DNA of 64,000 nucleotides from Styela clava (taxonomy: Eukaryota; Chordata; Ascidiacea; Stolidobranchia; Styelidae), in contig NC_135254.1 in assembly GCF_964204865.1 (NCBI RefSeq), positions 11,909,001 to 11,973,000 on the forward strand. Reading direction: 5' to 3'. Of the stretch, positions 1 to 64,000 are shown piece after piece. The stretch's first letter is position 1; every line of letters starts with the position of its first letter. A program made the translations under genes and the position numbers. The notes under the pieces are model-generated. The model saw nothing but the letters and a program-made list of their open reading frames with translations, was not told the origin of the DNA and made no database searches.

Positions 1-1656
1 GAGAAAAACCGCCATGTTCTCGGTCGATTGGTAGATGTTTTGAAGTTCATTGGTTGTCACGAGCTGTCCCTCCGTGGGCACGATGAACGGGCTGGCTCTT
101 CTAATAGAGGGGTATTTTTGGATATGGTGGAATACACCGCATCCCTAGATACAGTATTGAGAGATCATCTTGATGCCGCAACTGTTTCGAAAGGGACATC
201 TAAGGATATCCAAAATGATTTGCTCGACTCAATGTATAAAATTTATTTACAACATTTGGCTCTGGAAATTGAGAATTGCCAGTTCCTTTCGATTCAGTCT
301 GACGGGACAACTGACATCACGTGCGTTTCCCAACTGGCTGTGATTTTTCGGTTTGTGAAAGATGGTAAACCTACCGAGAGATTTCACAGCTTTGTACCAA
401 TCGTTGATCGCACGGCTTGCGGGATATCAGCTGTACTGAAAGAAGTGTTACAGCCTTACAACGCGAAGTCAAAATTGATAGCTCAAACTTATGACGGCGC
501 GGCAGTCATGAGTGGGTCGAAACATGGTGTCCAAGTTTATATAAAAGAAGATTTCCCTCATGCGCATTTTTTACATTGTTATGCACACAAATTTAACCTC
601 GTTATTAAAAATATGTGTCTTGATACCCCTCTCGTCCGTATATTTTTTGCAAATGTTTCGGGGTTCTCCTCATTTTTTTCCGTTTCGCCGAAGCGCTCTG
701 ACCTCCTTCGCCAGATATGTAGCCGCCGTCTCCCAGCTTGTGCACCAACACGTTGGAACTTCCAATCACGCGTGGTGCAGGGCGTGTCCGAAATTAGGTC
801 TGAACTCATTGAGTGTTTCAATGGCATTCAGAGCTCTCCGGTTTGGGACGAACGCTCTGTGAAGGAGGGGGCATGTCTAAAGCGTCTGCTAGAAGATGGT
901 GAGTTTTCATTTTTTCTCGCTTTTATCTCCACAATATTCTATCACGTGGATGTATTATACGGCGCATTGCAGTCAAGGCTAATGGATGGAGCGTCTGTGC
1001 AGTCGTGTATTTCAGACTTCTGCGATGCTGTATCTCGTATCCGGGAAACAATAAAATACGACGACACATGGAGTGCTTCTTTACGCCGCGGGCAAACAAC
1101 GCAGCGTTTGATTTTGTCTGCAAAGGAATGCTGTGACATTCTGGTGAATCAAATAGGCGATCGTCTGCGCACTGAACATCTTGCCGCGTTCTCTTTGATG
1201 AACCCCAAAAATTTTTCAAAATTTGCACGTCAATTTCCCATCCATTTGTTGGCTACTGTCTCCAAATTTTACCCCATGATAAACGTGGGTAAATTGGAAA
1301 ATGAATTGCGATGTATATACACCAATCAAACTTTTTTGAACATCACATCAACTTGCGCGCTCTATGGGTTCCTCATAGATAACACTCTAGTAACTACCTT
1401 TGCGGCGTCTGCAAAATTTCTGGACATCATTTTGACGACGCCTATTTCTTCCGCCGACGCAGAGCGAACATTCAGCACGCTGAAGCGTATTAAAACGTAT
1501 CTCAGAAACACAATGAAGCAAGATAGATTAAATTCCTTGGCTGTTTTTTCCATTCACAGAGACGTTATTTCTGGGATGCATGACTTTAATCAGCGCGTTA
1601 TTGAGCATTTTGCTTCCAAGAAACCGCGGCGTGTTGCATATATGTTCAAGCAGTAG
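1..1656 (+). CDS. hAT-type transposase (DUF4371/ZMYM1-like), 5' end cut by the window
   Basis: The reading frame is open from base 1 and stops at 1654-1656, so the N-terminus lies outside the window. It encodes a cut-and-paste transposase of the hAT superfamily. Visible hallmarks are SDGTTDI (first catalytic Asp region), TYDGAAVMSG (second Asp), the CYAHKFNLVIKN segment with its conserved Cys/His, and a C-terminal dimerisation block SSADAERTFSTLKRIKTYLR containing the conserved Glu. The arrangement matches the DUF4371 / TTF-finger group often annotated as zinc finger MYM-type protein 1-like. Over 540 codons remain open without a stop, which suggests a young or recently active copy. The BED/TTF zinc finger expected at the N-terminus is not visible here. 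The gene sits in an element whose right terminus appears near 2308. Family assignment is from motifs and is confident; activity is not known. Confidence 0.9.
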   Translation, partial: EKNRHVLGRLVDVLKFIGCHELSLRGHDERAGSSNRGVFLDMVEYTASLDTVLRDHLDAATVSKGTSKDIQNDLLDSMYKIYLQHLALEIENCQFLSIQSDGTTDITCVSQLAVIFRFVKDGKPTERFHSFVPIVDRTACGISAVLKEVLQPYNAKSKLIAQTYDGAAVMSGSKHGVQVYIKEDFPHAHFLHCYAHKFNLVIKNMCLDTPLVRIFFANVSGFSSFFSVSPKRSDLLRQICSRRLPACAPTRWNFQSRVVQGVSEIRSELIECFNGIQSSPVWDERSVKEGACLKRLLEDGEFSFFLAFISTIFYHVDVLYGALQSRLMDGASVQSCISDFCDAVSRIRETIKYDDTWSASLRRGQTTQRLILSAKECCDILVNQIGDRLRTEHLAAFSLMNPKNFSKFARQFPIHLLATVSKFYPMINVGKLENELRCIYTNQTFLNITSTCALYGFLIDNTLVTTFAASAKFLDIILTTPISSADAERTFSTLKRIKTYLRNTMKQDRLNSLAVFSIHRDVISGMHDFNQRVIEHFASKKPRRVAYMFKQ

Positions 1657-2308
1657 AAGTCTAGCAGCATATATATCTATGAGTGAGCGACGCATGTCCT
1701 TATCTTTGCATTAACTTTCCTTTCTTCATAGTAACGTTTTAAACCTTATTTTAGGTTTTTTCTGCTTTTCCGAAGTTTTTGTTAATATGTCATTGTATTT
1801 ATCTGGGTAAATATTGCCTTTCTTTTTGAAAGAGGTTTCAAAATAAACTATGTCTATATTTATTAATCCCTTGACTTGGACCGGTTTTAAAGACACTTTC
1901 TTATCGTTAAAAATTGTCGCTTTTGCGGATTGGTTGTTACCGATGGAATGGTTTTTATACTCATAAAATGATGGGAGAACTTACAGCGCTCATCCTGTCC
2001 CCGTAGATGGGGGTGACTTGGTCCCGCAGTAGCTTGCCCCGGTTGTCAAAATGACCACGCGCCGCCACTGGTTTTTCGGATTTTGAAACAGTAAATGCTA
2101 TGATCTTTGCCATCAAATTATGCTCGGGCCTTGCACGAAATTCATAACGTGAAAAGATACGTCCAGCGGTGAAAATTGTTTAAAACAACTTTAAACCTAT
2201 TTAGTGTTTTTAGCGATAATAATTAATTGTTGTAATGAAATGAAATGTAGAAAATGTTCGTGTTTTGTGATAGGTGTGCCGCGATATAAAAAAGGTTGGG
2301 AACCATTG
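1..2308 (+). mobile_element. hAT DNA transposon, right part
   Basis: The transposase frame is followed by about 650 bp of non-coding sequence ending in AAAAGGTTGGGAACCATTG at 2290-2308. This is the reverse complement of the usual hAT terminus CAGTGGTTCCCAACCTTTTT with one change (CAATG for CAGTG). The left terminus and left copy of the 8-bp target duplication lie outside the window, so the boundary cannot be confirmed by a target duplication. Confidence 0.7.
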
Positions 2309-2608
2309 GGATTATACGGCTAAATACCGGCATTTCAAAAACTGGCTCCGAAATCTCAACCGTAGTACTATGTGCTATCAAATTACTCAGTTATGACGTT
2401 AGCCGCCGTTATGAGGTCATAGACTTAACAAACATCCAGCCGTTCAGGACTTAAATGGGCAGAGGACCTCTCACCAAGTTTGCTTGTTAGGCGAATACCG
2501 GCACTTCGAATCAATAAGAGTTGAAAAAAATCATAAAATAAATGGACATGCCGTCAATATTTTGTATTTTGCAATTTGATTATAATATATTGATATTGGA
2601 ATATATTT

Positions 2609-2656
2609 TGCGGACCGGCAGGAAGGTTGCCGCGGACCGGCGGTTGAGAAACACTG
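2609..2656 (+). mobile_element. Right end of a second hAT-like element (GCGGACCGG family)
   Basis: A terminus reading GCGGACCGGCGGTTGAGAAA then CACTG, preceded by another GCGGACCGGC motif, closely matches the right end of the complete element at 24026-24880. No matching left end is visible between 2309 and 2608, so this is a truncated or nested copy. Only the terminus is supported. Confidence 0.55.
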
Positions 2657-2769
2657 GTCTATTTCTAAACTGTTCTGGACGCCTTCTCTAGATTAATCGG
2701 AACGCCGATGTCTTGATTTTTCAGGAAAAAAATGTGCAATCTTTGTCGATGTTTCGTCATTTGTATTGG

Positions 2770-3180
2770 AGAACATCGAGTCTTCCACTTTATAGTTTAC
2801 CAGCATGTTATGTATTGTTTCGAAGACCTCTATTCCGTGGACAGGCCTTTCACGCCAAAGCTAAGATACCAGATGATGACGACATATATTATATAAGCAA
2901 AAGGCAATTTCGAGATTTAGAAGTTACGGGCGAAAATGCAAGCTAATGGACCAATGTTCAGTTTTAAATTCTGGAATTTCAGACTGAACCTAATAAAAAT
3001 GCTATTATTAATAAATTTCAATTTCTTTCATTTACGTGGCAGGAAATTAGGTGACAGCTTGACATACCAAAAACTTAATGAAAGGGAATTAAAGAAGAAT
3101 TCTGATGATGCGTGACAACAACAGAGTTAAAAAAATCTTCAAATATCGAGAATGAAATACAACATTATGTTTCCAGCTCA
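2770..3180 (+). repeat. Dispersed repeat A, copy 1
   Basis: Two blocks recur later in the window. The block from about 2773 to 2870 (beginning GAGTCTTCCACTTTATAGTT) matches 12861-12950. The block from about 2955 to 3150 (containing AATTAAAGAAGAATTCT and GACAACAACAGAGTT) matches 14555-14760. No protein is encoded. The family is unknown to me; it is probably an old non-autonomous transposon. Confidence 0.7.
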
Positions 3181-3898
3181 TAAGTCTAAATCAACATCAC
3201 CCATTCGAGAATATAGTGAACCACGAGTCTCACTCTAAAGGTCGTTTCATGTGTATCACGCGAAGATAATATGGAAGTTGTAGATGCCAAATTGACGATT
3301 GGTCAGATTATTTGGAGGTAATATTATACATGGTGGCGGTTCACGCGCCTCGCATAAATTTAACCAGGGCCAGATATTAAGCCAGTTGTGTTCATGCGCT
3401 TGGTTACGATATCCAAGTAGAATAAAAATCAAGTTGATTTATTGCGAAGTTTAGGAAAAAATTATTTCATATTTTTCCCGCTTTTGTCAAGAGGATGATT
3501 TTCTGTTGCGTAAAATATTTCATCCGTGACCAATATCAGCATTTAAAACGTCTCGCCGAATTAATTTAATTCTGTTCAACGTAACTCGCGGCTGCGTCAA
3601 AAAACATTAACATTGACAAAATATTAATATATACTCTAAAATACCACGTCGTTTTTCGGACATAAAAATACGAGTATAATCAATTTTGATTTGCATCTTT
3701 GCGATCTTGCGAAGTCGTTTAAAAATACCAAGATTAGCGATAGAATCCCAATGAATATTTTTCATTACATTTAACACGAGTTAAAATGCAGATTGTTATT
3801 TTCAGTTTTGTACTCTTACCATTGCAGCAGTGAGCTATCATATGTTAGTTTCCGCTAGATCAGTTGCTTTTCTGCTGTCGAAATCTAAGCATGCTAGT
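3180..3898. other. No recognisable feature
   Basis: AT-rich sequence with no supported open reading frame, RNA gene or repeat match elsewhere in the window. Confidence 0.5.
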
Positions 3899-4495
3899 CA
3901 GTGCTCTTTAACAGGGGTTCCGCGGAACCCTAGGGTTCCGCAACACATGCAGTGGGGTTCCGTGAGTCTATAGGGTTTCTTAGGGGTTCTGCGTAAAGGA
4001 AATTGACTGCTGAGCCAGTAAAGTTGCAAAAAATGATTATTCTTCGTTTCCGTTTTAGGATGAATTTTTAAGTGGAACATGGAAAGGATTATCTTTTGGT
4101 TTTTCTTCACAAAGAGGGTACAGCCATTGCAAAAGAAGCATTAAAACTTCTGTGTCAATTTCCCAATACCTATTTGTGTAAATTAGCATTTTCTGCTTTA
4201 ACAACTATTAAAAACAAAAAAGAGGTTTTTAAAGAGTGTAGACATGAGTATGAGAATTGCTTTGAGCGCCGTGAAGCCACGATCCAAGAAGGTTGCAAAG
4301 TAAATGCAAGAACAACCTAGTCATTGGATTTCACGCTTGTTACCTTCTTTCTGTTTCGTTGTTGAAGTAGAAATATTTGAATTACAAATATTTCGTGTTA
4401 CGAGTATTTCGTGTTTAATTTTATTTTTGTTATTTGGGATTCCATAAAAAATGATATCAGGGGTTCCGCAATAACAAAAAGGTTCAAGAGCACTG
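3899..4495 (+). mobile_element. Small Buster/ZBED5-like hAT element with transposase remnant
   Basis: Terminal inverted repeats CAGTGCTCTTTAAC and GTTCAAGAGCACTG bracket 597 bp. The interior repeats the phrase GGGGTTCCGCGGAACCC near both ends. Flanks share TGCTAG on both sides but the 8-bp duplication is imperfect (ATGCTAGT versus TGCTAGAT). The inside carries a remnant of the transposase C-terminus (next entry), so this is an internally deleted derivative of an autonomous element. Confidence 0.75.
4072..4320 (+). pseudogene. Fragment of hAT (ZBED5/Buster-like) transposase C-terminus
   Basis: About 80 codons are open. The stretch ALKLLCQFPNTYLCKLAFSA followed by LTTIKNK resembles the hAT dimerisation domain of ZBED5/SCAND3-type transposases, where a fully conserved Leu/Phe-rich core precedes SALTTIK. 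The rest of the protein, including the catalytic core, is missing, and the start has no supporting context. It is a fossil inside the 3899-4495 element. Confidence 0.7.
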
Positions 4496-6086
4496 TGCTA
4501 GATCAATAACATAATCGTGGAAAAGCCGAACTTATAACAGTGTCGTCGGCGACGAAGTTGCGGAACGGCTAAAATTAAAATAATATTATTTGCGAAATAC
4601 ACGGTTATCCCATTGTTACATTCACTTTCTAACAGAAAATAATGTTGTTTGGGTTCCACGTCACAATATCATCGTCATCACCACTTAATTTAACGTAGTT
4701 ATAAGTAACATCACGGTGAACAACTTGATATCTAACTCGTGATCCGATTTGTGTTGCAACCCAATAAAATTCCGACAACGTAAAAACCTCCAACGTGTAA
4801 TTTTCGTTGCTTTGATCAATATGAAGATCACGTGAAAGGACACAACGCTAACCCGAAAGCAGCATAAATGAACCCGCTATAGTAATATAAAGCAATTCTG
4901 AGCGCAGAGTACATTGCCAAAAGAATTTATACGTAGGGTGGTGGTAACGAAAGAGGAAACGTTGAATATATGATAACGGAATTGGTGCAGGAAGTGAATT
5001 GGAGAATGTGTTTATAATTATAATATATATTTTTGTTCGACGCTTATTCAGGCCTTTCGTGCTCAGCAAGACCGTACTAGCGTCCACGCACATCTAAAGG
5101 TATTCTGTTTAGTATTTACTATATACTGGATAGGTAGGCATTTCAAGACCTACCGGTGAATATGAACATTGGCATTTAGTGCTTCAATCTGTTTAAGCTT
5201 AAACAAAATATCCGTATGGTTGTGCTGCAACGTGATGCGTAAAGAGAATAGCGTACCGACAACAACAAAGACGTCATACACTACTCGTACGTATAATGGA
5301 TAGTAATGTTTGCTTTCATTCGCTTGTTATATTGTAGTGTAGTATAATGGCGGTACTTGTAGTGCTAATATAGGACGAATTCGTCGATCTGAAGGTCTTT
5401 ATTCAACATGTCATTTAAATTAAACCAAGAAGCATGTGTAACAAATAGTTGGGCATTTGAGTTAAGTACCAACAACCGATACTAATATCCAATTCTAGTT
5501 ACTGTTAAATGGCATGTGGACATATATAATCCTAATAGATGTTACAATACTGCATTAGCTTAAGCTTCATGGATTTCATACATAGGTAGCCAATTCTTAG
5601 TTTTCCCGAGTGTATCGAGTTGTCAACACGGGTAAACACGCTGTTTGGACAAACGTCTTACAGCCACTTGAAATATGTGAATAAAGCATAGTCTCGTTGA
5701 CATACCCGGCAGACTTCATGCGGTTCAAAAAACCTATTGTTTTGACCATTTTATTCGCTCACAGAGGCAGTTCTATAAATTGTGTTTGTACACTACTCCA
5801 GCTCCAAAAATTAGTTTTCGCGATTGTCCAGTGGATACCGAATGGCGATTTCGTTATGCATTAGAGGCAATATTTAATTATCTATGGAGAAAATTGAATT
5901 ACTGTATTACGACATGCGACAGTCATGTTAAACTGATTATAATTGTAATTATGCTTCTATACTTAGGTATGGATCGAGCAGCTTTTACATAACGATGGGT
6001 TGAAAGGGCTTTTGCTTATCACGATAATTACTTGACTTTTAGACTCATACAAATTGCACTAATATAATCACACTAAACAGCTATAT
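4496..6086. other. Intergenic sequence upstream of the P450 gene
   Basis: About 1.6 kb of AT-rich sequence. Short open frames here show no family features and I treat them as chance. The promoter of the P450 gene presumably lies in this stretch, but no convincing TATA box or factor site can be singled out. Confidence 0.5.
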
Positions 6087-9000
6087 ATGATGATAACTCC
6101 ATTGGATATTTTATCTATTGAGTCGTGGATCCTAATTGCAAGCGTGATATTACTCATCAGGTTAGTGTGTATGATTCTTTATTGTCAATTCCGACTTGAT
6201 TTGCACTACACTAATAAATAGATGCTTGACCCCCGCAATTCCTGATGTCAAAAGTACAATATTGTTTGCTTGAACGTTTACATTTTTACTTATCGATTTT
6301 AATCGGTAAGTATGTTGAAGGGTATTTATCTGTCTGTCTGTCTGTTAGGTGCACGCGATATCTCACGAAAGCGAGATTGAATCTGCTTCAGATTTCGCAT
6401 GTGCATTCATCATATGTCGGACCAGAAGCCTATTGATTTTGGATGAATTATGTCGTATAGCTAGCGAGTTATTAATTAATTAGTGATGGGACACACGGTG
6501 TCACTATGGAGTAAGAGCGCTGTTTTGAGGGATCTCTTACTTTCGATCGATAAGTCTTCGGTTTCTGACCGATATTCTCGTTTCTTAATTACGTTATTTA
6601 ATAGTAATTTTCCATTTCGATATCTTATGGACACTTACTGATTCGAGTCAATTCTATTTTTAGGTATTATTTAAACCAGAAATGGAGGTATTTTGAAAAG
6701 CTCGGCATTCCTTACAATCCACCGTCTGTACTAAAGCTCGGAAATATACTTTCCGCCTTCGATAAAGATGTAAGTCGATTGAGTTCATAGGACTTGTAAT
6801 TATAAACCTGTGGCATGGATGTAATTAAGATGAATTGGATGCTGAAATCCAGAATGCTTCGTTGCAACCTAATTTCTGTAATTTATTGGTATATTTGCGA
6901 CTAATCAACCATTAGATTCATAGACATAACGAGACATTAAGATTGCAATCGCCAAGCAAATAAATCTTGTGCAACGATCAAAAACGATTTTAATTCAGAC
7001 ATGAATTACTGCTCAGAAAAATTTGAACAATAGATACATGGTATCTCAAATATAAGTGCACACACGTACATATTAGGAAAAGAAAAATTGAATGATTGGA
7101 GCATAATTTAAGACTATATCCGCTTTCGAGTATTCGGCTGCCCTAGCCATATTTTCACTGAGTGAGGATCTGACACCCATTGATATATAGTAAAAGTTTA
7201 TTTCGATTACTTATCGTCCATGCATATTGACAATAATCTGCAATTTATGCTTTGTTTGTTATTGTTGATGCTGTAACGTACTGACAAATCGTCTTTTTTT
7301 TACCAAATATGAAGAACAAGTTAATTTTGTAGAATGCGTTCGAATATGACAATCAATGTAAGAAGAAATATGGAAATATCTGGGGGTATGAAATTTTACT
7401 TATTAAGCAATAAATTCAATTTTGAATGTACTTGTCGACAGTTGCAGTGTGTAAAAATACTGACATGCTTCGCTGTCTTATAATTACACGATTATGTTGA
7501 ATAGTTCGTTTCACATATTCGGGATTTGAAAAATGGAAGTGAATTGGAATAATTTTCGAGGATTTCTATTATACTATTCCCGCTTCTATCAAAAGTAAAT
7601 CACAAACTACTTATGCATGCTCACTCCTCGAGTAAATTTAAATTTATCAATCGAAAATGACTAAAGTCGATAGCTCGTCTTACACGAAACGTTGTAATAT
7701 GTATGTGCGCACTGTACCCCTTTCAAAACCGAATACTGTTTGCGATCTTGAAATATTTTTATCCGGAAAAAATATCGCGGAATATTTATATATTCGTGGT
7801 CTTTATCACTCCATTATTTTTAACAGGGCATTCATAGGAGTAACCCCCAGAATAGCAGTTCACGATCCTGATATTTTGAGACAAATTTTTATCAAAGAAT
7901 TTCAAACATTCCCAGACAGACAGGTTAGTGCTGCTAAAGATAAAACTGAATATAATCACCTTTTTAATTAAATTATTTGGGTACACATTGCAACTTTGTA
8001 TATCAGCCCAGAAGAAAATATTTACAAAAAAATAAAAATTTGATGAAGTGTTTTCTACCCCAATATTATTTTACATAATTATGTGTAGGATACTACTCTG
8101 TTTGTCAAGCTTAATTCTTTGCCGTTCCATTGCCACTTGTTGCTAACGTAATATGCAAAAATGGACACGCATGTGCAAACGTCATATATATAGCCTTATA
8201 TCACCCCTTGTGTGAGGCAAATAAAATCCCTCGTTGAGCGGCTTTTGTTCAATAAATTATGTTGGTTAAAAACTTATTGACTTTATTTAACTTTACGTTA
8301 TTTTAAATTTTAGAAAAGTTTAATCAAGGTAAATGGAAAAGAGCTGAATACTGGCCTAACTGCCGTACAGGGGAATCAATGGAAGCGGATAAGGTAAGGA
8401 ATAAAGATATCAAAAAAGCAATTTGTTTATCTTTTTATTACGGAAGGCAATCACAGCACACAGTTTTTCTCAAGTGCTTTTTAAGATGACTCTATGATTT
8501 TAGTGTCGGTAGGTATTTGGATTCTAAATCCCTAATTCAAATCACGCGCCGGCCAGAAGTAACTAAAATATTGATTTCCTCAAATTAAGTGGAGGAATCA
8601 GAAATATGTTTATCATGAATTGGAATTAAAATGAATTTTTCTCAAAAATGTTATATCTCATTTTTTCAGAAATACCATGACACCAACGTTTTCTACTTCC
8701 AAACTGAAGCAAATGTGTGGTATAATCGACTGGTGTGCCGGCAATACTGTTGATGCACTCAATAGAAAAATTGAAAATAACGGGGGGGTATTTAATTCAA
8801 AAGAGTAAGTTTCTACTACAATCTCTTTCAGTACCTTGATTCGAAATGAACCTTCTTCTGACATTTTTACAATAACGAATCACGTTCATTCTAAAGACTA
8901 CTTTATTTTTTGATTCCAGAATATTTTCCCGTCTTTCATTGGATATAGTGTGCTCAGCAGCATTCAGTACCAAAGTTCACTCGCAGGATGACAGAGTAGA

Positions 9001-12000
9001 AGAGCCAGAAATTTCCAAAAATGCCAAAAAGTTGTTTAGCGGATCAATACTCAGTCCTCTTATCATAGTGTTCCGTAAGTTTAATTAGAAGTAATATGAC
9101 TCACATTGGATATTAAACTGTATAATTTTGCTGTAAATCGTCGTAAGATTTGGTTTGTAGATATGGCTTGTTTTACCTCTTCTCTTACAGTCACACGGGC
9201 AATTAAGTAACGAAGCTTGCCAATTCCGTCACCACATTTTTTATCAGGCTTAGACGACAACTTTTTTTTGACAACATTTTTTACGTCTAAATATAAGTTA
9301 TTGTGCAGCCAGTACTCGTGCTAACCAGCAAAAATCGAAAAATCTGATTCATTAGATATCTACATGTTGTTCCCATGAGCGATAATGTACGTTAATATTA
9401 TCTTTCACTCCGGAACATATGCTTCATTTATGTGAAAATACTAATTCTCAGCGACAAAAATATATTTATTATTCAGAATATCAATTTTTGTGCTTGTAAT
9501 TTTAGTTATCTTTCCATCTCTTGAAAAATATTTTGCAAAATTCAACTTCTCATTGATGAACGGTCATGGAATAAACTACTTTAAAAAATTGGCAACACAC
9601 GTAATAAATCAACGACAAGAAGATCCACATAGATACGTAAGTAAACGAATGTTTCATAACTGCTGAAGATATTTATTGAAGAAAAAACACGACAACACAA
9701 AAAAATTGTGTAATACGTAACAAAAGTGCAATACGTTATATTCGTGGAGGATTTCATAATCATGACTAAAATCTGTATTTCAGGACCGGGTAGATCTCAT
9801 GCAATTGATGTTAGATGCTGAAGTATCTGAAGAGAAAATCAAAGAAGGCGCTGAGAAAGGTAACTGATCTAACTCTATGTATATATATGTGATTGTCAGA
9901 ACAAATTACTGGAACTCTACTCATAATCTGCAGTTCTCAACTCGGCTAGTTTCCTATTTCATGGCTATTTGTCAACGAAAAATGGGGAACATAGAAAACT
10001 AAATGTTCCTAATTAGTATATTTGCTCATTTTAAATCGTTTTATTAAAGCGAGCTTCATAAGCTTAATTTACCGGCTTCCAATTATTATAGGCAGGTGGT
10101 TAGTCGGATTGTCGCTATTTTTATTTACTATTAGCGGTGACACTATTCGTAGAAGTTTTTAAGGTGGTATTAGTGACTGAATATCATGGACTCATTTCAA
10201 TCGAAATTGATGACGTTAGCTTATTTTCAGGAATGACAAAAACAGAAATCATTGGTAACTCAATGTTAATGATTTTGGCTGGTTACGAAAACACTGGGAA
10301 TACAATGAGCTGGACAGCTTATAATTTAGCACAACACCCGGAAATACAGGTCAAAGTTCAAGAGGAAATCGATGAAATGATGAAAGTTGAGGTGAATATA
10401 GTTGAGCCAACGTAATCTATAACAACCGCCTATTTGACATCACAAAAACGGTTTTTCCTCTGTATTTGCACCACGAACAAACATTTTGTTCAAATAAAAC
10501 TGACCACTTCGCATACACAAAAGCAAATAAAAGTGAGAGTCAACAATTGCTTGCGAATAGTATGTCAATTGTGCATAAAGTGAAATAAAACTTCATAGCA
10601 TTTGTACAACACAACTCAGTCTCATACCCAAGATAAGAATATACGCTATGGGCTCTTTTGTTGATTAGCTTGAAGGTCGTGGAAGCAGAAACAATGTTTC
10701 AAATCTGTACATTGACACCACATTTAAACGGGATGGTGATACTTGCTCTGGTTGTGTCGTAAATTACTGTTACTCTAATGACGACAATTTTCGGTACGCG
10801 CGAAGTATGTGAACTAATATGGCGGACACCGGAACGTAGTATTTGTATAGTAGGTTAGGGTTAGGCCATAATTTTATTCATTTTTGTTCTATTACGAGTT
10901 CGGGGACTAGCCAAGTGACTCCGTAGTATTTGTACCTGAAATTATGGACTAACCCTAACCTGGTACACATACTACGTTTCGGTGTACTTGGTTCACATAC
11001 TTCGGTAATACCTAATATTTTGGAGTGAAGATCTCACCTTACCCCGTAGCTCTGTATATAAACACATACTTGATTTGCTATCTACATAAGGTGGACCACA
11101 ATAACGTGTAGTTTTATTTAATATAACTATTTTGATTCCATATTATTTATGCATATAGCTCATGGCCCACTGAAATCCACCAACCAGTGGACCTTTAGGG
11201 GGTCATGTAAGACCGATTGGTAACCACCGCGTTAAATGATGTAATCGTTTCATAAGAAATTGTTTGCAAATATGAGGAAAACATCTGGCGATAGTCTGAA
11301 AACAATAGAAAACCTATATGCCAATTTGCAAAGTAACCTTAACGACCCTATAGGGCGTTTTTCGTTTGTAGCCAACTGTTTCCATCCTGAATTTTGCTGC
11401 TTATTATCTTTTTAGATCAGGCACACCAGCGATTGAAAAATTTCACACTGTAAAATTAGCTAGCTTTACATCTATCCTCAATATATAATATATATTTTAA
11501 TATAAATAAATATTATTACACAGGGCAAATTCGACTACGAAAGTGTGACGAAATTGAAGTTGTTAGACATGTGCATCAACGAAACCCTCAGACTCTACAT
11601 GCCGATTCTAAAGTATACATACTTTATTCATAATAAAAATAGTTTCCTTCAAAATCTAATTGCTTCAATAAATAATATGTGTGCACTGTAAGATTCATAC
11701 GACACGAATTCTCGATATCAATATACAAATGAACTTTGAAGCAGAAAAATATAAAATCTATCTCAAACCTTTTTATAGTTTGAATCAATTGCAACATTTC
11801 TGTACAGGAATACCCGATATTGTGAAAAAGAAATCACTATCAACGGTTTAACAATTCCAGAAGGAATGATGATATGTATTCCATCATATGGACTGGCACA
11901 CGATCCTGAATATTGGGATGAGCCTTATGAATTTAAACCCGAAAGGTAATTTATTCATCTTCAAAACAGAACCGTATTTATTATTACTAAGAGGATCTTA

Positions 12001-12593
12001 TATACATTTTTACAAATCAAATCGTTTATCCGAAAATATTTGAGACATACTTTGTGTGGTGTTTATTGAAACTGATTGTCTCTTAAACATTGTGATTCAT
12101 CATCAAAGATTTTCTACTTTATGGCCAATGCAAATTTGGTAGATTTTCAAACTTTGGTAGAATATATATACAGTATTATAATTTTCGTAATAAATCATTT
12201 CAGGATGCGGGACATGAGCCAAATTGACCCAATGGTTTATCAGCCGTTTGGGGCAGGACCACGTAATTGTATTGGAATGAGATTTGCGTTGATGGAAGTT
12301 AAGATGTCTCTAGCAAAACTTTTGCATACATTCACATTCAAGCCTGCTGAGGACACACCGGTAAGCTTAATGAAATGCAAAAGATTGTTGCGTTGGCATC
12401 GTGGAATTAAGCCTGGCTTTGCTATTTCTGCGATATATATATATATATATATGAAATAATACCTGACGTCCAGTATATCGGATACCTTATCTGTTTTCAG
12501 AAACCTCCTCTGAAGATGATATTTGAATTTTCTGTGCGTCCCAAAGTTGATTTTGACTTGGTTGCAGTACCTCGTCACACTGTTGCGACTTGA
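6087..12593 (+). CDS. Cytochrome P450, CYP3-clan-like, 14 exons, 514 aa
   Basis: Microsomal haem-thiolate monooxygenase. Exons: 6087-6160, 6664-6769, 7333-7385, 7827-7923, 8314-8393, 8670-8804, 8920-9074, 9506-9636, 9784-9859, 10231-10391, 11524-11612, 11808-11945, 12204-12360, 12501-12593. They sum to 1545 nt in one frame and every intron is GT-AG. An N-terminal hydrophobic anchor (WILIASVILLI) is followed by the C-helix WKRIR (132-136), I-helix AGYENT (319-324), ExxR as NETLR (Glu376, Arg379), PER (430-432) and the haem loop FGAGPRNCIG with Cys454. Length, PSYGLAHDPEYW and the haem loop resemble the CYP3/CYP5 group. Oddity: the I-helix residue after Glu is Asn, where most P450s have Thr. 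Start chosen because ATG-ATG opens directly into the anchor. Substrate cannot be told. No clear polyadenylation signal is seen just downstream. Confidence 0.93.
10795..11011. repeat. Hairpin-forming MITE inside P450 intron 10
   Basis: An imperfect inverted repeat. The left arm contains GAAGTATGTGAAC, CGGAACGTAGTAT and AGGTTAGGGTTAGG; the right arm has the reverse complements (CTAACCCTAACCTGGTACA, ATACTACGTTTCGG, GTTCACATACTTC). The terminal phrase GGTATTACCGAAGTATG (on the minus strand) resembles the terminus of the hairpin at 33419-33523, so both belong to one family. No coding capacity. Confidence 0.7.
12433..12452. repeat. (TA)n microsatellite
   Basis: About ten TA dinucleotides in the last intron of the P450 gene, between exons 13 and 14. 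Confidence 0.85.
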
Positions 12594-12857
12594 TTCCAGA
12601 GAATTTATGGTTGGTGCCCCCGACAAGAGTTCTCTTTGTGTATACATGTCAACTACTTTCTCATCATTTCTAAATGATTTGTTTAAATGCTAACAAAACA
12701 TGTTGTGTATTTTATTTTCCTATATGCAACTTTACTCACACTATGACGTATTCAGAATATATATTATATATATATACTAATTTGCAAGGTGTAAATAACT
12801 CTGTTGAAAATTTCATGGCCGTCAGATTGCATTTTTGTCTATTGAGCAATTAGACCG

Positions 12858-12950
12858 AGAGTCTTCCACTTTATAGTTTACCGGCACGCTTTGTATTGTC
12901 TCGAAGACAGCTGCCTCTATTCCGTGGCCAGGCGCAGGCCTTTCACGCCA
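12858..12950 (+). repeat. Dispersed repeat A, copy 2, first block
   Basis: Matches about 2773-2870, starting GAGTCTTCCACTTTATAGTT and ending in CCAGATGATG. The second block of this copy is found 1.6 kb downstream at 14550, as though later insertions separated the halves. Confidence 0.65.
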
Positions 12951-12982
12951 GATGATGGTGTCAGCGAAAGATATATATCCTT

Positions 12983-13135
12983 CGGGAAAGGATTTACATA
13001 TTTTTCCCAGGTGGAGAGGAAAGCCGCTAGGGTAGCTGCTTGATCACATGGCAAACCACGGCCTCTCGTCCGGTTACCAGTCCATGTCGGGTATAGGATT
13101 AGTTAGCCAGTTATTTGTTTCAGACTCCAGCCTCA
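12983..13135 (+). repeat. Short dispersed repeat C (SINE-like)
   Basis: Begins with GGATTTACATATTTTTCCC and continues through GGAGAGGAAAGCCG, TGATCACATGGC and CACGGCCTC. Related sequence occurs at 31815-31890 (TTTACATATTTATCCC, GGAGAGGAAAACCG, CAGCCTCGCGTC) and more weakly at 16630-16710 (TTCATATTTATCCC, TTGATCACATGGC). The copy at 16700 ends near a B-box-like GGATTCAAACC. A tRNA-derived SINE is possible but not shown. Confidence 0.5.
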
Positions 13136-13611
13136 GAAAATCTCTTATTTTTTGTGCCTAAAATCGGGACTATGGAAAGTGAAAGATGTTTAAGTTAAGA
13201 AGAAAGAATTTTTTTTAACATAGAATCTACTCTGACAAACTGGAAATACAAATGTGTGAAAGAGGAAGAGTTATATCTAAAAAGTTTTACACAAAGTTGA
13301 TTTTTACCATTTTTTCGAGCAGCCGATAAGATAAGTGGGCTATGCTCAAACATGTGGACACGGAGGGTAAAACTAACCTACAAGCATCTGTGTTAGGGTG
13401 CCGTGACGGTACAGTCCTAGCTTTTCTAGGTTATGTGACTCACGGAAACATTTGAGGTAATAGCATTCTAGCGCAAAATCCACATTTCGCCATGGCTGCC
13501 CAAAAAGCCGGCGGAACTATAGGTGTAAGGGGTCTATTTCTAAAGTACCCGGTACTTTAACTTTACCAACCTTGGTGCAACCTCTACACTAAAATGCCCA
13601 AATTCGTTATA
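13136..13611. other. No recognisable gene
   Basis: Intergenic sequence between repeat C and the Tigger-like element. The phrase GCTATGCTCAAACATGTGGA near 13350 resembles the start of repeat B at 53241, so another old copy of that repeat may be present. Confidence 0.4.
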
Positions 13612-13937
13612 CAGGGAGTCCTCGGGTTACGACTTACGCTGTTTCGAGGTTACGAACGCACTTCCAAAAAAATATAATTCTGTACTGTAATATCTAAGCC
13701 CTTAAACTGGATAATTGTGATCAAGAAAATCAGTGCTGTGGGCTCATTGGTTTTCCTCATTTAAATCGTACTTTTTGCATTATTTGTACATTTTATTACT
13801 GTGCCATACTTTACAATACAGTACGATATGTATAGAGTAATTTATGTACTGTACAGTATAATGTTCCGACTTACACTGAAATTCGGGTTACACCGCGTCT
13901 CAAGAACGGAACAATGTCGTAAGTCGAGGACTCCCTG
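13612..13937. mobile_element. Tigger-like (pogo/Tc1-mariner) MITE, 326 bp
   Basis: Terminal inverted repeats CAGGGAGTCCTCGGGTTACG and the reverse complement of CAGGGAGTCCTCGACTTACG are flanked on both sides by TA, the target duplication of the Tc1/mariner/pogo group. Further inside, GTTTCGAGGTTACGAACG pairs loosely with CGTTCTTGAGACGCGGTGTA. It has no coding capacity and depends on a transposase elsewhere. Confidence 0.85.
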
Positions 13938-14339
13938 TATTTCAATTCATTGAGCAAACATATGCCTACCATCCTTTCATAAATTTTATGCCCACTTACT
14001 GTGGAGCGTATTGTATATATATATACATATCAACGTTTTATGATTTTCAAAATAGTGAGTCTTGTTGCAAGTTTTTTTATAGAGCTTACCAACTTCTATT
14101 CAATTAATCACTTGCAATTTTGTCTTTGGTGTAACCATTTTCCCCTCGCTTTTCGTTTGTCTTTTATGTAACTTATATACATTTATCCAAATATGCCTTT
14201 TTTATAAATTTATACTGGAATTTTTTTTTTATTATATGATTTTAGTAAAGTTGCGTTCGCTGCGAATTTTTTCAATGATTCAAAATATGTTCATCAAAAC
14301 GACTATTGCATAGTCAATGTTTGTAGCAAATGTAGTTAT

Positions 14340-14512
14340 TTTTTTACACTGAACCAGTAACAGCGCTTTAGGTGTCGCTGCTTGAAGACCTAATAAGGTC
14401 CCTCGCGACTTCTGTTGCACAAAATATCATTATTATTATATTTATTTCCTGTACCAATTTTTTGTGCATTTGATGTTTTTGTGACGACGAATAAATGATT
14501 GATTGATTAACA
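14340..14512 (+). mobile_element. LINE 3' end with (GATT)n tail
   Basis: The segment ends GACGACGAATAAATGATTGA followed by another GATT unit. An AATAAA-like phrase then a short tandem tail is typical of CR1/L2-type LINE 3' ends. No reverse transcriptase remains in this copy, so it is a strongly 5'-truncated insertion. Confidence 0.55.
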
Positions 14513-14549
14513 AACATATTTACCAGCAATTGTATGATGGATCGCGGTC

Positions 14550-14790
14550 AAGTTCTTAATGGGAAATGCCAATTTAAAAATCTGGTATTTTCAGACTAGA
14601 CATAATAAAAAAGCTATTTCTAATACCTTTCAATTCCCTTATCCACTTGCCAGGAAATTAGGAATTAGGTAACATCTTAACGTGCCAAAAATTTAATGAA
14701 AAGAACAATTAAAGAAGAATTCTCATGATGCTGACAACAACAGAGTTGGAAAAAATCTCTAAGTTGCAAGAATTTAAGACAGCATTGCAT
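14550..14790 (+). repeat. Dispersed repeat A, copy 2, second block
   Basis: Corresponds to about 2955-3150. It shares TTTCAGACT, CCAGGAAATTAGG, AATTAAAGAAGAATTCTCAT and GACAACAACAGAGTT with copy 1, with scattered substitutions. Confidence 0.7.
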
Positions 14791-15543
14791 TATGTTTCAA
14801 AATTGCTTCTTCGTCAGTCAGCACCGTGGATTGGAATGTTTTTATTCTTATAAACGTTGGGAGTCTGAATTACAGACTTGCATAAACTCGGATAAGCATG
14901 GGATTTGGATGCTGCTAGAAAGTTTTTCAGTATTTCAGTATTTGATTTTTATCTGAGATGTGAATTTTCCCACTCCAAATCACTGTTTCTAAAATTGAAC
15001 GACATAATGGAAATCAACGGTCAGACATTACAGTCGAGTATATTTATCAAGTCAGTAAAAAAAAATGATAGCATACAAAAGTACTAGAAAAAGTTACACA
15101 TAAGGTTCTATCTAATATGCAATTGTGATTTTAGAGACCTGGAAATTAATTCAGGTATTCCCAGTTTCATGTGAACTACACGATGCTAAGGCGGTAGTTT
15201 TACCGGAAATATTCGAGACGTTGAATTGTGAATCTTCTATCGTTTGAGCCTTGATGGCGTCGCGGCCTTTGGCAAGCGCGATCCACATATGTAAAGTTAC
15301 TCTCACACAAACAGCATGTATGTCAACATGCGTACCATAGGCATTTACCTGTTGCTACAGTTAACCAATAGACAAAAGTTGGGATCCGGAATAAACACCA
15401 AGTGGCGCTTCTACAGAAAATCAGACAAAATATTTAGGAAAAATATACATCGGCACAAAAAACGAAACATCAGTATCTATGATTGCTTATTTTTCAAAAT
15501 GTATGATCATGATGAAAGAAAGGACCCCACCTAACAACCATTT
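14791..15543. other. Intergenic sequence, 3' of the PBK-like gene
   Basis: No supported gene. The 3' untranslated region of the minus-strand kinase gene should begin at 15543 and run downward, but I see no clear TTTATT (minus-strand AATAAA) close to the stop codon. Confidence 0.4.
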
Positions 15544-18500
15544 TCAATCTTCAAAATTCAACTTGCATTGCAAATCCTCCATTTGTGTGGACGAAAGTAA
15601 ACTGGACACTATTTGCTTAGCAGAAGGGCGCTTGTCAGGATTTTCATCAGTGCAAACATAGAATAATGCAATAGGATCTTGGTAGCTTTCGCCGAAATCT
15701 GTTGGTGGTAGATGCGGCCTGGTACCTTTAATGTAATATGCAAATAGGATTAGCAGATAACAAATAATCCGAACAAAATTGCAACAGTCTTGATATTAAG
15801 TATACCGGTACTCAAAATATTGAGGAAGGGCAATATTTAATAACGGGTCTATTACTGGTAATTTAAATGAGCAGAGGTAGAAATCAAATGTTTTGACTAC
15901 GATTTAAGGTTAAATAATATAAAACTTGATTTTATCATCCAACAACATATCTAACATTAGTAGTAGCTAGGACAGGAGAAGAAAGTGGAAAAATATCTAC
16001 ATCCAAAGACCAGATCCTACTTCCTATCCAATTTATATTGGTTCTGCACTTTTCAGAAATTACCACGTTTTTTATGTATATTGCAAAAACACAAACATGA
16101 AATGTAAAAAAAAAACTTCATAGTCATGGACATGGTATTGATAGTAATATGTCACATTTTGATCACCATAAAAACATTAACATGGCTACTATTCTCAAAG
16201 TCAAACCTACCAAGAAATGAAGGATAAATCTTTTCAGCTTCTTCAAATGCTTTTTCATATTCAGCTTCTGTTGGAAAATCATCCTCAATTGGAAAAATAT
16301 CGAAATGCGGAATGTTGAGTGATAACATTTCATAAATAACAAGTCCATATGAATAAATATCACTTCTGTCAGATACATATTTGCCTGAAACATAGAAGAG
16401 AATTAATTAGCTGTTAGATCATGATCATAGATTGATATTCAAGATTCATAGCCTGGATTATTATGTAAATAAAGAATCTAATGGATATGCTACCGTTAAA
16501 ACTAGTAATAGATACATGAGTGAGCAATTGCCAATGTAGCAATCTAGAATTTCATTAATGAAAATAATTAAATAAGTCTACAAGTCAATGCCAGAATCTT
16601 TCACTCATGAGAAAATACACACATCTGAATTGAGGAGATTTTCATATTTATCCCTGAGTAAAGAGGATAAAACGAATTGATCACATGGCTGTTGCCAGGA
16701 TTCAAACCTGTGAGCCTGAACAGGGTAATTAGGTGTGCGGAGCCTGAACGGGGTAATTAGGTGTGCGATGGTAGTCGTGTTGCTAAAGCTTAACATGATG
16801 TACAAACCGCCAGGATGATATCATTAATATAATATAATCTGTGGGCGTTTGAACAAGTAATAATTTACCCAAGATATATTTTATTGTTAACTACAATATA
16901 TCCCTACACATAGATAAACTCACCTCTAATGGCTTCCTTAGCTGACCATGATTCAGTCCCAACATAAAGTGAGGACAGAGCTTGAAGATTTTCATCAAGT
17001 TTTATTGCAACACCAAAATCACATAACTTTATTATATCGTATTCACCCTGAAAATATTTTTACAAAATAACATATGGAAGAGTAATATGATGGCGTCGTA
17101 TGAAGTTGGGTGACATAGATGGCCTGAGATGAACAGATTGTAATAAATTGGATAGGCAATTATGATCAAGGCTGAAACTTTGAATAGAAAACAATCCCCT
17201 GAATCGGCTCGACTTAAAATCAATTGAGTTAAGGATACCTTTACAAGTACATTAGCACTCTTGATATCAGCATGTAGAAGTTGTTTTTCAGTGTGTAAAT
17301 ATGATAAAGCAGAGGCAATATCCGATGAAACCTTCAATATGAGACGTGGTGCAAGAGGTCCTAAAACACAAAAAAAGATGTTCTGCAGGTTGCTTACACA
17401 AAAGCATGTATTCCATTTCTATAACATGCATCGGATTAATTTTTGTGGATAGACCATCTCACTCATGGGTAATCTTACCAGACCTTCTATGAAGTAAATA
17501 CAAAGCCTCATTCACGGTACAATGAATTGTTAATCTCACTAACCAATAACCATAACAAAAATTCAGTGATTGCATCCAGAATAGCCAACTCGTTAACTAT
17601 TTTCAAGCCACATTTACGCTGTTAACCAAATAAGACAAAAACAAACGAATTGTGGTCTTTCATACAAGGCAGTCCATTAGGTGTAAATTTGAATTACTAA
17701 TGCTAGTTTATGAAGAAGTGAAATATTTTTATCATGGCGACTAGTGAAAATGTGATCACAATTCTCCAGTATTGACACCTCAGTCTACACTAAAATATCG
17801 ATATAGACAATAAAAGAATTGTGTAATATAGAATCCTGTTTTGCATTAGGATTTTGACCCCTAATCTACATGCTACATTGAACTCCACAAACTGCTTAGA
17901 AAATGTACCCTAACAGCAATATTATACCAAAGAGCAAACCTAAATGTTCCTCCATTCTCTCCTCCAAGATAGAGAATAAACATTTTTCTGCATCTTCAAG
18001 AGCCAAACACAACATTCCATCTTTTGCTTTGGATAATGCCCGGAATCCAACAATATTTTTGTGGTCAATCGATTTCAATATGTTAGCTTCTTCTTTTAAC
18101 CTTGATTAGATAAGTATTTTCATAGCTAATCCAAATGCAAAAGAAACAAGTGAACTGCATGCATAAGAGAGATAATCATGTTTTGAAATTTATCAAAGAA
18201 AGTCATTAAGAAAAAATCTGAACATGTGAGATTACATGCTATTATTCCTATGCTACTCACCGATTGGCAAAAAGATTTGCTTTATTTTTCTGTTTTGATT
18301 TGTTAACTTTTTTTACCGCCCATGGTGACCGATGCATGCCTTGCCGTGGTGATCGTTCCAGAAGATAAACACTGACGCCTTCAAAACGGGATATTATAAT
18401 ATAAGAACACCTCACAACTTAAGCACTAGTTAACATTTCATTCCCATACTGTTATCAAAAGCAGTGGAAGCTAAAAACTAAACATGGCATTGACAAAAGA

Positions 18501-18805
18501 GGGAAACAGATACAAAGGAGTGAGAGCGTTGATCAAAACAAACTGCTCTAAACATATTCGGAGTTGGGAAAAATCAGCAGAAAGAATGCATAATTCAAAG
18601 GTTTGAAGCTTTATCACCATGAGAAAGGCCTTGAGAAATATCAATTAGTCAAGTGATTATAATAACTAAAACTTGAACCTGTGCCATATCCCAATCTTTG
18701 TAGCAAGGGTGATGCAGGCATATTTAAACAAGGAGATTGGCATTCCGCTCCAACCTGTTTTTTCTTGAACCGCATCACAGGTGTCTGCAATATATTTTCA
18801 CTCAT
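15544..18805 (-). CDS. PBK: PBK/TOPK-like protein kinase, 7 exons, 335 aa
   Basis: Mitotic MAPKK-like serine/threonine kinase (PDZ-binding kinase / T-LAK cell-originated kinase). Minus-strand exons in transcript order: 18805-18679, 18378-18261, 18100-17940, 17360-17239, 17047-16924, 16384-16211, 15725-15544; total 1008 nt in one frame with GT-AG introns. Features: an N-terminal Thr8-Pro9 like the CDK1 site near the start of PBK; NMPASPLLQRLGYGTG glycine loop; WAVKKV with Lys65; catalytic loop LLHADIKSANV (Asp167, Asn172); KLCDFGVAIKL (Asp186); GTESWSAKEAI; DIYSYGLVIYEML; a C-lobe ending CTDENPDKRPSAKQIV. The HRD Arg is replaced by Ala; PBK normally has Gly there. The order of elements and length (about 322 aa in vertebrates) fit PBK very well. 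Intron 5 contains repeat-like DNA at 16630-16768. In vertebrates the gene is cell-cycle regulated. Confidence 0.95.
16713..16768. repeat. 28-bp tandem duplication within a PBK intron
   Basis: Two adjacent copies of AGCCTGAACAGGGTAATTAG followed by GTGTGCG, differing at one or two positions. It lies next to a weak copy of repeat C. Confidence 0.8.
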
Positions 18806-19897
18806 GTTTTGTATTTTAGACAGCTCTGCTAATATAAATGAAGCAGTGTGTATGAATGGCTCTGTACAGTCGCAGCTTGAATATCACAGATCAGGCTGAC
18901 ATTGCACTGTTGAAATTGAGTTCTAAAAAAAGAGAGCATTGGCAGAATAAGCTGATTGGGATCCTGTCAGGTACAGTACAATTTTATTTAGCGAAATTCA
19001 ACCAAGATTCTTTACTATGAAATCAATGAACTAATGCATGACCTTTTCGCATTGCCACCAAGATATATCAAAATGTTGATTGTAGGCTAATTAGCTAATT
19101 CAGTAATTGGCATTTAGTTCACCACTGCATCAAGACTGTGACATTTGTCTTGAATAATTAAAATACACCGATACAGGAATAGGCCTGATACAATGTCTGC
19201 TGGAATATAAGGCTATCAAATTCCAGTTAGGCTATAAGTAATTTTTCTCTTCGATACAATTACAAAACTGTTTTTTAACGGTGGCAGCCAATTTACCACT
19301 GATTTGCGTCTCACTTCACACTGTCACAAGTTCAGATAACTGGATAATGAAAAAAATTGTTATGTCATAGCTACAGTAGCTATGATATAAAATTTGCACT
19401 AGATCCATACGTCAATCAAAGACCCAACTGCACTGTACCTACTGTCGTTTGCTAGCTCCGATAAACAAAATGCAAGTTTCTAACCAGGTGAACGAATGGG
19501 TACCGGTATAGTCTATTTCAGTATTTGGAGCAAAGACTAAAAGGATATTTTGATAGAATTTAGACTACTGCTAATTTTGATGCCCCTTGATCTACGCATA
19601 ATGGTATGGACAACTATTACTAAGTCTCCGGAATGAAACCAAGGTTGGCACGTCCAAACCGCACCGCGAAGGTTTTTTCATTTTTTGCTTCAGATATGGC
19701 ACCGGTATATGATAAGCCTAGTTATATCGGCCACCATAAAACAATATCATCCAAACTGTTATATTTATTTTTTTTTAATGACAAATAACAAATAAAATAA
19801 TATCAAAAAGAATTTCCAACAGTACCGGTACATTATTAATACAGTAATATGTTATATGGTACCGGTACATGTTATTCATGGTTGTTCCAAGGAAGAA
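18806..19897. other. Upstream region of the PBK-like gene
   Basis: About 1.1 kb with no gene. Several TACCGGTA motifs are scattered here and through 19.8-20.9 kb. The 5' untranslated region and promoter of the minus-strand kinase presumably lie here or further upstream. Confidence 0.4.
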
Positions 19898-20265
19898 TGT
19901 ATGTATGTATGTATGTTTATTCGTCTCGTAAAAGCAATATAAAAGAGTAAGTACTTATAAATACTGAAGACGGGATGTATGCACAAGACCATATTGGCCT
20001 AAAACACAGATGTGCGGCATACACCCCTTTGATTTATATAAATTTTAATAGGGTAAATCAAATATGTACAATATGGTCCTTTATACAGGCAGTTGTGCGA
20101 GGAGGGTGGGTGGATGCGGTAACAGGGATATGGGTGGAGTGTACAAAACTGTTTGTACAAAGGAGTTTGTTAGACAAAACAACATCTATAAATAGAGACA
20201 CAACACAACATGAAACACAATGCATATGAATATAGTAATAAAAAAATTTTCTAAAAAAAAAAAAA
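19898..20265 (-). mobile_element. Antisense LINE/retroposon 3' end with (CATA)n tail
   Basis: Read on the minus strand, the segment ends GAGACGAATAAACATACATA plus more CATA units (plus-strand ATGT repeats at 19898-19917). An AATAAA just before a tetranucleotide tail is the normal structure of a LINE 3' end. No reverse transcriptase domain is recognisable upstream, so only the terminal part is present. Confidence 0.45.
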
Positions 20266-21239
20266 AATTAAGAATTTGGATGAATGTACAATACCATTGA
20301 GTGATGATACCACATACTATAAAACGCGGGAATGGTCAAGTTTAAAGGGTGTGTACATATATGGTATGCACCACTCAAGGGCGACAGTGTTATAAGTGGT
20401 CTATGGCTGTTCTGGCCAAAATGTGACCCTACAGGTTTTGGCGAAATATGATAATAAAGGTATGTATCAAATGACTCACTATTATAAGGTTTTTTTTGAA
20501 ATTCTGGATTCAGCCAAAAACAATGAAGTTTCAAAAAAAAAATAAAAAAACTTAATAAAAAGCATTTCCACAAAACCTATTATGGTTGCATTTCAGCCAG
20601 AAGATTAGAAAGGTATAAAGGTACAGTGGGATAGGGAATGATAAGTTATAAAGAGAAGCCATTTTACAATGTCATGGAATTTACATTGGAAAAAGAATTC
20701 ATCACCGTTCATTTTTTCCATAATTCCATTTTTTTCATAATCATCATTTATACGATTACAATTATTTGTAAGATAAAGCATGTAAAAACAAGTGTTTCCA
20801 ATTATATTTATTTAACATTCAATATTGTTCAAACCTACTTGATTCTGTTACCGGTACCGAAATGTTCATGGTTAAAATTAAATGTCTCTGTTTAAAATCA
20901 AAACAATGGAATCCGAATTTCCCGCCCACGCTGATCCGGAGCTATGTTACGTCGGAGTCTCCCGGACTTCTGTCATCAAAACAGAACGAAGCTTGTGTTA
21001 CCGCCCTAATGTTTTTATGATGTCAAAATTTTGTAACTCTCGTATTTTTCAGTATCTTCACTGTACGACTTTTGTAATATATGTTTTATTTATAAGTTTT
21101 GTGTTGATACATTAATCCGTGCAGAATAAAAAAAAACATCAGAAACTGTTGAGCTGAGATCGGAGTCAGAATTTTTTAAGATTTGGGAGTAGAATTACAA
21201 GACGAAACTTTTGTTATTCCAGTTAAACATGGCTTATAT
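20266..21239. other. Intergenic region, one GC-richer patch
   Basis: Mostly AT-rich, with a GC-richer stretch at about 20910-21010. It contains TTTCCCGCC (20918-20926), an exact E2F-type site. Because E2F commonly drives mitotic kinase genes, this could be the promoter or 5' UTR exon of the minus-strand PBK-like gene 2.1 kb away. A minus-strand donor-like CAAG/GTAGGT lies near 20833. This is inference only. Confidence 0.25.
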
Positions 21240-21762
21240 CCGGCGCGGGCAACCTTTTTTGGCTCGCGTGCCAAAATCGACTACATTTATTGACAAAATT
21301 CATCCGCGTGCCGACCAAAATTGTCGAGAGCTCACTCAGTTGTGACGTCATACTACATTTTTTTGTAGCTACCGTAAAGGCTCGTTTTAACGCCCGGTCT
21401 TGATTAAGGGCCCGTTTGAATAGCCGCCCGTGTGAACAGCACATAAAAATAAATAAGGGCCGGTGCTTGAATACCCGCCCGGTGTAAATTATTTTTTTTT
21501 GCGGATTTGTACCTGCGGTGCGTAGAAAAAGTCAAAATTTTCATTATCGTTTAAATCATACTTGAGAACTGGAATATATGTCATGAAAGGACCAAAAGAG
21601 TTTAATCTAATAACGGATTGCTAACAAACAACTATGAATAAGCGGACACAGAGTTTCATCAGATAAGAGTCTTAAAATTCTTGTGAAGTAGAATGATCTC
21701 GTTTCTGAAGCCTCACTCGCGTGCCGAATAAATGGGCTCGCGTGCCAAGTTGCCCACCCCTG
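21240..21762. mobile_element. Non-autonomous hAT element, 523 bp, perfect 8-bp target duplication
   Basis: Left end CCGGCGCGGGCAACC (mutated) and right end GTTGCCCACCCCTG form inverted termini. Both sides are flanked by GCTTATAT (21232-21239 and 21763-21770). Phrases such as CTCGCGTGCC occur near both ends. There is no transposase. Eight-bp duplications and the CAGGGGTGGGCAAC-type terminus identify the hAT superfamily. Confidence 0.85.
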
Positions 21763-22011
21763 GCTTATATCGTTTAAATTTAGTACATGAACATGATCAA
21801 ACAACTCCATTGATAGTGGTGGTCGTAATTTAGTGCGTTTAAAGGTAGTTTAGGAAGTCCTTTTGAACTCTACAAAGTCTGATTTCCTAATGCCCTTTTA
21901 ACCAGGACTGGATTGTGGCTTTAAGGAGCCCTAAGCACTTAAGACTTTGATGCCATAAATATCAAAAGTCATAATATCTGCAATTGATTATGTAAGTTTC
22001 CATATTCATCA
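21763..22011. other. No recognisable feature
   Basis: Short spacer between the hAT element and the LINE fragment. Confidence 0.4.
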
Positions 22012-22858
22012 TTGGAACATTATTTTTTTCTAGCTTACATTAATGACATGTTCAGATGTCTGAAATCCTCCGAGTCAATCATGTTTGCTGATGACACTGA
22101 CTTGATTCTTAATGGGAAAATCCTTGAAGATCTATTCACAGTTGCAAACCAAGAATTAACCAACATCCATAGCGGGATGTTAGTTAATAAATTATCTATT
22201 AATGCTAAAAAAACTGAATTTGTATTATTCCATCCAAGCAAGCATAGAAGTGTGAGTTGTACAAAACCACTACTGCTCAATGGCAATGAAATTGAAAGAT
22301 CTGTCTTGGAAATCACAAATATCGCATGTTATTGGTAAAACAAAAAGAAACTTGGCAGTTGCTGCCAAAGTACCCCAGTGCGTTAATCAATCAGCTTTAT
22401 TAGCAATGTTTCAATCACTACTACTCAGTCATATCCGATATTGTTGCTCAGTCTGGCTCCATGGTAATAAAACACTTGTCTCAAAATTGCAAAGTACTTT
22501 TTTAAGAATTGTCTTCAGGAAAAGTAAACATGAAAGTGTAAATCATTTCTATCAAACGCTAAATATACTCAAAGTCGAAGATATAATGAAATTTGAAGTA
22601 TTATCGTTAGTCTATGATTTTCATAACAACTCCTTGCCAAACTGCTTTGACGACATTCTAACTAAAATTATTTCCAATCGAAGAAGTAGTTCTGATTTTT
22701 TCATACCTTTTATGAGTAAGTCTGTGAGCCAGCATGCCCTGTGTTATACTGGGCCCAAGCTGTGGAATTCCCTCCCCTTAAATTTAAAGACATTGAAATC
22801 CAAAAAAATGTTTCAGAAAAAAGTCAAGTCCCACTTGATATCCAAATATTAAAAGTTA
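22012..22858 (+). pseudogene. 5'-truncated LINE reverse transcriptase (CR1/L2/Jockey-like), frameshifted
   Basis: The first frame (to about 22300) begins inside the reverse transcriptase with AYINDM, then MFADDTDLIL (the catalytic F/YADD box) and NKLSINAKKTEFVLF. The sequence then shifts to the next frame and runs to the stop at 22850-22852 with LSHIRYCCSVWLHGN, LHILKVEDI-type residues and a terminal GPKLWNSLPLNLKTLKSKK motif common at the end of non-LTR retrotransposon ORF2 proteins. Endonuclease and most of the RT are missing. The frameshift near 22300 makes it a dead copy. Confidence 0.85.
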
Positions 22859-22889
22859 TTATTTCAGAACCACACTGACATAGTTTTTG

Positions 22890-23255
22890 TAGGTAATTAG
22901 ATAGAACATCAAAAGAAAGACCATGACAGAATGTTGGGACACTCCTCACTTGCACATACTTATTATTTTCATGAGAATGTTGAACAGCCATAATATTGTT
23001 ATTGTCTCTGAGATTGCTTATTATTTTTGAACAAGCAGCTAAGCTCTCCACATCTGTTTTGTTTTGCATTCTAGTTGGCTCTTTATTTTGTCCTATAGCA
23101 TGCATAGCATAAGATTCTTCCGCATATGGCTGCTCATATTCTGTTATGTGCATGTTTTTTGTTGGGTTTCTGATATTCCACATGCATGATCTTTTATTTC
23201 TATTTGAGTGGTGTGTTTCTTTGTGAGGGTTGTAGGAGGTATAATTTAACTCCTG
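22890..23255 (-). CDS. Possible orphan coding exon, product unknown
   Basis: On the minus strand about 120 codons are open from an acceptor-like AG near 23250 (upstream of GAGTTAAATTATACC) to roughly 22890. The protein is polar and rich in Asn, His, Tyr and Ser, with phrases such as ITEYEQPYAEESYAMHA and RSVPTFCHGLSFDVLSNYLQ. This length of open frame is unusual for such AT-rich DNA and the composition is protein-like. A weak donor TAT/GTCAGT lies at about 22880. I recognise no family. It could be one exon of a gene interrupted by the LINE, part of another transposon, or chance. Confidence 0.3.
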
Positions 23256-24025
23256 TACCTATTACTGTAATTAGGCGACCAGTCGAGATATATTGGATTC
23301 TCCCCTTCATTTTAATTTGCTGTGGTATTCCATGATTTGTTTTGTCTGTATACAAAATTTTATCCCAGGTCAAGGTTCTGCTGTGAAATTAACGTGAAGG
23401 CCAATAAAAAATGGTTAGTGTGGTTTGAGAGTTCTTGCATGGTTTGCGAAGATTATTTACCCTGTGTCCCAACCAGAATTCAACTCAGGTCTTTCAACTT
23501 GCGTTTTAAAGATAAATAACTAATGATTAATATTTACTCAAAATAATAATTTCTTCTCAACAAAAGTGTAGGGTAGTGACTAGTGAGTGTTATTTCCTAA
23601 TATGAAACCCTTAAATATTTTACTCGCAGATTTTTTTTCTGTTTTTCAGGTCGTTTGTGATGACCAATTCCATGGCTAGCTTATTGAATATAAAGGGTGT
23701 ATACATCATCAAAATTGGCAGTCTGATGTAGTGATGTCTCATTTATAATAACTTTGAATTGACAACAATTGCGTTACATTAAGTAAATGAAGAAATGATC
23801 CTGTGAAATAACAATCCTAATTCCCTTGTCCTTGCAGAAGTCAATATCTAAGATTGAAAAAAACCTTACTTATAACCTTGGTAACCAACATATTCCTATT
23901 CCCCGTTGTCCTACCTTAATTAATTATAATTACTTATACTGTTACTTGTACCTTTGAATACATTACACTCTGGACTATAATTTGGCAATAATAGGCTCTA
24001 GTTTGGGGAATGAAGTGGTCTAGCC
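23256..24025. other. No recognisable feature
   Basis: AT-rich sequence without a supported gene. Confidence 0.4.
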
Positions 24026-24880
24026 CAGTGTTTCCCAACCTTTTTACCCTGGCGGACCGGTAAAATTAAATTAAATGTGTTGGCGGACCGGCAAAAAATC
24101 GAGATAACCGGAACAGAAACGAATAACATATATTTCCGTAATATAATGCAATGTCGGGCACCCAATATGCTTCTAGGTGTGCAAAAATACACACCTAAAA
24201 AAACACGGAGAAAAACTAACGCAGTAACTGGTTGAAAATACGGACAACAGTTTGATTGCTCGATTATTTAGCGATGGGTATTCGTTATCAAGAAATATCT
24301 AAAATTGTTTCAAGTAATTCTGTTTTAAATCTGGACTGTAAAGTTGAATCACAATTTTAATCAAGCTTTTTCTATTTCGTTGGGTTTATCATATTAATCC
24401 CTCTGCAGTTGATTGACGCCTTGAACGAATGAATTTACATTACAATGATAAAGTCGTTGATGACTTGGCACCAAGCTCAAAATCCTACTGTGTCTGCTCA
24501 AAATACTGGAAAAGATCTCTGCAGCCCATGCTTTTTTGCACGTCTCGTGGCCACCTGTAGGGTCGCAACAAGTTCATACATCACTGGAAAACTATACTGT
24601 TTTTGAATATGCATAACGTATGATATTGATGGTTATATCAATCAAGAAAAGCACGCAGAACAGAAAAGCACGCGTGCCGTTTTTTGGGTTTCTGAATCTT
24701 GCCAGATTTCATAGAGCCCATTCGCGACGAATCGGAGCCGAAAAAGCGAAAAGTGTGATTGCTCGGCGCCAAGATGTCGCGAAAGACGGCGCCATGATGT
24801 CGCGAAAGACGTCGCAATATGACGAAATTTCTCGCGGACCGGCAATAAAAGCTTCGCGGACCGGCGGTTGGGATCCACTG
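24026..24880. mobile_element. Non-autonomous hAT element, 855 bp, perfect 8-bp target duplication
   Basis: Inverted termini CAGTGTTTCCCAACC and GGTTGGGATCCACTG are flanked on both sides by GTCTAGCC (24018-24025 and 24881-24888). Subterminal GGCGGACCGGNAAA motifs recur at both ends, the same motif as at 2609-2656. The interior contains short direct repeats of a GATGTCGCGAAAGACG type near 24772-24812. It has no transposase frame. The CTAG-centred target is typical of hAT elements. Confidence 0.9.
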
Positions 24881-24888
24881 GTCTAGCC

Positions 24889-25577
24889 CACCTCTTCATG
24901 CACCCAATTCTGGTAACTTTGGTTGGGCATTTTTGGCAATTGACTCCAACTATAATCAGCTTGGCAATATATTTTTCATAATAGTTTATCTCTACTGTTC
25001 ACTCCCATTTATAAAAGATATCAATTCGGCAGTGGCAAACGTTATAAATTTATTAATATGGTGTGGCAAGTAATTTTTATTTTTTTTTAACTACCCGTAT
25101 GTAATTTATAACTTCTGTATGGTTGTGTGTGTGGGTGCGTGTGAGCGTGTGTGGAATATTTCCATTATTTTAGGTGAGTGAACACGTACCACTTCTTCTT
25201 GGCAAAACCTTCCATCTTGTATACATTCTGTAAGTTTTAAACCTTATCTAAGGTTTTGTTTGCTCTCCTGATTTCATAATCAGTTTTTATTTATTTTTTT
25301 TACCAATCATCTTATTGTTATGCTGATTTTTTAACCGGGTCAATACTAAGGTTACTGCACCAATAAACACTGAGACACTATCGAAAACTCAACTATGGAA
25401 ATTTGTGTAGTGCTCTCTTTTCCTTGGTGCCCTAAGCACGTCCTAATTTGCTTAATGGTTCATTCAACCCTGGCACCACATCCTAGCATTATTGGACGCC
25501 TACAAATCATAATAGAGCACGACTAAATAGAGAAAGTCTGGCATTGTAACCCAAACTAATATCTTGTAAAATCGAAT
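24889..25577. other. No recognisable gene
   Basis: AT-rich intergenic sequence with a short GTGTGTGTG-rich run near 25122-25152. Confidence 0.4.
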
Positions 25578-25885
25578 ATTAACGGTAAAATGCTATTTAA
25601 ACGTTTAACGATTGGCGCTTTTCAACAGTATTGAATTTACAGTGAAATGCTATTCAAAACATCCAACGACTGACTCATTTTAACAGTACTAATAAAAAGT
25701 GTCAGTTATTAAACGTTTAAACAGCATTTCGCCGTAACTTCAATTGAACGTTCAAATGGCATTTCACCGTTACTACAATACTATTGAAAAAGCGTTAGTG
25801 ATTAAATGTTTAAATAGAATTTCGCCGTAATTTCAAGACTGTTAATGTCGTCATTCGTAAACGTTTGAATAGCATTTTTCCATGT
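25578..25885. repeat. Array of about 60-bp repeats that reverses orientation at its centre
   Basis: Units containing ACGGTNAAATGCTATTTAAA, CGTTTAACGA and a CTTTTCAACAGTATTGA-like phrase occur about twice in plus orientation (25580-25690). They are then followed by about three copies in the opposite orientation (CGTTTAAACAGCATTTCGCC at about 25714, GTTCAAATGGCATTTCACCG at 25749, and further copies at 25805 and 25858). The whole can fold into a large hairpin. It looks like a foldback element or a rearranged satellite. Confidence 0.65.
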
Positions 25886-26869
25886 ATTTAAAAGTGTTTA
25901 TAAGCGGTACTCGGTTATGTTTAACTATTGCAACACATTTTGATTCCTGTCTACTAACATTTATAAAGGTTTAAGATGATACTAGAGAACGAAAATTTTT
26001 AACCGGTCCAATATTGATTTCTGAATCGTCAGACCAACTTGTATTATTTCATTAAAGTCTCCACTAATAAGTTTGCGACTTGATGGTGACGAAAAAACTT
26101 TTTGTCTAAAAACGATGAAAAAAAAAAAATATATGTTATAATTGTTAGAGACATGCTTAAAGATTTGAACAATTGGCTCTATATATTTGAACAACTATTT
26201 ACAAAACCTATATACATATTTTCACATTAAATATCATCTGTTGTGTTTGAGCGAGTAAAAATATATATCCTATCACGAGATTTCGACGTAGTCGTTTTGG
26301 AACTAGCGAATTAAACAAACAAACTCATTACATCAACCACCAAACTGAGATATTGTGCGTATTCGTGCCTATAGTCAATGATTAACATGCATGCACACAA
26401 CAAACAAATATGTCCGATGTGAGACTTATCTATGTTTCATGCTTGCCGATAAAGCTTTTTATGATCTTGTCTTGTGACTTGAATGCTCTTTATCATTGTA
26501 TTCGGGGAAATGGGTGATCGAGAGATTCATTTCAGTTTCACACGTTCGGTACGGCATTGAAAATAGTCAGTAACGCATCCATATTGAGAATTGGTAGATA
26601 CATCTTCTTCGCAAGTTTTACTGAATTTTAATCAGTATAGAATATCTATATTCTACATCAACGTTCATTTCTGATGTCAATTTCAGAAAAACCTACGTCG
26701 AGTTTGAAAATGGAGAGTTAAAGATTTGCGGTGAGAGACAAAATACACTATAGAAAGGAGTGAATCCACAACCCAACTTTTTGGATTTAAAAGCTACTAA
26801 GCTAATTTGACAATCAGATATTTGGTATAAATTTTATTTTTCCATAGCGTTTTTAATCATAGATGTAAG
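25886..26869. other. Upstream region of the PLAC8 gene
   Basis: AT-rich sequence without a supported gene. A splice-acceptor-like TTTTAATCATAG lies just before the PLAC8 start codon, so an upstream untranslated exon or trans-splicing is possible. Confidence 0.4.
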
Positions 26870-28180
26870 ATGGCAAATGAAAAAGCAGCTCTCGTTGAAA
26901 TGTACAATGGAAGCCCAGGTCATTACGGTTTTCCACCAACTGACGGACAAGTCCAGTCATCTTTTGGAGAAGAACCATCGACTTCACACACTTCAGCTAC
27001 TAACATGCTTGAAGATGTAGAACCACCATCTTACCAAGAAACAGCATTTGAAACGATTTCTAACAGGCCAACGTCACCGCCTCCTCGACCACCACCGCCT
27101 CGACTTAATCGTCAAACGCCTCTCCCGATGGTCGTTTCTAATCCACCTGCAGATATGAGCAATTTCAATCACGTTCACTCTGCCACAGTAATATTGAACG
27201 CGCCAGTAACTTCTCAACCAGCAATTGTTACAGTTAATGGTATTCCACCGGTGGCTGTGACACAGCAGCCATCAGTCGGCTTGCCACTTACAATACCACC
27301 CAATCAGGACATAACACGATATATAACGTACGGTCCTCGACCGTTCAGCAGCGGAATCTGCAATTGTTGTATGGACTGTCACACATGTGAGTACATTTCA
27401 TATCTGCTATTGTATAATTGTAATTTTTGTGAGTGATATATATCTTGGCTATAGTTGAAACCCATGTAATATATCTAACAAAAGAATAACAACTCTCTGT
27501 TTAACTCAACATTCTTATCCTATAGGTTGTTGCGGAACATTCTGTACTTGTTGTTACCTTGGAGCAATCGGTTCGAAGTTAGATGAAAGTTGTATGACTG
27601 GAATATGCTGTATGGCTGGATTGATTCCTCTTCGAACAAAATTTAGAATACAACATAATATAACTGTACGTATTGTTACTAAGCATATATATTTCATCCC
27701 TTCTTATTTTAACATAAACGAATTATCAGGATTGCATCAAATGGTCGGGTGCCTAGCGAAAAAGTAATGAAATTTGAGTCGACTGGTTGACACTTTCGAT
27801 TTTTAAGCTCATCGTTTGAAAAAGAATGATTTTTACTGTTACAAGACAAACTTGAAACTTTCATTTTACCATTTCTGAGTAGTGAATAATAGGTGACTGT
27901 AGTCAATCAGAGGCCGCCACAAATCACATATATTTATATATGTGAATTCAGAGACCTCAGTGAAGCAATGTTTCAATGTTTGCCATCAACGAACCATTGC
28001 TTAGTAAAATGGACATTTTTGTATTTTCTTTTCAATCCATAATTTTAATGAAATTATTTATTCCAGGGATCTATATGTGATGATATTTGTCTTTCCACGT
28101 TTTGTTCTTGCTGCGTTGTTTGTCAGATGGGCCGAGAGATGGAAGCATTGCACTACAAAAAGAAATGTTGCTGTTGTTAA
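26870..28180 (+). CDS. PLAC8-domain (cornifelin/plac8-like) protein, 3 exons, 256 aa
   Basis: Small cysteine-rich membrane-associated protein. Exons 26870-27386, 27526-27665 and 28067-28180 sum to 771 nt in frame with GT-AG introns. The first about 155 residues are disordered and proline-rich, with a WW-domain ligand motif PPSY (52-55) and a polyproline stretch SPPPRPPPP. The C-terminal about 100 residues hold the PLAC8 domain: GICNCCMDCHTCCCGTFCTC near the start of the domain, then ESCMTGICCMAG, LRTKFRIQHNITGSICDD and CLSTFCSCCVVCQMGREM, ending in a Cys cluster. The paired CC/CxxC pattern and the QMGRE tail are typical of the family. PLAC8 proteins act in varied roles (differentiation, cell size, metal tolerance), so the exact job cannot be named. 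The long N-terminal extension with PPxY is unlike the short vertebrate PLAC8. Confidence 0.9.
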
Positions 28181-28505
28181 TTCCGCATGATGTCACACTG
28201 CATGCTGCATGGTTTCATTTAGCGCCATTTTTTTTACTTAAAGATAATGATAAATGACGATGTTGTTTCATCCGAAGTAAAAAATAATCCAAGTAACTAA
28301 CGAACTCGATAAATTGTTCAAGTTGTGGCAGACAATATCGTCATGCCCATTTATTAGAGTTACTGTTTATATGAACATGCAATGCACTGTTTGCGGATTT
28401 TATATTACGATAGTCACGCCGAGCTTTATGTTTATAAAGTCCCACGTTTTGTTTGTACGTAAATAATAGTTTACCAATTTTAAATTCCTATGCACTTGCT
28501 CCGAG

Positions 28506-28511
28506 AATAAA
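28506..28511 (+). promoter_or_regulatory. Polyadenylation signal AATAAA of the PLAC8 gene
   Basis: Canonical AATAAA 326 bp after the stop codon, the first on this strand in a plausible position. Confidence 0.5.
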
Positions 28512-31500
28512 ACACTGTGCAAAAGAGAGATTGGGAATATATATATTTAGTATTAACTAAGTACAACTATGCAATGGGAGAATTTTACACTATTGAATTT
28601 GCACAAAGTTCATGTACTTTGTCTGTCATTGCAGACTTGAGAATCGACCCCTGAAAAAAAAAAAGATAACGATTATAGATAAAAAAAAAATTTGAACTGA
28701 ACTGAAATAACATAAAAATTGACGCAAATATATCTGCTACAGTACTCTTTCAATATATGATGTATTTCGTTGATTTGGGTTCAGCATATCGTATAGATGG
28801 AAAAGTCCGAACCTTCCACACAGTGGTATATCAAGCAATTCGTTATGTCAGATTTATAATTAAAATTTTAATCAAATGTCTCCAGATATAGTATCGTTAG
28901 AAATTTGGTGAATTTTCGTGAATTTGCTACTGAGGCAACCCTAACCCTGACTTTAATGGTAAAAGAAAGCTAATATATTTTTATTCATACAAAATAACAT
29001 TCCTGAGAATATTACGACATTAAATTTGTTTGTCAAATCATTCATGCGTTGTGCTATTTTATCCTATTATGAACAATTTCACGCAGAGTATTTTTCGGTT
29101 GCTTATGATCTCAACAAAAAGAAAATTCAACAAGGATTGAGAATATAGTATCATATATGTTTACACGGTAACGAACTTCATTCGCAACTCATGAAATTGA
29201 TGAACAGTGAAACAGCATATTGCATCTTTTTATTTAGGAGGTTGAATATTAAATTTTGTTGCATATTTTGTTTTGTAAAGTGTTAGCGAAAGGATCCTGG
29301 AAAAGCCTGGCTTTAGTCTCCATGTCGAATTCTGGGGTAAAACGCTCGAAAATAAACTTAACCCGGAAGTATAACCTTTCGTCAAACCCTCTTAGAACTT
29401 TATTATCACCCGCGAATTTTAATTTAGCATCAACAAGATTCAAATGAATAGTTCACTGTCTCTATATACTTTGTACTGAATTTCGATATCATCAGTTCAC
29501 ACTTTTTTTTACATTTGTATATTAAATTCTAAATACGTGTATGGCCTACTGGATTTAGTGAAATGTGTAAAAGACTATTACTTTTGATAAAGTGAAAGTA
29601 GACACTGCGAGTTTACCATACTACGTGTTACAGATAATATTGTCCAGTATTTTTATGTAGATATACACGCAATGTTCAAATGAAGTTTCAAATATAGTTA
29701 GAATTAACAGTTCAAAAAGTCCTGTGTATACAGTAGGTTTTTAGCAGATACCTAAAGCCGAAAATATTCTGCCTGTATTGAATAAACATATCCGAGGTTT
29801 CAGGAGATGATATATTGTGAAATGTTGTGCTTGTTTGGGGTAAAGAAAAACCTTACGCGTCCTGAATACTCATTATTATCCATATTTATTATTATTAAAA
29901 TTATATGATCGTTAAATTTGACTTGCCTAATAAGAAACCAGACCTCGTCGTGAACCAGTTTTCGCGTCACTGCATTTTTGCAAATTCACCTTAGTTTCGT
30001 GTCTCGTGATTTCTTACCTCATTTAGATCGCACGAAGCAAAATACTTAGAGCGGCGATCCACCTTCACACACCACCGATTTGAGGTGTTTGCTGACATGC
30101 ACGTGATGATTCCGAGAAACTAATAAAACGACGGTAAATTAAACGAAACTAAACTTTTTAAAGGTTAATACTAAAAACACGATTACACAACAAACTACAA
30201 TGTACGATGAAATATAAGATTTGAATAAAATAATAATGGAATTAGTGCTAGCAATAATGTAAAGTATAAAAGCAATTTGTATGACAAATTGTTAAGAACA
30301 GCTAATTTTTGAATACAACTGTCATAAACTAGTATTTTAGACAAAAACCTTAAATTTTTGAGTTTTATGTTACCAAAGCAGGAGTAAGCGTATGCTCGGG
30401 CTTATAATAATATATTTGACGAAGGTGACGTATTCGCGTGTGCGGTTTTTGCTCTGCTTTTATAAACAGCAAAATTCTTGTCGTTTTCGACATTGGTAAA
30501 AAACAGTATTTTTGAAAAGTTTGGAACGTTTTCATTGTTTGTAACAAAGTGAGGCCTCATGAAAAAGCGTTATTTAGATTGAATTTCGAATAAGTTATAT
30601 AAATATTACAAAATGGTGAGATTGCAAGGCGTGAAAATTGTCCTAATCTGCACCTATTGAAAACAAATCGTGCGTAAGGAGAAGGGTTACGGTATCCCAT
30701 GCAAACAAATACACACCCTGATAGCACAAAAGGCAAGAATTGCTGCCTATTGATACCAATAACAAACATGATAATGTGTTGAAATCGTCACTGTCTTATG
30801 ACCAATACGAAATAAATTCTTTTATCCATCGTAAGAAAAAAATTCGGGGCACAAAGGAAGAATGGACTTTTGGGCGGTGCTGGTTTACGGGGCAACGCGA
30901 AACACATGAAATAGTTGTTTAATATTTGGACAAATAAGAAAATAATCCGTTTCACAGGTTTAATTTAAATGCAAACGCGGTCAAAATCAAACGTTTCATG
31001 ATATTTATCCTTTCCTCGTGTTAAATTGGTTATATAGCGCAACATGAAACCAACGACCGCAATAAAAAGACATAATATTAAATGATCGTATTGCTATTTA
31101 GCTGCAAAACAAATCCAATTTTTTTTTTATCCAGTCTTCGAGATTGGCCGAGCACTAGATTTTGGTCAGCCGAGCATTCATTCCTGGAAATAACTATATT
31201 ATTTCACCCACAAATTTTCATCGGATTTACCATTTTGATTTGAAAACTGAAAATATCTGTGTTTTGAATATTTTACTGACGTGGTCAAATTGAGATCTCG
31301 CCATACAAGAAAAAAAATTAACAAATGCTACTGTAGAAGACAATTCTTCAGATCAAGTTCAGACAAACAATTCTTCTTAGTCTAGATTTAATAAATATAT
31401 TTTGTAGTAATGAAATATACAAAATAAAACAAAGGTAGCACAATGCCTGATGACTGCAAAAAGTAATAAGATTGAAGCACTACATCCGATGTATTACCCG

Positions 31501-31615
31501 AATTTAAGACCACGTGAAACAATTATCATGTTGGCTTTTCCTGGACCCATCCGTTCTGGTAATCGCACGTGAGACTTACTAGGTCGCTATATATTTAAAT
31601 CGTCGTACCGGTTTT
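28512..31615. other. Gene-poor interval
   Basis: About 3.1 kb of AT-rich sequence. Short open frames (for example about 60 codons near 29250 on both strands) show no family features. I see no RNA gene or clear transposon. Confidence 0.5.
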
Positions 31616-31788
31616 AATTTCCCGTATACAAACAAATTCAAATAATTAGACAAAAAAAATTCTGTATCAGTTGTAAAATCAGTATTCTTATCAACGACAT
31701 GTCGTTGCCGAGATTGATATGAATACTGATTTTACAACTGATAGCGAATTTTTTTTGTCTAATTATTTGAATTTGTATGCGGGAAATT
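31616..31788. repeat. Long near-perfect foldback (palindromic) element, about 170 bp
   Basis: The two arms of about 70 bp are near-exact inverted copies: left CAAATTCAAATAATTAGACA and TCAGTTGTAAAATCAGTATT, right AATACTGATTTTACAACTGA and TGTCTAATTATTTGAATTTG. The loop contains a 16-bp perfect palindrome CAACGACATGTCGTTG. Arms differ at a few positions. There is no coding capacity; this is a MITE or foldback transposon. Confidence 0.85.
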
Positions 31789-31805
31789 CAGTTTCACATT
31801 TTCTA

Positions 31806-31895
31806 GGATAGAATAGAATTTACATATTTATCCCGGGGGAGAGGAAAACCGATAAGACGACGTTTGGCGAACTACAGCCTCGCGTCTGATTTCTG
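31806..31895 (+). repeat. Short dispersed repeat C, copy 2 (partial)
   Basis: Contains GAATTTACATATTTATCCC and GGAGAGGAAAACCGATAAGA then CAGCCTCGCGTC, matching 12990-13070. It lies directly after the foldback element. Confidence 0.5.
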
Positions 31896-32859
31896 TTTGC
31901 ATTTTTCATAGAATACGCAATATGCATCGCTGCTATAAATTTTAGCTTCTAAGAACGAAAAATACGAAATTTGACCCAAACTTACGCATGAGTTAAATTC
32001 CATGGAAGAAATATTTAGGTAAAAGAGAGTTGCTAACAATAAAGACAAAACATGCTTGTTGCTAGGGCTTTGTCACGCAAAATGGTTTCGCTTCATTAGT
32101 ATAGACCCCGAACAACCCCACTCTTGGCATTCCTGCTTGACGTTTTCTCCACACGTTAGGGATAAGATATCAAGCTAAAAATATTGAATATTAACGCCAA
32201 ACTGAAATCCGTAAATGTTAACACTGACCAAATTAATATAGGAGCGTGACTTAATGATCGTTTCTGTCTCAATTTAGGTTTAATACAAAATGTTTAATTG
32301 TTAATCGATTTCTTTTGCATTAATTCAAAATAATAGAACATTTTCTTCGCAAATGCGAGTAGATTTTTTTAAATAACGAGCAATTATCAACCGAACGGAA
32401 CACCCACACTTTTTATCTCGCCTCGCGGAACACCAAAAAATGAAAGTGTAAAATTGATAAAGAAAAACGGTGTAATGAAGCGTTCCCCAATAAGTTCTCG
32501 TGGCGAGTTGCCAAATGCGCCGTGAAAACTAACACAATTGCGTTAGATATACTTAAAATATGATTTATTATTTTATATATTGCATTAATTATAAATGTCT
32601 TATTGTTACTTAATTTAAATGCTGTGTATATGAATCAATTCATTCATTTTTCCATTCTATGTCGTTTGCTTCCCATTACGTAGTGTTTACCTCTAATGGA
32701 GATAGAACTACTTGTCGCAATTTCGCGAGATGCAGACTTGTAGTTTATTTATCTGCTGAACAGAGTTTAACGAAAATGAGTAGTTTTTTCGGCATTTCAA
32801 AGTTAAACCAGACAGAGATGGAGAAAGAAGAGTTGACTTTTTGTATTTATTCTTTAGAC
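31896..32859. other. No recognisable feature
   Basis: AT-rich intergenic sequence, no supported gene. Confidence 0.45.
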
Positions 32860-32935
32860 CAGGGGTCTCCAACTCAAAATATGTCGCGGGCCATTTTTTG
32901 AAATTTATTAATGACGCGGGCCGCAAACTAACAAA
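32860..32935 (+). mobile_element. Left end of a hAT (Charlie-like) element
   Basis: The sequence CAGGGGTCTCCAACTC followed by two GCGGGCC phrases is a standard hAT terminus. A matching right end (GAGTTGGAGACCCCTG) is not visible downstream, so the element is truncated or diverged and its right limit is unknown. A further 250 bp to about 33185 may be part of its interior. Confidence 0.55.
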
Positions 32936-33418
32936 TTATATACAAAATTGCTATACAAAAATAAACTAAGTAAATCTGAATATATTTGTTGAAATTATCC
33001 TTGAATCTTACACCAAGCGAGACATGAAACATATTCGTTTACTTGTGTTGGATATTTGGTTTTGTAGCGGTGAGACTCGATGTTGGCCTTATTTTGCCTT
33101 GTGGGTCTCGACTTCGAATCGTCTACCAGCTGTCTATCTGTTCGGTTGAAATTCAAGCCTATTAGAGCGAGAGAATTGTGCAATAATGTTTTTAAAAATT
33201 ATGACGATTGCTTATTAATTCATCATCTTTCTAAGCCAGAAACAGCTACACAAGACAACCCCATCGTCTTTTAAACTTGATGTGGACTTTGTAGACTTTA
33301 CGAATATCCTTATATCTATATATATATTGCATAATATTTGTTCTATATATTATTTCACAATTATTTTATTTATATGTTTCAATGTGGAGTTTTGGAAATT
33401 GACATTTTAAACAATAAA

Positions 33419-33523
33419 GGACCTCCTGAAGTATCAAGATGGCGCACAACCTGAACTAAGGTTGTGTACCAGGTTAGAGTTCAGGTTATGCGACATCTTG
33501 GTGCGCATACTTCAGGAGTACCC
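33419..33523. repeat. Hairpin MITE, about 105 bp
   Basis: Inverted arms: left CTCCTGAAGTAT and CAAGATGGCGCACAACCTGA, right TCAGGTTATGCGACATCTTG and ATACTTCAGGAG. The loop contains GTGTACCAGGTTAG. The ends and the loop motif resemble the larger hairpin at 10795-11011, so both are probably one family. Confidence 0.75.
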
Positions 33524-35963
33524 AATAATGTATAGAATTCATGCACGTAGCAAATTTTAAAATTTATTTTCATGAACCGGATTTTAAATTGAATGCCCTT
33601 TCTTTTAACTGCTCAGTCACCACCTATATTTCTGTCGTTGTTTTTGCTATTGCTATGACACATTCCGAAATGATTGTTGTTTGCACCTGCTTTTGTCATT
33701 TTTCAGTTTTGTGTGATTGGTATAATAAATTGAATAATTTCAAGAAAATCGACAATGAAATTGATTAAATAGCGTTGTTATCACGAGGAGTGTCGTGTGT
33801 TCAAGGCCAGTGGACCGTATAGAAAATAGACATTGTCGTTAACCATATCAAAACGAGATGAGACTAAAAAAACAATGCTATATATTTTCGTTCAAGCATG
33901 GTGATTTAAAAGAATGGTTTACGGACACAAAATATCTTTATTCCTGACTAGTAATGCAATGCCGGAATTGCCTATACTCTATTGTGTTTGAATTAAATAT
34001 ACCTATCTGAGTCTGACGCAACATTTGTCAACATATTGTTTTTAATTTGTGGAGAGTTTATTTTGTTTTTCTTTAACAATTCCAGTGGTGTGTTCCAGGA
34101 TTCTCAATTGTCTATAACATAGAACTTGTATATATATATAAAATACAATGAGTTAAGCCTGCTCAATAATCTTCAATGCTAACGCAGAAAAAAGTTCAAT
34201 ATATTGAAATTTACCGAGACTGAACTTAGCTTTCGTCATTCGTTATTTAGTCTGGTATTAAATTTGGCACATCTACGATATCGCAATAGGGTAAGATTTA
34301 AAACGATGTTAGCTATGTCAAGTCGGTATTTAAAAAACTAATGTTTGCAGATTATATTGGATTCTCCGTAGTATTCTTTATGGAGATTATTGTTCGATTT
34401 TGTTCACACAAAAGAATCGTTTCAACAGGTCACCAACGAGAATATTTGTGTCTCACAAAGGTAGCAAGCACAAAAGCATTCATTCCTGCTGATAGAATAG
34501 AAATTGTTAAATATATACTTAACTGACCAAACTATTGTGTCGTACAAAGGAGTTAAATTGTACTAGATACAAAACTTTCTTGTAGATTATCCCAATATTG
34601 AATCAATTTGCTCTGTTATCTCCCTATGTTTATTTATTCTTCATTCTTCCTTCATGAAGTTTTTGCAATTTATGGGCCGAATTTACCCAGCAATTAAAAA
34701 AAGTTCTATATATTCCCTGGAAATGATTGATGAATTATATATATAATAATATAGTTCTTACTAACGATATTATGCAATTTAATCTTTTTTTGAGTAATAT
34801 ACTTGGTAACTTTTTTCTGGTAATTTCTGGTTCTCTGTGTTTACTACGTATTGCACAACCTGGATCGTATAATCTTTTTTTCAAGCGTAGTTTCTTACTT
34901 CATTTTTTATTTGAACTATGCGCAATCAGCTTCACCCCTTACTTACTTAGTTCTTACATATATATAGCATAACGCAGATATTCATAAATCATCTAAAAAT
35001 CGTAGGTATCTTAATCATAATATTGCTATTTCGGTTGATGAAACCAGTTTATTTGTTTGGGTATGGTAAAGTAAAACTCGTTAATTTTGTTAGGTAAAAC
35101 TATCAATAATTTTGGTATGTATTTCTTATTTGAACCATGTCTAAATGAACTCCATAAATGTGCCATTATATTAGGTTAGTTTCACGCTTGACAAAGTTGG
35201 CACATTAAATAGTTGTTGACGATGAAAGTGCCTTTCTTCTTGCTATATTTTGAGTTCCTCCCTTTAATCCTTACGTGTTTGAAAACGAGAAATTTAATAT
35301 CAGTGAAAACAGTATTCGGCAAATGATGAAAAAATGAGAACAAAAGACATTTTGCGCAATCATCACGGGGAGAGCAAACGACAATCACGAGACAAGTGAG
35401 ATATGGGTGACTGAATGAATGCGTGGGCGTTCGCTTGAGACGTTTGTCTCTACATATGTATAAGAGAGTTTCGGACAAAAAACTATTTTCTTCAAGTTGT
35501 CTTAGCAGAAGGCTTAAAGTAGCATGCAGGCAAAACGGTAACGTAGCTGCTTAAAAATTTATTGACTAAAGTTCAGCAGTTACAGCAATAGCGTGAACAT
35601 TTGAGTATATCCAATCTAGAGTAGATCAAAAATGACACAAGGTATTTATCATTAATCAGATATCAGGTATATTTATATATTAAGCTAGCTGAGGCTTAAG
35701 CTAGTTCTTAATCCACTGTACTGTTTTTTATTGATATTTCAACATCGACATTAATTTATTGTAAGGTTGTGCATTCAATTCCTTGCGAAACAGTCTCTTG
35801 TGTATATGCAAAGAATGAGATAAAAATCGAGACAGTGCGAGCAACATCATAGAAACTACGGACAATATGACATAAAACTTTTACCATGGCGATTGTTCTT
35901 TTCAAAACTCTTATTATTCATTTTTTTCAGTTTTAATTGATTAATTTTTATGATTCTGTATCA
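33524..35963. other. Upstream region of the modular secreted protein gene
   Basis: About 2.4 kb with no gene. A strong polypyrimidine acceptor TTTTTTTCAG at 35921-35930 lies 33 nt before the start codon, which implies an upstream untranslated exon not identified here, or a spliced leader. Confidence 0.5.
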
Positions 35964-38900
35964 ATGGAAAGCAGATTTATGATGAAATTCTTCTTATCAA
36001 CTCTTGTTGCATTGGCCCTTATGGGATCCGTTATTGGCCAACAAGTTGTTACTACCGCAGGTTAGAGTGTAGGATTAGGGCCACTCTGGGTCACTTTGGT
36101 ATTCTATTTTATTTCCCATTGATTGAATTAAGTATTCCATGTTTCGAATCATCAACACTTATTTTTATTAATAAAAATCGTGGTTTATTTGTATATTTTT
36201 TATTTAATTTGAGCCACTGTTTTACAGAATCCATGTACTAATTTATACGTGATATTGTAATTATAAAAGTTATTTTAATAAATCACAAACTTTCTCCGTT
36301 TAAGAAAACAAGGTAATCCCAGTTAAGTTTTTGTGGCCATTCTTTTCCGATTATGAATTTTTTTACTTACCTTCAGTTTTAGCGTGCAATGCCACTTCAT
36401 GCAAGAATGGCGGTGTCTGTCAACGCTTGGAGAACGGCTATGAATATTGTGACTGCGTGGGTAACTACACAGGTTATGATTGCGCTCTTCGAAAAGGTAA
36501 TTTTTCCTGTTTTCTTCAATCACCTATGGGAAGTTATCGAATAGTTAATTAATTGGGGCTTCGACAATTTACTAAGTGCCGTAGTTTGATTAAATACTTA
36601 TACTATAATCCATTATGTACATACACTTCGTGTCCAATAAACATTTTTTCATGGCTATTGTTTAAGAACTCGCACATGCAGTTCAGTCACTGTTTCGGAC
36701 TGCGTTTGTTCCATAACGTTCCAAGTATTCTTTCGTCAGTTGTATCAAAATGTGAACTATGTACAGTAGCATTCCGTGTTAAACTTTAGAAAAACTGTCA
36801 CTCAAATATGACATGAAAAAAAAACTATTTTTGCCCATGAAGTAAAAACACACAATGGCCTTTTTGTCGTCTTTGCAATGGCTTTTTTGTCGTCATGCAT
36901 ATTACCTGCTTGCCAACAAATTTGACAACATGTAAACATTTCTAGCGCCGATTGGTTCTTCTAATAATCTAATGTATATACTTGTTCTAACTTTGCAGGA
37001 GAATGCTCGGTTACTTCGTGCAGTGGCAGGGGACTGTGCCAACCATATGGCGAAGTTTATGTTTGTTTGTGCTTCCCTGGTTTTGGCGGATACGACTGCG
37101 AGATGACCGGAGGTAGCCTAATATTAGACAAATACTGCCTACTATTTATTTCTCTTTTTATATACGCCAAACGTTCTATGTCCTTCGCTTCGAAATGTCA
37201 TGTTACATTTTTTAAAATACAGATTCCCGTAATATTAGGAGCTAGAATTTTACTTTATTACCGGGCTCTATTACTCCCACAATAAATTCAACGTTTATCA
37301 GTTTTGGTATATAGTATTTTCTGGTTTTCTGGTTTGCCGTGGTTCAATTCCAAGTAAATTTCAAATTTCATCATATTAAGTTGTTTCACATTTTACAGAT
37401 ACCAGAACCTGTGCTGTGCCGCACGGCGATGATGGTTTGTATTTATTTATTTGAATTTATCACTTATTAGTGCTTAAACAAAGTAATTTAATTATATCAT
37501 GATTAAAAATAAAAATACTCCTGTCATCAAATGCAATTTCTTTCTATTTGGGTCAATAAATCAAAATGTTTTGCGGGATCATGTGATTTTTATTATTCAT
37601 TTCGCATTTCTTACACCGTGGGATCCGTCTGCGGATTGGTTACATGCTTAATGCTCAATAGGACCGTATTAATGAGAATAAGATTTCTTTTTTGTTGCTA
37701 CGAAAATTCTGAAAAATATCACTTTGTGTAGATTAGAATAAGACATATAATCCGGACGAAATGGAGATGTTGAATCATATATATAAAAAAGTGTGAAAAA
37801 TAGATGATGATGCAATAGAATGAAAAATAACAATTATAAAAGAAAAACTCATATCAATTGTATTAAAAACTAGTTCAGCAACGCCAAGCAAATCGACCAA
37901 TCATGACAACAATATTCATTTTGACAGTGTACTACTGTATTTCGGTCAAATATTTTGATGGGCTTTTTTACCTTCTAAAACAGAGAATGACATATAAGAT
38001 TTTAGTCAAACTACGCTGGGTTGTGATTGCATATAGGAATTCCGACAGAAGGGATCATTTTTTGTCAATGCAATTTTTCAATATTTCACTTCTAGACGCC
38101 GTACTATTCCCGGCATGTTCATTGAAGATGACGTTATCAAAAGCATCGGAATGCATTAACGAGAACTTGCCTTTCATCGACCGAAATGGAAATAAAGTTG
38201 AATGTCTGTGAGTACCAAAAAATTATCCATTCTTGAATTAAGTAAAATTAAATATCGTTATTCTGTGAAACGTTGTTGCAAATATAATAAAGAGGAAGTT
38301 GTATATTGCAAATTTAATTTGGAAAAATGGAAATTCAAACCTATGGAGTCGTGTAACGAATAACAATTGCAGCAGTAATTTATTATCGAATTAAGCTAAT
38401 TATGCATGTTTAGGAAATTTACATTTAGAGACGATAATTATTCATCTTTTGTCGTTTACAAATACGGTCGAGAAGTATAGTCTTTTAAACTGTTACTCTA
38501 AAAAGATAAGACCATTGCACAGATTTTGTATTGGAAAATTTGTACAATATTATTCAGTGATAGCAATTTTATCCTGACTAAAAATTTCCACTTCAGCAGT
38601 ACATACAACAGATTTAATCAGAAAACATATGCATCTATTTATTTGTTCAGATCCAAGATGGTGAAAACCGTCCGTTGTATTACAGACGTTGTCTCTCATT
38701 GTTCCACGTTGGCATGTGAAGGAACAATTTGGGAAATCGATCTCTTCGCTCATTTTTATCATGTGAGAATATTTTAATTTTACTGATTTTGCCAAACATT
38801 CTATTTTTTTGTCACGGATGAGTTAGAAATTATGTCGCAACTCAGTTATTGTAGAGACAAAAAAATTGCCTTTCCCGAAAATCACAAATCGATTTTACAA

Positions 38901-41900
38901 TTTTGTATGTAAAGATGAAAGTTGTTTTTAGAAATAATTTTTTTTGTTTTTATTTTATTCTTCTATAGGTATGGCAGGTTAATTTACCATAGAAATTTTT
39001 TTATCCTCAAAATGGACTTCCGTGTATTTGTGCGTTACTCTTTTGTTTACTCGAACAGTCTTTGGTTTAACTAATTATCAAGCTAAATACATAATAATAA
39101 TAATATATTTTCAAAATTTTGTAACAGAATGCAGTCGTTAACACAATTTACAATATGAGTTCACCATTTATGAAAAATCTTTTTGAACATGTCGTTTGTC
39201 CTGACCTCACCGCTGACGGGGATGTTCTTAATCCGAATGTGACCTTTGATATTGGAGATCCAGTTTGTCAAAAAAACCTTATGGATAATTTGTTCACAAT
39301 AATGCGTCAAACTTCAATGAAATTACATGTTGCTGTAGATTATGAACAGTGCAGGTGAAGTTACATTCATTTTAAAAAAAATCTCGAAGCTTCTGTTCAA
39401 ACATTCGGATATGTTATGTTCAATTAGTATATTATTAAATTATGTAATTTGACTATCTGACGATTTTATTGAACAAATTGGTAAAGCATGTGATCGAAGA
39501 TCAAGGCGTCCTTATTCCGACAGGCTTTATCTACTTTAAAATTCAACAAACCTTCTATTCTTAAATGTATGTTTTATTGATCTGTCAATATGGACGGCAT
39601 TTACAACTTTTTCTTCTCTCCGAGAGGCTACTCTGACGACGATTTAAAAAATGGAATATGAGTGCCCTTTGGTTCATGATGCTAAATTGTTTTACTCTGG
39701 GTGATTGTGCATATGTCTCATTCCGATTTTAAATTCTTGATTTCAATATGTTATTTTTTTTAAAATATTGAAATTCCATTTTTTTATATTTCTTTATGTT
39801 GTAGAGTCTTAGACTGGACAAGGTATGCTATCTTTAACGAAACTCAAAAAAGTTGCAATTGGTCTAATATTGTGGAAGTATTACCAAAAAACGACACAAT
39901 ACATGCTCCAAGATTTGCTGATCTTCTGAATAAAACGCAACATTTTCTCTTGGAATGGGTTGTTCCAGATTGTCGAGGTAAATTCTAAAGCAGTGTTTCC
40001 CAACCCGAGTCTGCGGTCTCAAATGAGTCCGAGGAGCGTTTGAATGAGTCCGCAACGAGCCAGAAATTTACTGCGGGTCGCAAACGATTTTGCGGAACTT
40101 AACTATCAGCCAAGTTACGATTTACGTTAGAATTTACATAAAACATAATAAGCAAGTTTATTCACATAACATTAATCGAGTCAATAATTACTGGTTACTA
40201 AGTAGGGCTGCTCATATATTCGAAAACTCATCTATTAGAATATAAATTTACTATTCGAAAATTTGGTAACAAGTGACGCGACGGGTCACTTGCGCGCTGC
40301 TTAATCAAACGATCGGATTTACCAATTCATTTACGGATTTCCGACGAAAACACGAGTCTGCACACGCTTCGATAGATACCTAATGGTGTTTCGCGAGTTC
40401 GAACAACGAGGAATAGATTTTCTTTCTGATGCTAAGTGTCAATGGTGGTAACCCAGTTTTTTTAAATTGAAAAGCGGAAATAATAAAAATAAAACGGAGA
40501 ACACCTTAAGTTTTGTTTTATGATGGTCCGCGATTAAAAACGCTTTTTTAGACACTACGAATTGCAAAATTTCGGGTGCTGCGGTAGTATACGTACCAGG
40601 GCATTTTTCCTCAGAATTCCTTGGATTTTTCTTCAAGATTTTTTGGATTTTCCCTCAGGATGCCTCCACATTGGTACGAACAGCTCAGATTTGTCGAATT
40701 CACAAAAATACGAATCAAAACAAAATATAATCAGGCACTTTCACGCATTTTTGTGTCCACGCATTGTCATGATATTTTCTGAGTAGTATTGCTTTTATTT
40801 CGTCAAGACGTCCGCAGATTAAAATGATCACAATTAAATTAATAATAAAGCAAGGCGATGAATATGTATATTTAATTCACTGATATACTTCAAATATATT
40901 TTTAATTTATATTTAAGTGCTAAATCAAGTTGCACTTTCTGGAAATTCATAGCAGATAGTAGGATTTTTCTAACGGCGATAACAAATTCGCAAGATCGCA
41001 AAAAATATGTATCCAAACTAAATATAATCTGGCAATATATTCTCACATCATCATAGTCCCAGAATGCCTTGCCATTTTAAAGCAGTAATGCTTTCATCGA
41101 AGCAACCGCGAGTTACCATGAACACAAGTAAATTAAAACAAAAGGACATTTTAAATTCTCGTCGTCGTCATTGGATTGAATATTGTGCGACAGAAAAGGC
41201 CACTTTATACACTAAAAAATTCGGCTCTTTTAACGAACGCGTAATTGCGGCGAATTTCCGATTTTGAAATTCGTTAAAGTTCTGTTATGTTTGGTTTTAT
41301 TGCTTTTCACACAGAGTACGCTTGCAATAAACGCACATTGAGTCCGCAAAGGTTTTCGCCGGTGAAAAAATAGTCCGCGACCAAAAAAGGTTGGGAAACG
41401 CTGTTCTAAAGTGTTAATTCGTGATATACAATTCATCTTGCCCACATTTACTCATATAGAAAAAACATAGTGAAACAAAATGGCGAAATTAGATTCTGAC
41501 AACGCAGTGCGCTTTATTATTATATAAGTAATGAGTATTTAAAGGGGATTTCATATTTTTCAAAACGTTCTTAATATATCGACGATAGCTAGTGATTATA
41601 CACTCGGCCAAGGTTTTTGCAACTATATGTAAATACTTTCGCACTGTTTTGAAAAAAAAACTTTGTATTTGTAAAAGAATTGTGTATCCGACCGGATATT
41701 TAAATTTTTACATCTAAAATTTTTTTTTACACACAGTTATTTCCCGATCTCTCATGTAAATAAATAGTTATTTACGAGATATATAAATTCTTTTAATATT
41801 TTTATTTGTAATTTGTATTCCTTTCAATTAACGAATGTAATTTGTTGAAGAGATTTTGAAATTGTTTTCAGATACTCAACAATGCCTTATTGAATGTCAC

Positions 41901-44900
41901 AATAACGGCACGTGCATGTCGATGGGGGGCGGTTTAGAATATTGTATTTGTAAAGATGGCTTTGGCGGACACGATTGCTCTCTTAAAAAAGGTATACAGC
42001 ATTCTATTTTTCTGTGGATTAGCCAATTGTTTATCTTCCCTTCGGATTCACTAAATTTTGAGTCAGTCTGTCTGATATTTGGTAATATTATTCACTCATT
42101 TATAAATTCCCAATCTTTACCGCAAAGAAACGCTGATGGATATTGTCGAACTTTATACTTTCGCAAGAGGAGATGCCACATTGGCCCTAAATTAATAAAA
42201 ATGATTACACTTTGTAAATGTCAGGTTATCAATCCAATTATTCGTTGAATGTTTTTGACAATTTTGCTTTCTGTTATTGACTACAAGTGAGAACTACGAG
42301 CATGGGCCATTTTTATTTATGAAACAAGATTTTCTGCCATTTTGCAATACTCGCGTACGTTTGAGAAAAATAATTTCAAATGTGAAGATCAAATAACCAT
42401 GACAAAAATCGAATTGCGAATCCGACTTTGGGCGCAACTGTGCTTACAAAACTAGTGATTGTTAATCTCCCACCGAGCACATTTGTAAGAGTTTACAAGC
42501 AAGAGTTTACACATCATTTCGTGTCGAACGTAGTCTCTCACACGTCGTTAGATAGCAGTGATCGTTTGTTGAGGGCCTTGCTCAAAGCGAAAGACGAAGA
42601 TAATTTTAGTATAAAAAATGCGACAAGATAATTCAGTACTTGAAGCAAATGGGAATATTTTCATTAATATATTTGTAGGAAACTGTTCATCAACTGATTG
42701 TAGTGGAAACGGATTATGCCATCAAGAAGGCGACTTATATACATGTTCGTGCTATCCTATGTATGATGGGTACGATTGCGAACGTTACGACGGTAAGTTG
42801 GTATAATTGGAATATCATGTGGATTTATGTGATTGAGGGGAACAATGATGCTACGTATTCCAATCAAGTATACATATATATATATACATTTCATAATTCG
42901 TTTTTTATCACTATTTCACATTGCACACATATTTTCAGTTCTATTTTCATTTAATTCGTTCAAATATATATATTCAACTTTCCGCAGAATCCAGACGCTG
43001 TGCTGAACCATCGGACAACGACGGTAGGTTTCATATTACATACCTATTTTTTATTTTCATTATAAGTTTTAATCACAAGTGTTTTGATAAATTTACTAAA
43101 GATAACAACCCGTTATTGAAGCCTTTGTGGGTTCGGGTATAGCGAGCATTTAAAAATGTTACGAAAATCAGCTTTTCACTATTTTGGTGACATTATTATA
43201 ATACCACAATTGAAACGAATCTAGACTAATGAATTAGCATTTTGATCCCTTGTCTACGATGACAAATTCAAATCTATAATAAATATTTTTTGTTCCATTC
43301 TGAAAGCTATACGTTCTATCTATGTTTCTATATTATATTAGTTCGGGACACGAAATACACCATTTTGAATTTTTATTTTATACCATTGTATGATTATAGA
43401 TGCAAAACTCTTCCCCGCTTGTTCTTTGAAGACATTCTTAGACCATGCATCAGGATGCATCAATGAACAGCTACCATACATCGATCAGCATGGCCTCCGT
43501 AATGTTTGCAAGTAAGTATACAATTATGACTCTACATTTTTATTTTTTATTCCCATCAAAATTTTTTGGGAAATTGTAATTTAAATTCGTAATTATAACT
43601 CAAATACTTTTTATATTCATTACAAAAATAATAAAAATAGTGTAAATTCAACACGGGGTTATATGTAGATTGCGAAAATGTAGTTCATTGAGGTGTATTC
43701 AATTGGTGTATTTTCATGTTGGTAAAAACTGCGATATTAAATTATATTATTTAGTCTAAATCGAATGAAATTGATTGTTTTTCAGGACTAAAATGATAAA
43801 AACTATTCATTGCATGACGAATGTACTTACACGGTGTTCAACATTGGCTTGCGCTGGTTCAATCTGGGATTTACAGATATTCCAGGATTTTTACAGGGTG
43901 AGAAGCGGTTGTCTCGATTTCCATCTCATCACTATGTATGACTGTATTTATAGCATGAAATTGGAGTAAATTTTCTAAAAATGAAAGCGATACAGTTGAC
44001 TAGATTTCATGGCTCTTAAATCAGGCTGTGATAACTAAATATACCAAAGTCGGGTAGGCACAGAAAACGTTTAAATTTTTGTGTGGAAACAATCTTATCT
44101 TAAAGGACTTAATTGCTCTACTAAATGGGAAAATTGGCTCAAACAGAAAGTATACTCAAAATGGAGTAGTTATATGAGCCCGTTTATTTGAAGTAAAATG
44201 CCTCGGCTAGATTATAATTTTATTCAAATGATTACGTTTTCCAAAAATATTGATATTTATTTATTTATACAGAATACAATTGTTCCGGAAGTGTTGAGTA
44301 TGAGTTCTCCATTCATGGTAGACCTATATGAACACGTCGTTTGTCCAAAACTCGGCCCCGACGGAAGTTTTCTTTCATCAAATATTACCTTCAATATTGG
44401 AGGCCCAGTGTGTCAAAAAACCCTCATTGATAATTTCTTGAAAATTCTTCGTCAAACCGGCATGAAATTGTTTGTTCCAAATATGGGTCATGCTGAAACA
44501 TGCAAGTACGTGACTAAGGATTAAAAAATTATTTTTTTCTATGTTGATTTGATTGTGCAGAAAATCGATACATGTTTGTAAAATACATAAATACAGCCTG
44601 TTTACGCATGGATGAGGTTGGAATTGATAAATTCTTTCAAAAAAAATGTATACCATATTTAATTAGATAGATTTCATAAATACCTATTTTGATAACTAAG
44701 GCTCTACTCATATTGTTATATAACAATGCTAGAGCTGTAGATCTTTTCAAAATAATTTTGAAGTTTGTGCAAAAATGTGGCGTACTGTGGGCTGACTGTC
44801 CGTCGGGTGACTTTAGAACATCGTGTGCTTGTTTGTCTGCCCTGCAGGTGTACACGTAATATAGCGGGTGAAAAATCGGGAACTTGAGTTTTGCAAGAAC

Positions 44901-47900
44901 TTCGTTTTAGGTATATAACCATGGTGACCGAGCGAAATATTATTGAAATATTAAGATGTCGCCCACAGAAAAAAATCATGTCTAGTTCGTCTTCACCACA
45001 TTTAATACTTCGATCTTTTGAGCACGGGCAAAAATTAACATGCAAAATAAAAAAAAATAGAAAAAGTGTCGCTACCTTTGTGTTTGGGAAAAATTTCGTT
45101 ACAATTTAAAAATTGACGTTTCGGATTCAACATTGATTAATAACAATATTATTGACTGTTTGTAGAGTTTTCGACTGGACGCGAGTAGCCATTTTTAACG
45201 AAACTCAAAAAAGTTGCAATTGGTCTAACATCGTTGAAGTTTTGTCCAAAAATGACACAGGACTTGCTCCAAGATTTGCCGATCTACTGAACAAAACGCA
45301 GCACTATTTCTTGAAATGGGTAATTCCAAAATGCCGAGGTAATTTTAGTTGATGCCATAATTGTGGGAATTTATTTTAAACATTGACATACATTTCAAAA
45401 TCATTGATAACCGCATTTATGATAATTCATCTGTTTTTTACATCAGACCCATGTTTGCAAAACAACCCATGCAAAAACCAAGCAATCTGTGATGGATCAA
45501 GCGGATGGGTGTTTTGTGTGTGCCAGGAGAACTGGGTTGGAGAACATTGCGATCAGTATGACAGTAAGTGTTTATTTATATACATCCATTGTCTGATGCT
45601 AGCTAGGATAATAAATTTTTACTAAACCAAAACCGGTCATAATTAAACGAACACTTCCATAAGAGAAAACTTTTGTAATTTAAAAATCGATAAATCATAA
45701 ATATTTTAGTACCAGTCTTCTTACAATGGAGTTTTAGATTAAAGCCAAAGTAATCTTTTAGTGGTGCATGTTGAAGAATTGTTCCTATTTGCTCCTTTCA
45801 ATAGTTCAGATTTTTTAAAAGTGTGTTTCACCTGATTGAAAGGAAAAACCTGTCAAGTACTGTTGTGATGTCTTTTTTTTGACTAAAAATTCAAACGTAC
45901 TTATCTTGGACATTTTGATTTTTAAAAATTAAATACTTTGATAAATAAAATAAATTAAAAAAATACCAAATAAAATTATTTCCCTTGTTTCAGTGACTGC
46001 CAAGTGCCCAGTTCCAAAAGAAGACGGTATGTTGATATTGTTGCGTTTTATTTCCAACTATCAAATAGAAATTATCGACTGAATCTTTATATCAAAAGTT
46101 CAAATTGTCACACACAGCTTTACGAATGTCAGTCATCGAATGCCTACTTGTCGGAATTTCATTTAACGATATTTGGACGCTGACTGAGCTTCCTAGGAAC
46201 TTTTTATTTCCAAAACGCGTCAAATAAATAATAGAATTTTCTGATTGTTTCTGATGTTTTCGATCCTAGCTGTATGTAGTTTTACGTTTAAATCACTTTT
46301 ATCTGTTACTCCAGACTATTACTTCCTCCCTAAATGCACAATTAAGACCACAGCTCAAAAATTAACTCGATGTTTTGATGGAATGGACACATATATCATG
46401 CAGCATCTCACAGGACAAGTTGACATGCGGGAATGCACGTAAATATATATTTTTAGTTTGTTACTCGATAAGGCGACTTAGGATTAGTAACTGTTAATTA
46501 TACAGCTGTTAGGTGTTTAAATCGTTTTTAGTATTTGCTATTGAGAGCAGAATTTGCAAAAGCTAATTTACCTGAAAAAAATTCTGATCGCTCCCCTTGT
46601 TAACTTTTTTGCCTACATAGCTTCAACATTCGTTTTAAATATTCTTTCTTTTTTACCACTTTTTACTATTTTGAGACACGGGCCAAATTTGAATGGAATA
46701 CACAATTGATTTTTTTACTAGTCAGTTCATGCTGTTTGACAGCGTTTTCAATTCTTTCTGCAACTTGGCTATGGGTTCATATTTATGCAAAATAAGCTTG
46801 ATAGAGACATAAAAAAATATTTTACACTCTCAAAGTGTCACAAACATTGATAATTTTTAAAATGGAGCAATAAGTCGAATATTTTTCTCAATTTTAGTTT
46901 CTTGCCGACCAAACAAATATTCCTAAAACTTTGTATCCAAGTTTTCTCCAAATATTTGATGTTTTTCTATTTATATTTAATACCTTATCGATGTCACTAG
47001 TTTACCATCAGATTGAACTAATACTAATCAAGCCACATTTTTCAGCGATGGTGTAACAAAAACCATGCATTGTATTGGAGAAACTCTTACCGATTGCTCT
47101 AGAATGGCATGTACAAGCATTTATAGTCTTCCTCATGTTCCCGAAATAATGACGGTAAGTTTAGTATTTATCTTTGTTTGTGCATGTTGTACGTGTAAAA
47201 TGTTTTCAATAGGACGGCAGTCAACAATGTACGAGAATTGTGAATTTATTTTTAATGTTTTTCTAATGAGCAAAACTACATGCCTTGTCAATTCACTTCA
47301 TGTGAAGCAAAGTTTTCTGATAGTATGTAAATTTTGCGACGAAATCTTCATTAGAATTGTGATTCAATCAAATTCAGTCAGAAAAAAAACTTTCAAATCT
47401 TTGCTTTAAAATGGTCACACTGGAATGCAAACCATAAGCAGATCTAAACCAATATCGAAAAAATAAACACCGAAAGCGATAAAACCAAGAGCATTATCGA
47501 TTTGCACCAATATTAGCGTAGAAATATTCAATTTGCTGTTGGAAATTTTCTCATCACCAACCAATTTAATGAAAAAAGGTAAATGTGTATAGATACACTG
47601 CTTGAAAAAAATACAATGTGGTTATGAGACGGTCCATCGACTACGGGGAGACATGCTTCATACATAAGTGATACATACGTGTGAATGCTTCACAGTTGTC
47701 TTGCTCGAGCAGGTAAAAGCCACAATACCAAACAATGTGGGAAATAAATATAAATGGTATTTAAGGACTGGAATTATTAGGGTTACGCAGAATAGAAACG
47801 ACCACCTGAGTTGCAACACCATGTAAACATCGGATCCATATTTCTTAAATATATATTGAAAGGTGTAATCACTGGTTAAGTTGGAAAATCTTTAAATCGT

Positions 47901-50900
47901 AGTAAACAAGCAAAAGAAACGCCGCCAGCAAAATCTTAGTTCCCGTCTGGTAATCAAGAATTAAAACTGGCAAGACACAGCTTTCTAGAATGATACTTGG
48001 TATTGTATTGCCTCCAGACCTTTTGTAAAACACTACTGGAAAACTTTTTTATTGAGGGTTGTCTAGTCTAATTCTAACTTCAAGGTGTGCGAAACTCTTC
48101 AATTCCTGCTACCTAGAATGAATATCTTGATAATTTTTTAAAATTATATTTTCATCGCGCTGCCTGAACTCTAGTTTTGCTGCAACATTTTATGACCATA
48201 TTTTTACATTATGAATCCTCATAATTATGGATGCAATTTGATATGTTTGAATAATGGAATGTTCGGTTATACGCATTATCAAACCATCATCTGATATGAT
48301 TGATCATATGTTTTGGCTGATCGATTTCAAATATCACGAATATCAACGTTATTTTATTCGTTTTTAAAGGGGTACCAAAATTTAAATGGAAGATTTTAAG
48401 CTTAAGATTTTACAATCATAGATTGCTTTCATATAATATAAACCCCAAACGTATCGGCAAGCACTCAATAATAATCGAATACTCTACGAATTGAAATTAT
48501 ATATAGGTATATCAGTTTTCATCGGAGCTAAAATGTTCTCAATTTTGAAATTTATTTTAGTTATTTTTGGGACCATTTAATTTTTGCAGGGTCTTATCGG
48601 AGCCATGTACAATCAGTCGATGGCTTACGTCATCTCTCACGCCATATGTGGCCCGCGACCAGCTGGTGGATGGTACCAGATGCTTAAACAATACAACTTG
48701 ACCTTGTCCATGCCACTCAACATTGGCGCTCCTGTGTGTGCCAACACGTTCGTCGATGATTTGCTAAATGCTTTGAAAGATCTGGACATGGATCTGGGTT
48801 CAGTTCATGACTTGGGCGGGGTGTGCAGGTACATTCATATTAATAATATACTTTTACTATTCGTTTGCTCACAAGAATATGTTCATAGGAAGAACAAACT
48901 TATTCGAATGTTAAGTTACAATAAATTACTACCAGAATAGATATAAAATAGCAAAGTTTTACGTTTTAAATGATTTATTAAAACATGATAATTGGAAATT
49001 AACATAAATGATATCCGGTTGTTTATAAACGAAATATCAATGAATAATGAATTATACACATAACGGGAGCCGGGTGCCGACAGGATCAACGATTACCGTC
49101 AAGATCGTATTAAAATGTGATCAATTTAATAAGAATTCAGAATATAAATATTTTAGCAAAATATATTAAATACAACTTTCAATGCGAGATGTTGCCGAGC
49201 ACACAAACTTATTTGTCAAAGTGGATTTTCTAGCTCTGTAAGCTATTTAATTGTTTTAAAGTCATGTTGAAATATATTATGCAAAACAATTTTTCTCGAC
49301 TTTTTCAGAGTTATGGTTTCAGCTAAATCAAAAATAGTTGCAGCTATCTCTACTTGCAACTTAGAAATGATAAAATATATTCCGAACTTACCGGGCAACA
49401 TAGCAGGCCATCTCAGTGGAGCGGCCAAAGCAGTTCGTTCTCTAATTATGAATTTAGAACTTCCATTCTGTTCAGGTGTGTTTTACTTTACTTATATAAT
49501 AAAAATCACAATAGGGCGTAATATGCATTAGATTGATAAATAATATTTTCTTCCAAATTTTCAATTGTATGTCTGATTTAATTAAAATTGAACTATTTAT
49601 ATTTAAAATTACTTTCGTAGCAAAGCACCAAAACTGTTCAACAATGAAATAAAATTAACATTAACATTAGAAACCTAATCGACATATTTTCAAAGCGGAA
49701 TCAACAACAAGCTCCTTTCGTAAATTACATGCCCTTATGCATTTTTTATTGCAAAATGATTGCATTATACTTTGATTAAATTACTCTGAAAATAAAATAC
49801 ACATTGTGTTTTTTTCTCTTCCACAGGCCACGGCGGTAATGATGAATGTCCAGAAATTACTGCATACAGTTCTGGATGCCAAATGCGAGAAGCTTACATG
49901 TGTCAATTAATCAGTTACCGCAAGAGTCTCATAGAATGGCAAATGAGATTTATGGACTGGTGGTGAGCTAGAATAAATGAAATTGTAATTCATAAACAAT
50001 AAATTATTCAAATAGGCCAATTTCAAGTGTTTATTTGTACTTGATTTTGTGTAACAATGCGTTGAATTCTAGCAACAATTTTAGTTATTCAATTAAACAT
50101 TTTGATCAATAACCAATAGGGTTGTCTGTGGCTGTTGTCGAGCAATAAATGATAGTATTTTGTTTTATCTATTGAAGAGGTTTTGTTGAGTTGTGTCTGT
50201 TGGTGCATGGAACAAAACAACGCCTCATATGCAGCTATTACTTTTTTCAAATTTTATTTCGACTATCTGGCTCGAACCCCAAACTCTCCCAAAACACATC
50301 AAATATATATTGGTTTTGAGTAACATTGCATCGAAACAAAGCTAAATAAGCTAATGCCCAACACCGACTTTTCGTCAAACTATTCATAGAAGGTATTTTA
50401 TGTCTTTATTTTCCATTCGAAATATAAAATTTTTGAAATTTAGGCAGAGTTGCTCCAATTTCGCCGAACGTGACTGGGATGACTGGGCTTATACAATGAA
50501 ATTAAAGCGTGGTGATGGATACATGGGTGACGATCAAGGGTATCGAAGTCAGAACAATAACTACCAAGATCCAGGTTACGGCCAAATGCCAAGCGGAAAA
50601 GGCAAGAAAGGATTTATGAGGATGCTGGCAGCCAATTTCCCGTGTGCCAAAAATCTCAACGTCAGATGCAGAAATGGAAATCCAAAAGAACTTACTACTC
50701 CAATGGGATGCAAGGTTTCATATTGCGCTACAGGAGGATACGAAAGTACGTATATTTATTATAAAAATATAGATGTAGATGATGGGTGTCACTGCAAATA
50801 AGACTGTCAGATCGTAATACTATCACAATTGGTGGGCGTTGAATCACAATTCCAGATCTGTAATATTTTACGACATCAGGATGAAAAATAGATATGTCAA

Positions 50901-51619
50901 AATATAAATACCGTATATAATTAGAATAGCTGAACTTTTAATATTTTAATTTTTGAGCGAAAAAAGGCTCAGTAGATTTTTGTAAAAGTTTTTATTTTAA
51001 ACCGACAGATTTCAGCTTTGTTATTCAGATATTTTATATTGTTTCAGGTACTGGCAACGTAGCTGCAGGTTGGTCAATGTTGCACATGCGTCATAGAAAA
51101 CTCATGGTTATTTTCAACGCTTTGTCTAAAGATTGTTCAGGGTAAGTATGTTGTGCACTCTTCTTTTGCATTCAAATTGGACTTCATAAACAACATCCTT
51201 GCGTCGTCCTGCAATTGTCTACCATAATGCTAGAATGTAAATGCAATGTAGCTACTGTATATTGTTTCAGGTCCATGTCATCATGTGAGTTTGACGGCGG
51301 TTCCGGTCCTACTGTATCATCTACCACTAGTATGCCCTACACGACACAATGGCCAACAGCCACTGTATGGTCCACGGGTTCTCAGTGGCCAACCGGTACA
51401 CAGGACCCATCTTCGCAATATCCAACCTATGCAATGACAACCGATCATATGGGTTCATCCGACCCAATGGTTTCTACATCTGCCAATCCGTCTATGACTT
51501 CATCAGGTCCATCTGCTTTTGCATCTGCCACTCCGCCTTCGGCTTCATCCGGTGCAACTGCTCCTGCCAATCCGCCTATGACCTCGTCCGATTCACCTCC
51601 ACTGACAGGGGGCCCATAA
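35964..51619 (+). CDS. Secreted modular protein: EGF domains plus three copies of an unrecognised 11-Cys domain, about 1184 aa, 25 exons
   Basis: Exons (approximate): 35964-36060, 36383-36496, 36999-37112, 37399-37434, 38096-38207, 38651-38762, 39128-39354, 39805-39977, 41872-41991, 42679-42792, 42988-43023, 43400-43511, 43786-43897, 44273-44505, 45166-45338, 45447-45563, 45994-46026, 46315-46438, 47046-47154, 48590-48828, 49309-49475, 49827-49962, 50444-50745, 51048-51141, 51271-51619; total 3555 nt in frame. A signal peptide (MKFFLSTLVALALMGSVIG) precedes module A (two EGF domains, linker, 11-Cys domain, residues 33-328), module B (same, 329-628) and module C (one EGF, 629-891). A Cys-rich region (892-1070) and a Ser/Thr/Pro-rich tail follow. 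Exons 2-8 and 9-15 match in order, phase and nearly in length. N-glycosylation sequons are frequent. No transmembrane segment is seen. An alternative acceptor at 36376 would add two residues. Function unknown; extracellular matrix, mucus or egg-coat roles are guesses. Confidence 0.85.
39991..41403. mobile_element. Non-autonomous hAT element, 1413 bp, in intron 8 of the secreted protein gene
   Basis: Inverted termini CAGTGTTTCCCAACC and GGTTGGGAAACGCTG are flanked by TTCTAAAG on both sides (39983-39990 and 41404-41411). Repeated GAGTCCGC phrases occur near both ends. It contains no recognisable transposase. The insertion begins 13 nt after the last base of exon 8 (39977), leaving GTAAATTCTAAAG as the donor region. 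Confidence 0.9.
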
Positions 51620-51655
51620 GTAACTTATCACTCTCTTCCGAGGTAATTTTAAAAA

Positions 51656-51661
51656 AATAAA
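51656..51661 (+). promoter_or_regulatory. Polyadenylation signal AATAAA of the secreted protein gene
   Basis: Canonical hexamer 37 bp after the stop codon. Confidence 0.6.
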
Positions 51662-53229
51662 GGCGTCAAATGACCTGTTTTCAATAGCCACAAAAGCAAT
51701 TATTATAACATATAAAAATAAAAGGATAAAATATAACAAACGACATAAAGCCAAGAATAAGAAAAAATATAAGTTTAATCGCTATATTGATATCATTGCA
51801 GACAAACTTGTCTATAATGTTTAACTGGGATAATATGTTGGAATACTCAACAGCTGAAATATAACATCCTATCAATAAATATGACCCAATCATCAGTTTT
51901 ACGTATATCTCAAGTGTATATATATTTCACTCGGTATATTGCTTCCAAATCCAATTGATTCATTTTTATTTTCTCTTGCTTTTTCGACGAACATTATCAT
52001 AATAAACCTATCATTCTGCAATGCCCAAGACTAATCAACCTCTACCTGTCCTATTCCTCTACAGTACCGTCTGCTCAATTTTTGTATATAACATCGATTT
52101 TGCAATGTAGAGATCCTCCTGTACAAATTCAAACATGTCAATGGTTGCATGCACCATTCAATTTACATTCATCCAGGACATTTTTCGAAATGATTTATTC
52201 TGAAAGAAAATCTTAAACTTAATTCAAACAAGATGAGCCTTTGTCGTAGAGCGCAAGCCATGAATGCGACGATGTTATAACTAGTTCAATATATTCCTAT
52301 GCATGCCTGGTAAACTTCAATTCTGATATCGAGTTGAGTGAAACATTATTATGGAAATGTTTCGGATTCTAGATACATGTTATTTTACACTGGATACATC
52401 TGAGTATTTTTCTGTACCTTCATGTTTCTGTGTGCTATTTAGATATGTGAATCAGACCTCACAGCTTCACAATATACAGCTTTTAATGTAAAAACAAACA
52501 TTTTGAGTTTACCACGAAGGTTTCCAGTAAGTAATGTAGTGCTAATAAATAATCAAGTAAAAAGTGTTTGTTTCAATTTAGCATTTGGGATTTTCAGACG
52601 ATTATTCAACATGACTTGGAGAAACTTAAATAGTGAGATAGATTTAAATAGATAAGGAACAGCAGACAAATGGGGTAAAAACATGCAAAATGAATTTTAT
52701 AGTAAAATTGTCGGTACAGGTAACGCTCATGATTTAAATGAAACTAAATGGCGCTGAGGGGTAGTAAGCGTTTTTGAATAGATTCGTGAAGCAAGTTCAG
52801 ATAGAGGCAAAAAATCAGTCTGTCTACTCACCTATATTATATGAACACGAATCGTACATTTTGATGACTGAAAATGTCTTGCATCAGTAGCAATATTAAA
52901 ACCTCATAATTCCTACAAATGACGTAGAGTCAATCTATTTCAATATATATAAACTGATGGACTTACGTCGAAAGTCGCTACGTCGGGTGTTTAGAATGAA
53001 AATGTGCAATTCGCAAAAACGCGAAAATTTCGTTGCAATAAATTTCCTAAAAATAATAATAATCAAATGGTTTTGTATCGCCATCCTTTTGGTGACTGTT
53101 TATCACGTTTTCATAAAAAGTAGTTGACTATGTTGTGTTTTACCGTGCAAAGTAATCCAAGTCCGTTTTGGAGCTAAGAATAGAGTTATAATGACTAATT
53201 CATCCATCTAAATGTGAATATAAATGAAA
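51662..53229. other. No recognisable feature
   Basis: About 1.5 kb of AT-rich intergenic DNA without supported genes or repeats. Confidence 0.5.
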
Positions 53230-53234
53230 AATGA

Positions 53235-53600
53235 ACAAGGGAGCTATGCTCAAATATATGAACACGTAGCGCCACCCAGTGGCAATAATTTTGATGACGT
53301 CATAGCGAGAAAAAAAGTAATAGCCTTCTGGAGAAAAATTTTATCTTTAACCACTGAAAATATCAAAGCAATTGGTCCAGTATTCCAAGAGAAAAGCGAT
53401 TTTTCAAAAATGGAGACGGAGACAAATAACAATAACAACAAGAGAGCTATGCTCAAATATATGGACACGTAGAGTCACATAATTTTGATGACGTCATAGC
53501 GAAAAAAAAAGTAATAGCTTTCTGGAGAAAAATTTTTTCAAAGCAATTGGTCCAGTATTCGAAGAGAAAAGCGACTTTTTAAAAACGTGTCAAGCGGTAC
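53235..53600 (+). repeat. Repeat B, two tandem copies
   Basis: Each copy starts with GAGCTATGCTCAAATATATG and contains TTTTGATGACGTCATAGCGA, AGTAATAGC and AAAGCAATTGGTCCAGTATT followed by GAGAAAAGCGA. Copy 1 is about 53241-53410, copy 2 about 53441-53580. The second lacks a short internal segment. Copy 1 is followed by a CAATAACAACAA tail. A SINE-like retroposon is possible. Confidence 0.7.
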
Positions 53601-53656
53601 TGAGTTAGCAGTCAGGCAGCATCTTACCTGGACACTGTAGGCCATATACGGTAATT

Positions 53657-53679
53657 GATAGATAGATAGATAGATAGTT
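53657..53679. repeat. (GATA)n microsatellite
   Basis: Five or six GATA units followed by GTTTATTTCGAAA. On the minus strand this reads as an AATAAAC then (TATC)n tail, so it may mark the 3' end of a LINE lying in minus orientation in 53680-53830. Confidence 0.75.
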
Positions 53680-54784
53680 TATTTCGAAAACTCCATAACA
53701 AACCTAAATTTAAAATGGAGAATTCTGGAGGGCAAGCAAAACCTACAAAAAAGTTTAAAACATGAAGTATCTCATGTGCCTGCCCACCAGCACGCACACA
53801 AAAACACAAGCCCAATTAAATGAGGCTTGGGCCAAACTTAAAAAACAAAATACACGATAGTAATAAACTTTCGGGCTGTTGTACTCTCTTTCAACAATTA
53901 CGTTGATAATGACCAATACCTACAACCTCATGCAAAGATAATGTGGGGAGTGGAATGTAATAAATTTGCGACGATAGTCATACTCATGAAGCCATGAAAG
54001 CTTTAAGAAAAACCAAGCCATGAAAAACTACACTGATTGCTAGATTGGGCATTGCGGAAAAGGTGATAAGTGGTTTAATATACAAACAAACGCAAAACCA
54101 TGGCGGCAAATTCGGTGTGCGGACACTCGTAAAAGCAATTATTAGGAAAAACACTAATCACACGTGAGCAGGTCTGTAGCCTAATACATTGACGTGGCCA
54201 ACATTGTTAAAACAGTACCGGTATACACACAGAGAGAACAAATCAAAAATATGCCACTAAATGAATGTTTGAAAATGTTACACTGTAAGTTACACTGCAA
54301 ACTATTTACACATATATAGTTGAATACTCAGTATTCAAGCGGAATTTCTAGAAATAGCAGTATATCATACTCTTTGTCACAAAATAAAATATCTGAATCA
54401 ATCCCTGTTGTATTCATCTTTCGATTCTGTTATGATGTCCGTATGTTGCCTTTATGCTGCCATGTAATTTCATATTTCGGCCTTTACTTGTTGATATTCC
54501 TTAAGTGCTGGTTCATTGTTGTCAATCTAATCTTTCTGCGCCGTTCAAAAATGCGACCGCAGCCGACGACTACCAAACACAAACTTTAAATCCAATCTTT
54601 TATCCATAAACTTCTTTAATTCCGGTGGATGGGCCTTGGTCATGTTGATATCACGAGATACAAATCTAATAGTAAATACCGAAACACACAGCGCGTAGCA
54701 TTCTCAGTCCAACAGCATTGATTGATCTTTCATCTAACAGAGCAACAAAAACACGTCCGACCCAGACGGCAGTCTGGCAGAAGT
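53680..54784. other. No supported gene
   Basis: Intergenic, possibly the antisense 3' part of a degraded LINE at its left end. No reverse transcriptase motif is visible. Confidence 0.35.
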
Positions 54785-55390
54785 GATCACAGAACAGTTG
54801 TTCCCTTGCAAATTTTATGTTGTTTACACTTTAGGACAGATAATTGATCACAGAACAATTCTTCCCTTTCAAATTTTATGTTGTTTCCAGTAGACTCTCA
54901 TCAAAATAAACAAATATAGTAGGCTACAAGTGCTACAACGCTTGCATTACTGCACTGGTAGGACCGTGAAAGAATAAGTTACGGTAATTTCATTGTGGTA
55001 AGACACCGGTACCGGCACCAGTACCAGTATCGTACTTACGTACTGAGCTACCAGTACCGGTTAGCAGTCAGCCAGCATCTTACCTGTACACTGTAGGCCA
55101 TATACGGTAATTGATCACAGAACAGTTGTTCCCTTGCAAATTTTATGTTGTTTACACTTTAGGACAGATAATTGATCACAGAACAATTCTTCCCTTTCAA
55201 ATTTTATGTTGTTTCCAGTAGACTCTCATCAAAATAAACAAATATAGTAGGCTACAAGTGCTACAACGCTTGCATTACTGCACTGGTAGGACCGTGAAAG
55301 AATAAGTTACGGTAATTTCATTGTGGTAAGACTCCGGTACCGGCACCAGTACCAGTATCGTACTTACGTACTGAGCTACCAGTACCGGTA
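54785..55390. repeat. Recent tandem duplication, 328-bp period
   Basis: About 278 bp starting at GATCACAGAACAGTTGTTCC (54785) is repeated almost unchanged from 55113. Each unit itself contains two diverged 65-bp copies of a GATCACAGAACA...AAATTTTATGTTGTTT segment. Units are joined by CAGCATCTTACCTG...GGCCATATACGGTAATT, a phrase also present at 53616-53655. The segment is rich in ACCGGTACC and GTACCAGTA motifs. Confidence 0.85.
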
Positions 55391-55675
55391 CCGAACCTGT
55401 AGGTCTGATATTCCGTTCCGCATACGATAGGCTATAAAACTTGCATTGCAGCATTAGTAATACCGCGGAAGGAATAAGTCAATTTCACTGCGTTACGGTA
55501 CCTGTATGGCAACTTACCAGTACCGACCTACAGTAGCTGTAGTACTGAGCAAGACAATCGATCGCGAAACCGCTTGAAATAAGTGTAAAACAGTGTTCCC
55601 ATGAGTAAAAATAAATACCGCGAAATTTTGTATGAAATATCATATCTCATAGGATTCATATAAAATTTAAGAATA
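55391..55675. other. No supported gene
   Basis: Spacer with further TACCGGTAC-like motifs near 55497-55540. Confidence 0.35.
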
Positions 55676-55677
55676 AA

Positions 55678-55818
55678 CAAAAGCAATAGCCTTCTAGCGA
55701 AAAAATTAATCTTTAACCACTGAAAATTTCAAAGCAATTGGTCCAGTATTCGAAGAGAAAAGCGACTTTTTGAAAACGTGTCAAAGAACAAGAACAAGAA
55801 CAACAACAACAACATAAT
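55678..55818 (+). repeat. Repeat B, third (5'-truncated) copy with (AAC)n tail
   Basis: Matches 53330-53410 and 53500-53580: AATAGCCTTCTAG, CTTTAACCACTGAAAAT, AAAGCAATTGGTCCAGTATT and GAGAAAAGCGACTTTTT. It ends in AACAACAACAACAACATAAT directly against the left terminus of the large transposon. Confidence 0.75.
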
Positions 55819-56330
55819 TAGGCCATGGGCCGAAAGCCGTACGGTGTCGGTTGGTGGTGACTGTTTGGGGGGAATGTCAACTTTGTATCATTCGATTCAG
55901 AAATGATTCCTGATTACGGTAAACTAAAGTTGACATCCTCAAAGTGGAGCAATTACGCGCAAGAGGCGCCGAAACTTGCCTTGTCGCGCCATCTTAATCG
56001 GATTAATGACGTAAAAAATCTTTCGTCACGCTTGGTTGGTTTGCGAATAAAAACGTAAAATAGACGTATTTTGTAATTCTTATTTTATATGTTTTAATAT
56101 TTTCCAATTTATATAACTTTTTTTTAATTGTAATACCGTTTAAAAACAACCAGATGTGAACGTTTACGCGCAATTTTGTAATAAATCTCCGCTATCCGTC
56201 GCTATCGTTGCTAGGCTACGGGCGAAGCCGCCGACTGTCGTCTGCCAGTAGTTCGACTGCTATTATTTTTACGTTCCGTTTCAGGTTCAGTGTTCGGTGA
56301 TTTCAATGAGATTCCGATAGATATTAAACT

Positions 56331-59300
56331 ATGTCAGAAACCACATGCTGTATACACTACCACGACTGCGACGATGGCCTTTTGACTGAGATATCGATCA
56401 AAAGTTGTAAAAGGATATGGTATAGTTCATTAGCCTGGAAAGATTTGGAATGTGAGGTAGATAAAGAAATAGCAATAAATATTTTGAAGTTGGATGAAGA
56501 TATTCTTAAAACTAAGCAATGCCACAAAAAATGTTACTCAAAGTTCACGAACATAACAAGAATTAACAGAGCTCGTTCTAAAAAGAAGCCCATAGACACC
56601 GAAAATAGATCTGAATTAGGAATCAAGCCAAAAAGAACTTCAAGCGAAATTTTTGCAGATATTGGTAACAAATTTGCAAGACGGAATAAGAATGTTCTTT
56701 CCAAAAAATGCATTATATGCAGAAAAGAAAAATTTATTAAAAGACATAAAGCACATTCAAGAGAAAAACTGTCATGTTGCGAATATTCGTCTGGTAAGAT
56801 TTTTTCAGATAATTCAGTATAGATGAGGGGGTCTGGCATGGATATATCATTTATTTTAACCAGGCCGTGGGTTGAACACTAATTCAATATTCTTGTTGCA
56901 AATTCATAAATAACGCTATAAGGTAATTTATATAATCCAGGCAGTTTATAATTGAGTGTCAGGATGAGTAACATGTATGAGTTTGTTGTATAGCTGATTT
57001 TTAGGCACACATAATAGAATTCGAATAACATATCAATTTAGTTATTGATGTTAAAGCATTTGTTTAGTATAGCAACGCACATGTATTACATGATTTTAAT
57101 TTAAAAGTTCGAGAGAGATTTCTCATTTTAGTTCCATACTGATGTAGGCAATATTTTATTTCAGGTGGCCTTTTCTACGAAGCTGCCCTGGCAAGAAACG
57201 ATGAGTCTGTATTGGTGCAAATCAGAAATAGAGACTTGGTAGCGATCGAAGTGCGATATCATCCGTCGTGCTATAAAGAATACATAAAAATACTAACAAT
57301 CAAACCAATATCTTCGTCAAATATCAACAACGAAAATGTATACACCAAACATTTTGAAAATTTTTGCACATCTGTTGTTAACTCTATAATAATAGAAAAT
57401 GGAAATCCAATTACACTCATTAAATTGAAGCAGTTGTTCGTAGAATTTGTCGCCAAGGATGGCCTGTACATAGATAGTGACCTACAAACGTCATATTTTA
57501 AGCAAAAGCTGAAAACATGTTTACCAGCATTACTTTTTTTACGACCATCAATGCGCAGAAAAAGCGAAATTGTGTATTCACCGGAAAGCAAAAAACTCAT
57601 CGCAGAATATTTGGAAAGTTTGGAAATAAATGGAAATGACTATCATTACGATGAAACATCTCAAGTAGATTTTATATCCGAAGTCAAACGAGACATGTAT
57701 AGATCTGCCATTTTCCTGAAGAATGTAATCAAAAATTACGAAGGATGTGAAAAGACCTGGCCACCAACATCATCGGATTTCGAACTTCGTAATTTACAGA
57801 AAAGCATCCCAGTAGAACTTTATAATTTTTAGCATGGATGGTAGGAGCAAGTGAAGATATTAGCAACGAAGGATTCCTAAATGTCTCTGAATTCTACAAC
57901 ATAAGGTTAGTTTCGCTTGCCCAAGATGTCATCTATCTGGCTTCAAGGGGTAGAAAACAAACACCGAAACACTTAGCGTTAGGAATGACAGTTAGGCATT
58001 GGACCGGTTCTTCTCGACTTATAGAATTGCTCCACGGCCTTGGCCACTCGGCATCCCATTCTGTTGTGCTGGAGCATGATACTGCATTGACCGAATTGCA
58101 ACTGCAAAAACACACGATTGTTCCCGATGGGTTTCTACCGCGCATTCCGTCAACAATTGTTTGGGATAATAATGATTTCAATGAAGAGACAAAATCTGGA
58201 GAAGGAACGACACATAATACAAATGGAATTTTAATACAGGTTAGAGAAACTGTTGTTGCCTCTCAATCACGAGAAAAACTTGCAAAATCTAAGCGACGTT
58301 CTGTTCCAACTCGATCGGAATTCATAACTCCGTACCGGGGTTCAAAGACTTCCGAACCTGCTAAGATTTCAAAAGAAATTATGTATTCCACTGCCTGTTC
58401 TACGATAACTTCCAAATATTTGAACATAGATCTTGCATACGTACTTCTTAAACTCCCAGAAGTTTCAAAAACAGTTGTTCCGGGCTGGACTGCTTTTAAT
58501 ACCATTCTTAATAAAAGTGCTGCCCGTGTGTCGAATATTGGATACTTGCCGGTTATCGACGCACCATCTACAGATATATCAACAATTAACACAGTACTCG
58601 AAAAAAGTGTTGCTATTGCTGATGAACTTGACTTACACTCTGTTGTGGTGGTATTTGATCAGGCCATATACGCTAAGGCCCAAAAAATACGTTGGAGCAA
58701 TCCACTTTTCTACAAAAGATTGGTTTTGCGACTTGGAGAGTTCCATACATGCATGTCATTCCTCTCTGTAATTGGAAAACGATACGAAAGCTCTGGTCTA
58801 TCGGATATATTAATAGAGTCCCGTGTCGTTGCTCCAGGTTCCATTAATAGTATAATGCATGGTCGCCATTACAATAGGAGTATTCGAGCCCACAAACTCG
58901 TGTTTGAGGCGTTGCATAGGATGCGGTGGAACGTATTCATCAAAAACCAATCATTGCAAAGCAAAGCCAAGGTTTTCGATTTGGCATCAAAGCTGAATAA
59001 TGCTTATACAGACCCTCAACTATTCAAACAAATATGTGAAAGCAAAGAAGTGAGGAGTCTAATGGTGGATTATCAGCTTTTTATAGAGCATCAGAGCAAG
59101 ATGAATAAAACATTTAGTTTATGGAGTTCTTATATCGATATGGTTGAACTTCTGCTGCAATTTATTCGCGCTACTAGAGACGGCTTATGGGATCTCCATC
59201 TTGCTACACTTCATAAAATGCTACCCTGGTTTTTTGCATATGATCATATCAATTATGCGAGATATGTCTCAGTCTATTTGTCTGAAATGGAAAATTTGTC

Positions 59301-61383
59301 ATCAAGTCATCCTGAAATATATCAGTATTTAAAGCAGGGAAATTTTTCCGTACAGCGTCATGCTCAATATGGTTTCAGCCAAATTGCCTGCGATCAATTA
59401 ATTGAGCAAACTTTGAACAGAGATTCTAAAACCCGAGGAGGAATTCGTGGGCTATCTTTAAACAAAAATGCTGTAAATAGATGGCTTCTATCACACCATC
59501 AACGCGCTCTTATTTCTATGGCATGCAGGGAAATGGCTGGAAAAGATTCTACTAGACGACAACGCAAAGACCTTGATTCTGCTAACTCAATCAGAGATGA
59601 ACAAAACGTGCAATCAATAGTCGATACGGTGACCTTCATGACCGACCCGTTTGATTTAGAATGCGACTCTCTGATGAACCTTTCTTCGGGGTCCGTTGCA
59701 TCAGATGCTATTAAAATGGATATGGAAGACGCATTTAGACTGGGAAAAAACAACGCAGATTTATTTTGCCAAAACCGAATTCTTGCTAATTCAACTGTAA
59801 GTATATTTACTCCTATAAAACAGCTAAAATTAAAAACATTTGCTTCGGGTAGCGCCAAAATTAACGAAAAAGTACCACACTTCTCTAAAAAATCAGAAGA
59901 TAATTTCTATAGGCTTCTACTTATTGGAAAATCGAAAAATATAGAACTGCAAGAAATGCTAGAATATCCATTAACTGCTATCCCCGCATCTATTGGATCA
60001 CCAAACGGAACGCCGGTGAGAACTAATAAAGCCAGGCTCTTGCACGAATTGGAAAATAGTGTGCCAGAAGTATTAGTCAAATCATATCCATTGAATGCAG
60101 CTCTTGTAATAGATGGTATGGCTTTATTGCAATCTTTGAATAATATTCCGGAAACTTTTGGAAGACTCTTAAATATGATTTTCGACAGAATAATTAATAT
60201 GGCAAAGTCTTACAATTGTAACAGGGTTGACTTTGTGTGTGACACTTATCCAGATATTAGCATAAAAAATTTTGAAAGGTGTCGAAGATCATCGAATGAA
60301 AGCGAAATCATCAAAATAGTAGGATTGGAACAAAAAACGCCTAAACAGTTTAAAAAGTTTTTGTTTTCCGGCAAGAATAAGGAGGCTCTTGTAGAATTTT
60401 TAATTTCGTTTGCTCCGAATTATCAACCTTCATGTTCTGTAGGGAAAATGAAAATTTTTATCGGCCACGGTGCTGAGTGTCACTGCATCAATTTCAGGCA
60501 ATTCCAGCTTTGCGTATCGGGCGAGCCTTCTTTGGTCAACGATCACGAAGAAGCAGATACCAAGCTTTTATTACACGCAAAGCATTGTTCATCGGAATTT
60601 AACGACGTAATTATTAACAGTCCTGATACCGATGTATTGATATTGTCATTGGCACATTCTTCCGATATTGGATGTAATTTGTATTTTTTAACGGGAAGTG
60701 GTTCGCAGTCCAGGATGTTATCAATCAGAAAAATGGTTAACTACTTCGGAAATGTCTTTTGCAAAGCTATTCTGGGTCTACATGTATTTAGCGGATGTGA
60801 CACCATTAGCGCTTTCCGTGGAAAGGGAAAAGTGAAGGGTATGCGACATTTATTGAAATCAAAAGAATTCATACAAGCTTTTTCAAAGTTAGGAGATCAG
60901 TGGTACATTCCAGAAAATATTTATATTCAACTTTCAAAGTTTGTTTGCACTCTTTATGGTTACTCTGATGAGATGTCTGTTAACAAAGTACGTTTTGAAA
61001 TATTTCAAAATAAATCGTTAGACGAACCCTGTATGCCCCCATCTGATGATGCTATCGTACTCCATTCAGCACGTGCAAACTACCAATGTGCCATACACAG
61101 AAGAGCACTGCAAAATTTTATATCTGCTCCAAATCCTGATGACCACGGATGGATAGTAAATGATAGCAATATAAATATTAAATGGATTTCAAAACAAATT
61201 GCCCCAAACTCAGTGCTAAACCATTCTAAATGCAGATGCGCCAAATTAAATTGCAAGAGCAGCAAATGCCCTTGTGTGAAGTCAGGGTTTTCATGCTCCA
61301 GTTTGTGCAGCTGCAACGATTGTAGCAACGCGGATGTCATACGTGAGGAAGACGATGATATTAATATCGAAATATGGTTTTAA
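56331..61383 (+). pseudogene. Transposase/nuclease of the large transposon, two exons, one apparent 1-nt frameshift
   Basis: Exon 1 is 56331-56793 and exon 2 begins at 57165, joined by a GT-AG intron. Exon 1 encodes a Cys/His-rich N-terminus (TCCIHYHDC, KTKQCHKKCY, KKCIICRKEKF) likely to bind zinc. Exon 2 runs to TAG at 57830-57832; the frame resumes at once one base later and stays open for 1181 codons to 61383. One missing T in the T run at 57826-57830 explains the break, so the intact protein would be about 1560 aa. In the long part: GTTHNTNGI, VVVFDQAIYAKA, then a PIN/FEN-like block ALVIDGMALLQSL (near 755), VDFVCDTYPD, HEEADTKLLLHA (near 902), SPDTDVLIL (near 926) and FSGCDTISAFRGKGK (near 985). 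A C-terminal CXC (tesmin/TSO1-like) cysteine cluster follows (near 1130-1165). Similar large proteins are widespread in invertebrate genomes. Confidence 0.8.
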
Positions 61384-61860
61384 CTTTCATGAAGTCCATC
61401 CCAAACAACTAAAATAGTGACATACATTCATTATACGAGATGACGAGCACGAATTATTTCAATTTAAACATATTCAATAGTGATTATGCACCATATTAGC
61501 CGCTTGCTTGTTCATTTTTTATATTTTAATTGCTTTTTTTTGCAATTCTTACAATTGTTATAGTAAATTTTATAGCAGGTGGGACATGAGAAATATTTTG
61601 CCTTTTGTTTTTTTATTATTTCTGGCCAAACGCGCTCTTGCTCTCTCTGCACTCGTTTTGTGTTCTTTTCATAGCATAGTGTTTTTTAATGTTTAGTTTT
61701 GCCATAATCAGTTTTGTTACTTTTACGGAAGAATATGCCATAAAAAAACTAGTTTTGAAATATCCGTTTCTGTGTGTATCGATAGGAAACAGCAGGTATG
61801 GTCATTGCAGATTACTTAGTCTCCGCACAATAACAGAAAAAAAAATGTTGAAAAGCAGTT

Positions 61861-62047
61861 ATGACGTCACATTTGACCAAAGAGCAAATTGTGACGTCAC
61901 CTGTACCAAAACTCACCCCTCAAAAATTTTATTTTACGAATCCGTCAAAGGTTTCGGTATTGGACGTACAAATCTCAGGTTTAAGTAGAATATTATATGG
62001 TATATATGGGTTGAGAGGGCATGTGACGTCATCGTTAATTGTGACGT
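61861..62047. promoter_or_regulatory. Subterminal TGACGTCA repeats of the large transposon
   Basis: ATGACGTCAC (61861), GTGACGTCAC (61891), GTGACGTCAT (62022) and the variant GTGACGTAAT (62041) lie within 330 bp of the right terminus. Related ATGACGTAAA and TCGTCACG phrases occur near the left end at 56006-56030. Repeated subterminal motifs of this kind usually serve as transposase binding sites. The same octamer is also a CREB/ATF site. Confidence 0.55.
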
Positions 62048-62194
62048 AATGCTCCACTTTGGAGATGTCAACTTTTTATATTTAGTAAATTAGGCTTATA
62101 GCTTTTTGACCCACCAAAATTTAGGTTCCCCCTCGAGGGTCACCACGAACTCGATTTTTAAGCGCTTTACAGATTTCGGCCCATGGCCTAAATA

Positions 62195-62280
62195 TTGAAA
62201 CGATCGTTATGTCCACTACGTGTCCAATAACAACAAAATTTTGAAACGAACGTTATGGCCACTAAACGTGTCCAATAACT
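62195..62280. repeat. 46-bp-period short tandem repeat
   Basis: Two copies of TTGAAACGATCGTTATGTCC followed by ACTA(AA)CGTGTCCAATAAC, at 62195-62231 and 62241-62279, immediately after the right terminus of the large transposon. Confidence 0.8.
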
Positions 62281-62878
62281 CTTGTGCGAAGACTTGATTT
62301 ATGATAGGACAATATAACATTACAAATACTGTGCCCTCAATAGACATTAATCACACTGTTAAGCATGTTAAGTATAACATTAAAGTATTCTAGGCGGATT
62401 TGCTGAAGCATGTTCAGTCATTGCTTGATTGTGCGAATACCTGAGTCAGATGCGCGTGTGTGATGCTTATGATTATAATGGAATCTGTTCGTTAATTGCA
62501 ACATGACGCAAACATTGTCACAAGATTTGGCGTTCATTGATGATTTAAATATGGAAATTTTGATTTTATCGTCATTTGGATAAGAAGACAACAAAGAACT
62601 AATGTGAGTAAAAGTTTCTAATATGATTTTCTTCAGTTTGTATTGATGGAAAAATCAGGTGTTTTGCAGATTGAACTGAAAACTCAGTAACTATATCAAC
62701 TATACTAAGCATCTGTTTGCGAATAAATAAACTATCGATTATAGAAATAGAATAACTCATGGGAAAAAGAACATTCCTTGAATTTTCTTATTGCAGAGGC
62801 TTTGAAAAATCTCATATGCAAGTGTTTCATGTAGTGAATCATGAAGCCTTGTTACAAGGTTGTATTCACCATTTAAAG
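62281..62878. other. No recognisable feature
   Basis: About 600 bp of AT-rich intergenic DNA. Confidence 0.45.
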
Positions 62879-63113
62879 CAGGGGTCGGCAACCTTTTGTC
62901 GCTCGCGGGCCAAAATAAAGGGGTGCAAGTCATTGGCGGGCCGCACATATTTTTAGAAAAGTGAAAACCGAGCGGTTGATACTTTTTATAATAAAAATCA
63001 AGCAGTGATACATCTCTCGAATATAATATAGTTTATTTCCTCATTGGATTGCATTTCAAAAAATTCCATTTGATTCCGAATCCGGCCCACCGGCTGTAGG
63101 TTGCCGACCCCTG
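62879..63113. mobile_element. Short hAT MITE, 235 bp
   Basis: Inverted termini CAGGGGTCGGCAACCTTTTG and TGTAGGTTGCCGACCCCTG. Flanks ATTTAAAG (left) and ATATGAAG (right) agree at six of eight positions, consistent with an aged 8-bp target duplication. GCGGGCC/GGCCC phrases near both ends are typical for this hAT type. Confidence 0.85.
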
Positions 63114-63630
63114 ATATGAAGTAACTGCTTCGATAAAACGAAAATTGTCAGAACAATGAGTAAGGCAATTATCAGTCAAAAAAGTTCATTTTGGTGACAA
63201 AAATATGTCTGCCCTAGCCTACGTTATAGGCTATAGATTATTAACACATTATTGTGAATATTCAAGCAGTTCTTCCGCGATCTCAAAAATAAAATATTTA
63301 AGATCAAATGGGATTTAGTTAAATACTTGTCGGCTGTAGAAACGTTGAAGTCGCTTATATTACTTTAAAATTTAACATTGTTAATTATTATTTATTTTAT
63401 CAATGGGCTAATTGCATCATGTATAAATAAAAGCCCCTTTTTCCATGCGAAATAAAAAAAAATTAAAAAAATAAGATTCTGTATTTTGATATACGTTTAT
63501 ATACATACCCTTTTAAAGCAAATATAGAATTCAGGTTGAAAAAATATTTGTTATTATGAGATTCTTTCTTTGAATACAGAATATTGTCGCAAAGATATAT
63601 TTTCTATCCAGTTGAACTCCGCAATTACTG
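63114..63630. other. No recognisable gene
   Basis: AT-rich sequence ending in an acceptor-like CTTTCTTTGAATACAG at about 63564-63579, 52 nt before the candidate start codon below. Confidence 0.35.
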
Positions 63631-63673
63631 ATGGATACTAAGAGGATATGCGTTTTCATGTTTTTCATTTTCG
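63631..63673 (+). CDS. Possible first coding exon (signal peptide) of a gene running off the window
   Basis: ATG at 63631 begins MDTKRICVFMFFIF, a short basic then hydrophobic stretch like a signal peptide, and the frame meets a good donor TTTTCG/GTAAGAT at 63673/63674. A pyrimidine-rich acceptor upstream of the ATG mirrors the arrangement at the secreted protein gene. No next exon could be confirmed before the window ends. It could easily be chance. Confidence 0.25.
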
Positions 63674-64000
63674 GTAAGATCAACTTGTAAAAATTAGATG
63701 AGATAAAACACTTAATATGGGTGGATTCATGAAAATGAAATGAATAAATGAGATATTATGGATTGCACTCATTGCAGTAGGGTGTACCTATAGCTACTTC
63801 AACATTTTCTGTGCCTTTATGCCAGGGGACCCGTGTACTATAGCACGAAAGGATACTGTATAGCATGAATCATCTATATTCCGTGATTCAAAGGTCTTGT
63901 ATCAGAATTACATTTCCGTGTGATGAGTGACCTTTGCACCGCTCAATATAACCGAGTCATGTTTGATAATGTTAACCTGAAATAATCGTCTTGTTAAACA

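Follow-up and report, generated by a model that had tools for sequence, protein, structure and literature searches.

The window analysed here, a stretch of 64 kb from an intron-rich animal, carries on its plus strand a gene model of 25 exons (35964-51619) coding for a protein of 1184 amino acids. We consider it fairly likely that this protein is a secreted extracellular mosaic with the architecture EGF(2)-D, EGF(2)-D, EGF-D plus tail, in which D is a 12-cysteine, probably helical domain, and that it has a multivalent scaffold or binding role. The three copies of D are homologous to one another, and the domain may be absent from current catalogues.

The model was obtained by extending open frames to splice sites and joining them. 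No internal stop was found across the 25 exons, all 24 introns are GT-AG, and phases are consistent throughout. From splice sites, frame and phase, a single spliced transcript is predicted; the 25-exon transcript proposed in an earlier note on this DNA proved a workable model, the join of exons 22 and 23 being its least certain point. The model reaches past the interval 36383..49475 given in that note, with a leader exon upstream (35964-36060) and four exons beyond 49475. A signal-like leader is followed by EGF-EGF-domain, EGF-EGF-domain, EGF-domain and a tail with a Ser/Thr/Pro-rich end. Modules A and B each consist of a pair of EGF exons, a 36-nt linker exon and domain exons d1 to d4; module C has one EGF exon, a 33-nt linker exon and d1 to d4. 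The exon model therefore bears out the two EGFs claimed for modules A and B and the single one for C. The features are as follows, with the evidence for each in brackets.

35964..36060, + strand: exon 1, signal-peptide-like leader (MESRFMMKFFLSTLVALALMGSVIG...) (contains the 19-residue segment of highest hydropathy in the protein)
36383..36496, + strand: module A, EGF 1 (exon and cysteines; Pfam EGF gives 4 stretches for 5 units)
36999..37112, + strand: module A, EGF 2 (exon, Pfam EGF, cysteines)
37399..37434, + strand: module A, linker exon carrying the 12th cysteine of the domain (exon, profile, cysteine count)
38096..38207, + strand: module A, domain exon d1 (exon, intron alignment)
38651..38762, + strand: module A, domain exon d2 (exon, intron alignment)
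39128..39354, + strand: module A, domain exon d3 (exon, intron alignment)
39805..39977, + strand: module A, domain exon d4 (exon, intron alignment)
41872..41991, + strand: module B, EGF 1 (exon, Pfam EGF, cysteines)
42679..42792, + strand: module B, EGF 2 (exon, Pfam EGF, cysteines)
42988..43023, + strand: module B, linker exon carrying the 12th cysteine of the domain (exon, profile, cysteine count)
43400..43511, + strand: module B, domain exon d1 (exon, intron alignment)
43786..43897, + strand: module B, domain exon d2 (exon, intron alignment)
44273..44505, + strand: module B, domain exon d3 (exon, intron alignment)
45166..45338, + strand: module B, domain exon d4 (exon, intron alignment)
45447..45563, + strand: module C, its only EGF (exon, cysteines; the best of the Pfam EGF stretches)
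45994..46026, + strand: module C, linker exon carrying the 12th cysteine of the domain (exon, profile, cysteine count)
46315..46438, + strand: module C, domain exon d1 (exon, intron alignment)
47046..47154, + strand: module C, domain exon d2 (exon, intron alignment)
48590..48828, + strand: module C, domain exon d3 (exon, intron alignment)
49309..49475, + strand: module C, domain exon d4 (exon, intron alignment)
49827..49962, + strand: exon 22, where the tail begins (followed at once by TGA if the donor is unused)
50444..50745, + strand: exon 23, tail (weak acceptor)
51048..51141, + strand: exon 24, tail (model)
51271..51619, + strand: exon 25, Ser/Thr/Pro-rich C-terminus and stop TAA (model)

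Homology of the three copies was assayed by BLASTP on their 12-cysteine versions. Domains A and B matched with an E-value of 3e-105 (61% identity), A and C with 3e-16 (26%), and B and C with 2e-17 (29% over part of the domain). When C was shuffled with its cysteines fixed, none of 1000 shuffles scored as high as the real A-C pair (150, shuffle maximum 77) or the real B-C pair (168, shuffle maximum 71). Gene structure displayed the same correspondence. The exon lengths and matched phases reported earlier were exact in all three copies: for A, B and C respectively, d1 measures 112, 112 and 124 nt, d2 112, 112 and 109 nt, d3 227, 233 and 239 nt, and d4 173, 173 and 167 nt, with phases 1-2, 2-0, 0-2 and 2-1 for d1 to d4 in each. 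The four introns between the linker and d4 have phases 1, 2, 0 and 2 in every copy. In the alignment they occupy columns 12, 53, 91 and 176, except that the third is found at column 92 in copy C.

The recurrent phrases proposed for the domain fared less evenly. MSSPFM occurs in copies A and B but is absent from C, and NxGxPVC fits B and C while A has DIGDPVC. KxxMxL fits no copy in the region (RQTSMKL in A, RQTGMKL in B, KDLDMDL in C); what recurs at this site in the three copies is a basic residue four positions before the methionine. I-G-x-P-V-C and M-x-L are invariant in all three. A search for internal duplication within D was negative: in the three copies, the score between the two halves was reached by 450, 313 and 359 out of 500 shuffles. 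A profile of the three domains run on the window retrieved the twelve d1-d4 exons strongly, followed by the frame containing the A linker exon at E 0.008; as for further copies in the window, the remaining profile matches had E-values of at least 0.27, two of them being the B and C linker frames. Tail exons 22-24 with the beginning of exon 25 were tested as a candidate fourth copy and rejected, their score of -1.5 being equalled or exceeded by 124 of the 399 shuffles scored, out of 500 made.

The domain had been described as having 11 cysteines. These 11 do align in the same order in the three copies, but the linker exon adds a conserved 12th to each, with a proline three residues on (TRTCAVP, RRCAEP and AKCPVP). 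Since the linker exon belongs to the domain, D has 12 cysteines rather than 11; linker included, it measures about 220 residues and is encoded by five exons. Cysteine numbers are even in every segment of the protein, namely 12, 12, 12, 12, 6, 12 and 10 for the EGF pair, A, the EGF pair, B, the EGF, C and the tail. Six disulfides inside each domain would be the most economical reading of these counts and probably the correct one.

Does D belong to a known family? In Pfam, the copies gave only sub-threshold matches, with a different best family for each. Copy A was closest to DUF3913 (E 0.0012-0.0032, below cut-off, recurring on fragments of A only) and copy B to TetR_C_38 (E 0.2-0.3, below cut-off). 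Copy C matched DUF1397 (PF07165) at E 0.004, its residues 7-71 aligning with profile positions 130-197 of 207, and a fragment of this copy matched the family again (E 0.0031, 17.3 bits). On this basis D might be a remote member of a known disulfide-rich family, diverged beyond the reach of scans with single sequences, either DUF1397, with its 27-kDa haemolymph glycoproteins, or another. In favour of this reading, none of nine shuffles of C with fixed cysteines gave any Pfam match. However, the DUF1397 score of 17.0 bits lies under the gathering score of 25.7, the family was matched in Pfam by neither copy A, copy B nor the three-copy consensus, and the best matches of A and B are to other families. 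Sub-threshold scores that point to a different family for each copy look like chance. We therefore take DUF1397 as a weak lead rather than as membership, and regard remote membership of a known family as rather unlikely.

The other searches were also negative. Stanniocalcin and GDNF-receptor profiles were not among the Pfam matches listed to E 10 for any of the three copies, HMMER filters dropping most matches above about E 0.1. NCBIfam, which covers bacterial and archaeal models, gave no match for the domain, nor did the PDB sequences when searched with a profile from the 11-cysteine alignment. Phmmer against PDB yielded matches of E 0.06 or more for copy A (mitochondrial ribosomal S7, a poxvirus scaffold protein and one other) and a single match for copy C (squalene synthase, E 0.95), all taken as chance, and none for the tail. 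Pattern searches gave 29 matches in viral contigs and 62 in genome contigs, collections ill-suited to animal genes, and tblastn confirmed none of them. No description of the domain was recognised among the open-licence literature matches listed, from searches focused mostly on tunicates, ascidians and Ciona. The earlier statement that no family is recognised thus holds against Pfam, NCBIfam (bacterial and archaeal), PDB sequences and the literature matches listed, and the profile search suggested with it came back empty in PDB and without anything above cut-off in Pfam, for copies or consensus. As far as sequence comparison goes, D may be uncatalogued, in the sense of being absent from the Pfam, NCBIfam and PDB sequences searched. 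The bolder proposal, that D founds a new family of 12-cysteine, mainly helical domains with an unseen fold, spread as a mobile phase 1-1 cassette with EGF in a lineage-specific recognition or coat protein of one animal lineage, appears doubtful to us.

The remainder of the protein is of a more familiar kind. Over the whole protein, the Pfam EGF model scored 36.3 bits against a gathering score of 21.5, with four stretches for the five units, and the EGF segments, two of them pairs and the third a single unit, have 12, 12 and 6 cysteines, or six per unit. Teneurin EGF models of Pfam also matched, below their cut-offs. The leader has the highest hydropathy of the protein (1.9 over 19 residues). 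Past residue 60, no 19-residue stretch averages more than 1.3, so that there is no obvious membrane anchor. The model supports the secreted-type multi-module protein proposed in the earlier note, secretion itself being inferred. The model protein contains 17 N-glycosylation sequons, and serine, threonine and proline make up 56% of its last 104 residues. As for the fold, structures predicted for single exons with the three-copy alignment consisted of helices with no strands, both for d3 of copy A (mean pLDDT 49.5) and d4 of copy B (mean pLDDT 60.7); these fold predictions, which had been called for earlier, are helical but of low confidence. A crude Chou-Fasman-type propensity calculation was noisy, with much strand, and lent no support to helices. 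The models weakly suggest that D is mainly helical.

The join between exons 22 and 23 is the weakest of the model. A TGA lies right at the exon 22 donor (49964-49966), AATAAA follows at 49972 and 49998, and among the AG sites of the window the exon 23 acceptor at 50444 ranks no higher than the 78th percentile, as against at least the 99.8th percentile for the acceptors of exons 24 and 25. These features would suit a locus with two genes, or with two isoforms, of which one stops after exon 22 and exons 23-25 are separate or alternative. Yet the exon 22 donor ranks at the 95th percentile of the window's GT sites, frame and phase run through exons 22-25 to the stop, and no signal peptide before exon 23 stood out by eye. 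Cysteine numbers also argue for continuity, exon 22 alone having three and exons 22-25 together an even ten. A short form that stops at 49966 may exist; as an account of the locus, two genes or two isoforms seem improbable to us.

The history of the modules can be read from the same exons. Matching intron phases and positions indicate that the exon block was duplicated, and with the homology of the copies they constitute strong sequence evidence for the earlier proposal that EGF, linker and domain were copied as a unit. In all three modules of the model, phase-1 introns lie on both sides of every EGF exon, every linker exon and every d1-d4 block, the class 1-1 arrangement. PMC3927616 presents phase-1-flanked (class 1-1) domains as classic, widely accepted mobile modules in the multidomain proteins of metazoans. 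C lies roughly as far from A as from B. Because A and B resemble each other more than either resembles C, the A-B duplication would be the younger event and the C lineage would have split earlier; to call module C the oldest copy, as had been done, is too strong, since under this branching order any of the copies might be the ancestral one. Blastn of module A against B detected similarity in exons d3 and d4 only, so the A-B duplication is itself probably old. Modules A and B are under purifying selection. With EGFs included, NG86 gave dN 0.34 and dS 1.58, a ratio of about 0.2 with dS near saturation; for exon d3 alone dN was 0.34 and dS 0.80, and for d4 alone 0.11 and 1.09. That the gene has decayed, or that the model joins open frames by chance, is a very improbable reading for which the transposon genes of the window might speak, and it is already largely contradicted by 25 exons without internal stop, by the dN/dS ratio combined with the restriction of blastn similarity to d3 and d4, and by conserved intron phases at near-identical positions among the copies.

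In the surrounding DNA, a P450 gene neighbours the model, one exon of which has CYP3A4 as its best PDB match, and transposon genes are present in the window. No RNA family above gathering score and no tRNA was found in the 64 kb.

For the secreted mosaic that we favour, the following mode of action can be proposed. The signal peptide would direct the protein outside cells. Phase-1 introns flanking the block of EGF(s) and D would have allowed in-frame copying by recombination between introns. The 12 cysteines of each D could form six disulfides, the three copies would present repeated binding faces and hence multivalency, and the EGF units may act as spacers between them. The result would be a rigid, glycosylated binding or scaffold molecule; by analogy, its most likely place is as a matrix, coat or mucus protein. 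Secreted EGF mosaics are common, and the protein is overall of an ordinary extracellular kind with one possibly uncatalogued part. If D is truly unmatched, it would represent a new building block for extracellular proteins, of 220 residues and 12 cysteines in three repeats, and its fixed intron and cysteine positions provide a profile for tracing its spread and partners in animal proteomes.

Compared with known systems, the protein is closest in outline to EGF mosaics (PF00008), with which it shares five six-cysteine EGF-like units, each encoded by one phase 1-1 exon; it differs from them in that its bulk is a 220-residue non-EGF domain. Stanniocalcin and the GDNF receptor-alpha domains resemble the proposed protein in being secreted or surface, helical and cysteine-rich, stanniocalcin with 11 cysteines and GFR-alpha with three tandem cysteine-rich domains, but neither came up among the Pfam matches listed for any copy, and the PDB profile search was empty. 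DUF1397, a family linked to 27-kDa haemolymph glycoproteins, resembles copy C weakly over about 65 residues, a sub-threshold likeness that neither A, B nor the consensus shares.

Immediately 3' of the donor of exon 22 in the main gene, a stop codon and two AATAAA signals were found at 49963-50003, and might give rise to a short isoform of this gene. The following features of the window lie apart from the main gene:

1-1653, + strand, putative hAT transposase frame
10104-12456, + strand, cytochrome P450 exons
17035-17418, - strand, protein kinase-like exon
26831-28177, + strand, cysteine-rich exons, PLAC8/cornifelin-type in appearance
57826-61377, + strand, 1184-aa open frame

The first frame, which runs open to the edge of the window, is predicted from its sequence to be a hAT transposase: DUF4371 and the hAT C-terminal dimerisation domain both scored above the Pfam cut-off. 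The long frame near the window end displayed weak matches to DUF6589 and to a tesmin-like CXC domain, both below cut-off, and is perhaps a mobile element.

The kinase-like exon reached 25.1 bits for Pkinase (cut-off 31.7); additional frames at 15547-18105 had a kinase-like appearance, as judged by eye only. The PLAC8/cornifelin label is an impression only, and a Pfam scan of two frames from these exons gave no match up to E 0.01.

Finally, Pfam P450 was detected above cut-off at 10104-10412 and 12076-12456. Judged by appearance, an earlier P450 exon may lie in the frame at 7642-7968. When the 12076-12456 exon was searched against the PDB, CYP3A4 was the top match.
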